Part shown: positions 1 through 64,000 of the stretch, in pieces
Position numbering within the stretch: position 1 is the stretch's first letter
How the letters are laid out: every line of letters starts with the position of its first letter
NCBI GenBank assembly: GCA_015039465.1
Contig: MU130302.1
Coordinates: 290,202 to 354,201, forward strand
Direction of reading: 5' to 3'
Source of the DNA: Phlegmacium glaucopus
Taxonomy: Eukaryota > Basidiomycota > Agaricomycetes > Agaricales > Cortinariaceae
Length of the DNA: 64,000 nucleotides
Program-made: the position numbers and the translations under genes
The notes under the pieces: generated by a model
Database searches by the model: none
The model's input: the letters and a program-made list of their open reading frames with translations, nothing else
What the model was told of the DNA's origin: nothing

Positions 1-2482
1 CTAAGAGATTTGGGGATGGGCCTGATTGGTTTAAAAGTTGTTAGATAGATCTATCGGCTTATAAAGAATTTATACTTAATAGTTATGCACTATTTCTAAT
101 TAAACAAAATAAACAACCTGAAATATGGAGCTTTTATTGTTTTATTTAGTTAGCTATTCTTAAAAGAGTTTATTTAACTCATACCTGGTTGTTTTAGCAG
201 TTTCTTAGCAAAAACTAGGTAGAAATGGTGAAATATAGGGTGTTATGAGCTCCGTAGTGGAGGTGTAGGTGTAAGAATGTGCATGCAGCAGCTGCATGGA
301 CTCCATGGGCTCGTTTTGGCATGAGATCAGTGGCTGTGCCTGCCAAATATGGGTGCTAAACAGTGCTCAGGCTGTAACTTTGCAACAAGAGCACTTTGGG
401 ACTAGTCTTGCAGACCAAAATTGCTTTAAATTTTCCCAGCAAGAGGGCTATAAGAGTATAATTTTTATTTTTTGTCATATAAGTACATAAACTGCATGTT
501 TTACACACCTATCTTGTGATAGGGGGCATATTTTAAAAATCCGCTCTTATAGCTCGATTTATATTAAAATTCTAAGCAGAAAGCATCCAAAAATGAAGCC
601 AATACATGGAGTCCTTCATAAGATATGGCCCAAACACTTTGGAGGCTCATATTTGGCTGGTGTTTGCATGTGACTGCACATTTTCAGGACAAATATTGCA
701 CAATTAAAAAAATGGCTCTTATAGGGCGATGGAAAATGATATTATTGAGGTATATACAGTAGAATATTTAACAGTTCACTGTTGTAGCAAGTAGAAACTC
801 AATGTCTCACAAAATGGGCGGTGTCACATCGTGTCACATTGATGTGACCGGTGTCACACTTATCAAGGATTGTTCATCCCCACTGACAGGTCGGAGATCA
901 TAGTCGCTACCCTCCTGTTTTAAACTCAGTTTCACTAGTCGGGGAATACTTGTTGACGCTGTAAGCCGTCTCTCCGGCTGGTCACGGGTCTAATTACCTC
1001 AGGCGCCCTTTAAATATCTGGTTCACGGTTTTAGTAAAAATTGACGGGTCATGGAACAACGGCCCGGTTCCCCCTTGCAGGAATATTTATTTAGAAAGGA
1101 CCTTGATACTGGCTTGATGCCATCGAAGTACCTGAAGTATCAATATGTTACCTCAGGTTACCTCTCACCTTTAAGCTCATCATCATCGTTACTTTGTGCA
1201 CTGCAGATAATCTTTTTCTGTCAAAATCAAAATCAAAGTAGTAGTAAGCAACCGCATGATCATCTTGTCTGACATCGGCGGGCTCGTGAGCCAAACGGGT
1301 ACACCAAACACTAGCTACTTATATACTCGGTAAGATATAAACTACATTCAAGAATACAACAAGAATACCGAAAATGGAAAGCTCGGTACATTGTACTATG
1401 TTCGCACAGCTTTCCGAATTCCGTAATTTACCCGTAAATGACCTTAGACTCAGAACCGAACTTGAACTTGACTACTATTATGGATGCATTCTTGCCAGTG
1501 ATTTCGGGACTAAGTTAAGGGCTGTGAACATGCACAAGGTACTTGTGTGCGATGACCTGCATGAGATCCGATTAGAAGAGGGGTGAAGTATCTGATTACA
1601 CTGGCAATAAATGGAAATGTATTTGGGAATGGGACCTGCGGTCAACCTTGCAGTTTGACGGCGTTGGTTGCACATTGTTAGTAGTCAGAATTTCACGATT
1701 CCCCGGGACCTATAGTGACGGCCAACTTAAACTGAGGTGGTTTTGGTGAATCCCTCCAGTGAAGCACCGCAGGATAATGCATGGGGTTCGTGGTTTCAGG
1801 TTGGATGGAATTTAGGTTCTGGGAGAGATATTCCAAGAGAATCGTCGAGGCCCGGGGTTAGACTCGGAGTGTGAAGACGAGATTGGATGGCTGAATACAA
1901 GGGCGGGAGAAGTATGGAATGGGTGCTGGTTCCGTAGCCAAGTTGATCCGTTAGTCTAGTACTAGTAGTACTAGTACTAGACTAACGTTTCACATGTATG
2001 TCAATCATAATCAAGGCTTCGATACTTAGGCTGATGTTTCATAAAATTCGGTTCAAAAACGAAGAAGAAACCTGATGAGTCTGTCTTGGGAAGCTTGGCT
2101 TTGATGATTACTATCTATAGCAGTATGGTTATACAGCCGCGGAGTCTATATATATTCTTTGCTATCATTATCATGATGATCTTGCCAACACTCAGGCTGC
2201 AGGCCCCATAAGTGCCGCTGCAGTCGATGACTCGTGGTCGTCGTAATTGGGCGCTGGATCCGAGTCAGAGCCACTGAAACAGCCTAGTACCGTACTACCT
2301 TCCGACAATAACGTGGCATAGCAACAATCAGGTCTAAACTGAAATTGGTTCTATGTCTGTGCCTTCCATTTTTTCCTCCGAATCATGTCCATTCTGATAT
2401 CGCCGGCGGCGTCTGATCTTTGTTCTGAGATACATATAAGTACTAGCTGCCTAGGTGATACACTAGTATCGACACCTCTACC
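1..2482. other. Intergenic region, no gene recognised
   Basis: I recognise no coding exon here. Open frames are short and have no family resemblance or convincing splice structure. A cluster of GTGTCAC / ATGTGAC words lies at about 821-880. A near-perfect 39-bp palindrome lies at 1949-1987 and is listed separately. The last few hundred bases before 2483 presumably hold the promoter of the DUF2235 gene, but I see no diagnostic element. Confidence 0.5.
1949..1987. repeat. 39-bp palindrome (17-bp arms)
   Basis: The left arm CGTTAGTCTAGTACTAG (1949-1965) is the exact reverse complement of 1971-1987, with the 5-base spacer TAGTA between them. The arms themselves consist of CTAG/GTAC words. It stands alone in non-coding sequence about 500 bp before the DUF2235 gene. 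It could form a cruciform or be the remnant of a very small inverted-repeat element. No target duplication is obvious. Confidence 0.8.
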
Positions 2483-4629
2483 ATGGCACACCGTAAACTG
2501 GATACTGATGACTCGGAGGCCACCGCGTTCTGCTTAGATAGCGAGCGCATACAGGCCTCGGATGTGAGCCCTACAACATCTCAATTTCCTGAGTTTCCCA
2601 ATACCACTACTGCGAACCCAACTGTCAACCCACGTCCGGGTCATTATCCACCTATCATTCCTCCAGAACATTCAAATCGGACTTTAGTTCTATGTTTCGA
2701 TGGAACGGCAAACCAGTTCAATGCCGATAACTCAAATGTTGTTAAATTGGTTTCTTTACTGAAGAAAGACGATAGCACGAAACAAATGGTTTATTATCAG
2801 GTTTGTTCTCATCGTTCACCCATAGTTTCAAACTTTTTTTGTGCTGACTTTTTCGCCTCGCACTTTGAAGGCAGGCATTGGCACTTATAGTCCAACCCAT
2901 GAAATTTTGTCACCCCTTATGACGTGGATTAAAAGAGTACTTAAAGACTTTAATGCGCTCCAATATTGTTTCTTACTTCTCTTTGTATTCAGACTCTCGA
3001 TGAAATGGTTGGATGGAGCATCAATGCTCATGTCATGGGTACGTCCTATTTCACTAGTATACTTCTGCAAAAGAGCGCAGCTTGAACATTGATATTAACT
3101 AGATGGCTACAAATTCTTGATGCAAAACTGTACGTTACGTTCAAATACTTAACTATTAATATCGCAGCAGTCTGACTCATCTTGACTCGTTCAGATGTTT
3201 CGGGAGACAAGATCTGCTTATTTGGTTAGTACTTTCATTTTATAGCGGAAATTAAGCAATGGTGATTAACCTTGGAACTTAGGTTTCTCAAGAGGCGCCT
3301 ATACTGCACGAAGGTTAGTTTCGACCGATGATATTACGGTCTCCCCATTCTAATGTGGAATGTGTATTCCTAGTCTTGCGGGCATGCTTTCCAAAGTTGG
3401 TCTACTTCCCGCAGGCAATAACCAACAGATTCAATTCGCTTATAAAATGTACACACGAGCGGACAAGGTTGGATGGGCGCAATCAATGGAATTCATGAAA
3501 ACCTTTTCAGTAAATGTCCCCATCGAGTTTATAGGTGTCTGGTAGGCGTCAGTTCATTTTTGTCAAAAATCTCTCAAGATTTACTCGGACGCAGGGATAC
3601 TGTCGGGTCTCTTGGTGTCGTTCCCAAAGCACTACCAGTCACTACACCTTGTACCTTGGCGAAAACCTTCCGACACGCGATATCTCTTGATGAACGACGA
3701 GCCAGGTTCGGAGTGACCCTCTGGGACAAAAACATCCACCTCGGAAGTTCCACTACGGAACATATGGAAATTACTGATGTAGAGGAAGTTTGGTTTGCAG
3801 TACGTTGTATTACTGAATTCGAGATCCTCGCCATCTCATACTGAATTATTTTATTATTAGGGGTGTCATTGTGGTTCGTCTGTTTCCATCTCAATTCCAT
3901 TATCCTCAACCTCTAATATTGTTTTTTTCTACTCCCTTAGACATCGGCGGAGGCGCAGTAAGCAATAGGACACGATACTCGCTCGCACGGATCCCTCTTC
4001 GATGGATGGTTCGTGAATGTTTCAAAACTAACACAGGCATTATGTTCATTTCGGACGCCTTACCCGACATTGGCATCGACCCATCGACCCTTTACCCAAT
4101 CGTCACCCCCCGGCTTCCCGCACTTCCTGTTGGGTTCAATCGCATCCAATCGCCACCGGTGACGCCTATCCCTATAGACATTTATGCCTTATTGAAAGAG
4201 AAGAAAAAGCAGCCTAATCTTCTGGCAGAGTCCAAGATCCCTTTCGAAACGGAAGAACAAGAAGAACTACTCGATGCTATGTCGCCTATATATGACGGGC
4301 TGGCGATGAATAAAGGCTGGTGGATTCTCGAGGTACTACCCTTTCAGGTTCTCCAGCGAGGACGAGGAAACGATGTCTGGGTGAATTATTTTTGGTATGT
4401 CTGACTCGGATGTTGTTGTCCTTGAAATAGTATTCATTTTCTTTCAATTTTCAGGCCACATATGGGTACACCTCGAACCATTCCGAACCAAAAGTTGACT
4501 GGGTACAAAGTTCACAGAAGTGTCCAGTTAAGGAAGAGTGCCGAATTCGAAGATGAACATGCTCGAGAAATGAACAAGAGATATAACCCTCAACCTCAGT
4601 TCCTGGTTGAACCGACTTGGGTTGATTAA
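2483..4629 (+). CDS. DUF2235 (Tle1-like) alpha/beta hydrolase
   Basis: This is a complete gene with 11 exons: 2483-2800, 2871-2936, 2993-3038, 3103-3129, 3195-3224, 3283-3313, 3374-3541, 3595-3799, 3861-3873, 3941-4394 and 4455-4629. They join in frame into a protein of about 510 residues ending in TAA at 4627. After a polar N-terminal stretch the domain begins with LVLCFDGTANQF (around residue 69). It continues with YYQAGIGTY, the nucleophile elbow GFSRGAYTAR (GxSxG serine), GVWDTVGSLG and the acidic motif GCHCDIGGG. These are the hallmarks of the family that includes bacterial type VI phospholipase effectors. Fungal members are numerous but mostly uncharacterised. Every splice junction is GT-AG. 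One exon is only 13 nt (GCHC, between 3861 and 3873). No signal peptide or membrane segment is evident. The substrate is unknown, and hydrolysis of a lipid or other ester is inferred from the family. Confidence 0.9.
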
Positions 4630-5830
4630 GTTTTTCCATGATCTGTTTATATACTATACTACATTTACCTTCTTCCTAATCTTTTTTTTTATTTCAATAT
4701 ACGGTTAGTCGGGACTTTCAGATATCTTACTTACTTTAAACTAATTACTATTAGTGTATACCTTACTCATACCCATAATTTGTAACTCGTCAATTGTGTA
4801 CTGGTAATAGCAAATTTTAAACAATGTAAATATGAGCATTTATTACATCACTCTAGTTGCATACGCTCATGAAAGTCTGGATGTAGCCGAAATAAGTGCA
4901 AAATTCGAAAGACGACTGCTGAGTAGGATCAAGGCATGGGATCTAGAAGGAAAAATCATGGCACGTCCTGTGAACCAGTTAGCGGCCCATCGACGACATC
5001 AACCGAGGTTCGTTCAATCCAATTGTCCCCGACGTTACGGCTGATGTATACCCAGGGTCGAGTAAAGTACAAAGGATGTCGACATGCCCAATATAACGAT
5101 ACTGGCAACGTAACCACGGATCATTTGCGACAGAAATACCGCAAGTCAATAAAAGAGAAACATACGAGATCTCGGACGAAAGAGGGCGGCGCTCACAGTA
5201 ACTCCCATCCATGGGGTTCTTTGACATGGCTCAAGGTTCAGGATGGAACCATTTATGCAACGACAGCACCTTTATCAGGAATCTACTCCCATTAAGATTT
5301 ACCACCTTGTCCATTCCACCCTACTCGTGGTGGATCCAGTATTAGCAGCATTTGATCTCCATCAACTGCCGAATTCGAAAGATTCCTTGAACGGCTGTAA
5401 ACCATCTCTCGTCGGCGTTTCTGGTATTCTTAAAAGTCTTGGGATATATAAGCTGGAGCATTTGAAAAGCACAGGTGGAGGCCAGAGACGAGAGAGAAGA
5501 CGCATTGAGGTTGGGTATGACAGTCATGGAATAGGCAATCTTGTAGATAAAATATTCCACTGGCTTATATGGGAAAAACGAGACACAGTGAAGATCTGAG
5601 GCTTTACTACCCTGGATACCAGAATCGGCTATGGCACAAAAGAACGATTGCCGCAAAATAAGATATTTATTGTAATATGCCTCCGGAACATACAGGGTGG
5701 GTCCCGCAAGGTGTCTAGTGTGCGTGGTTTTTGTGATGTTCTATTGAAAAGTGTTAATACGTGAACATAATAGCACTCTCTTAGAAAGACGTACTCAAAT
5801 GCACTAAAGAAACCGGGAAACTTTCAGAAA
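4630..5830. other. Region without a recognisable gene
   Basis: Several open stretches occur on both strands (for example 4832-5044 and 5243-5599 on plus), but none resembles a known family or links to others through plausible introns. The proximal part is 3' UTR of the DUF2235 gene. The distal 150 bases are likely the 3' UTR of the convergent ATP synthase subunit gene. The middle may hold a decayed gene that I cannot identify. Confidence 0.4.
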
Positions 5831-6188
5831 TCATAAAAATCGTGATGAATGCTGCTGCTCACTGTTGTAATCGATAGTATAACCGATGAGGAAGAGACCA
5901 CCTATCAAACCAACAAGCGGCACCCCAGACGCGTTCTTGCCATCGAAGAAACGCCCTTTGAAACCACCAGAAGTAGCCGTCACATTTCCTTTAGGAAGTT
6001 TCGAATAAAAGTCTACGAGAGGCGCAAGTCCAGCCCCGGATCCACCAGACTAGCGTGTTGGAAACCCAATAAAAGATCAGGGAAAAGCGGGTAACGAGAG
6101 TTGGAAATGTTCTTACGACAAGTTTTGGGGTTGCAATTTTGGGAGGAATTAGGCCTCCAAGCTGACGGCGGATGAGGGTTGCGTGCAT
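5831..6188 (-). CDS. ATP17: Mitochondrial F1Fo ATP synthase subunit f
   Basis: This is a two-exon gene of 96 residues. Exon 1 is 6117-6188 (24 codons, MHATLIRRQLGG start, rich in Arg and hydroxyl or aliphatic residues like a mitochondrial presequence). A 67-nt GT-AG intron follows at 6050-6116, then exon 2 at 5831-6049. The mature part carries the family block LVDFYSKLPKG, then GGFKGRFFDGKNASGVP, then a hydrophobic helix with GYTIDY near the C-terminus. That helix is the single inner-membrane segment of subunit f (Fo peripheral stalk/dimer interface). Yeast Atp17 is about 100 residues, so the length fits. The ATG chosen is the only in-frame start that precedes the presequence. The gene is convergent with the DUF2235 gene and divergent from the ADE2 relic. 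A 12-bp-arm hairpin lies about 150 bp upstream. Confidence 0.87.
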
Positions 6189-6339
6189 GGTGAATGATGT
6201 GCTGTGACAACGGTTGGAGTCGGGGAGCACAGTTACTATTTAGCTGTATTTGGCCAGTGCCTTTTTTTTTACAACCGGGTCTGCTTGCGGCATCTGCATC
6301 GCTTTCAAAGTTGTCATACACTGGATTCCTCATGTTGAC

Positions 6340-6366
6340 TGTCTTCTCCAGATCCTGGAGAAGACA
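6340..6366. repeat. 12-bp-arm hairpin upstream of ATP17
   Basis: TGTCTTCTCCAG (6340-6351) is followed by ATC and then its exact reverse complement. It lies between the divergent ATP17 gene (start at 6188, minus strand) and the truncated 5' end of the ADE2 relic. It could be a protein-binding palindrome or a chance hairpin. Confidence 0.7.
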
Positions 6367-6499
6367 CCGAACATGAGTCCAAACTTGATGCTGGAAAGGA
6401 ACAACAGGTCAATCACTGTTGTCCAATAGTATTGACTTAATCTCTCATGCTTCCAAGTAATCCGCCGCCCCAAATGAATCTCGGTGAAAAAATCGAGAG

Positions 6500-7960
6500 C
6501 TAGACATCCTCACAGTAGATACCGAATATGTCGACGCTAATTACGACTCTGGAACAAGTCCAAAAGTCTAATGAAGGCAAGGACTTTTCAGTTCATTCAA
6601 GTCCTTCTACCACTATTCAAATCATCCAGGATAAATGTCGCCAAAAACAACATCTTTCCTCTCATACACTACCTGTCTCCGACTTTCAAGTAGACGCCTC
6701 AATTGCTGCCATTCATGGAGTCGCACGCACGCTTGGGTTGTCGTTGGTGCTGAAAAGTCGTCCTCTGGCATGGGACGGATATGGTAATTTCGTACTACGT
6801 AACTTGGCCCAGGCCGAAGGAGTGATTGCAGCCCTCGGAAATCGTCCTCTTTATGCCGAGAAGTGGGTTCCATTTTTGCGGTGACGGTTGTGAGAACTGC
6901 AGATGGCAAAAATTCGGTCTTATCCAGTCGTGTAAACAGTTCACAAGGATAACGTCTGCCACCTCGTTTTTGCTCCCTTGCGACGTGGAGATCCAGATCC
7001 CCTACTTTCCCTCAAATAGCGGAAGCAGTTGTCAAATCGTTGTCTGGTGCTGGTGTTTTTAGTGTGGAAATGTTCCTCATGCAAGTACGTGTCATAAACC
7101 TTTCACTTGTATATATATACATCGTTCATACACGAGACCTGAAAGGAAAGATTTTCGTGAACGAGATTGCCCCCCGACCTCATGATTGAGGGCAATACAC
7201 TATTGAAGCGTGTGAAGCGTCCCAATATGAAAATTATCTACCCGCAATACTCTCACTGCCACCAGGCCCTGAATATTGCTTCTGCAGCCATGCTCAATCT
7301 GATCGGACGTTCGTCTTCTATGACGGAGTTAACAACCACGATAAACATCCAGGCGATTCTATCCATCTTTACGGGAAATCAGAATGTCGGAGCAGCCGGA
7401 AAATGAGACATATCACCGTTGTTGCCGATCCTAATGCTCAACTAAAAGCATGGCTACGTCCTCTATTGGAAAGTCTTCCCTCTAGCTCGTCAGAGGAAAC
7501 CGATTTGTATGCGCCTTTGTCTGCCACGCCTGGATTTTCAGATCCTAATCCGTTGGTCGGTGTGTGGTCGGACTCGGACCTGCCCGCAATGTTACCTGCG
7601 GCGCGAATCCTAAATCGATCCAAGATTCCGTACGAACTAAGTCTTGGCTCACCACATGCCTGACCGTCTCGCGGAATACGCACGGTCAGCGTCTGCGAGG
7701 GGCCTACGAACGATCATAGCTGGCGCAGGAGGTACAGATCATTCACCAGGCACGGTCGTGCGATGGCTACGCTTCCTGTCATTGGTGTTCCTATTAAAGG
7801 AAGTGCGCTAGATGGCGTGGACTCGTTACACAGTATAGCTCAAATGCCCATGAGTTCACCTATCATTATGCGAGATTCTTTCCTTGCTCATACATGGCTT
7901 AGTGTGGCATGCATGCCTGTGGCGACAGTTGCTATTGATAATGGCACCAATGCACTCAAT
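6500..7960 (+). pseudogene. ADE2: Relic of phosphoribosylaminoimidazole carboxylase (ADE2)
   Basis: Fragments in order match fungal Ade2, the bifunctional purK/purE-type enzyme that carboxylates aminoimidazole ribotide in purine synthesis. The ATP-grasp part appears as SSPSTTIQIIQDK, LVLKSRPLAWDGYGNFV and GNRPLYAEKWVPF (about 6595-6880), followed at once by a stop codon. Frame-shifted pieces of the next segment follow (6880-7085). Then come an apparent intron (about 7085-7147), KIFVNEIAPRPH, MLNLIGRSSSMTEL (7290-7330) and the purE-domain block VGVWSDSDLPAMLPAARIL (7556-7610). The remaining frame-shifted purE blocks run to [12 protein letters not shown] (7920-7957). The N-terminal third is missing and at least five frame changes or stops break the rest. 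It is a dead duplicate, and a working copy is expected elsewhere because the pathway is essential without added adenine. Confidence 0.85.
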
Positions 7961-8836
7961 TCTAACAAGACGAAGCGCTCTGAACCTCTGATAATATGCC
8001 CCGCTGCTACGGAAAAGCCTCCTGCGCAGAGGAAAAGGAACAGAAAATGTAAAATAAGGGGCGCATCCACCAGCTCAACTTCGTCAGATTCTTCTTCATC
8101 AGACTCTACTGAAGATGAAACACCAAAATAACGACCAAAGTGGTGCCTGTACCTTCGCTACCTCAGCTAGAGTCAGGCTCGTCGTCGGGACTCAGAAATT
8201 CCGAGAGGGAGGCAGCCTCAAAACGTTACTACCCCCGAAAACTCGACAAGTTTCTCCTGTCTCCACCTTCACCTTCAGCAGCCTTGCCATCTTCCTGTCA
8301 TCAGGGAATGCAGGGAATGCTGCTGGATCTAATGAAAAAGAACTTGAAAAGAACTGGTGTGCTTGCCAATTGCTGAAGATTTTTAATTTTCACACATCTT
8401 CCATTGACTGGATTAAAACATCAGCTTTGGGGTTTATGGAGGGTGTATTTCTGTTACCTGATAAGCAATGGATGTTGGTCATTGCACATGAAATGTGGTT
8501 TCAAATGATGCTTTATGGTCTGGCATGCTAGGATTCTGTTTATTTAAGGTGCCTGAAAGTGTCAAAGGTCAATCATGTACTCCAGACAGGCCAGAACTTG
8601 TCTTGCAAGCTGCATCTGAATGCTTTTGTTTCCAGCATGTTCCTAGACTATTCATTGCATTGCATGAGAGAATAAAAGAACTAGGAGTGAGTGTTGTTGT
8701 TTTAACCATGGTCACTTCAGGTGACAAGTGGAACACCTGATGCATGTAAGTGAATCTATTACAACAACTGCTCTTAGATGGATTAATAATAATTGGAATC
8801 CATGCACTAGTAAAAATCCATTGGCTCACCTCAGTT
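7961..8836. other. Region without a recognisable gene
   Basis: Just after the ADE2 relic an open frame runs to 8131 with a Ser/Thr-rich low-complexity end (7763-8131). Another runs from 8115 to 8531. Neither has a family resemblance and both overlap decayed sequence, so I do not call them genes. Confidence 0.35.
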
Positions 8837-9669
8837 AGTGATTATCAAGGGTTTCAAAACCCATGGGGGTCTGGGGTAAGGGTACAGAGGGTAGGGGTAA
8901 GGGTAAGGGTTGGCATTCATGTACCCTTGGACAACCCTTACCCTTGACAAGGGTTCCAGGGTTCCAACATCTATTTTTAGGGATTGTCGCAGGTAACCCA
9001 CGGGTAACTCAGAAGCAACCCATACCCCACCCGCAGGGACCCATACCCACTGACCCCACGGGTTTACCCGTCAAAACGAGCCCAAAAACACCCAAAAAGG
9101 CCCAGAAATAAGGGAGATATGTGCTAAATGATAGTTACTATCATTTTGGTCATATCTCCTTCAATTCTTATCCGTTTTGAGTGATCTTGGGCTCGTTCTG
9201 TAGGTGGCGGGTACAGAAATCCGTACTTGTACCCGTACCCGCCTGTACCCTACCCGCCAACCCGCAGGGGTTGAAAAACCCATGACAATCCCTATCTATT
9301 TTTAACTTAGATTTTTGGTTTTTAAGCTTATTTTTCTGCTTCCAAGTATTATAAATTCCACATTATTGGATTTAATAAGTATAAAAATATGCAATGATCT
9401 GTGAATTTGACATATTAAGGCAGTTATCTATGATAAATTACATATAATAGAGCTATTAATGGATGAAGTAAATAAAACACAGTAGCTAATCAGATTTATA
9501 TATATAAAGCCTTAGAGTAATACCCTTGACCATACCTCTGTACACTTCATACCCCTCAAAACCCTTACCCTTACCCTCCAAAACCCCTACCCTTGGACAG
9601 GGGTAGGGGTTTGGAGGGTAAGGGTAAGGGTACAGAAGTTTTACCCCAGGGTTACCCCTGATAATCACT
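8837..9669. mobile_element. hAT-like non-autonomous element with GGGTAAGG words
   Basis: The left end AGTGATTATCAAGGGT (8837) and the right end, whose reverse complement is AGTGATTATCAGGGGT (ending 9669), form imperfect terminal inverted repeats. The CAGTG-like start resembles hAT ends. No clean target duplication is visible, so the element is probably old. The interior near both ends is made of GGGTAAGG/CCTTACCC and GGGGTTT words in both orientations (8870-8950, 9550-9660). A second, younger element is nested at 8978-9294. There is no coding capacity. Confidence 0.6.
8978..9294. mobile_element. Nested hAT-like MITE with 8-bp target duplication
   Basis: The ends TAGGGATTGTC (8978) and GACAATCCCTA (to 9294) are perfect 11-bp inverted repeats. 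They are flanked by the identical 8-mers TCTATTTT at 8970-8977 and 9295-9302. An 8-bp duplication with such ends is the signature of hAT-type transposition. The 317-bp interior contains ACGGGTAAC / GGGTACAG words in both orientations and no gene. Confidence 0.8.
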
Positions 9670-9813
9670 CATGTCAGCAATCACACAATCCTTTATTGAT
9701 CTCTAATGTCAGTGTTGCACAATCTTCCAGTGGCTCCATTGGTTGATCAGTTCCATGTCCACACAAGTTGTTCTTCTTTCTTATATAGCCTGTGGCTGTT
9801 GAGGTCTAGCTGG

Positions 9814-10071
9814 CATCAGGAAAGAGCAGGCCTGGCTGGCCTGAGCATCTTTGGCTAGGTTTAAAAATATGAAAAGAATCCAACAAATCACAGAAATATT
9901 TATACCACCCAATCTTTTTTTAAAAAAACACTAACAAATTACATAATACAGATGCTGAGATATTAAAGATATTATAATAATTGTTTACTTTTTTTTGAAA
10001 TTGGGTGCTATAAATATTTCTGACATCTGTGATTAGCAAGGCCAGCCAGGCCAAGGTTCTTTTTCCTGATG
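9814..10071. mobile_element. Small inverted-repeat element with CATCAGGAAA ends
   Basis: The 258-bp element has long imperfect inverted repeats. The left end is CATCAGGAAAGAGCAGGCC. The right end, as reverse complement, starts CATCAGGAAAAAGAACCTTGG. A central AT-rich hairpin has roughly 30-bp arms (about 9890-10023). Both ends carry GGCCTGGCTGGCC words. GG flanks both sides, a possible 2-bp target duplication. The outermost ten bases are the same as those of the Plavaka transposon at 28758-35319, so this is probably a non-autonomous relative. Confidence 0.65.
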
Positions 10072-10925
10072 GGGTAGGTTCATCTATGCAGCCTATGCTT
10101 AGAGAAGGGGACACAATCATAGTGTAGACCTTTGGTTACAGTGACTACTGTTGAATTTTGACGGTTTACAGTACTAGACTTGTCAGAACACTTAAATAGG
10201 TGTCTAGACGAGGGCGGGGATATGCGATAGTATTAGTGTAAACCGATGAGGAGTCCCCTCCTCAATCGATATGTACTTATACTAAATACAAACGTGGCTG
10301 TACAGTGATAACTATCTACCTGTTGCTATGAGTGATTACCGCTATTGGTCAATATCCTACTTATGCCATTATGATGCAATATGGCGCGACTAGCACGTAC
10401 ACTAAATATTCCAACAACTACAAGCCTGCACTTGCATTCAGTGCTGAGTGAAGTAGACCAAGTAACTAAGGCTTGTATACTGGAGATGTCTGGGTCTCAT
10501 AACTTAAGACTGAAGGTGAGTCACTGAGAAGGCTAGGTAGATTAATACCATAGGATACAAAGGTCTAAAATAGGGCAGCTATGAGTATGGCTCTAATATA
10601 CTACCAGGTTGAGTCACATATAAGCAAGAGTCAGAGATATTAGTGGTCCAAATATAACACACAAAGTGAGACAAATCAGAATGGGTGAAGGGTAAGGCTA
10701 ACTATAAGGTAAGGATAAAGGTAAGGTATACTAGTAGTACAGATAGAGAGAAAAAGAGTAGGGGGTTCAATAAGGGTACTGGTTGTTCATAACAAAATCA
10801 ACTTCAAATGAAGTCCAACTCATATACTCTGAACAACCCTAATAACTTCCAATATAGCACCAATGATCAGTTTGAGGATTTGAGGTTGTCAGGATGTGCT
10901 TGAAATGACGAACAATCAGTGTCAA
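10072..10925. other. Non-coding stretch
   Basis: No gene is recognised. The sequence is AT-rich with short GTAAGG-type words around 10690-10730. The right end is the downstream flank of the minus-strand G-domain gene and matches the downstream flanks of the other two paralogues (for example the text around 10860-10930). Confidence 0.4.
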
Positions 10926-13918
10926 TCATGAGTGGGATTGGATTGGGAAGATGGAATTAAACATACAGAGTCGATGTTCAAGAATTGTTTCAGATAGTTT
11001 GGATTTGAATTCACGCAGCTCAGCACTCTGCTTTTGATGAGGCCAATCCCCAAGCTGTTTGAGTGCAACCTCCACCTTGTCCCTCATATCAAATTTTGTG
11101 TAAATTTCAAAAGCCTTGCAAAAGGCATCAATGAAGGAGGCAGATTGAGACTGGTTCCAAAAAGAATTTTCCAGACAAATGAGAAGTGCTATATAATGTA
11201 GAAGATGAAGGAAGGACAATAAGGATGGTATCAAGGCAGAGAGGAAAACAGACAGACCAGCAAACACAGACAGATTATATGTCTGGTCCCAATTGACTTG
11301 TGTACAAGATGGAGACCAGTCAAATGTGGTTTTCATGAATATTGTCACACTTTCTATATTGTTCAACTAGAGAAAGGTAAGACAAGAACAAGGTCAGAGG
11401 GCACTGTCAGCAGTGCAAATTTACAAAGTTTGAGAGGGGCTCACAGCTGGACATATTTTCTGGTCAGTCAACCAAATTTTAAGGCAAGAGGGACTCACTT
11501 CTGGAGATTATTTTCAGGTCAGCCAAATTTTAAGGCAAGAGAGAAGGACTCACATGCAGGACACATTGCAGGTCAAAGCAATTTAGAGAGAGGGACTCAC
11601 GACTGACACATTTCAGGAGCCAAAGGCAAGAGAGAAGGACTTACTTGCTAACACAATTTTGGTCAGTTGCCAATTCAAGAGGAGAGGTACTCACCTACTG
11701 GACACAGATTTAGGAGTCAGCCAAATTTTAAGCAGAGAGGTCACAGAGCAAATTAAGGCAAGAGACAGACATTCTGGATACATTTTCAGGTCAGTCAACC
11801 AAGTTTTAAGGCCAGAGAGACAGACTCACTCCCTAGACACATTTTCAGGTCAGTCAGCCAAATTTTAAGGCAAGAGGGATGGACTCACAAACTGGACATA
11901 TTTTCAGGTCAGTCAGCCAATTTTTTAAGGCAAGAGAGAGATGGACTCACTCCCTGGACACATTTTCAGGTCAGTCAGCCAAATTTTAAGGCAAGAAAGA
12001 GAGACTCACTCGCTGGACATATTATTGAGTCAGTCAGGTAAATTTTAAGGTGGGAGAGAGGGACTCACAAGCTGGACACATTTTCAGGTCAGTCAGATAA
12101 ATTTTAAGGCAAGAGAGATGGACTCACTCCCTGGACACATTTTCACGTTAGTCAGCCAAATTTAAGGCAAGAGAGAGGGACTCACAGACTGGACACATTT
12201 TCATGTCAGTCAGCCAAATTTTAAAGCAAGAGAGAGAGACTCACTCGCTGGACACATTTTACAGTGGCCTCGTCAGTACCTTGATGAGAATGACTTAGGT
12301 GCATCATACCTCCTTCATGTCAAGTTCAGTTTCTGCCTTCAATGTCATAATTGCTTTCTTACTGTTTTCCCCTTGAAACCTTGTTGAATGCCTCTGAATC
12401 TTTGTCATACATTATACAACTTACATACTGTTAAAAGACACTCAGTTAACACCTGCATGTTGATTATCAGCTCACTTACATCCTAAATCACAGATTACTT
12501 CATGTCTTTTGGTAAGTAAAGTTTGGATGTTTCATACATAGTTCTTCTTGTTGTCAACCCATGTTCAACCCTTATTGCACCTGCATTAGCTAATGGAGAA
12601 ATTTATGGAGAGATAGGTCTCTTACCTCAGTCAATCTTGTACTTACCCCAATCTTTCCATGCTATTGTTGAGTATTGGATGTGATGAATGTGTAAACTTC
12701 AACTCATATATGAATGGTAGAACCATACCAAGCAGGCCTTCACCACTTCTTGCTTTTAAAACTTCAGTTCTGAGTAATAAGTTGCTCAGGGATCACAATA
12801 AGACAAACCATTTCAATGGAGCTTCCCAGGTTGGGTGCACTGGCACTGGCATCAACTGACATATTGGAAATTTATGGAAAATACCTACTATCTTATGGCA
12901 TATCTAATACACAGTTCTAGATTATTTTGCTGAAGTGAAACAAACAATATCTTGAGTGCAAGATCATCAAGGGAATCTGCTGTTTTCTCTGTCAGTTCTT
13001 TCACCTGCCTCTGATGATCACCATCATCTTTGTGCATGGCTGTGTATTAATCAAGTCAACAAACAAATACACTCTCTGAAGCATAGGAAACATGCCTTCG
13101 GTGGATACATGTGCTTTTGGAGGATATTTATACTCAAATAGTGGTGCTCGAAACCTGTCCTCCAATAACTTGACTGCCTCTTCGCGACTTCCCTGCATGC
13201 CTAAAGACCTTTTGAAGACCTGAAGTACAAGATCATCAAATTTTGTGAAGATGGCAATCACTGGAGCTAGGTGGTAGTATTGTATTTACATCAGTCAGGT
13301 ACTCAGAAAGATGAAGTCGACAAGTCGATAACGAACCATTTCCTGCTTGTTGCTCGTTAAAAAACCTCCGCTCTAACTCCAGTAGAGGTCGAGATTTATC
13401 TGGTCTAAAACAGAACCTATAACAGCAATAAATAAAAGAACGAAGCTAGATAATGAAACGGACCAAATAGCATGAAGCTGGTCCTTCACATCGGTGGACG
13501 TCGCACGCTTCTCAATGAACGACTGCACTTCCTTCAGTTGATTCTCGTCTCCTGCCTCAAGCCCGGGAGAATCATGGAAGATGAACTGAGGGTTGCTAGA
13601 AAATGCGAATGGGCGGTGGATGTCATGGCACCCGCGCTGGTTAGCAGCGAGGTCAAAAATCTGGCTTCAACCAACCAAGACATGGTGATTACTTACCTCT
13701 AAGGTTGACTCCAACTGATTCGAGTTTTTTAAATCAGGGGTCCATGCACAACTAGACAGGAAACTCACTAAATTGTTGCTCTTTTCGTCGTAAATACAAG
13801 GCTCCTCGGTCGTATTGCAGACCCGCTTCAAGAGTGTTGTCTTGCCAGCATTGGCCCGACCGATCACGAGAATACGAAAACGATTATATTTCTGTCGAAG
13901 TTTGTAGGCGTCGTCCAT
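10926..13918 (-). pseudogene. G-domain (GTPase-like) gene, paralogue 1, array decayed
   Basis: This is the inverted third copy of the G-domain family, reading from ATG at 13918 to TGA at 10926. The N-terminal exons are intact. They carry G1 GRANAGKTTLLKRV, a six-codon exon (LESTLE), RGCHDIHRPF, G3 DSPGLEAGDE and G4 TKFD. The conserved GC-AG intron that begins GAAG|GCATGT is present. A middle coding exon (about 12620-12770) is open and aligns with paralogues 2 and 3. The last exon (10926-11366) is open and encodes a hydrophobic stretch (LSVFAGLSVFLSALIPSLLS) and a helical tail ending MFNSIFPIQSHS. The intron/triplet array between them (11445-12247) has only 15 units. It contains a TAG triplet, three 2-nt gaps, a lost acceptor and a damaged donor. 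I therefore call it a probable pseudogene, although the N-terminal exons alone might still be expressed. Confidence 0.7.
11445..12247 (-). repeat. Intron/triplet array of paralogue 1 (15 units, decayed)
   Basis: These are tandem units of about 55 nt. On the minus strand each reads GTGAGT, pyrimidine tract, CTGAC, AG, then a short gap and the next GTGAGT. In transcription order the gaps are CGA, TCT, GGA, CTT, CGA, GGA, TTT, GGA, AAT (donor changed to GTCTGT), TAG (a stop, at 11695-11697) and CAA (donor GTAAGT). They continue with TC (2 nt), CAT (acceptor changed to CTG), AA (2 nt) and CT (2 nt). The first eight obey the triplet rule. Most of the last seven do not. Confidence 0.85.
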
Positions 13919-14154
13919 GTTGCCGCTAGATGTACGATAGCTGAGAGAGGGCTAGAGTATGGGGTAGTGGGCTTGCAGATCAAAACCACTGACTTCTTGT
14001 TATGTGACGCTTTTAGCTTTGCTCTCTCGGACTAGTACAAGTAGTCTCGAAACCAGAAATTGCGGTGGCCGATTTTCTATTTGGGTATCGGCTTATGGGT
14101 TTTAATAATAGGTCCCGAATCATTGACAGATGGAATACTGCCGAAAGTCAGAAT
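13919..14154. other. 5' flank of paralogue 1
   Basis: The first 90 bases match the 5' flanks of paralogues 2 and 3 (the TGTGACGC / AAGAAGTCAGTG stretch), so the duplicated block includes the promoter. Beyond that nothing is recognised. Confidence 0.5.
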
Positions 14155-15135
14155 TTTCCTAAGCCAGCCTCTCGTATCGCTCGTAAGGGAACTTTCATGC
14201 GAAAAAGAAAAAGAAAATGAACAAACATGACCAAATAAATACCACGGTCCCCGCGATAGCGAGCAAGTTGGCACACTTTGGATTCGGTGCCAGTGGTCCC
14301 AGGGATCGCTTACACAGTTTACATATCTAAACATATCTAAAGTGTGTCATCTTATCTTCGATCATGTAGAGCAATCCCTTTTGTCGCATTTTGACAATGA
14401 CTACTTACAGCTGTTCTCATATCTGTAGACGTGTTTGGAATTTCGCATTGTGCACCTAGCCTATATAATAGGTTGTGATTAGTCTCCATAGTGGAGTAGT
14501 TGTAAGCAGTGCCAGTTACTACCATATATGATTGAACTTGGGTGTGGCGTGGCTACGCCGGCATTACGAGTCCCCTCGACGCAGTATACCCTCACAGATG
14601 ATCCACTACACTCCAATGCTAGCCTCAATAGCCACTACTATTTTTGGGTGTTTGTCACAAACAAAGGCGCATACTGCGAAAATTTGAAAACGTCTACAGA
14701 TATGAGAACAGCTGTAATGACTTCCCAGGACCCAAGCTAATACTACCCTGGGATCTTCACCGCGCACATGGACGGTTAAGGAAATTCCAGAGTTCGTCTT
14801 TGCCAGGTTTCAAAAAAAGCCATGCTGGTTTCAAATCGAAATTGCGCTAGCTTTACATGAAGGAAAGGATGTTATTGGATGTGTGGCAATGGGGGCTGGA
14901 AAAACTCTCTTATTTTGAATTCCACTCCTCATGGCACTCGAAGTGAGAGAGTTACATCAAATGATTGAAGACACCTTTTAGAGATGTAGACCGTGTAAGC
15001 GAGATCGCCGGGACCACCGAATCCAAAGTGTGCCAACCTCTCTCTATCGCGAGTTGTATTTATTTTGTCATGTTTGTTCATTTTCTTTTTTCTTTTTCGC
15101 ATGAAAGTTCCCTTAAGAGGCTGGTTTTAGGAGCC
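14155..15135. repeat. Large imperfect inverted repeat around a helicase fragment
   Basis: The outer arms at about 14155-14325 and 14988-15135 are reverse complements over roughly 150 bp. They share the TCCAAAGTGTGCCAAC, CATGTTTGTTCATTTTC and CGCATGAAAGTTCCCTTA words. An inner pair of 25-bp arms (14408-14432 and 14690-14714) is a perfect inverted match. A RecQ/DEAD-type helicase fragment lies between the inner and outer right arms. The layout suggests a foldback element or an inverted duplication with deletion. No target duplication was found. Confidence 0.7.
14763..14951 (+). pseudogene. Fragment of a RecQ-like DEAD-box helicase
   Basis: One frame reads TVKEIPEFVFARFQKK, then the Q-motif-like CWFQIEIALALHEGKDV and the Walker A loop AMGAGKTLLF. 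A TGA follows where the family has Trp, then IPLLMALE. This is the start of the ATPase domain of the agaricomycete RecQ-like helicases, cut off on both sides. Only about 60 codons remain, so it cannot be functional. Confidence 0.75.
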
Positions 15136-15599
15136 TGAACCCCGCTTATAGAAGGCAGCCCATGGAGACTGGGTTCGAGTCTATCGTGCAAGGCTGAAAT
15201 GTCGCATACCAGGCAAAGGTTCTTCTGTTGACTCGCTCTTGGAGTACAATTTTACACGGTAGAGGCATACCACGACACCTATAAATATGTAGCTCTTATT
15301 GACAAAATGAGCGACTCGAATGTAATGATACAGCGTCCGATTCGCGAGAAAGAGCCTCTCGTACAAGACCAGATGTGTCATCTAGGCGTCTATATGACAA
15401 CCGCCGAGGTCGATATTAAAAGTTATCTAAGCCATGTGATGGTTGATTACGTGTGTTTTGCTTTGTTCTTTAGTAAAACTTTGCAAATTCCCACTGTGAC
15501 TTGCTCATTCCCTCCGTCGTGTAGCTTCAACTTGGGTTGACGACCGTTGACTAACCCTTCCATTCTTTTAGATATTTCATTCTTTTAACCTCCACCACA

Positions 15600-17054
15600 A
15601 TGGCCCCTCTTGCTGGCAAGCCCCCTTTCGCAACGGACGAACCAGAATCCTTTTACGACTCTGCCCCACACCCTCAGCGTCGACTTCGTCAGCCACCCCC
15701 TCCAGACCCTAACCAGCGGACCTCGGCTTATAACTTGTATGTATACTTCAAAATTTGACACCCATCACATTTGACTTTAATTTCATTTTAGATATGACAA
15801 CTACCTTGGTGATGTCAAGAACCAGCCTCAGCCCCTCTCTGTCAGCCCGAATCGCATTTCTGGTGTTGGAGCTCTGGGCATGGGATTGCTCAATATGGAT
15901 GATTCGGATTCGGAAGATGATGACGACGACGCTAAACGCAAGCCAATCAGCCCACCTGGCATCGTTAGCGGTTCACCTTCTAAACATGCCGCGTTGGCTG
16001 CTGCTACGGCTCCTCTTTCGCCATCTCGTGGTATTGCACCCCCTGCACAGCAGCGACAACAACCACAACAACTCCCACCTTCACAGGGACCGCAACAGAT
16101 GCGTGGTCCCACACCGTCTGGCCAGCTTCCGGTCAACCCTCAAGGACCTCTTCAGCAACAGCAGGCTCGTGGTATGACGCCGCCCAACTTTCAACCTGGT
16201 CAGCATCATCATGTACCTCAGCCCATTGCCGCTCCACGTCCTGGATATGCAGCCCCTATTGCAGCCCTCAATCTCGCCCGTCCCGAAGTTACCGCATCCC
16301 CTGTTGGTCGTATGCCCAACCCAAACCTTTCTCAGAACCCATTTGTACCTCTTCATACTCCATACTCCATGTCTGCTTCTCCTGCTCCCTCCGCTCCACA
16401 TCCTTTGCATCCTTCCATGACTCCCATCACACCTGCATTCATTCGACCTTCAAAATCTCCAGTACCCCACGGTGGAAATCCAATAAATGTTAAATTTTCT
16501 GAGGGCAAAGCAATTCCGCGGAAACCTATCATGCGTGGGAATTCGGAGGAGACTCTTTTACCTGGACGCGGTGAGAAAGGTGATGATTTCTGGAGGAGAT
16601 TTAGTATGGTTGCAAAAGAAGGTAGTGGGAGATCGCAGAAAGACAGGTGTGTTTTTTCCACCCCCTCTTTCCTTCCCATTAAATGAACGTTTCTTCCAGC
16701 TCTTGGCTTCAGCAGATGCGTAATGGTGCTAACAGACAATCTCGTGGGGTCTGGGTGACGGCTATCATCATCTTCATCCTTATAGCAGGTGGTATAGTCC
16801 TTGGTTTGTTCATGAGGCGTAACGCGCCTGCTCATCAGCAGCCGAAGGTGTTCGGTGGTTCAGCCGACAGTCTAGCGACTTCCACATCGTCTTCTGTTAG
16901 TCACACGGCAGCAACTGCAGTCGCTTCCCAGACTTCTTCGTTGCATGTCAGCCCGACCCTTACGCTGAAGAACAGGGAGGAACCATCTCCCTCAAGTGTT
17001 GCTTCGAAGCGTCTCAGGATGCATCTTGAGCGTCGATCCAACAAGCTGAATTAG
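15600..17054 (+). CDS. Proline-rich single-pass membrane protein, uncharacterised
   Basis: Three exons (15600-15736, 15792-16646, 16700-17054) joined by GT-AG introns of 55 and 53 nt give 448 residues. Residues 1-270 are low-complexity and rich in Pro, Ser, Gln and Ala, with an acidic run (DDSDSEDDDDD) near residue 80 and a Gln-rich stretch. A conserved-looking block FSEGKAIPRKPIMRGNSEETLLPGRGEKGDDFWRRFS precedes the last intron (residues about 280-318). Exon 3 supplies one transmembrane helix, VWVTAIIIFILIAGGIVLGLF (residues about 350-370). A Ser/Thr-rich tail ends RMHLERRSNKLN. There is no signal peptide, so a tail-in or type II/III orientation is likely. I do not recognise a named family. 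The ATG lies in the context CACAATGG. It is a neighbour of, but not obviously co-regulated with, the RNR gene downstream. Confidence 0.8.
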
Positions 17055-17676
17055 AACGACAGCCCTTGAACCTCTCATTTGGGATTAATATTTCCCGTCC
17101 GCTCTTTACAACTTTCCTCCTTTTCTTCGTTTTAGATGTACACTTTTCTAGCGACACGCTTTCTTCATCTTTCAAACGATTTTTTACCTTCGGAATGATT
17201 TCCTTATTTTTTTTGGGATACCCACTCAATACTCATCAAAACCACACAATGCTACATATGTTTTCATGTTCGTCCACCTGTCCCATCTCTGCGTTTTCGT
17301 TCATCCTGCATAACTACCTACTATGATCTAACGTTCGACATGGTTTTTTTTTTCCTGATTCGTTTCCTCCCATTTTTTTATTGGAAATTATTTATTATGC
17401 TTTCTTCGGAGTCAGAAGGACCATTTGCGCCCTTGTCTTTCACGCAACCCCACATTCGTGATTTATCCCTGCCGCTCGCTCCCTTTTATGCTTACGCTCA
17501 TTAGTTGTATATTAATACACTCAACCCTATGTGTGCGCCGTACTTATCCTTCCTATTGAAACTGATAGATGATTTCCTCATGACCGGGGTGATAAGTCGG
17601 GTTCGTCTCTATGTTACGGTGGAGTGGGATTGATCAAAATCTATGTTGATTGATTGGCGACACGTCAATAGAAGTA
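17055..17676. other. Intergenic: 3' UTR and spacer
   Basis: This T-rich stretch downstream of the membrane-protein gene probably contains its 3' UTR. No gene is recognised. It leads into the RNR promoter. Confidence 0.5.
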
Positions 17677-17707
17677 AATAACGCGTCTTGTTGATTGACG
17701 CGTTATT
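17677..17707. promoter_or_regulatory. Paired MluI cell-cycle boxes upstream of RNR
   Basis: AATAACGCGTC (17677-17687) and its exact reverse complement GACGCGTTATT (17697-17707) are separated by 9 bases. Each contains the ACGCGT hexamer, the MluI cell-cycle box bound by MBF (Mbp1/Swi6 type) in fungi. They lie about 320-350 bp before the RNR start codon. RNR large-subunit genes (RNR1, cdc22) are classical MBF targets, so S-phase expression through these boxes is a reasonable inference. Two further ACGCGT sites lie in the second intron (18128-18133 and 18137-18142). Confidence 0.65.
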
Positions 17708-18024
17708 CATTTAATCGCGTCCAACCTTAAAGGTCATTTGCATTGCTGGACACAAAATAATGGAACCAAAAATTCTGCGAAATTCTGTAATACGAAATAC
17801 AATCTTTGGGAGTATCCAGGTCCTTATTAGCCAAAAGGATGGATACAAGAAACGCGCTATAATTAGTCAGAGTAACATTGATAAATTGTTGCGTTTGACA
17901 GTTTTGTCATCTCAACTTGCTTCCACTACCACCATACCCATAACCCATACCTTGCCTCTGCCTCCCATACCCAAAGAGGATTGTGTTCTACTAAGCAAGC
18001 AACTGTTACAAATACTGGAACTCG

Positions 18025-21000
18025 ATGGCTTTTGTTTTTAAGCGAGGTTAGTGTCGTTTGTACTATGCTCACCGTCGTGTAGCTGACCACTACTTACACT
18101 GAATTAGATGGGTATGTGTGCTTTCAGACGCGTCAGACGCGTAAAACGCGACTATCATGTTACATAATACTAAACATTGACTAAACAGACGCAAGGAACG
18201 CGTTCAATTCGATAAAGTAGGGTTCACACGCAGCTTTGCCTCGTTACGCGACAGATGATTTATTGATATCTTTCTTTTTGGGATTCAGATCACTGCACGA
18301 ATCATGAAACTGTCTTATGGCCTTGATACCAATTATGTCGATCCTGTTGAGTACGTCCGCGCTTGTTGACTATCTTGTTATCACCGTGTTTCTCAAATCT
18401 CTATTTTTGTTACTAGGGTTACTCAAAAAGTCGTTGCTGGTGTATACCAAGGCGTAACAACAGTGGAGCTTGATGTAAGTGAATATATATAACTTGACCC
18501 TACCTTTGTTCTCACTGAGCGACATGATGATCTAGAACTTGGCAGCTGAGACCGCTGCGTACCTCACTACTAAACACCCTGACTATGCGGTCCTCGCTGC
18601 CCGGATTGCCATCTCTAACCTACACAAGGAAACTAAGAAAAACTTTTCTCAAGTTATAAAGGATCTATATGAATACGGCGAGCCTTCTTCTGCAATATTT
18701 GTGATTGTTCGTTTCTCATGTGCGAGATGATGCCCACAGTGAACCCAAAGAACGGTCGTCCTGCTAGTATGATTTCCAAGGAAATATACGAGATAGTCCG
18801 TGATAATGCCGAGGCTTTGGATTCTGCCATCATCTACAATCGTGACTTTAACTACAACTTGTCAGTGTCGATCTTTTTTCTTTGCTAAAGATATGTAAAT
18901 GACATTCGTCCCTTATTGTAGCTTTGGATTCAAAACTCTCGAGCGATCATATTTGCTTCGCCTTAACGGTCGTGTGGTCGAACGTCCACAACATATGATC
19001 ATGCGTGTCGCTGTTGGCATTCATGGTGCTGATCTCGACAAAGTCTTCGAGACTTACAATCTCATGTCTGAACGTTACTTCACTCATGCTTCACCGACTC
19101 TCTTCAATGCTGGAACTCCTCATCCCCAATTGAGTTCTTGTTTCCTCGTTTGTATGAAGGATGATTCTATTGAGGGTATCTATGATACTCTTAAAAACTG
19201 TGCTATGATCAGCAAGACGGCTGGTGGAATCGGGTTAAACATTCATTGCATTCGTTCCACTGGGTAAACGTTTCCTTCTTGTGGAGCTTTTTAAGGTCTA
19301 AATTCATTGTGTTTCTGGTATTACAGATCATACATCGCTGGTACCAATGGTTACTCAAATGGTATTGTACCTATGCTGCGTGCATATGACGCCACTGCAC
19401 GTTACGTCGATCAAGGAGGCAACAAACGTCCTGGAGCGTTCACTATCTACATCGAGACGTGGCATCCTGATATTTTCGAATTCCTCGATCTCAGGAAGAA
19501 TCATGGAAAAGAAGAAGCTCGAGCTCGCGATCTCTTCTACGCTCTTTGGATTTCTGATCTTTTGTACGTTATTACTCTCTTGTGTATTGTTTTTTAATTA
19601 GCTAACTAACAAAATTTGTTAAGCATGAAGAGGGTCGAAGCTAACGGCGAATGGTCTTTGTTCTGCCCTAACGAAGCACCTGGTCTACATGAAGTTCATA
19701 GTGAGGAGTTTGAAGCGTTGTATGAGAAGTATGAAAAGGAAGGTCGTGCGCGTAAGACGATTCCCGCTCAGAAACTCTGGTATGCTATCCTTGAAAGTCA
19801 AATTGAAACCGGCGGTCCTTTCATGCTTTACAAGGATCATGCCAACGGTAAGTTTAAAAGATGGCAAAATTCGACGTTCATAAAGCTCATATACTCTATT
19901 TATGTAGGCAAATCCAACCAAAAGAATCTCGGCACCATCAAATCCTCTAATCTCTGCACTGAGATCATCGAGTACTCGTCTCCTGACGAAACTGCTGTAT
20001 GCAACCTTGCATCACTCGCCCTTCCCTCCTTTATTGTCAATGGACAATATGACTTCCAAAAACTTCACGATGTCACGAAAGTTGTTGCATTCAACCTCAA
20101 TAGGATTATCGATGTAAACTACTATCCCATTCCTGAAGCCCGTCGGTCTAACATGCGCCATCGACCTATCGGTGTTGGAGTCCAAGGCCTCGCTGATACT
20201 TTCATGGCTCTGCGCATGCCCTTTGATTCATCCGCCGCTAAAGAACTCAACATCAAGATCTTCGAGACGATCTACCACGGTGCACTCGAAGCCAGCTCGG
20301 AGATGGCAGAACGCGAAGGTCCTTATGAGACTTGGATGGGAAGCCCGGCGCAGCTTGGTCAACTTCAGTATGATATGTGGGGTGTGACGCCTACGGATCT
20401 TTGGGATTGGGCTTCACTGAAAGAGAAGATCGCACGAACTGGTCTTAGGAATTCTCTTTTGGTCGCTCCTATGCCTACCGCCTCGACTAGTCAGATCCTG
20501 GGCAATAACGAATGTTTTGAACCTTATACCAGGTATGTCCGTTAGTCTATATATCTCGGGTGAGACTAATGGTTGAATTGAAATAGCAACATCTACACTC
20601 GTCGTGTCCTTGCAGGTGAATTCCAAGTCGTCTGCCCCTGGCTCCTCCGTGAGCTCGTCGAGCTTGGTCTTTGGGATGACAATATGAAGAACATGATCAT
20701 CGCTCACAACGGATCTGTTCAAAATATCCCTAATATCCCTGACGATGTCAAAGCTATCTACAAAACCGTATGGGAGATCAGTCAGAAGAAAGTTCTCGAC
20801 CTTGCCGCCGATCGTGGTGCCTTCATATGCCAGAGTCAGAGTTTAAACGTTCATCTGCAGTCGCCTACTCTTGGTCAATTGACGAGTATGCATTTCTATG
20901 GATGGAAGAAGGGATTGAAGACTGGAATGTATTATCTTCGTACTAGGCCTGCTGCGCAAGCTATCCAATTTACCGTCGACCAAAGCTTACTGAAGGAGGC

Positions 21001-21430
21001 GAAGAAACAAAATGCAATGGCTAGTACCGCCCGTGCTGCTACCACCACCTCCCACACCACTCCTTCGAAGCCTACCAATGGCATTCTTACCCCAGCGTCA
21101 TCGCTCACATCCTCTCCTACACGTTCCCCCGTCGTCACCCCTTCTCCAGCTCCATCCGTAGCCGTCAAGCAAGAACCTTTATCACCCACTCCCCTCAAGT
21201 TCCTGCCTTCATCGCCCTCCAGCATGTCGGTATCATCGTCATCCGGGACAGCTGTTGAGACCCCTAACGCTCTTGCTTCTCTTTCGTTAAATGATAAAGC
21301 ACAAAAGGCTGCGGAAGCTGATCCTGAATTCGCTGCGGCCCTTCAACGACAACGCGAACGTGAGCTAGAAGATGAGAAATTGCAGTGTTCATTGGAGAAT
21401 AAGGAAGCGTGCTTGATGTGCTCCGGTTGA
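18025..21430 (+). CDS. RNR1: Ribonucleoside-diphosphate reductase large subunit
   Basis: This enzyme reduces ribonucleoside diphosphates to dNDPs, with the small subunit as radical donor. Twelve exons (18025-18046, 18108-18111, 18189-18216, 18289-18350, 18417-18474, 18536-18677, 18740-18860, 18922-19263, 19327-19563, 19624-19847, 19908-20532, 20587-21430) give 902 residues. The N-terminal ATP cone reads [14 protein letters not shown]. The substrate loop with the first redox cysteine is [19 protein letters not shown]. The catalytic block is [20 protein letters not shown]. The family signature around [16 protein letters not shown] and the C-terminal shuttle pair CLMC are all present. A Ser/Thr/Pro-rich linker of about 100 residues precedes the tail. 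Exon 2 is only 4 nt (ATGG, completing the Asp-Gly codons). The intron after exon 6 is GC-AG (18678-18739). Upstream ACGCGT boxes suggest cell-cycle control. Length and motifs indicate an intact gene. Confidence 0.94.
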
Positions 21431-21821
21431 AATAATACTGTCGAGTGTTACCCCATTTCTTTTTTTTTTTGTGGATCGCTTCCACTAGATGGACTCTGTT
21501 GTATAACATGCGCTCCAGCTTTTTTTGTGAACTCTGATACCCCAATCTTGTCTTTTTTTGTCTCCAGGCTTCTTCGGAAGTTCCTATAATTGTTTACTAC
21601 ATAACTGTTTTTTGTTTCTTTCTTGCCATGGTTATCAATTATTATTAAGCCTGTACTTACAATCACTATCATGTGGCAAGCAATACTATGCAATTTTCTT
21701 CACTTTGGGTTCACAGAGTGATAGAGTCTCTCTAAAAAAGTGTCTGCGGTTCAGATTGTCTACCAATTCCATGACCGTGTAAAGCTGTGCTCCAAACGCA
21801 AAAGCGAATCAACAGATGAAC

Positions 21822-22635
21822 CCCAGTGAAACTCGACTATGCGGATCTATGCGGATAGCTGCGCCGAAAAGGCAAAATCTGAGCAGGTGTGTGAATATCT
21901 GTGATTTTCTGCGTCCCAACGCAGAGAAGCATCTGAGTTCTAATTTTTCGATGTACTCAAATTAGCGACTACAATTCAAATGCCTTATTTCTTCTTTTCC
22001 GTCTTCCATAGCCGCTCTTAACTTCCTCGCTTCCTTCACTTTCATCCACCAATGTCCTCAACAAACATCAACATAGTTGGATCATGCCAACATCGGATGC
22101 TGGGCAGCTCAGAGACCATGCTGCTAGGTATGTGCCTTTCTATTCTACAGTACTGTCGGTACATACACTAAGTTGCTGTTTGAAGCTCGTCACACACCCG
22201 GATTTGTCATCAATGGCAACACACAGCTCACAATTGGTGCGAAATTGGTGCGTATATGCTACTTGCTTTTATCATACCCTCTTTCTAATGTATGTTATGT
22301 TATGTCTATTCTGAGGTGTTTTTAAGAGTCAGAAGGATTGCAATGGCCAAGGATAAGGATGAGGGTAGAGGGAATGCCAATAGGGACAAAATTTATGTAT
22401 ATTATCAAATTAATAATATCAATGTATATAATATATATCATATAAATAATAGACAGATTATCGCAGCCTGAAGCAGAAATATCTGCGACAACAAAATATT
22501 GAGATATATTTTTAGCAGAATATCGCAGAAAAAAATCTGCATTGTTGGACAAAATCTGCGGTTGGCTGTGTTTGTCTGTTGGGCTCCGATATTCGCAGAA
22601 AATCACAGGAAATCACATGTCCGAGTTTCACTGGG
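21822..22635. mobile_element. hAT-like MITE inserted downstream of RNR
   Basis: The ends CCCAGTGAAACTCG (21822) and CGAGTTTCACTGGG (to 22635) are perfect 14-bp inverted repeats, flanked by GATGAAC at 21815-21821 and 22636-22642. The paralogous block at about 38810 has the uninterrupted sequence AACAGATGAACCTTTGC, which is the empty site. Insertion therefore followed the segmental duplication, or the other copy was never hit. The 814-bp interior is rich in ATCTGCG/CGCAGA words in both orientations and has no gene. Confidence 0.85.
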
Positions 22636-22768
22636 GATGAACCTTTGCTAGGTGGAGGTCGGCGCAAGGTCGGTGCATCAGAGAGAAGCGTCACATGATA
22701 AGAAGTCAGTGATAAGCCCACTGCCCTACTGTAGTCCTCTCTCCAGATATCTTACATCTAGTGGCAAC

Positions 22769-25700
22769 ATGGACGACACCCTCAAACTTCGACAGAAATA
22801 TACTCGTTTTTGTATTCTCGTGATTGGTCGAGCCAATGCTGGCAAGACGACACTCCTGAAGCGGGTCTGCAATACGACCGAGGAGCCTTGTATTTATGAC
22901 GAAAAGAGCAAGAATTTAGTACGTTTCCCAGTGTCTAGTTGTGGATGGATCCCTGATGTGAAAACTGGAATCAGTTGGAGCCAACCTCAAAGGTAAGTAA
23001 TCACCATGTCTTGGTTGATCGAACCCAGATTTTTGACCTTGCTGCTAACCAGCGCGGGTCCCACGATATCCACCGCCCATTCGCATTTGCTAGCAACCCT
23101 CAGTTCATCTTCCATGATTCTCCCGGGTTCGAGGCGGGAGACGAGAATCAGCTGAAGGAAGTACAGTCGTTCATTGAGGAGCGTGCGTGGTCCACCGATG
23201 TGGAGGAGCAGCTTCATGCCATTTGGTCGGTTCCATTATCTGGTTTCATTGTTTTATTTATTGCTGTTATAGGTTCTGTTTTAAACCAGATAAATCTCAA
23301 CCTCTACTGGAGTTAGAGCAGAGGTTTTTCAATGAGCAACGAGCGGGGAATGGTTTGTTGTTGATTGTCGACTTCATCTTTCGGAGTACCTCACTGACCT
23401 AAATACAAATTCTACCCAGCTCCAGTGATTGCAATCTTCACAAAATTTGATGATCTGGTAGTTCAGGTCTTCAAAAGGTCTTTAGGCATGCAGGGAAGTC
23501 GTGAAGAGGCAGTCAAGTTATTGGAGGATAGGTTTCGAGCACCATTGTTCAAGTATAAGTATCCCCCAAAAGCACATGTATGCATTGAAGGCATGTTTCA
23601 TATGCTTCAGAGAGTGTATCTGTTTGTTGACTTGATTGATACACAGGCATGCACAAAGATGATGGTAATCATCAGAAGCAGGTGAAAGAACTGATAGAGA
23701 AAACAGCAGATTCCCTCGATGACCTTGCACTCAAAATATTGTTTGTTTCACTTCAGCAAAATAATCTAGAACTGTCTATCACATATGCCATAAGATAGTA
23801 GGTATTTTCCATAAAGTTCCAATATGTCAGTTGATGCCAGTGTCAGTGCACAAAACATGGGAAGGTCCATTGAAATGGTGTGTCTTATTGTGACCCCTGA
23901 GCAACTTATTACCTAGAACTGAAGCTTTAAAAGGAAGAAGTAGTAAAGGTCTGTTTGGCATGGTTTTACCATTCATATGTGAGTTGAAGTTACATCCATT
24001 GTGTCCAACAATACTCAACAATAGCATAAAAAGGTTTGGGTAAGTACAAGATTGACTGAGGTAAGAAACCTATAACCAACTCTCCATAAAAATTTCATTA
24101 GCTAATGCAGGTGCAATAGTGGTTGAACATGGGTTAACAATAAGAAGAACTATGTATGAAACATCTAGACTTTACTTTCCAGAAGACTAAAGTAATCTGT
24201 TATTTAGGATGTAAGTAAGCCAATAATTGAAATGCAGGAAGGTGTTGACTGAGTGTTTTTTTAACAGTATGTAAGTTGTATAATTTGTGAGAAAGATTCA
24301 GAGGCATTCAACAAGGTTTCCAGGGGAAAACGGTAAGAAAGCAATTATGACATTCAAGGCAGAAACTGAACTTGACATGAAGGAGGTATGAGGCACCTAA
24401 GTCATTTCCATTGAAGTACTGATGAGGCTACTGGACAATGTGTCCAGTATGTGAGTCCCTTTCTCTTGCCTTGAAATTTAGTTGACTGACCTGATAATGT
24501 GTCCAGGATGTGAGTCCCTCTCAGGCTCTCTCTTGCCTTAAAATTTGGCTGACATGAGAATGTGTCCAGGAAGTGAGTCTCCCTTGCCCCAGAATCTGGC
24601 TGACTGACCTGAAAATGTGTCCAGGGAGTGAGTCCCTCTCTCTCTTGCCTCAAAATTGAGACTGACCTGAAAATGTGTCCAGTTTGCAAGTCCCTCTCTC
24701 TTGCCTCTGAATTTGGCTGACTGACCTGAAAATGTATCCAGGGAGTGAGTCCCTCTCTCTTGCCTTAGAATTTGGCTGGCTGACCTTTAAATATGTCCAG
24801 TTTGTGAGTCTCTCCTACTTGCCTTAAAATTAGGTTGACTACCATAAAAATGTGTGCAGGAAGTGAGTCCCTCTCTCTTGCCTCTGAATTTAGCTGACTG
24901 ACCTGAAAATGTGTCCAGGAAGTGAGTCCCTCTCTCTTGCCTTAAAATTCAGCTGACTGACCTGAAAATGTGTCCAGGAAGTGAGTCCCTCTTACTTGCC
25001 TTAAAATTTGGTTGACTACCCTGAAAATGTGTCCAGAATGTGAGTCCCTCTCTCTTGCCTTGAAATTTGGTTGACTGACCTGAAAATATGTCCAGCTTGT
25101 GAGTTCTTCTCTCTTGCCTTAAAAAATTTGGCTGACTGACCTGAAAATATGTCCAGCAAGTGAGTCCCTCTCTTGTCTCTGAATTTGGCTGACTGACCTG
25201 AAAATATGTTCAGCTTGTGAGCCCCTCTCTCTTACCTTAAATTTGGCTGACTGACCTGAAAATGTGTCCAGGTTGTGAGTCCCTCCCCCTTGCCTTAAAA
25301 TTAGCCTGACTGACATGAAAAATGTCCAGTCTGTGAGTCTCTTCTTTGCCTTAAAATTTACCTGACTGATATGAAAATATGTCCAGTATGCAAGTCCCTC
25401 TCTCTTGCCTTAAAATTCAGCTGACTGACCTGAAAATGTGTCCAGTTTGCAAGTCCCTCTATCTTGCCTTAAAATTTGACTGACTGACCTGAAAATGTGT
25501 CCAGGTTGTGAGTCCCTCTCTCTTGTCTCCAGAATTTGGCCAACTAACCTGAAAATGTGTCCAGGATGTGAGTCCCTCTCTCATGCCTTAAAATTTGGTT
25601 GATTGACCTGAAAATGTGTGCAGGAAGTGAGTCCCTCTCTCTTGCCTTAAAATTTGGCTGACTGACCTAAAAATGTGTCCAGTCTGTGAGGTCCCTCTCT

Positions 25701-27933
25701 CTTGCTTTAAAATTTAGCTGACTGACCTGAAATTATGTGCAGCGAGTGAGTCCCTCTCCCTTGCCTTAAAATTTGGCTGACTGGCCTGAAAATGTGTCCA
25801 GGGAGTAAGTCCCTCCCTCTTGCATTAAAATTTAGCTGACTGACCTGAAAATGTGTCCAGGAAGTGAGTCCCTCTCTCTTACCTCTGAATTTGGCTGACT
25901 GACCTGAAAATGTGTCCAGTCTGTGAGTGCCTCTCTCTTGCTTTAAAATCTAGCTGACTGACCTGAAAATGTGTCCAGGAGGTGAGTCCCTCTCTCTTGC
26001 CTTAGAATTTAGCTGACTGACCTGAAAATGTGTCTAGCAAGTGAGTACCTCTCTCTTGCCTTAGAATTTGGCTGACTGACCCAAAAATGTGTCCAGTTTG
26101 TGAGTTCCTCTCTCTTACCTTAAATTTGGCTGACTGACCTGAAAATGTGTCCAGGTTGTGAGTCCCTCTCTCTTGGCTTAAATTTATCTCACTGACCTGA
26201 AAATGTGTCCAGGAAGTGAGTCCTTCTCTTGCCTTAGAATTTAGCTGACTGACCTGAAAATGTTTCCAGAAAGTGAGTCCCTCTCTCTTGCCTTGAAATT
26301 TAGCTGACTGACCCAAAAATGTGTCCAGCTGGTGAGTCCCTCTCTCTTGCATTAAAAAATTTCTGACCTGAAATGTGTCCAGCTTGTAAGTCCTTTTTCT
26401 CTTGCCTTAAAATTGGCTGATTGACCTGAAAATGTGTCTAGGAAGTCAGTCCCTCTCTCTTGCCTTACAATTTAGCTAACTTACTTGAAAATGTGACCAG
26501 AAAGTGAGTCCTTCTCTCTTGCCTTAAAATTTGGCTGACTGGCCTGAAAATGTGTCCAGCTTGTGAGTCTTGCCTCCAGAGTTTGGCTGACTGACCTGAA
26601 AATGTGACCAGCAAGTGAGTCCCTCTCTCTTACCTCAAAATTTAGCTGACTGACCTCAAAATATGTCCAGGATGTGAGTCCCTCTCTCTTGCCTTAAATT
26701 TGGCTGATTGACCTGAAAATGTGTCCAGGAAGTGAGTCCCTCTCTCATGCCACATAATTTGGCTGACTGACCTGAAAATGTGTCCAGGAAGTGAGTTCCT
26801 CTATCTTGCCTTAAATTTGGCTGACTGACCTTAAAATATGTCCAGCAAGTGAGTTCCTCTCTCTTGCCTCAAATTTAGCTCACTGACCTGAAAATGTCCA
26901 GGAAGTGAGTCCCTCTCTCTTGCCTTAAAACTTAGCTGGCTGACCTGATAATATGTGTAGGATGTGAGTCCCTCTCTCTTGCCTTATAATTTAGCTGGCT
27001 GACCTGAAAAATGTGTCTAGGTTGTGAGTCCTTCTCTCTTACCTTCAAATTTGGCTCACTAACATGAAAATGTATCCAGTTTGTGAGTCCCTCACTCTTG
27101 CCTTAACATTTAGCTTACTGACCTGAAAATGTGTCCAGCAAGTGAGTCCCTCTCTCTTGCTTTAAAATTTGGCTGACCTGAAAATGTGTCCAGAAAGTGA
27201 GTCCCTCTCACTTGCCTTAAAATTTGGTTGACTGATTTGAAAATGTGTGCAGCTTGTGAGTCCCTCTCTCTTGCCTTAAAATTTGGCTGACCTGAAAATG
27301 TGTTCAGGAAGTGAGTCCCTCTTGCTTTCAAATTTGGCTGACTGACCTGAAAATGTGTCTAGGTTGTGAGTCCCTCTCCCTTGCAATAAACCTTGGTTGA
27401 TTGACCTAAAAATGTGTCCAGTTTGTGAGTCTCTCTCTAACTTCTCTGTAAGGTTGCACTGCTGACAATGCCTTCTGAACTTGTTCTTGTCTTACCTTTC
27501 CCCTAGTTGGAAAACATAGAAAGAGTGACAATATTAATGAAAACCACATTTGACTGCTCTAAGTCTCCATATTGTACTTGGTACCAGACATATCCTTTGT
27601 CTGTGTTTGCTGGTCTGTCTGTTTTTCCTCCCTGCCTTGACACCATCCTTATTGTCCTTCCTTTATCTTCTACATTATATAGCAATTCTCATTTGTCTGG
27701 AAAATTCCTTTTGGAACCAGTCTCAATCTGCCTCCTTCATTGATGCCTTTTGCAAGGCTTTTGAACTTTACACAAAAATTGGTATAAGGGAGAAGGTGGA
27801 GGTTGCACTTAAAGGGCTTGGGGATTGGCCTAGTAACGAGGATTGGCATGGACTACTTGAATTTCAAGCCAAACTAACTGAAACAATTTTCAACCATCGA
27901 CTGCATATGTTTAATTCTATCTTCTCAAACTAA
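22769..27933 (+). CDS. G-domain (GTPase-like) gene, paralogue 2, 52-unit exon array
   Basis: The N-terminal G domain is clear. G1 is GRANAGKTTLLKRV, G3 is FIFHDSPGFEAGDE and G4 is TKFD. The domain then runs through SREEAVKLLEDRFRAPLF and KELIEKTADSLDDLALKILF. Supported exons are 22769-22918, 22975-22992 (18 nt), 23053-23225, 23273-23352, 23420-23590, then a GC-AG intron, 23647-23797, 23841-23864 and 23917-24039. Conserved 3- and 9-nt exons follow (24102-24390), then the array of 52 three-base exons (24448-27424) and a last exon from 27507. The triplets read in phase 0 give an acidic helical segment that runs straight into LENIERVTI. The last exon is hydrophobic in its first half (possible membrane anchor) and ends MFNSIFSN. 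Cautions: the frame between 24039 and the first 9-nt exon is unresolved. One extra T in a T-run near 27630, relative to the paralogues, shifts the last exon. The family is common in agaricomycetes and its function is unknown. Confidence 0.65.
24040..24447 (+). other. Conserved 3- and 9-nt candidate exons before the array
   Basis: Between the last ordinary exon and the array, short blocks flanked by AG and GT are kept in all three paralogues. They are CTAATGCAG (9 nt, before GTGCAA), AAGAACTAT (before GTATGA), GAT (ATTTAG|GAT|GTAAGT), TAT (AACAG|TAT|GTAAGT), GGGAAAACG (CCAG before, GTAAGA after) and GAG (GAAG|GAG|GTATGA). Differences among paralogues leave lengths divisible by three (for example CTGATGGAG in paralogue 3, GGGAAAATG). 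The intervening sequences are 50-60 nt with plausible branch points, except the GTGCAA one, which is about 35 nt. These are inferred exons, not proven. Confidence 0.5.
24448..27424 (+). repeat. Array of 52 single-codon exons and ~55-nt introns
   Basis: Each unit reads donor GTGAGT (also GTAAGT, GCAAGT, GTGAGC, GTGAGG or GTCAGT), CCTCTCTCTTGCC, an AAATTTGG core, CTGACTGAC (branch point), TGAAAATGTGTC and CAG or TAG. Exactly three bases follow before the next donor. All 52 gaps are 3 nt, although the intron part ranges from about 47 to 65 nt through indels. The triplets are GAA, GAT, TTT, GTT, CTT, CAA, GGA, TCT, AAA, TAT, AAT, CGA, GAG and CTG, with no stop codon. In order, units 29-47 spell FVEKLLEKLQDEEQEDVFQ. 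A pure minisatellite would not protect AG-NNN-GT while its remaining positions drift. Confidence 0.8.
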
Positions 27934-28757
27934 TCCTGCTAATGATTGTTGGTCATTTCAAGCACGTCCTGATGACCTCAAACCCTCAAACTGACCATCG
28001 ATGCCATATTGGAAATTATTGTCATCACACCCCACCCAATTTTATGCTTTTTTGTGTCTATATGCTGTTCCTTTGTGTTACGACCCGGAATGATCAAATA
28101 CCAACTACATGATTTATTGCTTTTACACTACAAAGTCAGGGCCTCACTTACAACCAAGGGTATCACAAATATCAAGTGCGTTTTAAGCAATAGGGGACGC
28201 ATCATTGGTATACCAGTGCCTATGTAGTAATATATATATAATTCAAGTACAGTGGTTGTGACAGATTCGACTCGTGCTGACGCAGCGTTTCGTTGTATTT
28301 CAGACGAGTAAGACGGGTGATACCGTGACCGCCATCACCTGGAGCCTCCAACTATCGCCCCCAGTACTCAGCCCCCTTCGTGAACCAAACGTCAATCCAG
28401 CTTGACCTTGAGAGATGAAAATATGTTCCTCCTCTCAGAAGCACGGCCAGTTGGCCTGGACCTCCTGGTGGCGACTTGGAAAGGCGCAGTTTGTCGTGTC
28501 GATGTTGCATTTGTCTGAATGGCACTAGTATCAATGAAGGCTACGGATGCCTGCATCGGGAGTTGTTGTGTCGATACAAATTCTGTCCTTCTTCCTTTAA
28601 ACCCCAATGCTTTCCTCATCTTTCTAGTCATGACCACCTCAGGGCACGTAAAACATATTTTCGCCTTCATACTCTCATATGCGAAGGGTTGCAATGACAG
28701 CAGTGTGGCAACGGAGTACATAGAGGGTGAGAGCGTGTCTGGTTGCGGCATATCATA
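27934..28757. other. Duplicated 3' flank of paralogue 2, no gene assigned
   Basis: This stretch matches the flank of paralogue 3 (42709-43370) with scattered substitutions. An open stretch on the minus strand (28392-28760) includes QLPMQASVAFIDT, which is also open in the other copy. A plus-strand piece after a TTTCAG at about 28302 (TSKTGDTVTAITWSLQLS) could be an exon of a convergent or downstream gene. Neither is convincing alone. The Plavaka transposon interrupts it at 28758. Confidence 0.4.
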
Positions 28758-29018
28758 CATCAGGAAAATAACATATTGCTAGAAATGTTAGAACAGGTAG
28801 AAAATACCGGAAAAAGATAGAAATCACTAGGTATCCTAGCTCTAGTACCAAAAAAATCTTGAGGATTTCCAGAGCCTCTAGTGATACCTACTAGATCTAG
28901 TCTTTCTAACAAAGTTCATTCAATTTTAATTGTCGTTGTCACTGAATAGACACATGTATTAAATTATTTCTAAGTCTTATTCAATGCAACATAGTACGTT
29001 ATAGTAATAAATTAAAAG

Positions 29019-32000
29019 TTAAAAGACAATTTCGTGAGCATGATGATCAACAAAATGATTGACATAATAACCAGAAAATGCATCTAGAGAATCTTTATAA
29101 TCAAAGTTTATAGGGAGAAAGGCAGTCCCAAATGTAGGAAGCAAGTGAGCTCCACGCAGAAGACTATCAAGGTGAATGACTGTACAAAAGCGTTTCCCAT
29201 TCCGAATGTCAGGGCGAACCCTCCACATGCCGGTCACTGGGTCACAACTACGCCCATAGGTGTTAAACCACTCAACAAGGACACATGGATAATAATGACC
29301 TGCATGGTAGAAAGAAAAGAATAAATGAATACGAACGATGCTCATCCCTTTCATTCCTGGTTTATCCTCATCCTCGATCACGAAGGCTGTGTCCCGCCGA
29401 GGTCCTTTCTTCCTCCACATTGGGCAGGACCGTATCCATTCTCGACATATGCCCCGAATACCAGATTCGTCACCAGGGGAGAAATATGAAGCGACAGCAG
29501 AGTGGAATACAGAGATGGATGAGGTAATTTCGGGACATAGGTGGAGAGGGATATTGTCGGAAGTCACATCTTTGTTGTTGTTGAGCTGATCAAAAAGGAA
29601 ACGCCTTGTGAGCTCAGGAAGTGAGGGACAACTGATGTGGCGTGCCAGAGCGTCTAGAGCGGATGGATAAGACCGTACTGATAATAATCATAAACAGATG
29701 TCATAGAGATGATGAACTAAATTACTCACCTGGCGTTCGAGCTAAAACAACATTACCCATCACCATCTCGACATGTCGACTCTTAGGGTGATTATTATTG
29801 AGATTATCTTCATTGTCTGAGTCCACGTCCAAGTCTGGATTGTCCGCTGTCTGCCTAGCCGGTTTGGTGAGAGGTAAGTACGATGGCATCAACATTCCGC
29901 GTCGAACATAGTCAACACGCAAAGCTGCCAACTTGTCTAAACGCTGATTCGTGAGAAGCATTTGTCCCAAAGCCTGGTATCGACTTGAACGGCGCCAAGG
30001 CTTTTTGACAGCTGTGATGTGACGTGATTCAGTAATCGAGGAGCAAATCCCTCCGGGAGCACCAAATTCCTCGATGTTGAAGTGATAATGGGAAAGAGAA
30101 TGTTGCCGAGGAAGTGAAAAACCTGTGGGACGAACTCCCACGTTTCGAAAGACTTCTTGATGAGCATAAAACTTTTCCAGAGCAGCATTGAATTGTCGGA
30201 GCGTTGTCTCAGTAATATCCGCACGGCGAACAAGATAACAGACATCGAGGAATGATGAAATAGCCTGGACCATTTCTGAAGGAACATGTCCTGCAATAGC
30301 GGAAATATACACCTGAAACATGTTCAATTTATTTCGAATTTTGACACTCATCTACGGCATACATACCTTCATAAGAGCTTTGGAATCATCGCCTGTCCAC
30401 TGTTTAAAACGACGTCCATGTGGAAAGTGGTGAAGATTAGGAAAAAGAGGGGCGGCTGCAATTCTTAAATCGAAAGTTTGAATTAAATTTTGATTAAATA
30501 AATCACGGACTAAATAATAAAAACCTTCGATTGATGTCATCCATAATCTCATTGGCTCGAGCATCACCATGTTCAAGGGATAAATACTCTCCAACCCACG
30601 TAACAAGGTGATCTTTAAACGTCCCTTTAATAAGTTGATGTAGAAGATCCGGTGTGAGCATCTCATAAATATCGGCTCGAGGAAAATCATGTGTGAATGG
30701 CTGAAAAACAGTAAGCTATTTAAAAGAGAGCGTATGCCAATGGAAACAACAAAAATTTACCAGAATATCGTCATCAATTCCATATTCATCCCAGAGCAAC
30801 TTAGAATCCAAAATTTCAATCAATTCGTCGGTAAATGCTCGAGTTCTTCTCCCTCGCTTTCCATCTAGATCATTGGGTAAAGCCGTACATCTAACAATAC
30901 CATCAATCAATTCCAATTAGGGTAAATACGGTAATACATACTTTGGACACCATCCTTGAACTATTCCGGCTAAAGCCACCTGCTCAGGATAATCGGCTAT
31001 GAAGGCGGCAAGATCGAAGATGACACGTCTGTAGTGGCCATCGGGACAACGAAGAATTACCGGCTCGGTCATTCCTTTGCGGAGCGTCTTCAAAATCGCA
31101 GAGATAGATGCATGGTAAATTTGACATTTGAATTTACGGAACGAAGCATCATTGTCGTACTTTCGATCACCTTAATACACAATGTCAATAATAATTTTGA
31201 TTTTAGGATAACGAAATAATTCACTTTTTGGAATAGCAAGGAATGCAATAGGTGATACAGCATTGCGGTGTGCATGTCGAACTGTGTTGTGAACGCCTCC
31301 AGGCGACATATATAAAGGATGGTATTCGACGTGGCCAGTAGCTACGGAAACAGTTGTTTTATCAGCCCCAAGAATAATCGGGCAGTACATTGAGTCTTTC
31401 GTTGAATTGTCATTCTCGTAAATTTCTGTCTGAAGGGAAGTTAGAATAAAATTATATTCAGCATAATGGTTCAACGCACGGCTTTCCTCCAAGAATAATT
31501 AGCGGACATAAATTCATTCCAACGTCGCTCGCCTGTTTCACTGTCTACCTCGATGAACGGCGCATAGCTGTAATGCCCATTAAAGTCGGAATTATCCAAC
31601 ATATTCCCAATTACAACAAGTGGGTCGCGATACCATACTTCGTATTCATCAAGCATCCAACTGGGCGAGTTTTCGTTTAATTCTCCACCATATGAAACCA
31701 TGAAGGATTTCCAAGGAGCATTGCCATCATTGATAGAGTCGATAGTGGAGTACATGTGCTGGTACGAAGAAAATGGTCCAAGATCGTCATGTTTGGCCAT
31801 AGAAAGGGCCCATATATCCATGAGAATATCAATATTGCCAGCTGACATCTCCTCCTTGCGAAAGAGAAAGTCAGCAACGCAAAATTGAGACTCATCGTCA
31901 AATGGGGTCCAATCATCTGGTGTGGGGTCGTCTCGAGGCATTGGAGGAGTGCCTGGGTCTAGGAAGTTACCCATTGCGTCGCATGGAAGTCCTAATAGTT

Positions 32001-32344
32001 TAAAAACATAGAATAAATATATATAATTTGATGAGGATAAGAAACATAGCCATACCGGTGAGATAAGGATGATAATTGCGTTGTCGATCATGATTTAGGG
32101 ACGGTTCTCGTGTTGAAGGTGCCTCAGGTGGAGTATTGGGTGCGTTTTGTGGTTCGGGAGACCAAGAATTAGTGCGTGGGTTGTCGTCATATACAGGTGC
32201 AGAGTCAGAATCTTCGGGTTCCACGATGTTGTGATTGGTATGAAAAGTTCGAACATGCTTGGTTCGCCCGTTTTGATTTTTGAATCGTCGAGAGCAGCCT
32301 TGAGCTCGGAAGGGACATGTAAGAGAGAATAATCGGCCTTTCAT
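29019..32344 (-). CDS. Plavaka-family transposase
   Basis: This multi-exon gene reads from MKGRLFSLTCPFRAQGCSRR (start at 32344, a C2H2-like N-terminal finger CPFRAQGCSRRFKNQNGRTKHVRTFH) to VDHHAHEIVF (stop at 29019). The order of conserved blocks matches Plavaka transposases. LPCDAMGNFLDPGTPP comes first, then DFLFRKEEMS and WYRDPLVVIGNML. The catalytic-core block GADKTTVSVATGHVEYHPLY follows, with AHRNAVSPIAFLAIPK. Next come CPDGHYRRVIFDLAAFIADYPEQ, CTALPNDLD, the HDFPRADIYEMLTPDLLHQLIKG region, and late blocks FNIEEFGAPGG and SRHITAVKKPWRRSS. Introns are short GT-AG, for example right after HPYLTG at about 32050. I saw no internal stop that is not explained by an intron, but I did not verify every junction. 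It acts in the nucleus to cut and insert the element. Confidence 0.8.
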
Positions 32345-32571
32345 TCGTGATATACAGATTAGATACAAGTGGAAAGGGGTATACAAGTGGAAAGGGGTAC
32401 ATACCGGTGGAAAGGGGTAGATGCGGGTGCAAAGGGGTACAACGGACTTGGTGATTCAGATGTCCTGGAAACAGCGGCTAATCGGTAAGCCGGTAAAATG
32501 GAAAAAAAAAAACATACGATAACATTTCCATTCTCTGCATTACCTTTCAGACATCCGCCTTGCAAAGAACT

Positions 32572-35011
32572 ATGTCAGAAAAGCCAAAACGAACTGCAGT
32601 ATTGAACCGCATCCCTACAACCATCCTCGCTAACAAACAGACACGTCGTACTCCCGCTGAGGTAAAACGCAATAAAGCGGCAGCTGAAAAAGAGGCAGCA
32701 ATGGCAGCAAGTGCTGAAAAAACGGTGGCAAGCATTCAGCAGGCAAAGATAGCTGCTATTGAGGATCACCTTCGAAAAGAGGATAGATGGAACGAAGCCC
32801 ATTCAGTGCGCCCCGATTTAGTCAAAGCCAGTGTTGCAAAAAGCCAATCAATGGTATTCACATCGCCTTTGCATTCTTTTTAGCTGATTTTTTTAATGCA
32901 GTTGCAGGTTCACTTACCGATTCCGGCCCATACTACAAGTCGCAGAGTCCAGAAGCCACAAGTTCAACTACAAGTTGAAGACTTTGAAGGAGAACCTTCT
33001 GACGAAGATGAAGATATATATGCTGATGAGAGGAGTATCAACAAGGAGTCCGATGGTGCAATCTCCGAAGGAATGTTACATTTACCTGAAGAGTCTGAGT
33101 CCAGTGATGGAGGCGTTCTTGGAACCGATGTGTTCAATGATGATTCCGATGATATTGATGAAGATTATGTAATGGGTAATGAAGGAGGCGAGTCAGAATC
33201 AGATGAAACTGATGCTAATAACTTGGATTCACAAGCGGAGAACACCCAAGTTGGGAAAAAGGTGAAGTCAAAAAGTAAAGCGGTATGTCAATCTAATATA
33301 TTGCAATAGATATTACTAACTTATGTTGGGAGTTTCAGAAACCAAAACGTGGAGTTTTTCGGCAGGCAATTGAGAGTAAGCGAAGTCTGGAAGCTATTCC
33401 AGGGAATACAGCTCTGCAGAAAGCGGCATCAAGCAAAAGAAAAGCTTCTAATTCTGCGCCGTAAGTCTTTTGATCATGAGCCTTCAAGATTTTCTCACCG
33501 GAATTCAAGTGGACCAGGGCCCAGGGTAGCAACCCAGGAGGGTAAACGCGCAAAGCGAGACGAGCCAGGCGGACTCTTGCCTGGTTGGAAAAATGCACTG
33601 GCGAAGGATAAGCGAACAAAAATATCAAGTGAGAAATCTTACCTTGTTCCTCTAATTTGAACTCAGCTTCCTTTCTCTTGTATGACTCTTTACTAGCTCG
33701 TAATGCGCAGACTGCAGCAAGTCGAAAAAGGAACGAGGAAGATCCTGCCAGTGACAGTGACCCTTTGGAGTATGCGGGAGGGGAATTTGATGCCGACAAA
33801 CCGGCTTCAGTTACAAATGTAGCTCGAGAGACGAAGAAAATTGCCATAGGCGGTATTAGAGGACAGGTGTGTGTTTCATATTTGACACGGGCACTTATCT
33901 GACAAGCAACTAACAACGGACCAGAAAACAACAGTCAAAATTGTAGAACCCGAACCTGTCGAAGCGTCACGTCGTGTGCCAGTTCGTACCAAGAAAGAAA
34001 AGTACACCGTGTCGTCACTTCCCTTTCCTCGAGGCTCAGCAGCGCGTCCATTTGTCAAAAAATGGAGGAAAACATTCAAACCTACACTTATACAATGGGC
34101 ATCGACAATGCAGGATCCATTTGGGACAAATTTGGTTATGGACACTGTCGTTGAGGAGATATGGATGCACACCTTCCCTGATATATCGATGGATGTTACA
34201 TCTGATAGTAGGGCAGCGATTATTGATGTGGTTTGTACCGTTTTTAAATTATTCTCGAGTTCATTTAACTATTGAGTTCACAGGCCGGCGATGTGCTTAT
34301 TGACTGGCGTAGCGGAATGGGTAAAGAAGCTCTTCGAGTTGTTGTTCAAGCGTTCAAGAAATCGGGTGTATCAGCTGAGGACGCGCCATATGTGGCCACT
34401 AATTTTTTGAAGGATTTTCGATTTATATATAAGACGCCTGATGCCACTGATGTGTGTCCTCATCAGCCATTTATTTATCGTCGCTCATACTCATTTTCTG
34501 ATAGAAAAAGGAGAAAGGAGTATTTATGAGCCCAATGATTGCTACGGTTTATGGATCACTCTTGAAGAAAACCATTGGATCGGACATTCGATTTGGGCAT
34601 TCTGTAGGGGGTCTTGCTGTAGCAACGGCAGTGGCAAGTCTTGATTACTTCACATTTTATCTTATTAATCCTATTCATTTTTTTTCCTTGTAGACGGAGC
34701 GCGGACTTGAGCTCATCAAGTCTGGTCGACTGGATATCGAATCCTTTGGCAACAATATCGATGAAGACAGTCTAGCATTGGGCACAAGAAAGAAGACATC
34801 GCTGCCAGGATACACAGAGAAGTTGTGGGGCCAGAAAACGCGCGCGTGGGTCACATCAGCTAAGCGCCTCAACGATGACAACTGGACCGCAATTTTGGAG
34901 GAGGCGGCTGATACGGTGGATACATCAGCATTCATGGATGACGAGGATGATGAAGGTGCCGACGGTGAAGGGACTGAAAGTCTGAATCCTATGCTGATCC
35001 TCGCGCTATGA
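32572..35011 (+). CDS. Second gene of the Plavaka transposon, unknown function
   Basis: It starts at ATG 32572 (MSEKPKRTAVLNRIPTTILA), divergent from the transposase with about 230 bp between the start codons. The N-terminal half is charged: a basic, Ala/Lys-rich coil (residues 20-95), then a strongly acidic region rich in Glu, Asp and Ser, then basic linkers. The C-terminal half is globular: FVKKWRKTFKPTLIQWASTMQDPF, VVEEIWMHTFPDISMDVTSD, DWRSGMGKEALRVVVQAFKK and LLKKTIGSDIRFGHSVGGLAVATA. It ends in an acidic tail at 35011. Several short GT-AG introns join the pieces. The layout resembles the DUF6532-like proteins common in agaric genomes, but that assignment is weak. Its place inside the transposon ends suggests a role in transposition or DNA binding. 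Confidence 0.6.
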
Positions 35012-35319
35012 TTGATATTTAGTGTGTTGCTGGGGTATGTACTACTGTCATAGTAGCAGAAATATTATAGATTATTTTGGAACAATATTATATTTTGGAC
35101 CCTACTAGAAAATCTGTGTGACCTGTCTCTAGCTACTCCAGCCGTTTCCAGTTGAATTACTGGCTCTATTTCATTACTAGAAAACTCTGATTCCAAAAAG
35201 TGGTCCTGGAATCGGAGCATTATTTTTGGATCTAGCAAAAATGTTAGAGAGCTAGAAATGCTAGAAACACTAGTACTAGCGTTTCTAGTTGTTTCTAGCT
35301 ATATGTTATTTTCCTGATG

Positions 35320-35934
35320 TAAGTAATTGTGAGAAATGCAAGAGAAATGAGTTATTACCATAAGACGATGTAATTGAGGGGAAGATGGGCTAGAAGACGA
35401 TGATGATGTATTGCTACTTGCACGCTTGTGGATGGGCACGTATAACCGAGGAAGTCATTGACGCCAACTGGGCAACGTTGATAGTGATAGGCGCGGACAT
35501 AAGCAAGTGGGCAGAAAGGTTTTATAGTGCAAGAAGGCAGTCAAAGCGGAGCAGGTTAAATACCAGTGGCAAAGCACAAGGACTACGTATCGGCATGATG
35601 ATAATAAGCCAAGTCCAAAGTACCTTCCGGAATGGAGAAGAACGTTTCTGGGATAAGGCAGACTGCTATAGAAACTCGTGGAACTTGCGCACTGGCAGTT
35701 GTCACGGTGACAATCTCGCTTTATTTTTTGCTATTCGCAAGATGTTGGGGCCAGTGTTGGTTGATCCCACAGGTGGAATTAATATTACAGCTTTCATCTG
35801 ACCGTACACATCTACATGTAAAGCGCTAAAGCTTAACACAGGTGTCATTTGTATACAGTAACCGCTACGTCACGGTATTGATGTTAGGCATTATCGGGTG
35901 AAAAGGAAACAAAAACGATACCATCGAATCTCAA
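35320..35934. other. Region without a confident gene
   Basis: An open frame at 35400-35801 (containing RITEEVIDANWATL and AERFYSARRQSKRSR) looks like part of an older gene or transposase but has no recognised domain. It lies just outside the right end of the Plavaka element. Confidence 0.3.
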
Positions 35935-36800
35935 TCATCGTCTCCAGGCTCAGAAAGGTAATCCGATAGGGCGTCCTCTACCTTCTTAATCATCTCTCCA
36001 ATAACCTTCTTCGCATTCATCCTGCAATCATCATGCATGTAGGTCGCGCTACCCCACCAATCGTAGTCCTGTACCAATTTCAGCCGACCGAGAACGTCTG
36101 CCTGTCAAAGACTCATCACAGTGTCATTCCTAGTTTTCTCCTTCCAAAATTCGAGCCAAGACTGTGTGCAACCTTGTTGATGCCGAGTTGCACCGCAGGA
36201 GTGGGCATGCTCAAAAGGTAGTGGAGTCAAGCGAAGTTTGTCCCATGTGGAGGTGAGTCGGTAGTATCCTGCGAGAAGTCGATGTTGCTGTGCTCGTGTG
36301 ATAAAGAGACGTTCCGTTGACTTTGGAGAAACAATGGTATTGCCAGTAGTAGGATGGTTGGTGGATTATTGCTGAGGAGACCTTCAGCACTACGTCTGGT
36401 TTTTGGATCACTTCCAAGTAGGCGGCGCCTCTCAAAGCGCGGAGATCAAGTTCATCTGATAAAGTCATAGCAAGATACGCGCATTGCATAGACGAAGACA
36501 TGAGCCCGATCATAGTGCTGAGTAGACGTTCGTGGTGGAAGAGTTGAGTGAGTCGAATGAGTCGGGTGAGTTGGTCTGCTATGTCAATTGGCCCATGGGA
36601 TTTGATGATTGGTTGTCCTATATAGGAAGGGAGAGGATTAAGTGAGTGTGGTGGCGGACTGGAGCTGAGCGCTGAGGATCGGAGAGGGTTGGCGGGTGAC
36701 ATATTCCTGGCGAGGGTGACCATGTTTCCATCAATTTGAAAGAGTATTTATTGGCTGCTCTGGCGATGTTGATAAGATATACGAAATTACAGGTGTAGTG
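35935..36800 (-). pseudogene. Broken gene resembling the C-terminal half of agaric BTB/POZ proteins
   Basis: On the minus strand the pieces, in order, are ANKYSFKLMETW (about 36770), MTLSDELDLRALRGAAYLEV (about 36470-36410), WDKLRLTPLPFEHAHSCG, QSWLEFWKEKTRNDTVMSL, a TGA, and QADVLGRLKLVQDYDWWGSA. The last piece is YMHDDCRMNAKKVIGEMI (to about 35960). This order is what I recall from the region after the BTB domain in many agaricomycete BTB proteins. At least one nonsense codon and frame shifts break it, and the BTB domain itself is absent. The family assignment is tentative. The conclusion that it is broken is firmer. Confidence 0.5.
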
Positions 36801-37148
36801 ATCGGTTGTCATCACTTCATTAGGTCTGTTTTAGGAGACAAAGTATCCAGGTCCTTTAGCCAAATGGTAGACTCGTGACCAGTCCGAGAATGAGGATGGG
36901 TGGAGAGAATCCTCGATTCTCTTCTGCGCAGCCGTCACATCATAGAGGGAACGGTCACAGGTCTAGCCAAATGGATGGATACAAGAAACACGCTATAATT
37001 AGTCAGAATAACACTTTGATGTTTGGCAGTTTCCGCATTTCAACTTGCTTCCACCGCCACCAAACTCATACCCTGGTGTCTCTGCCCCCAATACCCAAGG
37101 AGGATTATATTCTACTAAGCAAGTAACTGTTACAAATACTCGAACTTG

Positions 37149-38427
37149 ATGGCTTTTGTCTTTAAGCGAGAGTTAGTGTCGTTCGTATACTCACACGCCG
37201 TCGTGTAACTTACACTGGATTAGATGGGTATGTGTGCTTTCAGACGCGTAAAATGCGACCATCATGTCATATAATACTAAACATTTACTGAACAGACGCA
37301 TGGAACACGTTCAATTCGATAAAGTAGGGTTCACAGCATTTGGCTCCGAGTCGTATGCAACACATGTATGATATGTGGGCTGTCACGCCTACAGATCTTT
37401 GGGATTGGGTTTCACTTAAAGAGAAGATTGCACGAACTGGTCTTAGGAATTCTCTTTTGGTCGCTCCTATGCCTACGGCCTCGGCCAGTCAGATCCGTGG
37501 CGATAACGAATGTTTTGAACCTTACACCAAGTATGTCCCGTTACGCCAGCTCTGGGTTGAGACTAATGGTTTTGAATTAAATAGCAACATCTACACACGT
37601 CGTGTCCTTGCAGGTGATTTCCAAGTCGTCTGCCCCTGGCTCCTCCGTGAACTCGTCGAACTTGGCCTTTGGGATGAAAATATGAAGAACATGATCGTCG
37701 CTCACAACGGATCTGTTCAAAACATCCATAATATCCCCGACGATGTCAAAGGTATCTATAGAACTGTATGGGAGATCAGTCAGAAGAAAGTCCTCGACCT
37801 TGCTGCCGATCGTGGTGCCTTCATATGCCAGAGTCAGAGTTTAAACGTTCATCTGCAATCGCCTACTCTTGGTCAATTGACGAGTATGCATTTCTATGGA
37901 TGGAAGAAGGGGTTGAAGACTGGAATGTATTATCTTCGTACTAGGCCTGCTGCGCAAGCTATCCAATTTACCGTTGACCAAAGCTTACTGAAGGAGGTGA
38001 AGAAACAAAATGCAATGGCTAGTACTACCCGTGCTGCTACTACCACCGCCCCCACCACTCCTTCGAAGCCTACCAATGGCATTCTTACCACAGCGTCATC
38101 ACATCCTCTCCTACACGTTCCCCCGTCGTCACCCCTTCTCCAGCTCCATCCGTAGTCGTCAAGCAAGAACCTTTATCACCTGTTCCCCTCAAGTTCCTGC
38201 CTTCATCGCCCTCTAGCATGTCGGTATCATCGTCATCCGGGACAGCTGTTGAGATTACCCCCCACTCTCTTGCTTCTGTTTCGTTAAATGATAAAGCGCA
38301 GAAGGCGGCAGAGGCTGATCCTGAATTCGCTGCGGCCCTTCAACGACAACGCGAACGTGAGCTAGAAAATGAGGAATTGCAGTGTTCGTTGGAGAATAAG
38401 GAAGCGTGCTTGATGTGCTCCGGTTGA
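37149..38427 (+). pseudogene. Truncated duplicate of the RNR large subunit gene
   Basis: This copy keeps exon 1 (37149-37170), the 4-nt exon ATGG and exon 3 (HVQFDK, with Lys-to-Met and other changes). It then jumps from the start of intron 3 directly into the end of exon 11, after a short unrelated filler (about 37336-37365). Roughly 2.1 kb that encode most of the catalytic domain are missing. The remainder matches exons 11-12 closely. It differs by a 4-nt deletion near 38100 that shifts the frame in the Ser/Thr/Pro linker. The tail still ends in CLMCSG. The deletion removes the catalytic cysteine block, so it cannot be a reductase. It belongs to the segmental duplication that also copied the neighbouring G-domain gene. 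Confidence 0.9.
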
Positions 38428-38937
38428 AATAATACTGTCGAGTGTTGCCTCATTTCTTTTTTTTTTTGGATCGCTTCCACTAGATGGACTCTGTTGTATA
38501 ACAATGTTCTCCAGATTTTTTTTAGCTACTCAGATACCCCAATCTTGTCTTTTTTTTGTCTCCAGGCTTCTTCGGAAGTTCCTATAATTGTTTACTACTG
38601 TTTTTTGTTTCTTTCTTGCCATGGTTATCGGTTATTATTAAGCCTGTACTTACAATCACTATCATGCAAGCAATACTATGCAATTTTTTTCACTTTGGGT
38701 TCACAGAGTGATAGAGTCCCTATAAAAAAGTGTCTTCGGTTCAGATTGTCTACCAATTCCATGACCGTGTAAAGCTATGCTCCAAACGCAAAAGCGAATC
38801 AACAGATGAACCTTTGCTAGGTGGAGCTCGGCGCAAGGTCGGCGCATCAGAGAGAAGCGTCACATGATAAGAAGTCAGTGATAAGCCCACTGCCCTACTG
38901 TAGTCCTCTCTCCAGATATCTTACATCTAGCGGCAAC

Positions 38938-41900
38938 ATGGACGACGCCCTCAAACTTCGACAGAAATATACTCGTCTTCGTATTCTCGTGATCGGTCGA
39001 GCCAATGCTGGCAAGACGACACTCTTGAAGCGGGTCTGCAATACGACTGAGGAGCCTTGTATTTACGACGAAAAGAGCAACAATTTGGTGCGTTTCCTGT
39101 CCACTAGTTGCGGATGGATCGCTGACTTAACGAACTCGAATCAGTTGGAGCCAACCTCAGAGGTAAGTAATCACCATGCCTTGGTTGATCGAACCCAGAT
39201 TTTTGACTTTGCTGTTAACCAGCGCGGGTGCGACAATATCCACCGCCCATTCGCGTTTTCTAGCAACCCTCAGTTCATCTTCCATGATTCTCCCGGGTTT
39301 GAGTCAGGAGACGAGAATCAACTGAAGGAAGTACAGTCGTTCATTGAGATGCGTGCGAGGTCCACCGACGTGGAGGACCAGCTTCATGCCATCTGGTCAG
39401 TTCATTATCTGGATTCGTTCTTTTATTTATTGCTGTTATAGGTTCTGTTTTAAACCAGATAAATCTCGACCTCTACTGGAGTTAGAGCAGAGGTTTTTCA
39501 ACGAGCAACGAGCAGGAAATGGTTTGTTGTCGATTGTCGACTTCATCTTTCGGAGTACCTCACTGACCTAAATACAATACCACCCAGCTCCAGTGATTGC
39601 AATCTTCACAAAATTTGATGATCTGGTAGTTCAGGTCTTCAAAAGGTCTTTAGGCATGCAGGGAAGTCGTGCAGAGGCAGTCAAATTATTGGAGGACAAG
39701 TTTCGAGCACCACTATTCAAGTATAAGTATCCACCAAAAGCATACATATACATGGAAGGCATGTGTCCAATGCTTCAGAGAGTATCTGTTTGTTGACTTG
39801 ATTGATACACAGACATGCACAAAGATGACAGTGATCATCAGATGCAGGTGAAAGAACTGATAGAGAAAACAGCAGATTCCCTCGATGATCTTGTACTCAA
39901 GATATTGTTTATTTCACTTCAGCAAAATAATTTAGAACTGTGTATCAGATATGCCATAAGATAGTAGGTATTTTCCATAAATTTTCAATATGTCAGTTGA
40001 TGCCTAGTGTCAGTGCACAAAACCTGGGAAGGTCCATTGAAATGGTTTGTCTTATTGTGATCCCTGAGCAACTTATTACCCAGAACTGAAGCTTTAAAAG
40101 GAAAATGTAGTGCAGACCTGCTTGGCATGGTTCTACCATTCATATGTGAGTTGAAATGATATTCATTGTGTCCAGTACTCATCAATGGTATAAAAAGGTT
40201 GGGGTGAGTACAAGATTGACAGAGGTAAGAGACCTATCTCTCCATAAATTTTTCCATTAGCTGATGGAGGTGCAATAGTGTTTGAACATGAGCTGACAAT
40301 AAGAAGAACTATGTATGAAACATCCAGACTTTACTTTCCAGAAGACCTGAAGTAATCTGTTATTTAGGATGTGAGTAAGCCAATAATTGACATGCAGGAA
40401 GATGTTGACTGAGTGTTTTTTAACAGTATGTAAGTTGTATAAATTATGACAAAGATTCAGAGGCATTCAACAAGGTTTCCAGGGGAAAATGGTAAGAAAT
40501 CAATTATGGCATTGAAAGCAGAAACTAAACTTGACATGAAGGAGGTATGATGCACCTATGTCATTCCCATTGGAGTACTGATGAGGCCACTGGACAATGT
40601 GTCCAGTTTGTGAGTCCCTCTCTCTTTCCTTATTTAGCTGACTGACCTGAAAATGTGTCCAGGATGTGAGTCCCTCTCTCTTGCCTTGAAAATTGGCTGA
40701 CTGACCTGAAAATGTGTCCAGGAAGTGAGTCCCTCTCTCTTGCCTCAAAATTCAGCTGACTGGCCTAAAAATGTGTCCAGCAAGTGAGTCCCTCTCTCTT
40801 GCCTTGAAAATTTGGTTGACTACCCTGAAAATGTGTCCAGGATGTGAGTCCCTCTCTCTTGCTTTAAAATTTAGCTGACTGACCTGAAAATGTGTTCAGG
40901 TTGTGAGTTCTTCCCTCTTGCCTTGAAATTTAGCTGACTGACCTGAAAATGTGTCCAGAATGTGAGACCCTCTCCTGCCTCTAAATTTGGATAACTGACC
41001 TGAAAATGTGTCCAGGAAGTGAGTCTCTCTTGCCTTAAATTTAGCTGACTGACCTGAAAATCTGTCTAGGTTGTGAGTCCCTCACCCTTGCCTTAAAATT
41101 TGGCTGACTGACATGAAAATATATCCAGTCTGTGAGTCCCTTTCCCTTGCCTTGAAATCTGCCTGACTGACATGAAATATGTCCAGTATGCAAGTTCCTC
41201 TCTCTTGCCTTAAAATTTCACTGACTGACCTGAAAATGTGTCCAGTTTGTGAGTCCCTCTCTCCTGGCTTAAAATTTGACTGACTGACCTAAAATGTGTC
41301 CAGCTTGTGAGTCCCTATCTCTTGCCTTAGAATTTAGCTGACTGACCTGAAATGTGTTCAGTTTGTGAGTCCCTCTCTCTTGCCTTAGAATTTGGCTGAC
41401 TGACCTGAAAATGTGTCCAGGATGTGAGTCCCTCTCTCTTGCCTTGAAAATTGGCTGACTGGCCTGAAAATGTGTCCAGGAAGTGAGTCTCTCTTGCCTT
41501 AAATTTAGCTGACTGACCTGAAAATGTGTCCAGGAAGTGAGTCCCTCTCTCTTGTCTTAAATTTTGGCTGACTGCCTGAAAATGTGTCCAGGGAGTGAGT
41601 CCCTCTCTCTTCCCTTGAAATTTAGCTGACTGTGAAAATGTGTTGAGTTTGTATGTCCCTTTCTCTTGCCTTAGAATTTAGCTGACTGACCTGAAAATGT
41701 GTCCAGTTTGTGAGTCCCTCTCTCTTGCCTTAAAATTTAGCTGACTGACCTGAAACTGTGTCCAGGTTGTGAGTCTCTCTCTTGCTTTAAAGTTTAGCTG
41801 AGTGACCTGAAAATGTGTCCAGGATGTGAGTCTCTCTCTCTTGCCTTGAAAATTGGCTGGCTGACCTGAAAATGTGTCCAGGAAGTGAGTCTCTCTTGCC

Positions 41901-42708
41901 TTAAATTTAGCTGACTGACCTGAAAATGTGTCCAGGAAGTGAGTCCCTCTCTCTTTGCCTTAAAATTTGGCTGACTGACCTGAAAATGTGTCCAGGAAGT
42001 GAGTCTCTCTTGCCTTAAATTTAGCTGACTGACCTGAAAATGTGTCCAGGATGTGAGTCCCTCTCTCTTTCCTTAAAATTTGGCTGACTGACCTGAAAAT
42101 GTGTCCAGGATGTGAGTCACTCTCTTGCCTGCAACCTCCTTGACAAACCTGAAGCATGTATCCAGGAAGTGAGTCCCTCTGTCTTGTTGCAAATTCAGTT
42201 TGCCAAAAATGCATCCAGTTTGTGAGTCCTTCTCCCACCATTATGTAATATTGCACTGCTGACAATGCCATCTGAACTACCCTTTCCCTAGTTGAAAAAT
42301 ACAGAAGCAGTGATAACATTCATGAAGACTATATTTGCATCCTGGGACCAGACATATTCTCCTTCTGTGTTTGCTGGTCTGTCTGTTCTCCTCCCTGCCT
42401 TGTTACCATCCTTATTGTCCTTCCTTCATATTCTACATTATATAGCACTTCTAATTTGTCTGGAAAATTCCTTTTGGAATCAGTCTCAATCTGCCTCCTC
42501 CTTCATTGATGGCTTTCGCAAGGCTTTTGAAATTTACACAAAGACTGGTATAAGGGAGAGGGTGGAGGTTGCACTTAAAGGGCTTGGGGATTGGCCTAGT
42601 GAAGAGCATGATACTGAACTGCATGGATTCAGATCCAAACTAACTGAAATAATTCTTGACTATCGACTACGTATGTTTAATTCTATCTTCTCAAACCAAT
42701 CCTGCTAA
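38938..42708 (+). CDS. G-domain (GTPase-like) gene, paralogue 3, 29-unit exon array
   Basis: The organisation is the same as paralogue 2. Exons are 38938-39087 (G1 GRANAGKTTLLKRV), 39145-39162, 39223-39395 (G3 FIFHDSPGFESGDE), 39442-39521, 39588-39758 (G4 TKFD), a GC-AG intron and 39813-39963. The array (40607-42221) and the last exon from 42292 follow. In this copy the last exon is a single open frame (VITFMKTIF, PSVFAGLSVLLPALLPSLLS, LICLENSFWNQSQSAS, MFNSIFSNQSC). The 29 triplets in phase 0 are open and acidic. One in-frame TGA falls in the middle coding exon (about 40156), after the block GMVLPFICELK shared with the other paralogues. The gene may therefore be truncated, or spliced differently there. 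The N-terminal G domain is intact. Function is unknown, and a regulatory GTPase-like role is only inferred from the motifs. Confidence 0.6.
40607..42221 (+). repeat. Array of 29 single-codon exons and ~55-nt introns
   Basis: The architecture is that of the 52-unit array. All 29 gaps between acceptor AG and donor are exactly 3 nt, with intron lengths from about 46 to 57. Donors are GTGAGT except GTGAGA (unit 7), GCAAGT (unit 11) and GTATGT (unit 19). Acceptors all end in AG (CAG, TAG, one GAG). The triplets in order are TTT GAT GAA CAA GAT, then GTT AAT GAA GTT TCT TAT TTT, and so on to GAA TTT, with no stop codon. Units 9-12 (GTT TCT TAT TTT) match units 15-18 of paralogue 2. The TAT unit carries the same unusual GCAAGT donor in both, so these units are homologous. 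Confidence 0.8.
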
Positions 42709-43379
42709 TGATTGTTGGTCATTTCAAGCACATCCCAACAACCTCAGACCCTCAAACTGATCATTGCCAGTGATGCCATATTGGAAATTATTGTCATCAC
42801 ACCCCAGCCAATTTTATTCTATTTTGTGTCTATATGCTGTTCTTTGTGTTACAACTTGGAATGATCAAATACCAAACTACATGATTTATCACTTTTACAC
42901 TACAAAGTCAAAGCCTCACTGTACAACCAATGGTATTGAAAATATCAAGTGTGTTGTAAGCAATAAGGGATGTGTTATTGATATGCCTATGGAGTAAAAA
43001 TAATTATGATTCAAGTACTATGGCAGTGGTCAATGCAGGATTTGAGTCGTAACATGGTGTTTCCTTGTATTTCAGACAAGTAAGACAGGTGATATTTCCA
43101 TTGCCTGGAGCCTCCAACTATCGTCCCCACTATTCAGCCTCCTTTGTGAACCAAACTTTAATCCAGTTTGACCTTGAGAGATCTTTCTCCTCCTCTCAGA
43201 AGCATGGCCAGTTGGCATGGACCTCCTGGTGGTTACTCACAAAGGCATAACTTGTAGTGTTGATGTTGAATTCATCTCTGGTATCAACAAAGGCTACAGA
43301 TGCCTGCATTGGGAGTTGCACTGACAAACACTCTATTCCGCTTCCATTAGGTGCCAATGCTTTTCTCGGGTTTACTTTA
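42709..43379. other. Duplicated 3' flank of paralogue 3
   Basis: It aligns with 27934-28640. The similarity ends at about 43370, just before a short inverted-repeat element and the remains of a Gypsy retrotransposon. No gene is assigned. Confidence 0.45.
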
Positions 43380-43887
43380 CCCTCCCCCATATAATCCATA
43401 TGGAATCCATAAAATAGAGGGTGGATTCCATGGAATAGGGGGTGGAATCCATGAAATAGGGATGGATTCCATACTCATTCCATGGAATATGAGGATGGAT
43501 TCCACCTTTATTCCATGGAATGTACACATGGATTCCATACTCATTCCATGGAATATAAGGATGGATTCCATGTTCATTCCATGGAATATAAGAATGGACT
43601 CCATACCCATTCCATGGAATTTAAGGGTGGACTCCATACCTATTCCAGGGAATAAACAGATGGATTCCATACTAATTCCATGGAATATAGGCCTATTCCA
43701 CACTCATTCTATATAGAATCCATATACAATCCATATAGAATAGGTGTGGAATAGGTGTGGAATCCATCTATATATTCCATGGAATGGGTGTGGAATGGGT
43801 ATGGAGTCCATCCACATATTCCATGGAATGATAAAATGGCTGGGGACTCAGCCAAAAGTCATTCCATATGGATTATATGGGGGAGTG
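43380..43887. mobile_element. CCCCCA-ended TA element A (word GGAATCCAT)
   Basis: The left end is CCCTCCCCCATATAATCC. The right end as reverse complement is CACTCCCCCATATAATCC. TA flanks both sides (43378-43379, 43888-43889), and rejoining gives CTTTAAGG. The interior is a roughly 39-bp tandem repeat built from the palindromic words ATTCCATGGAAT and ATGGATTCCAT, which also occur next to the ends. There is no real coding capacity. Open frames on both strands are by-products of the repeat. Confidence 0.8.
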
Positions 43888-44366
43888 TAAGGACCAGAAG
43901 AAGTAGAAGATCTACTTAACCGAACCTCAACCTCTAGCCTGAAATCAACATCTAACAAGATGACAGACAAACATGAACCCACCAGTCTTGACTGCCCCTT
44001 CTAGCACAAAAGAAATCAAACTGAACATGCCAAAGCCTTTCACTGGCAAAAGAGAAGGACTGAGGAAATTCCTCCTCAAAATGAAATTATACCTCATAAT
44101 CAATCAAGATTGAAAACACAGCTCCAGACATTGAGCCTGATTTTGGAACTATCAAAGACTTCTTTGATCTTGAAAAAGCTTTCGCACAATATGACTTGAA
44201 AGGCAATGCCTTGAACAGTCTGAAATACATCTGACAAGAGAAAACCCTGATTGATGAGCATATCACTCAATTCAAAAATTTGATACAGAAATCCAGCCTA
44301 AAGGGTGAAATGGCAATCATCGAAAGATTCAAAGACTCAATCCTTCCTTCTTTGAAACACCAAATC

Positions 44367-44887
44367 TGTTAGGGGACACCTGATTTCCCACCCAACTATC
44401 AACTCCCAATCGGGCCTGAACCTGAACCAACTCCTGAACCAACTCCCAAACCAACTCCCAAACCAACTCCCAAACCAACTCCCAAACCAACTCCCAAACC
44501 AACTCCTGAACTCAAGCCCAACTCCAACCTTGTATATTCCACCCCATCAACAAACTTGACCTGAACCTGAACCAACCGGCTCAACTCCCAAATCCCAATC
44601 AGTCCCGGTCCAACTCCCAATCCCAATTCAACTTCACCTTATTATTTTATTTATTTTCACATGACACCATTTTATTATTTTTATTTATCACACCATTTCT
44701 TTATTTATTTACATATCTCCATTATGTCCATATTAGTACTTAAATACCTCCCCACCCTAGCAGGGATCCTTATCTTTCCTCTTTGGATCCCCTGCTAGGT
44801 GAGTTAGATGTAACCTATTACTTATAATATTATTAACTTTGGATGCCCTCCTAGCTTGACTAAGTCAGTGTCGCAGTTGCCCTAACA
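44367..44887 (+). mobile_element. Solo LTR (plus orientation) inside the Gypsy gag
   Basis: It begins TGTTAGGGGACACC and ends GTTGCCCTAACA, the TG...CA form with 8-bp inverted ends. It is flanked by AAATC (44362-44366) and GAATC (44888-44892), a 5-bp target duplication with one change. Removing it rejoins the gag reading frame across KHQI and LEKPPTT. It contains a 12-bp tandem repeat of CAACTCCCAAAC (about 44413-44515). A family relative lies inverted at 50283-50694. Confidence 0.85.
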
Positions 44888-45588
44888 GAATCCTTACATT
44901 AGAAAAACCTCCAACTACTGTTGCAAGATACTATGATTGTGATTTGCACCTAGACAACCAAAGAAAGAGAATGATGCAGTCATTCTCTTGAGGAAACACA
45001 AACCAGAATAAAACTGGTCAAACAAATAAAAATCAGAACCCACAAGAACAATGATGGAACTTTGAGAAGAAGGATCCAAACGCAATGGATGTAGATGCAA
45101 TGTCCATTGAAAAACAGAATGAAATGATGAGAAAGGGACTTTGTTTCAAATGTGAACAGCCTGGACACCTTTCTCGAGACTGAAAAAAGATGGTCTCTAA
45201 ACTGAATCAGAGCAATTGGCAGAGGAAGCCAGAGACTCAGGAAGTCAAGAATATGAAGGGAAAAGAATTGCACTCCCACATCCAATCCTTGATGGCAAAG
45301 ATGGATGATGATAATAAAGAAGAATTTTTTAAACAGGTTGATGAAGAGGGTTTTTAATTTGCAGAGCTTCCTCAATGCAAGTCTCTCCTAGTCTGGATAT
45401 TTCCTCTGTCTGTACAGCTATGATAGTTTCAAATGCAATATCAATCCCTATTACTATCACTAGCCAGACATTGAGTGAAGAAGACATTGAAACCCTTGGA
45501 CTCATAGACAGTGGAGCTGGCAGAAAGTTCATTGACCAGAATTATGCAAGAAAACCTGGTTTCAAGATTCAAAAATGTGTGTACTTTA

Positions 45589-46075
45589 CAGTCCCCCACA
45601 TTGTCTGGCTGGACTCCGCTGGACTTTTGGCAGTCCAGCGGACTCCAGTAAAATTCTGGTAAAAGTCCGGTCAGAGTCCGGTCAGAGTCCAGTCAGAGTC
45701 CGGTGAAAGTAGAAAAATGCCTGGACTGTATGTCTGGTCACAGTCCGGTGGACTTCCACCGGACATCTGCCGGACTTTTGATGGAATTTAGGGTTATATT
45801 TAGATTTAGAGGTTAGGCTTAGGGTTATATTTAGATTTAGGGCTTAGGCTTAGGGCTTAGGATTAATATTTAGGGATGGGGATATTTTCTGTCTGCGCAG
45901 TAGCACATTCTTAGGTTAGGAGGGGATACAGGCATGTTTTGTACTTCCACTGGACTTCCGCCGGACTTCCACCGGACTCTGACTGGACTCTGACCGGACT
46001 GTTCTGGAGTCTGCCGGACTTCTGCTGGACTCTGGTCAGTCCGGCGGAATTCCGGCCGGACAATGTGGGGGAGTG
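45589..46075. mobile_element. CCCCCA-ended TA element B (word CCGGACT)
   Basis: The ends are CAGTCCCCCACATTGTC and, reverse complemented, CACTCCCCCACATTGTC, with TA on both sides (45587-45588, 46076-46077). The interior near both ends is made of CCGGACT / AGTCCGG words. The centre has TTAGGGTTATATTTAGATT repeats (45790-45860). Removing the element and one TA restores TTTAAA and the Gypsy frame (KCVYF then KVLKNVDRT). Confidence 0.88.
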
Positions 46076-47024
46076 TAAAGTCCTCAAAAATGTTGACAGA
46101 ACACAAAACAAATGTGGAACTATCAAGAACTTTGTCAATCTTGATCTTATTATCAACAGGCAATGAAAGAACATACAACTACTGATCACAGGACTTGGAA
46201 AACAGAAGATTATCCCCAGATCTCCTTGGTCACAAGCAACCAACCTGGAAATCAATTGGAAAACTGGAAGATCCTCCTGGAGAAACAAAAACATGGACAA
46301 CAGCTAATGGCACTTTATCAAGTTCAAGTGAAACACAGAAATGGACACCTCAAAGAAAGAATTCTTTAAATTCCAAAAACCTTCAGTTGAAGACAAAGAT
46401 GATGAAGAAGAATACATGAATTCTACCCTTAACCCCCTTGATGATGATGAATTATCAATACTCATTACTTTTATAACTGGTGAAATGGATAATGACATTT
46501 GGATCAATGCAATAACTTCAGCTTCTCAAGAACTCACTATGAAATATGACAAAAAGGAAGATATTCCAGTTGAAACACTGGTTCCCAAAGAATATCACAA
46601 ATTCCTTGATGTATTCAACAAAAAGAAAGCAGACAGATTTCCTGAAGAATGGCCTTGGGATCACAAGATTGAAATGAAACCTGGATTTGAACCAAAATCC
46701 TTCAAGAATTACAATCTCACCCCAGAAGAACAAAAAGAACTAGACAATATTAGAAAACCTCAGGAGACATTATATTCAGGAATTGAAATCACTGATGGCA
46801 TCTCCTTTTTTCTTGATATCAAAGAAAGACAGAAAACTTTGACCTTGCCAAGGTTACTGATATTTGAACGAACACACTGTCAAAAATGCTTATCCACTAC
46901 CTTTGATTTCTGAAATCATGGACGGACTGAAAGGCACAACTTGTTTGACCAAGTTTGATGTCCTTAGAGGTTACAACAATGTCTGAATCAATAAAGGTGA
47001 CAAATGGAAAGCAGCTTTCAAAAT

Positions 47025-48510
47025 TAGTGTTTGAAGGTCCGGTTACAAGACCAGAAAAAGACTGTAACCAGACCAGACTGGACCGGAAAAAGACTGGTCT
47101 TGATCAACTGGTATTTTGTGGTTTAGACCGGTCTGAACCGGCAAAAGGGTATTTCTAATTTACCCCTTTCCAATGAGCCCAATATCATAAAGATCCAATA
47201 AAAACTTGCTGAGAAATAAATAGATCTCTAAAATAGTCTAAAATATTCGCTAAAATTAGACATTTTACTAATATTACTGTAGAAAATCCAAATCTTAACG
47301 GAACTTAATTTTTTTAGGCTTGTTCGGAAGCTATTATTTAACTGAACAACAGTTTTGTTGGAATATTTTAGTGCAAGCTGAGATGTGTATGAATATGGAC
47401 CTAAGTAGATAGCTAGGAATACTGACCAATAGCGGATGCTGCTCATAGATAGTTATCAACTACCCAGAGTATGTAGATTGTATAAGTAGTAGACCATTGA
47501 GGATGGAATTCCTCATTAGTTTGAACCAATATGAAGCATATTCCCCCTCCATCTAAGTGACCACCTGTGTTAGCTCCCTAGTTGGTTTTTTGTACTTCAA
47601 CCTGATCCCCAAAATTTCAACATGTTTCTGATACAGAAATATATATTTGTTAGCAGAGGACTGATTGCAGACTGGTTAAGACCAGTTAGGACCAGGACCA
47701 GTCCTAGGACCGAAAAAAACTGATGTAAACTGGTCTTAAGCGGTGATGTACTTGTGGTAGGGACAAACTGCAAGTAGTTATGTAGTTTGTGGGGTTAATG
47801 TAGTTCTCTTTGATAGGTGGAAATGGGCTTTTGTGTGGTGTGAAGGTTCATATTAAAGTGTGAGAGTAGTGTGCAGAAAAAGCGAAGTTTGCACAATGAT
47901 TTTTAAGAGTGCAAGAGCAACTTAGTACAATGTTCCAAAGGTGGGATCAAAACTGTGGTAATTCTTCTGTTTGCTTGATTGCTTTACCCTACTTGCTATT
48001 GCTAATAATATAGTAAGTAGCAAATAGCTAAGTGTGGAAAGGTGAAACAAAAATGTAAAATGTGGGCTAAAGCGGAGTCACATTGGCCCAGTAGTTTGGT
48101 AATGAAATATAGGAGATAGGAGTGAAATAAAAGGAGAGAAGATAAAAATAGAGGTGATGAGTAATAAAATCACCTGAGTGACCTTCGTGAGAACAGCTGG
48201 TAACTGTGAATGATAATGCACATGCGGTTGGTGAATATGAGCATCTGTGAGCATCTGTGAGCATCTGTGAGTATCTGTGAGTATCTGCAATGGTCTGCAA
48301 TGGTCTGCAATGGTCTGCAATGATCTGCAATGATCTGCAAAGGTTGTAAAACTGTGAAAATAGTGAATTTACATCCCTAGATGTCTCCTGGGTCCTATCA
48401 ATGGTCCAGTCTGGTCTTTGAGGTCCTAGGACCAAGGTGGAACCAGTTACGGTCTCGGTTAAATGCCCTAAGGGTAAAAAAACCAGACTGGACCAGACTT
48501 TTAAACACTA
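47025..48510. mobile_element. hAT-like element with GACCAGTC words inside Gypsy RT
   Basis: The ends TAGTGTTTGAAGG (47025) and, reverse complemented, TAGTGTTTAAAAG (ending 48510) are flanked by the identical 8-mer TTCAAAAT (47017-47024, 48511-48518). Removing it rejoins the RT text KWKAAFK and NRGLFELTVIFFGMC. The subterminal regions are dense in GACCAGTC / GACTGGTC words. A short tandem repeat of TGTGAGCATC/TCTGCAATGG lies at 48238-48345. No transposase gene is visible. Confidence 0.85.
48238..48345. repeat. Short tandem repeats (about 10-12 bp)
   Basis: Five copies of GA(G)CATCTGTGAG-like units are followed by about seven copies of TCTGCAATGG/A. They lie inside the 47025-48510 element. Confidence 0.8.
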
Positions 48511-48711
48511 TTCAAAATGAACAGAGGACTTTTTGAACTGACAGTTATATTCTTTGGAATGTGCAATTCCCCAGCAACTACCAAGCAATGATGGACTCTA
48601 TCTTTGAAGACATGATAGAAGGAGACCTTGTCATTGTTTACATGGACAACATCCTTATTTTTGCAAAGAATGAAAGGACACTTGAAGAAATCACAAAGAA
48701 AGTTCTATTTA

Positions 48712-49664
48712 CTCTCCCCCACCTAATCTGCACAGAGTCCAAGCAGTCCATGTGGACAGTCCAAGCAATTTTTTTGGCAGAAGAACCAGCCAAATTTCTG
48801 TTCCTAGTCTGAGATTAGTCTGAGCAGAGTCTGAGCAGACTCCTAGCATCTGCTTGGACTCCACACGGACTCTGCTTGGACTAATCTTGGACTCTGCATG
48901 GACTGAGCTTGGACTAGTCCTAGCACTCTGCTAGGAGTCCGCTCGGACTCTGCACGGACTAAGCTTGGACTAGGAATGGAAATTTGGCTGGTTATTCTCA
49001 AAAGGGGGTTGTTATTTAATTCCTCAAATATTAATCCTTTGTAGTTTATTTTACCACATAAAATAAACCAAGGCAACCCCTTATTTAATTCACTTTTTTG
49101 ATTTTTTGTAAATCAATTATAAGTAAGTAATTAATATATTTTTGTAATAATATAGTAATGATATTTCCTGTTAAGGAAAATTAAATATTAACTAAGGTTG
49201 ATGTTTAGATGACCATGCATGTTATTTATTAATTGTGATATATTTTATTCTATTTATAAATGAATGCTGAGTTAGTAATAAATATAACTAATAGTTCCAT
49301 GCCTACTTGGCTAAGTTGCTATATACCTAAGAAATAAGTAAAAATTCTGGTATTTATGAAAATATTGCTCAGAATCATACAAAATTCACTCATACTTCAC
49401 TTGGACTTTGCTCAGACTTTGCTCAGACTCCACTCAGACTAATACAGGAATAGTATTTAGAAACTTTTGTTTTTTTTGCTCAGACTTTGCTCAGACTTTG
49501 CTTGGACTTTACTAGGAATTTTTGTTTGAACAGCTAGGAATTCACTGTAGCTCGGACTTCACTTGGACAGCTTGGACTTCACTTGGACTCCTAGCACTCT
49601 ATTTGGACCTTACTCAGACTCCACACGGACAGCTTGGAGTCCGTGCAGATTAGGTGGGGGAGTG
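48712..49664. mobile_element. CCCCCA-ended TA element C (words CGGACTC / GCTTGGACT)
   Basis: The ends are CTCTCCCCCACCTAATCTGC and, reverse complemented, CACTCCCCCACCTAATCTGC, with TA on both sides (48710-48711, 49665-49666). The two ends carry many GGACTCTGC, CTTGGACT and CTCAGACT words in both orientations. The middle is AT-rich with no gene. Removing it and one TA restores TTTAAA and the Gypsy RT frame (KVLF then KVQQCLWENDLYL). Confidence 0.88.
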
Positions 49665-49739
49665 TAAAGTACAGCAATGTCTATGGGAAAATGACCTCTA
49701 CCTGAAACCAAATAAATGTGAATTTAACAGTGTATTTTA

Positions 49740-50246
49740 CAGGCCCCCACATTGTCCAGCTGGAGTCTGCCAGACTCTGGTCCAGTCTGGTGGAATTCTG
49801 GTAAAAGACCAGTGGATGTCTGGTAAATGTCCAGTCAGAGTCTGGTAAAAGTCTGGTGGATGTATAAAAATGACTGGACTGTATGTCCGGTCAGATTCCA
49901 CTGGACTTCTGCTGGACTCTGACTGGACTTTACCATACTTTTGTGAATTTCAATAGCTGATACTTGTTGTTCAATTATATAATGTTATATGTGTATGTAT
50001 ATACAATTTATTTTGGTATTCAGCTGTAATATTGTAGTTAATACCACAATAGAAAATAAGTTTATTTTGTGAGAGATCGAGAAGACTCAGTCCATCTCTT
50101 TATCAAAGTAGGGGATTTTGGGTGGTTAACGTTTAGATATCACAAACACTTTCTTGGTGACAGACCTTCATTACTCTGAGTAGATATTGTGTTTTTCTGG
50201 ATGAAATATCTGTAATATGAACCCTTTGAGAATGAATTATTGGGGG
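49740..50246. mobile_element. CCCCCA-ended element E, right end degenerate
   Basis: The left end CAGGCCCCCACATTGTCC follows TTTA in the Gypsy sequence, and its first 200 bp carry GGACTCTG/CTGGACT words similar to element B. No clean right end was found. TTGGGGGAGTTTTC at about 50233-50246 may be its decayed remnant, since the sequence after it (EYLQYIGF) could be the continuing Gypsy RT. The end coordinate is a guess. Confidence 0.45.
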
Positions 50247-50282
50247 AGTTTTCAACTGAGTATCTACAGTACATAGGGTTCC

Positions 50283-50694
50283 TGTTAGGGCAACTGCGAT
50301 GCTGACTTAGTCAAGCTAGCAGGGGATCCAAAGTTAATAATATTTCAAAGGGATATCTACAAGTGACTCACCTAGCAGGGGATCCAAAGAGGAAAGGATG
50401 GGGATCCCTGCTAGGCTGTGGGGTATTTAAGTACTAATATGGACATAACGGAGATATAAAATAAATAAAGAAATGATACAATAATAATTAATTAATTAAT
50501 TAAGAAGTGGTGTGATGTGAAAATAAAAATAAAAGACAGAGTGAACTGGAGGATTGGAGTCGGATTGGAGTTACAGAGTCTCAGAGTAAACCGGTGACGG
50601 AAGCAGAGTTGGACAGAAGGTCGGAGGTCATCGGAAAGGCAGGATGTATGATTCTAAGGTTGAGGTTTGTGTTGAAATTGGGTGTCCCCTAACA
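50283..50694 (-). mobile_element. Solo LTR (minus orientation)
   Basis: On the minus strand it starts TGTTAGGGGACACC and ends CGCAGTTGCCCTAACA, the same family as the LTR at 44367-44887. The 5-bp duplication GTTCC is perfect (50278-50282, 50695-50699). Shared internal text includes the TAGCAGGGATCC and CTTTGGATCCCCTGCTAG blocks. No internal retrotransposon sequence remains, so it arose by LTR-LTR recombination. Confidence 0.88.
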
Positions 50695-50790
50695 GTTCCT
50701 TTTTATACAGAATAAGAGGCCACCTTTGTGGAGCTATTGTATGCTCAAAATGGCTTATGGCATTTTTTATATGTTATTTGGAGGTCTTTA

Positions 50791-52359
50791 CACTCCCCCA
50801 CGTCTTCCTGGAGGAATCCTGGTGGATTCCTACCTATTCCTCCTGGAATCCTGGAGGAATTTCCCACCAGCCAATTTCCCCTTAAATTGACATTCCTGGC
50901 TCTTCCCAGTCCAGGAGGATTCCAGGTGGATTCCTGGTACACAATGAAATTGGTACCAGGATTCCCGGAATTCCTTAGGAATCCCCAACACAGAATCCAC
51001 CCAGAATCCACCCGGAATCCTGGGAATTCCACAACTCTTACTTTTAAATATTATTCAAAATTAAAATAATCATATATAAGTCAATAGTAATTTAAATATA
51101 CATAAGTCAACTGTAATTCATATATAAATGGTGGCAATACCTTGCCGCCATTCAAATTTTGAATTTTGTTCAGGCTGCGAGGTATGGTCATGTGACCACA
51201 CGTGACCGCATGTGACACATCTAAACAGCACTTCGTTTACAACCACAACCGTCACTACAACCGTCACCCGTCCGTCCATCACCACAACCACCGTCACCGT
51301 CACCGACCCTCAACTACGACAAGGACCAATGACGAGGACGACCAACAACAACAACAACAACCCAACAACCCATGACAATGGACAACAACAACAACAACAA
51401 CGGACAACAACAACAACAACAATGTTGATGGTGATGACGATGATGGTTACCCCCTTAACCAGGGGGGTTTTTGGTTTTTTTATAATTTTTATTATATTTC
51501 TATTTCAATTTACTAACAAAACTAGCAGCGTACAACAACAACGACAATGACAACGACCATCCCACTACCACCATCCTCTACCTCAACAGACCACCACCAC
51601 CACCTTTTCACCCCCCCTTCACCGGGGGGGTTTGTGTTATCTCTACGGACGACAGCGACGATGGTTACCCCCCCTGTATGGGGGGGTTCATTTCTACAGA
51701 CGACAACGACAATGTCAACGTCAAACAACAACGAACAACAGCTACCCCCCCCTGTAGAGGAGGGGTTATTTTATTTCGACAGACAACGACTACACGGCTA
51801 CCCCCCCCTCTACAGGGGGGTTATTTATTTCAATGGACGACGTCAACGTCAATGAACAACGACACATACAAATAACGACACACCCAAACAACGATGACAC
51901 ATGCAAACAACAACAATGAACCCCCCTCCCAGGGGGTTTTTTCATATGTTTAATAGACTCGACAACCCACACAACGACGACCCCCCCTCACGGGGGGTTT
52001 ATTTTTATCTATTACACTACCACAGCCCTCACACGACGATGATGACCCCCTCACTGGGGGTTTATTTAAATTTTAATATACTATAATTATTAATAAGTAA
52101 ATAACATGTCATTAAATACTTATTAATGTGAATTTGTATTTATATAATTTTCAATGTATATCTTACAATCAAAAAATTGCCAAGATTAAGGAAAAATTAA
52201 ATGAAACAAAATATGTCAATGACTTAACTGATTTCACAGGAATCCACCAGGAATCCACCAGGAATTTACTAGGAACCCACCAGGAATATTCCCATTTACC
52301 AGGAATTCCAGGATTCCGGGCAGTCCAGGCGGATTCCTGGAGGAAGACGTGGGGGAGTG
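50791..52359. mobile_element. CCCCCA-ended TA element D (word GGAATCC), with hairpin array
   Basis: The ends CACTCCCCCACGTCTTCCT and the matching reverse complement are flanked by TA (50789-50790, 52360-52361), and rejoining gives CTTTAAAG. Subterminal regions are made of GGAATCCTGG/CCAGGAATCC words. The middle (51210-52060) is (CAA)n-like sequence carrying eight G/C hairpins. No genuine gene is seen. Open frames here are by-products of the simple repeats. Confidence 0.85.
51450..52060. repeat. Eight C-tract/G-tract hairpins, each followed by T-rich sequence
   Basis: Units start with a run of C, a 4-7 base loop and a run of G, then T-rich sequence. They lie at about 51450-51467, 51611-51630 (7+7), 51668-51686 (7+7, loop TGTAT), 51745-51765, 51801-51820, 51921-51936, 51981-51997 and 52046-52060. 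They sit in CAACAACGACGA-type spacers. The C5-C7 arm recalls the CCCCCAC end of the host element. Confidence 0.8.
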
Positions 52360-52533
52360 TAAAGTTCAGTGATTTCATTCCAGATATGAGGTGCAATAAT
52401 GTAGCTTTTGCCTTGATGATCCAAGTCTTTGAATTTGCCAGTCCAGAACAGGATGAGGTTGGGAATTAAATTCTCCCAAATGAGGTGCATGAAGTCAAAT
52501 GGGAAGGAAGATGGGAAGGAAAGTGAAGGTATG

Positions 52534-53652
52534 CTACTTAGGACAGGTATGCCTTGATGCCATATTGTTTAGCAAGCCATTCATGTGCAGAATTATTGGG
52601 GGCCATTTCGACAGCATGTGCTTGTTCCAAAAACTCTTCATGAGTGCAGATAAGAAGATGGGATGTGTTGTATTGTTGAGGATTAGCTCCAGAAATCTTA
52701 TTGTGTTGAAGAGGGAAGAGGAGGAAATGCCTTTGATGTTGCATGTTTGGCATGGGCTGAGACTGTTCTGCCCTTTCATGCACATTATAAGAGCCCATGG
52801 CAGGAATATTGCCAAATACAAGAATGAGATATGCATGTAATCCAATTGCTTTATCCATCCATTGAATCCCTGGTTCCTTTGAAACTTTTGTGAAATAAAT
52901 TCCAATACCTTTCTGTGGAAGTATTGAACTAGGCAGAACCTGTCACCATCACTGTCAACTTCCCCAACGCTGTGTGCCAGCACCTTGCCACAGAGCCCAA
53001 CAATTGTCCCAGGATTATATTGGAACTGTAGCCCAATTCCAGGAACCTCCAATTGACTGTTAGTATAATGGCCCAAAGTTGCAATAATATCATAAAATGG
53101 GGCAAACCCCTTTCCATCGCAATGCAAAACAGTCTCTCAATTGGAGATAATGGAAGACGCGGTGGAGGGAGAGGGCCAAAGCACTCTTTCCGGCCCCAGA
53201 GAATTCATTGCTACATTGGTAATTTCCTCATTTTGAATGGCATGGAGAATTGAGAATGCCTGCATAGCCAGCTTGGGATGGATTATTGCCAAGATGGCAC
53301 TGAGCAAGGATAAGGATTCCAAATTGGCACGCAGATATTTAATAACAGGGGAGTGGGGCCAGCTGTGGAGGGACACGGAGACAGACAACTGGTGTGCAAC
53401 ATTGAACCAACATGGTGTAAAGGGTATGTGGCCAGCTGAAGTGGGTGTAGTCCTGGCGGCCTTATACCCCTTCTCCCACCATTTCATACTCTTGGATTGG
53501 GAAACCTCTGGAAGGCTTCCTTTGAAAATCTTGCTAAGGTTGTGCATCCTCCCAGTCATTTTAAGCTTGCATATAGTTAGTAAATTTGTAAATAATCCAG
53601 TAAGGTTGAACATACATTCCAGGATGTGGTGATCGCACCAGGCAGGTACCAA
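52534..53652 (-). pseudogene. 2OG-Fe(II) dioxygenase-like gene, broken by one stop
   Basis: Two open stretches in the same frame (53652-53137 and 53127-52534) are separated by a single TGA at about 53137-53139. After it comes HCDGKGFAPFYDIIATLGHY, then GQLEVPGIGLQFQYNPGT-like text, GLCGKVLAHSV and DRFCLVQYF. The HxD (HCD), the later His (LAHS) and the Arg (DRF) lie in the order of the Fe and 2-oxoglutarate ligands of double-stranded beta-helix dioxygenases. Agaricomycetes carry large families of such genes next to transposons, including the TET/JBP group, but I cannot say this one belongs there. The tail after about 52850 probably includes intron sequence read through. It is called a pseudogene because of the stop. 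Confidence 0.5.
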
Positions 53653-53957
53653 ACCACTATAATCCCACAGGAATCAACCATGGTACAGGGAATGTCTTGC
53701 AGTGGTAGGCAGTGCCCTTCTGTAGCAGTAAAGAGGAGCAGTTTCATATATAACATCAAACAAATATGTAGATGTGATCTACACCTTTAGAATAAGCCTA
53801 AGAACATTAAATTCCATTGGGAATTGACAATTTTATGAAGATAAATTTGTTTCCTACTATTTTGTGTACATTTTTACTGTTTTATTTTTTCTCAGTGAAT
53901 ATTTGACCAATAAATACAGTCCTTATGTTGTTTTAAAGGGAAAAATAAGGGCTACAA

Positions 53958-54097
53958 AACTACCGGTTCAGACCGGTCTTTTTCCAGTCTTTTCTTCTCA
54001 AAAACCAAAAAACCAGACTGCTGGTCCAGTCTTTTGCAGTCTGGTCTGGTCTTTTTGCAGTCTTTTTCCAGTCCTGCAACTGGACTTCCAAACACTA
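53958..54097. mobile_element. 3' end of a second GACCAGTC-word hAT-like element
   Basis: The right end as reverse complement reads TAGTGTTTGGAAGTCC, matching the 47025-48510 element, and ends at 54097. The 140 bp before it are GACCGGTC / CCAGTCTTTT words. The left end was not found, so the start given is only where the word-rich part begins. Confidence 0.55.
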
Positions 54098-54472
54098 TCT
54101 GTACATGAGCCAAGCAGCTGAGCTGACATCAAATATTTCACCTGTGATCATGCCAGTTCCATATGTGGCAGGTGCATGAGATGAGACCTCCATGATGGAC
54201 TTGTTGGTGGAGGTAGATGAATAAGGAACGGTTGAAATGTACCGACATTTTGCATGGTGGAAATTTGCAGCATTGAGATCATGTGATCCCTTGCTCCTTT
54301 CTTTCATCCATCATCATCAGACGCTGTAATTTTATTCGCAATTAGCTGTAAATTATTCTTTTTATTCTTCCTCACATTCTCTTTTGTTTTTTCAATGCTT
54401 TCCTCTGTTCAATGCTTTCCTCAAACATTCTCTTCGACACCCTTTTTCTGTTGTTATACTCAGTAATTTATC

Positions 54473-56880
54473 ATGCATCACAATTCCAATCTTTGCAGGG
54501 TCAGATCTAAGCACCCTGTTCCTGTTGCATCCCCCACGGATGGCACTGACAGTGGCCAGGGCTCTGGTCCTCTGTCCGATGCCTTCATCGCTCAGAGGGA
54601 AACTCACCCTTTGCCTGGGGGGAGTCGGCGTATTGCAGCTCCCTCAAATATATCCTGCTTAGAAGTGCGTAGATCATTGCGAGTGGCTTCTAGAGGCCAA
54701 TCAGTCCAGACCGCAACTCTTCCAACCACATTCATTGTGGCCCCTCCTGGTACTCGTCCTACTGTGGGCTATGTTTACGAATTTCTCCCATCCATCGCCA
54801 ATCCCAGTCCCTCTGTCCATGAGCACGCTGGGGGCCCTTCCGACCAACCTGGGAACAGGGATGACTCTCGGGGCATCCCCATACCCCAGTCTAGTCTGGA
54901 ACCTACGGAGGCCAACTTCACCGGTTGCAAATGTTCAGCTACGAATGATGCCCCAGGTTCTCCACGTATCATTCATCATCCTACTCTTCCCAACCCAACC
55001 ACACCTGCGCATTCAGGTCACTCACATTTATCTGTGGCTCCCATCTTGAGCCCTATCAATTCCAATCCTCTCCTTCACCATCCTCCTGATGACCGCATGC
55101 ACACACCTTCGCCTGGCAGAAAAACTACCTCCCTCTGTACGCGGGATGCAAATGCTGCTTGGGCTGCCGCTGAAGGTCTCCTGCCTATTTCTGAGGCATT
55201 TCGCACACCAGGCTATGCACCAGCTCACATCGTAGGCGGCATTACCTACGATGTTTGTTCCTCACGATCTGCGCATCCCGGGCCTGCTAGCCCTGCATTT
55301 GCCAGACAGTTGTTCGCGGAACATCATGGATCAACGCAATTTGTTCCACATGGCCTGCAGTGCCACCCTTCTGAACGCAGTCATCAGAGGGAGAGCCACA
55401 TCACTCCAGAAAATGCATCCTCACAGCCTCGCAGGCTTGCATCAAGGGTTTGTGTTTATGCTTAATGCTTTTTCTGGATATTGACTTGCATATAGTCACA
55501 TTTCCACGATCCTTTGGATGTACCAGCCATTGGTGAGGCTCACCAAGCTAGAGCACCTGAAAGCCACCCGCATGGTGTGCGTACCTCATTTTTACTTCTT
55601 ATTTTAGTTTAATCATCTATTAATGTGCATATAGTCGGGTCCTCACCCACCGGTATCCGCCCCACATGCTAGTAATGGCATGTGTATATCCAATCCTGCC
55701 CTTTCTTTGAGTGCTTCGCATCTACAGGAACTCACTCGTCAGTGTCTTGATCAGCATCGAGCAACTTCGCGTTCTCATCCCAATCTGTCCCCTCCCATGC
55801 ACCACCTTACGTCACCGAGACCACACCCAGATGTACATCCAGACATCCTCGCCGCTATATCTGCAGCATTAGGGTCAGCTATTCCAAATATCACTCTGAA
55901 TGCTGGTCCTTCTCAGCCGGGGAGGAAGTTCTTTTCTCACACAATTACCAACACAACTAGTGAATTGCTGCTTTCGGTGATTAAAGAACTAAAGAATGGT
56001 TTCAAGAGCTACATCCCAATCTCTTTATGTACCCACAAAGCATGTTCCAATGCAACACAATCCACCGATGCCTTTGATACAGAAATTGGGATGAATGAGA
56101 GGGGCGAGATCCGATTAAAGCAGAAGACTTTTACTGCGGCAAAAGATCATTCCATTACGACCGATGACTTCACAGAAATCCGTGAGAATTTCACTCGAGG
56201 TATGAGGAAATATCTCATCCTCGGCGACAATGTCCTTCCTGCTGGTTAATGTGCTTTGGATTGTGCAGACATGTTCCAGGAATTCTTCAGCATCATAGCT
56301 GCATGACTGGATTATACGCAGGATTGGCCATCCTACTGGGGCTATATCATTGAAGCATATACTTCATGGATTGGGCGTCGTGATGATTCATTTGGTCTGA
56401 TTTTTGATGAGCACCTTTTCCACAAATACAAGATGAAGAATCTGATACCTTCACTCCTTGAGCAATTACAACCACCCGCTGCCATGTCCTCTACCTTTGG
56501 GAGCCATAGGATGCCCGGTGCGGCTGGACCCAGTGGTGGATCTAGCTTTTGAGGGTGATCAAAATTCTCCAACGGGAGCTCCTCTTCCCATCCCCATTGT
56601 GGCAGTTACATGCAGCATTTTCTTGGCCAACCCTCTACCCCAAACTTCAAATGTTATCTCTGTGGTGAACCGCACTCCCACAAAGATCACCAGGGTAATG
56701 CAAAGCGTCTCATTACCAATGAACATGGCAAATGGGTCAACCGCCTCCTCAGCAACAAAATTGTTTGTATCGCCTTCAATGTTGCCACTGCCGGTTGTCG
56801 ACGAGGATCATGTTCCTATAGCCACTCATGCTCATTGTGTGGAGACCTCTCACATGGTTCAGCAAGATGCAGCTTTTCCT
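54473..56880 (+). pseudogene. Gag-like region of a DIRS-like retroelement
   Basis: An open stretch (54473-55465) is Pro/Ser/His-rich without a clear fold. A second (55680-56249) is followed by frame-shifted pieces containing WIGRRDDSFGLIFDEHLFHKYK. A cysteine-rich end has CYLCGEPHSHKDH (about 56655) and a CCCH-like plus knuckle region CRRGSCSYSHSCSLCGDLSHGSARC (about 56800-56875). Such zinc motifs directly before a reverse transcriptase are typical of Gag proteins. Stops near 56250, 56306 and 56551 break the frame. Confidence 0.5.
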
Positions 56881-58540
56881 GATTGTGATGAAACTCAAAG
56901 CTGACGCCTGGGAAGTTGCTTTACAGGAGGCTGGTGTCCTCCATGAGTTCCAGGATATCCTGGTAGGCCTCCGGCAAGGCTTCTTCTGTGGTCTAGAGCA
57001 GTTTTCATTATCTTGCACATCTATTCCTCGCAATCATTACACATCAAAAGAAGATGAGGACTTTGTTTTTTCTAAATACGCCGAAGAGATTGAACTCGGC
57101 AGACTTTCACGTGGATACGACAAGCATGAACTTTTCTCCCTTCTTGGACACTTCCATACCTCCCCTCTTGCTGTTGTGACTCAGGCCTGCAGCAAGAGGC
57201 ATGTCATTGTCAATCATTCATACCCTCAAAATAAACATTGCATTGACTTGACTACATTATCTCGCAATACTTCGCAAAAATTTGTCATTGACCCTACCAC
57301 AACCTCCATTAACACTGTCATAGACTCAAAGACTTTCCAGTGTCTATGGGGGTCATTTTCCAAGTGTTACCTGCTAGTGGCAGACGCACCTGAGGGTTCC
57401 CAGTGCGCCATTTTTGATGTGGACTCAGCTTTCCATAACATTCCCCTCCATCCTTCTGGCTGCCGCTTCCTAGCAATTACTATGAAAGGTCTCATCCACC
57501 TTGATCACATTCTAAACTTCGGCGCGTCACCCTCTCCTGGAATATTTGGTAGAGTTGCCGATGCCTTGGTCTGGATATTGTTGACTCGGGGCGTGAACGC
57601 AGTCATCAAGTGGGTGGATGATTTTATTTTCTTCCGTTATCCTTCGGCGCGCCAATCAGATGGTTCTTATGAGTATTCTTATTCTTCGCAACTCATCTGG
57701 GACATTGCGGACAAACTTGGCTGGCCATGGGTACCAAGTAAATTCATTGATTCCTCCTCTCAATTCACGTATATTGGCTTCTCGTGGGACCTTTCCGCTA
57801 AGACCGTACAGCTTCCACAGAAGAAGAAAATGAGATACCTGGAACACATCTCAACTTGGTCTCTTTCCTCTTACTATAGCACTAAAGAGGCTGAGAAACT
57901 TATTGGCATGCTGAACCATGTTTGTTTGGTGGTGCCCGAAGGACGTTCACATTTGGTCACCTTGTATAAATTCCATGGTGGTTTTAAAGATACAAATTCA
58001 ACTGTAGTGAAGCACCAGGTATCGGTTGGCGTCTTTAAAGACTTACAATGGTGGCACCAGCGCCTTCAGGATGACTTCGTTGGCACAAAGATTATTCGCC
58101 CTCCTAATCCATCCAACAACCTTCTGTTTGTCGACGCTTCCACCACTTGGGGCCTTGGTCTGGTTCTCAATGGCAAGTGGCTTGCATGGCAGTTCAAGGA
58201 GGGCTGGCAAACAGAGGGTCAAGAGATTGGTTGGGGGGAGATGGTTGCAGTCGAATTGGCCATCTGCACTCTGGCTTCCAGCAAATTCAACAATTGCCAT
58301 ATCATTGTTTGTTCAGACAACCAAGGCGTTGTTGGTGCTCTGAAGGCTGGCCGTTCCAGGGGCACTCAACAGAATGCTATTCTACGGGAAATCGTTAAGC
58401 TTATTCAAGAGCATAACATCTGGATCTCCTGTCACTGGATCCCAACTTCAGACAATCCTGCAGATGGACCTTCCCAGGGATTGTTCCCCAGCAAAAAAAC
58501 TCTATACACTTTTCCTCCAAAGATCCCCCCTCATCTTTCA

Positions 58541-58542
<2 letters not shown>
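56828..58542 (+). CDS. DIRS-like reverse transcriptase/RNase H, truncated by a LINE
   Basis: A long open frame overlaps the Gag end. The RT fingers/palm show CAIFDVDSAFHNIPLHP (about 57405-57455) and the catalytic KWVDDFIFF (about 57610-57636). Then FTYIGFSWDL and KEAEKLIGMLNHVC lead to an RNase H domain. That domain reads LLFVDASTTWGLGLVLNGKW, GWGEMVAVELAI, CSDNQGVVGALKAGRS and CHWIPTSDNPADGPSQG (58125-58480). The VDDF palm with an RNase H of this kind and no integrase is characteristic of DIRS/Ngaro-type elements, where a tyrosine recombinase normally follows. That part is missing because the LINE tail interrupts the sequence at 58543. The family call is from motif resemblance only. Confidence 0.55.

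Positions 58543-58588
<46 letters not shown>
58543..58588 (-). repeat. Poly(A) tail of the LINE (46 T on plus strand)
   Basis: An uninterrupted run of 46 T on the plus strand marks the 3' end of the minus-strand LINE and the exact insertion point in the DIRS-like element. Homopolymer length may vary with sequencing. Confidence 0.9.
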
Positions 58589-58589
<1 letters not shown>

Positions 58590-59012
58590 TCAATTTAGGT
58601 CTTCGGAGCCTGGCTCCATGCAGACATTACTAGCTTATTTACGGATTTATACTATGGGGCCCCTAGTGCCCGTCTCCCTCCCCTGCAGCCCCATGCTGCA
58701 CTGCTGAGGTACGTCTTAAACGATCCCCTCCTCAGTCAGCCCGACATGGAAACGCCGTTTGCATGAGCACTGCTTGACGTGGTGGGGTAGTGGTCCGAAT
58801 CCCGTTCGTTGCGCTGTTCTTTTCAAGTTTGGCAGAAGCGCCCTCTAGCTTTTAAGTACCCGACTGCTGGGCAGTAAGTACGACGGATGGGACCAGGGAG
58901 TGATGCGCCCGACGTGTTGCGGGCAAGAGTTTTGTTTTGTTTTAGGTTTTAGTGTTATAGGTTTTTCGTTGTCTTCAAGGGGTTTACTCTTTGCGTCCTA
59001 TAATGAACTGTA
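58589..59012 (-). other. 3' UTR of the LINE
   Basis: This sequence lies between the ORF2 stop codon and the poly(A) tail and has no open frame of note. A GGTCCGAATCCC stretch (about 58790) resembles a tRNA T-arm but no tRNA fold surrounds it. Confidence 0.7.
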
Positions 59013-62000
59013 TTATCCATTCTGTTGATCATCTATAACTGCGCGGAATTTAGACACATCACCTAACGAGGGTTGCAGTCGCCTTGTTCGACCTATGTAT
59101 CGTAGCAGCTCGCTTGTGGCGTCCTTGTTGGACAGGATGAGCCTGAGATCTCTTGAATTACGGCCTAGCTTGGCATCCAAAGAGTGTCGCTCGTAGTCGT
59201 AGCTGGGGCATTCGAATAAGTAATGAGTGGTCGTCTCTGCTACTTCGTTGCGCCTGATATTTCTGCAACTGTCGCAGTGATTGGTGTTGGCTTTGCCAAC
59301 GCGGTTGAGGTACACCTTGAGCGGCAAGTGGTTTGAACGAATCTGGAACAGGAGGCTGCATTGGGCTCGGGTGAGGCCTTGTTGCATCGCTCTGTACCGC
59401 TCGTAAGGGAAGTTGGGGTCTATCACGTCCATTCTACCTTTCCTTGGAGATACTTGCCACTTCGCCTCCCATTCCTCCTGTAGTGTTGTAGCCATCCGTT
59501 CCTTGATTAGCACAGAGTTCAGTGGGAGTTGACGCCTGAGCAAACGAGGAAGGTGCATGACTGGCGACACTGCCCCGCTAGCTGCTGATCGCGCCTCCCT
59601 GTCAGCATACTCATTACCAGCCACATTGCTATGAGCCGCAATCCACCTGAGCTTGACCTTGTAGGCACTAGACGTTGGCGGTACCCTTCCCATTACCTGA
59701 CCTGCTAATTTGAGGAACTCGTCAGTGAGGTAAGAACCGGATTTTGCTCGACGAGCTCCTATCGACTCTATGAACGATTGACTATCGGTGTATAACGATA
59801 TCGAGCAATGACTTAGCTGGTCTTCGCCCTTGAGTAACCAGATTGCTAGCAGGCAACCCACTGCTTCAGCGTCCTTCGTCGAATATTCGCTGTCTTTACC
59901 CAGTTTATAACGCAAGGTTTTGGCCGGGTTTATTGACGTTGAACGCGCGTAGTACAAAACTGCGGCAGCCCCCACATTACCCTCTGAGACTGAGCCGTCA
60001 GTGTAGATCCGTATGTCAGACTTATCGTTTGCCTCCAGCGCAATTGATTCTTCCTTGCTGCCTGGGATGTGGGTTGTTATGGGCATTTCTTGACTTGTGA
60101 GCCGACTTAACGGGGTGATCTTCTCTACCAGGAGTGGATTGAACTTGAAGATCCAAAGCAGGTGCTGAGTATTGGAGATGTGGGTTTTTGCTGGGCGGTT
60201 GTGGTAGGAGACTAGTTGTTTGCTGGCTGGGTTAGTCGGGGGCAGAGTGCTGAGCCTGACCAGGGCTCTGAAACAAATCTTCTTTAGTAAGAGATCTATG
60301 GGCAGTAAACCCGCATGCGCGTCTAACAAGTCAGTTGGAGATGAACGCAGGGCGCCCGTGATTGCCAATGTGGCGATTCTCTGTAACTTCCCGAACTCCT
60401 TTAGAGCCTTCACCGACCCCATATTCTTCTTCTTACCTACCTCCTTGTTGGGTGGCGTATACCAGGTGTCCAATCCGTATGTCATCTTAGGGACTGCTAC
60501 CGCGAGATATAACTGCCGCATGAATTTCGGAGACATTCCTGCTGCTGGCCTGGTGAGCCGTCGGTAGAGGAGAACCCAAGCTGTTGCCTTGGCGATTGCC
60601 TTGTGCATCTGTGTAGTCCATCTGAGCTGACTGTCGACGTGGATTCCCAAGTACTTGTAGCTTGTCGCAACCTTGATGGGTCGTCCTCCGAGCTTGAGTT
60701 CTGGGCATGGCATGGGCAAACGGCGGTTCTTGTTGACAGGGTCGATGACTTGCTTTCTTGAGAAGTGAGTTATCGCCAGTTTATCGATTTCGAATCTGGA
60801 ATTGTGCAGAGAGGCCCAATTAAAGCCTCCGCAGTCGCGGTCCATGAAGTCTTGGATCATTTCTACTATTTCGTTGAAACTTCTGCCTTCGGCCATGACC
60901 ATGGCATCGTCTACGAAGCCCAGAGACTCCTCGTCCGGGCTAAGGGCGATGTCTAGTAGGTCAGCATTATACAGAATGTAGAGGATCATAGAGATTGGAT
61001 CACCTTGACCTATGCCATTACTAATCTGGATGACTTCTGAGATGAAGTCGTCGAACTTCAGTCTCGTGCGTCGTCCCTCGAGTAGCTTTTGAATAACCCT
61101 GACATAGGCCTCTGGGATCCTCCTCTTGCGCAGGTTGTGTAGCAGGCGATCTGTAACTGCATTCGGGAACACCCCTTCCACGTCAAGGAACAGTATCGAC
61201 ACTACTTTACCGCTTCTCCATGCCTTCTTGATCTTGTCGACGAGTACATGAACCGCGTCTGTTGTCATACGACCTGGCCTTCCTCCATAGTGATTATCCA
61301 GTAGGAGCTGCCCCTTCTCTACCAATCTCGTTATGTTCTCTGCCAAGATGGCCGTGAATACCTTAGCCATGGTGCAGAGCAGGGCGATAGGGCGGTAGGC
61401 CTTAGGAACCGCGTAGTTGGGCTTACCCAGCTTCCGCAAAACGATGGTGGTGAATTCCCTCCAGGAATCCACGTAGGTGCCCAGCCTGATCGCGCCTTGG
61501 TAAATCTGCATTAGATAGTCCTCTAAAATGTCAGTAGACTTTTGCAGAACGACATTTGGAATGCCATCAGGCCCGCTGGCTTTGTACGGTGAGAGCCTGT
61601 CTATCTGCTGACGTAGTTAGTGTTTGGTGATGGGCGGTGGGTCTGGCATTGGGTTTGGGTATTGATAGCCCTCCGGCACCGACGAAAGAGCTGGCTTGGG
61701 AGGGAAGAAAATGTCCGCTAATGCTTTGGCTTTTTCTTCATTCGAATTGGCTTCCGCAACGCCGTTGTCGGTACCGATCTTGAGGGTTGGAATGTGAGCC
61801 TTTCCTCCATCGCCGACCGGCTCCTTGAGGTAGCCGTTTGCAGTCCAGAGGTCATGGTCTGCTGCTTCTTCCAAGAAGTTCGTCCAATGTTGACGCTTGG
61901 CCTCAATTATCGCCTCGCCATACTCTTTAGCCAAAGCTTTGCGTTCCTCATCACAGATGTGGTTAGGCATCGCTCTCTGTTTCATACAGAGTCTACTTAG

Positions 62001-63026
62001 CTGGTTCACCCTGCGTTTGAGCTGCTGAAGATCGCTGTTCCACCATCTCTTGGAATAGGGACAGGGCTTGTTGACTTCGACATTTTCTAGTATCGTTTTC
62101 TGGAGAACTGAAGTGAGATCGATTGATGCCTGTTGAAGATCTTCTTCTGTTTCGAGTCGTGCTGGCAGCAGTATCGTAGTGATGTTATCTTGGAGACACT
62201 TCCGAAAGGCTTCCCAATTGGCCATCCTAAAGTTGTGCGATGGCATCACTGTCGACCGTTCTTGTGGGATGTCTATTATCGTGACTATGGGGAGATGGTC
62301 AGTGCAGGGGGGTTGTAAGAATCCATCCACATCGCATCGTCGAATATGGCTTAGCAGCCCCTCGCTACACCAAACATTGTCTGGTCTCGTGTATAGATTG
62401 GTTACCATGTGCTTTAGCGTGGGCAAACCTTTTGGTAACGCCATTACCATGCCCTCGTCCGCTACCATGCTTATTAGAAGCTCCGAGTCCCTTAAGGCTT
62501 GAGGCGTGAACAGCCTCTCGTCCTCGTCTCTATCCCAAAGAGGGTGGTGTCGATTGAAGTCCCCGCCCCAAAGGAGCATGTCCCCATCGTTTGCTGCTAG
62601 CTGTCGTTGCTCCTGCTGCATGTATTGCCGAAGCCTGTTGAGCGTCCTTGAATGAGTACAGTCGTTATAAATATTGAATAATGTGAGTCGTCCATTAGGT
62701 GTCTTTATTTGTATGGTGGTGATATCGTTGTTGCCAGGTATGTTGAGTGCTTTCCATGAGTTCGAGGATAACTGGGTATTGACCCATATTGTTGATCGTG
62801 TTGGTTCTGCGTTTTCGAGGAACCGGTCCTGTGGGGAGATATTCTTGAACCCATTTGGCGTCCTGATGTGTCCTAACGGTGTAATATATGGCTCTTGTAT
62901 TAGTAATATGTCCCAGTCGTTACCCAACGGTCCATTTATTAAATCGAGATGAGCTTTCTGCGATTTGTTGAGATTAAGTTGAAAGATCCTCAGCCTATTT
63001 AGTGGTGGTTCGTGTACTATATTCAT
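59013..63026 (-). CDS. LINE ORF2: endonuclease, reverse transcriptase, RNase H (one nonsense codon)
   Basis: The N-terminal APE-type endonuclease shows FQLNLNKSQKAHLDL, LLIQEPYI, GGDFNRHHPLWD and CTDHLPIV (63026-62270). A TAA at 61617-61619 sits in frame between it and the RT. It reads ITKH-stop-LRQQIDRLSPYKASGPDGIPN, consistent with a single CAA-to-TAA change. RT motifs include YRPIALLCTMAKVFTA, GGRPGRMTTDAVH, GIGQGDPISMILYILYNAD and the catalytic GFVDDAMVMAEG (about 60905). RNase H carries IYTDGSVSEGN, TDSQSF and AHSNVAGNEYADREA. A C-terminal CDSCRNIRR...HYLFEC zinc knuckle follows. Without the stop the protein would be about 1337 residues, typical of fungal Tad/I-like LINEs. This protein nicks the target and copies the RNA into it. 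Confidence 0.88.
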
Positions 63027-63088
63027 TTAAAAGAGGGAGAGATGGTGTGCTCGTTAACGAGCATGGGAGTTGCTGAAGGGGAAAAGTA

Positions 63089-64000
63089 TCAAAGGACGTC
63101 ACTTAGCTGCGATTCCGGGGGTATGGGCCAATCCTGTTGCAGTTCGACTGGGGCACTCTGAGCTTGAGCGCCTCCATTACCGCAGTGAGACTGTTCCATT
63201 GAGCCCTGTACCCTTTCAAATCGTAGCTGCTGTTGGCGTAGACGCTGAGAGCCTGACTTGGTGAGTATCGGAGACTGAGCCCTAGGACCTGATACCACCC
63301 ATTTTTCTTGCCTTGGCGGCTCCAGGGCCCACGTCCAAGGCTCCTGGGAAGGATAGAACGGCAGTCCGTTCTCGGGGTGCTTGAGATTGAACTCCTTACA
63401 CTTTCGCAGGAAGGTGGGGCAATTCCTTGCCCAGCTTGGGTGGTTGTTGACGCTACAGGAGATGCAGTGATGAGCGCTGGAGACAGTACACTCGCTAGTT
63501 CGATGGCCTTTGCCGCAGGTACCACATGTATCCGTCGTCTTGACGCAGTCCGAGGCGACATGGTTCCAACCTTGACATTTGAGACAGCGAATTGGTTCCT
63601 TCTTGTACTTAGCCACTGATACTCTCTTGCTGCAGATGACGAGGCCCCCGGCAATCGCTCTGTTGGCTGCATCCGGACTAGCAAATGTCAGTATAAGGTG
63701 GCCACAGGTTTGCTTGGCGTTCCTTCTGATTGGTGGTTTCGCCCAACGTAACTTGAGTAGGTCCTCCTCCTGGAGGCCATTAACCTCCACTATTTCCGCG
63801 ACATGGGCAGGGTTGTTGGTGTTGAGGTGTAACGGAGCGTAGTAGGCTATGACGGGGTGATTTCGTTTCTTGACAGCTGCGCCTTGACCTAGGGTACCTA
63901 GAGCTGCGACAAAATCGTCAAAATGGTTACTCTGAGCAAACCAGTTGGCCCCTTCTTCCGTCATGAACTCTCCCAAGAGCCCTTTGTTCGCGAGCCTTTC
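63089..64000 (-). CDS. LINE ORF1: Gag-like nucleic-acid-binding protein (partial)
   Basis: The open frame runs off the window edge (ERLANKGLLGEF upstream of the first visible Met), so the start is not seen. After a stretch HLILTFASPDAANRAIAGGL (RRM-like fold possible) come three zinc knuckles: CLKCQGWNHVASDC, CGTCGKGHRTSEC and CISCSVNNHPSWARNC (63440-63600). The tail is Gln-rich. It ends 60 bp before the ORF2 start. It packages the element RNA, as known for LINE ORF1 proteins. Confidence 0.85.
   Translation of the reverse strand, partial: ERLANKGLLGEFMTEEGANWFAQSNHFDDFVAALGTLGQGAAVKKRNHPVIAYYAPLHLNTNNPAHVAEIVEVNGLQEEDLLKLRWAKPPIRRNAKQTCGHLILTFASPDAANRAIAGGLVICSKRVSVAKYKKEPIRCLKCQGWNHVASDCVKTTDTCGTCGKGHRTSECTVSSAHHCISCSVNNHPSWARNCPTFLRKCKEFNLKHPENGLPFYPSQEPWTWALEPPRQEKWVVSGPRAQSPILTKSGSQRLRQQQLRFERVQGSMEQSHCGNGGAQAQSAPVELQQDWPIPPESQLSDVL

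Follow-up and report, generated by a model that had tools for sequence, protein, structure and literature searches.

Arrays of candidate one-codon exons between near-identical introns in a GTPase gene family of Phlegmacium glaucopus

Results

A P-loop GTPase gene hosts the array

The window analysed here is a stretch of 64,000 nucleotides from Phlegmacium glaucopus (assembly GCA_015039465.1, contig MU130302.1), and on its forward strand lies a P-loop GTPase gene of the MMR_HSR1 type. Its first coding exon (22769-22918) encodes the P-loop of the G domain (MDDTLKLRQKYTRFCILVIGRANAGKTTLLKRVCNTTEEPCIYDEKSKNL) and was placed by tblastn with paralogue exons and by the Pfam MMR_HSR1 match of the joined exons of the paralogue starting at about 38938, which scored 29 bits against a cut-off of 21.9. 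Further G-domain exons at 23053-23226, 23274-23351, 23422-23592 and 23649-23795 are separated by ordinary introns and share 86-96% identity with the paralogue exons (tblastn), followed by the exons VSAQNMGRSIEM (23842-23877) and EEVVKVCLAWFYHSY (23934-23978), likewise found by tblastn, where homologues have WFRHSY. From here on the coding parts become very small. A probable 9-nt exon CATAAAAAG (HKK) at 24025-24033, with uncertain boundaries, was deduced from homologue length and sequence, and a probable 6-nt exon AACTAT (NY) at 24148-24153 appears as AAG-AACTAT-GTATGA in seven copies, with TTCTAT in one more. The one-codon exons GAT (D, 24208-24210) and TAT (Y, 24268-24270), each with ordinary introns on both sides, recur in 11 of the 12 copies for which upstream sequence was in hand and, with the 9-nt exon GGGAAAACG (GKT, 24324-24332) and the one-codon exon GAG (E, 24383-24385), correspond to the DYGKTE motif of the homologues; the last of these follows the pattern AAG-GAN-GTATGA, with GAG, GAA or GAT in eight copies.

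Direct reading of 24448-27424 reveals 52 lone triplets between introns of about 56 nt that belong to a single repeated type. The first triplet is TAT (24448-24450) and the final one TTT (27422-27424), each with an AG acceptor on its 5' side and a GTGAGT-like donor on its 3' side, and TRF reports the region as a tandem array of period 59 (24437-27438). When the gene was scanned strictly for YAG followed, after 1-8 nt, by a GTRAGY-like donor, 52 sites emerged, and in each of them the gap measured 3 nt. Fifty of these sites are array triplets, and the remaining two are the GAT and TAT exons that precede the array; donors outside the motif (GTGAGG and GTCAGT) occur in two array units. A cyclic-profile alignment recovered all 52 triplets as well as the upstream GAG, without indels in the NNN columns. 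The 52 one-codon units described by the sequence-only reading are borne out, as are its translation of units 29-47 (FVEKLLEKLQDEEQEDVFQ) and the absence of stops among the triplets.

Behind the array, a longer intron (27425-27506, donor GTGAGT, acceptor CTAG) leads to the exon LENIERVTILMKTTFD...LSVFA (27507-27612), placed by tblastn where homologues have QVAKFM...LTVFAA. The joined triplets meet LENIERV at 27507 in phase 0, as had been claimed, and the predicted product would likely run from DYGKTE through YDEGFGFEEENLQLVSYF... into LENIERV. A predicted 70-nt intron (27613-27682) and the final exon AILICLENSFW...FNSIFSN with its TAA stop (27683-27933; tblastn and sequence) complete the gene. 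The idea of a frameshifted pseudogene, with a 1-nt insertion in the last exon, was dropped because the insertion sits in this predicted intron, removal of which fuses VFA to AILICLENSFW and yields the VFAA-LICLENSFW join of the homologues (FAALVICLENSFW).

Paralogous arrays keep their spacing and lack stops

In the P. glaucopus genome, nine paralogous P-loop GTPase genes carry such an array at the same position, and two of the nine lie in the window. The second window array comprises 29 one-codon exons at 40607-42221 (+), in the paralogue starting at about 38938, and was found by sequence, strict scan and profile alignment. A third, decayed array (W_minus) at 11433-12260 on the reverse strand, seen in sequence and profile alignment, has a TAG triplet and 2-nt gaps towards its 3' end; it keeps 3 nt at 11 of 15 junctions and serves as a natural control. 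The longer arrays hold 47-71 triplets, the longest having at least 71 consecutive one-codon units with an N gap inside. The core counts below refer to the nine copies, excluding W_minus, the short C91 and the diverged C124, C87a and C87b, which together contribute 44 clean triplets and one stop, the TAG of W_minus. A TAA triplet in C207 was discarded as a unit, as no donor follows it. Signs of damage also occur in copies with clean arrays, namely a stop in the last exon of C207 and the loss of most of one G-domain exon in C82b. Among the matches listed (100 of 131 pattern hits and 116 DNA matches), all fall on C82, C91, C106, C124, C134, C181, C207 and C87, within stretches containing the GTPase family; a control pattern gave 4 hits. 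A search of phage sequences with the array gave no match, as expected.

The sequence-only reading had proposed counting indels in AG-NNN-GT and in the rest of the unit, and that count upholds its claim of constant gaps. In the nine copies, 350 of 351 junctions measure exactly 3 nt, compared with indels in 2 to 50 of 347 units for 3-column windows of the intron. Intron length varies between 45 and 65 nt, with one intron of 79 nt and a mode of 56 nt (206 of 347 units), and the splice-site columns are the best-kept part of the intron. Stops are absent from all 341 clean triplets (a set that includes the upstream GAG exon), whereas 20,000 shuffles of first bases within arrays yield 22.3 stops on average and never fewer than 8. 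The absence remains significant when each array is reduced to its distinct triplets (P=0.00045) and is not significant when each triplet type is counted once over all arrays (P=0.19, 28 types). The joined triplets are open in the coding frame, one of the two other frames being rich in stops (for example 10 in W_main and 8 in C181), and the consensus intron would add an in-frame TAA if retained. Within arrays, diversity reaches 0.65, 0.67 and 0.50 at triplet positions 1 to 3, whereas intron columns average 0.126 and peak at 0.289, making the triplets 4-5 times as diverse as an average intron position, and the third base is A or T in 334 of 341 triplets. Helix periodicity of the joined codons was significant in one of eight arrays (C82d, P=0.001), with a pooled P of 0.12.

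These figures bear on one alternative, that the array is an untranslated minisatellite within one large intron (24386-27506) whose triplets vary for want of constraint. Introns commonly hold tandem repeats, and gene predictors skip the region or end before it (P0001, P0002, P0005). We nevertheless consider this explanation very improbable, given the missing stops, the kept spacing, the bias of the third base and a triplet diversity far above that of flanking intron sequence, as well as the one-codon D and Y exons that adjoin the array and the comparable segments in homologous putative transcripts described next.

Homologous proteins carry a hypervariable segment at the matching site

Homologues of the host protein are present in many Agaricomycetes, and the GTPase family extends over at least several lineages of this class. 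On contigs of 935-1853 nt, thirteen proteins encoded without introns have 11-49 residues between KTE and QVAKFM, a hypervariable segment placed like the arrays, between DYGKTE and the last exons. Because introns are absent, we infer that these contigs represent spliced transcripts of other fungi. The 13 are the proteins with a readable segment, its ends set by eye; the others were incomplete, had no such segment or extended into introns. Among related short contigs, those of P0131, P0133 and P0136 seem to run into introns. Pooled segment composition correlates at 0.80 with the arrays and at 0.30 with the remainder of these proteins, and the segments have nearly the amino-acid alphabet of the arrays; the letter set EGQFRVLD was chosen after inspection of the data. 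Individually, nine of 13 segments fit the array composition and four (P0122, P0004, P0014, P0126) fit it worse than the rest of their protein; in an unsupervised scan of seven proteins the best-fitting stretch lay at the segment in four and was significant in three. The proteins P0123, P0129 and P0130 combine nearly identical flanks with wholly different segments, as do the Phlegmacium paralogues. By composition and position, intronless homologues have a like segment at the matching site.

We also noted the word GGRRRFVG, common to array C82c and the contig protein P0128; 4 of 500 shuffles reach the same length, and it is recorded here as a side observation.

Segment length is relevant to a further possibility, which we regard as unlikely, namely that the triplets are optional exons, each mRNA containing a different subset and one gene giving rise to many versions of the segment. 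Skipping any triplet preserves the frame, so mRNAs could hold different subsets, and donor-acceptor pairing is unmarked because the splice sites are near-identical and the exons all 3 nt long. Moreover, most homologous putative transcripts have a segment shorter than the longer arrays, although shorter arrays in other species may explain this.

Codons and introns evolve separately

The introns between the triplets have a history of their own. Seven arrays share one 56-nt majority intron sequence, and in these arrays intron variants more than 4 nt apart show no linkage. From array to array, intron depth spans a fivefold range (0.039 to 0.192), without such a spread in codon diversity (0.53-0.68). 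Within-array pairs with identical 56-nt introns share their codon in 5 of 27 cases, compared with 13.9% of all within-array pairs; units differing at no more than 2 of 112 flanking columns have codons as unlike as random pairs; and linkage between codon and flanking intron columns is weak (mean z 0.6 upstream and 0.2 downstream). Gradual divergence after tandem duplication, which the sequence-only reading had implied, is therefore rejected as the whole story, since codon variation is independent of the surrounding introns and identical introns carry unlike codons. The data suggest instead that introns were homogenised while codons were kept.

Duplication of whole blocks has also occurred. The one clear internal duplication, of six units in C82c, retains all six codons with 9 of 333 intron differences; the block was picked by its codons, and an alignment of introns only pairs it as well. 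Judged by intron variants, W_main and W_plus2 have a block in common (score 37.1 against 16.9 for the highest of 20 shuffles). Its 9 aligned units agree in codon in 3 cases, and the match of the two arrays by codons alone is not significant (P=0.15); codon alignments between other pairs of arrays are mostly at chance level.

A burst resembling that of introner elements might likewise account for these patterns, copies of a master intron having been inserted between all codons of a pre-existing exon at times that differed per gene. It would explain the shared majority sequence with unlinked variants, the range of intron depth at steady codon diversity, and identical introns around unlike codons. 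However, no mechanism is known that inserts at each codon boundary and never inside a codon, repeat copies occur in the GTPase family only among the matches listed, and the C82c block was duplicated with introns and codons together, so that we hold such a burst to be unlikely.

Discussion

Read from the DNA, the arrays consist of AG-NNN-GT units with 3-nt spacing and a single open frame, at the same site in paralogous genes. Dozens of consecutive codons are each set between near-identical introns of about 56 nt. As one-codon exons they are probably joined by splicing to form a hypervariable segment, which would connect the two halves of the protein, one with the G domain and the other C-terminal and helical. 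The absence of stops, the kept spacing, the paralogous arrays, the upstream D and Y exons and the segment of like composition in homologues all support the one-codon-exon reading. Phlegmacium transcripts would then join the triplets, and selection at the protein level would exclude stops and maintain codon diversity. Homogenisation of introns that spares the codons may proceed by short-tract gene conversion combined with codon selection, or by conversion templated by excised intron RNA, and unequal exchange of whole units would add or remove codons without ever breaking the frame. More tentatively, excised introns or short conversion tracts could overwrite sister introns across paralogues on several contigs and leave the codons untouched, providing the GTPase family with a recognition segment evolvable codon by codon.

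Among known systems, the micro-exon genes of Schistosoma come close, described as having 10-20 exons of 6-81 bp per gene (3-81 in the abstract) and long, dissimilar introns (PMC10526429). They and the arrays have in common many short exons, mostly multiples of three, and variable proteins, and aphid bicycle genes reportedly resemble them in this (PMC9168663). All 52 candidate exons of the array at 24448-27424, at 3 nt, fall under the micro-exon definition of many consecutive exons shorter than about 50 nt, mostly in multiples of three, yet the arrays differ in their dozens of consecutive one-codon exons and in introns that are copies of one another. The 1-nt exon of Fusarium CYP621A (PMC12940212) and the 3-nt microexons of animals and plants prove that exons as small as 1-3 nt can be spliced, in a fungus included. 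Such ultra-short exons are known singly within otherwise ordinary genes, whereas the candidates of P. glaucopus form arrays. Introners, scattered through unrelated genes, resemble the arrays in placing near-identical introns at many sites, but the P. glaucopus copies lie in one gene family at codon spacing, and among the matches listed no insertion into many unrelated genes was found. Intronic minisatellites also have head-to-tail units of about 59 bp; the arrays differ from them in one triplet per unit that is fixed in length, stop-free and far more diverse. The open-licence papers searched describe arrays of one-codon exons in no gene, and the segment and exon layout are not described in them for the host family, the fungal MMR_HSR1 GTPases.

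For the homologue P0004, the top Foldseek match of a model (pLDDT 79) was Irga6 (E 6e-6) with a TM-score of only 0.36, so that an IRG fold over most of the chain was not found in this model. Our guess at the function is that this GTPase probably acts in membrane remodelling or in an immunity-like role and that its segment is tunable.

Since the public gene models P0001 and P0002 end 5' of the array, half of the protein is missing from databases. If transcripts confirm the one-codon exons, these would be the most finely divided genes described, with at least 71 consecutive codons each having its own intron in the longest array. They would be informative about splice-site pairing where there is no room for exon definition and about how many consecutive introns can be accurately removed, and would inform intron evolution, because the introns evolve in concert and the codons between them do not. 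For the GTPase family, they would represent a route to a hypervariable segment whose length changes one residue at a time without frameshifts; and if the segment is indeed evolvable codon by codon, single codons could be gained, lost or exchanged with reading frame and splicing left intact.

Spacing, stops and codon usage of the array

At 24448-27424 (+), direct reading of the sequence gives 52 triplets, every one standing between an upstream AG acceptor and a downstream GTGAGT-like donor, and cyclic alignment to a single 59-nt unit (NNN and a 56-nt intron) recovers the complete set, confirming the 52 consecutive 3-nt units between introns proposed in the sequence-only reading. Joined, these triplets translate as YDEGFGFEEENLQLVSYFVDESRGESEQFVEKLLEKLQDEEQEDVFQKLEVF. 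Exons of such small size are on record as isolated cases, among them one of 1 nt in a fungus (PMC12940212), whereas the Phlegmacium arrays would hold tens of consecutive one-codon exons. Schistosome micro-exon genes, as characterized in PMC10526429, carry 10-20 short exons of at least 6 bp with long introns between them, and searches of an open-licence library of papers turned up no gene with arrays of one-codon exons.

Core statistics were drawn from nine copies, namely this array, a second forward-strand array in the window (40607-42221), C82a-d on contig C82, and the arrays of contigs C134, C181 and C207. Exactly 3 nt were present at 350 of 351 junctions, and in the array at 24448-27424 triplet length is constant while intron lengths differ, as the earlier reading had held; in the decayed window array on the minus strand (11433-12260), which served as a control, 3 nt were kept in 11 of 15 junctions. 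The absence of stops among the triplets likewise extended to the nine copies (0 of 341 clean triplets), and the five arrays outside this set contribute 44 clean triplets, of which one is a stop, a TAG in the decayed array. Shuffling first bases within arrays yielded a mean of 22.3 stops (minimum 8 in 20,000 shuffles), and 5.9 were expected when arrays were cut down to distinct triplets (P(0)=0.00045); with the 28 triplet types counted as one event each, stop absence has P=0.19, and the strength of the test therefore hinges on the independence of the units. The coding frame of the joined triplets is open and most arrays have stops in another frame; the third frame escapes them solely through the near-complete restriction of the third base to A or T (334/341; A 188, T 146, G 7, C 0). 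Nearly every amino acid is written with one codon in the nine arrays, and candidate causes of both biases are splice-site context or a one-time origin of every unit type. The triplets also proved to be the variable part of the unit, as had been claimed, with within-array diversities of 0.65, 0.67 and 0.50 at their positions versus a mean of 0.126 for intron columns (most variable, 0.289).

Codons uncoupled from introns

In seven arrays on different contigs every one of the 56 intron columns has an identical majority base; one majority change is common to C82a and C82c, and the array at 40607-42221 has one at plurality. No linkage was found between intron variants more than 4 nt apart. Mean within-array intron divergence ranges from 0.039 (C82a) to 0.192 (C181), codon difference is 0.53-0.68 in all arrays, and codons differ in 22 of 27 same-array unit pairs with identical introns. 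Simple codon hypermutability was ruled out, since codons stayed unchanged after a true segmental duplication in C82c. Copies of one intron might have been placed between codons that already differed, but no known mechanism would insert introns at each codon boundary, and we therefore favour homogenisation of the introns without the codons, which could have proceeded through conversion in short tracts combined with codon-level selection, or with excised intron RNA as template.

Host gene and its copies

The host gene combines a P-loop G domain (Pfam MMR_HSR1) with a C-terminal half to which no Pfam family is assigned. Across the genome (60.5 Mb, 259 contigs), array-bearing paralogues are located on C82 (four), C106 (three, each inside the window), C134, C181 and C207, and C91, C124 and C87 carry remnants or divergent copies. 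Arrays at C124:44841-47993 and C87:95043-98195 form a diverged subfamily whose introns depart from the main type by 14 common majority differences; the C124 codons are mostly GAT. The three GTPase paralogues of the window fall within 32 kb, at 11433-14000 (-), 22650-27933 (+) and 38850-42760 (+). The stretch that follows a ribonucleotide reductase large subunit gene (19610-21430, +; Pfam Ribonuc_red_lgC) ahead of the second copy (~21600) recurs ahead of the third (~38500), which points to a segmental duplication. The window also holds a Plavaka-type transposon whose open frames look broken (29019-32455, -; Pfam PF18759 in 31471-32094) and dense short tandem repeats unrelated to the array (43401-43830 and 45664-49863; periods 10-12, 16, 20-22, 33 and 44).

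Tiny upstream exons and spliced-looking relatives

Comparison with homologues places the residues immediately preceding the array on very small exons, GAT (D), TAT (Y), GGGAAAACG (GKT) and GAG (E), and homologous proteins read ...YDYGKTE... at this position. Both the GAT and TAT exons occur in 11 of 12 copies with upstream sequence, the twelfth (C91) being cut off by unrelated sequence, and their six columns are invariant across eight aligned paralogues, as are 56% of all columns in the same zone. Protein searches returned homologues from contigs of 935-1853 nt that cross the positions of several Phlegmacium introns unbroken, and these contigs are therefore read as transcripts. In 13 relatives the segment separating KTE from the QVAKFM-like opening of the last exons is readable and 11-49 residues long, e.g., EGGLGGGRLGGRLGHLRLGLGGRGGGLGHLRL in protein P0021 and QGGGRGFFQEGEGGLFLGEVEEFEVKEFCIQEGQQFFEEQEEQGEGVQF in P0130. 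Pooled (370 residues), the segments correlate in composition with the arrays at 0.80 and with the remainder of their own proteins at 0.30; singly, nine of 13 are closer to array composition and four are not. Proteins P0123, P0129 and P0130 are almost identical in their flanks and entirely unlike in the segment, a pattern resembling that of C82b and C82d, which diverge by 5.6% in the zone ahead of the array and in whose arrays no orthologous units were recognised.

Predicted splicing and protein

In the structure model of the homologue P0004 (pLDDT 79, pTM 0.60), uncertainty is greatest at the N-terminus and next greatest at the opening of the segment and in the residues immediately ahead of it; a long helix follows. 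Fold comparison matched immunity-related and dynamin-like GTPases at a low TM-score (0.36), which says little beyond the G domain. Splicing of the one-codon exons into a protein segment is a strong prediction rather than proof, because its basis is genome sequence, the C207 and C82b gene copies are damaged outside their arrays, runs of N are present in C82d and two other stretches, four segments of relatives do not fit, and the helix periodicity signal of the joined codons rests on one array. A consensus intron, if retained, would bring an in-frame TAA. Each unit would contribute one in-frame codon, more than 60 introns would be removed from the primary transcript of the gene at 22650-27933, and the joined codons would form a segment linking the G-domain half to the C-terminal helical half.
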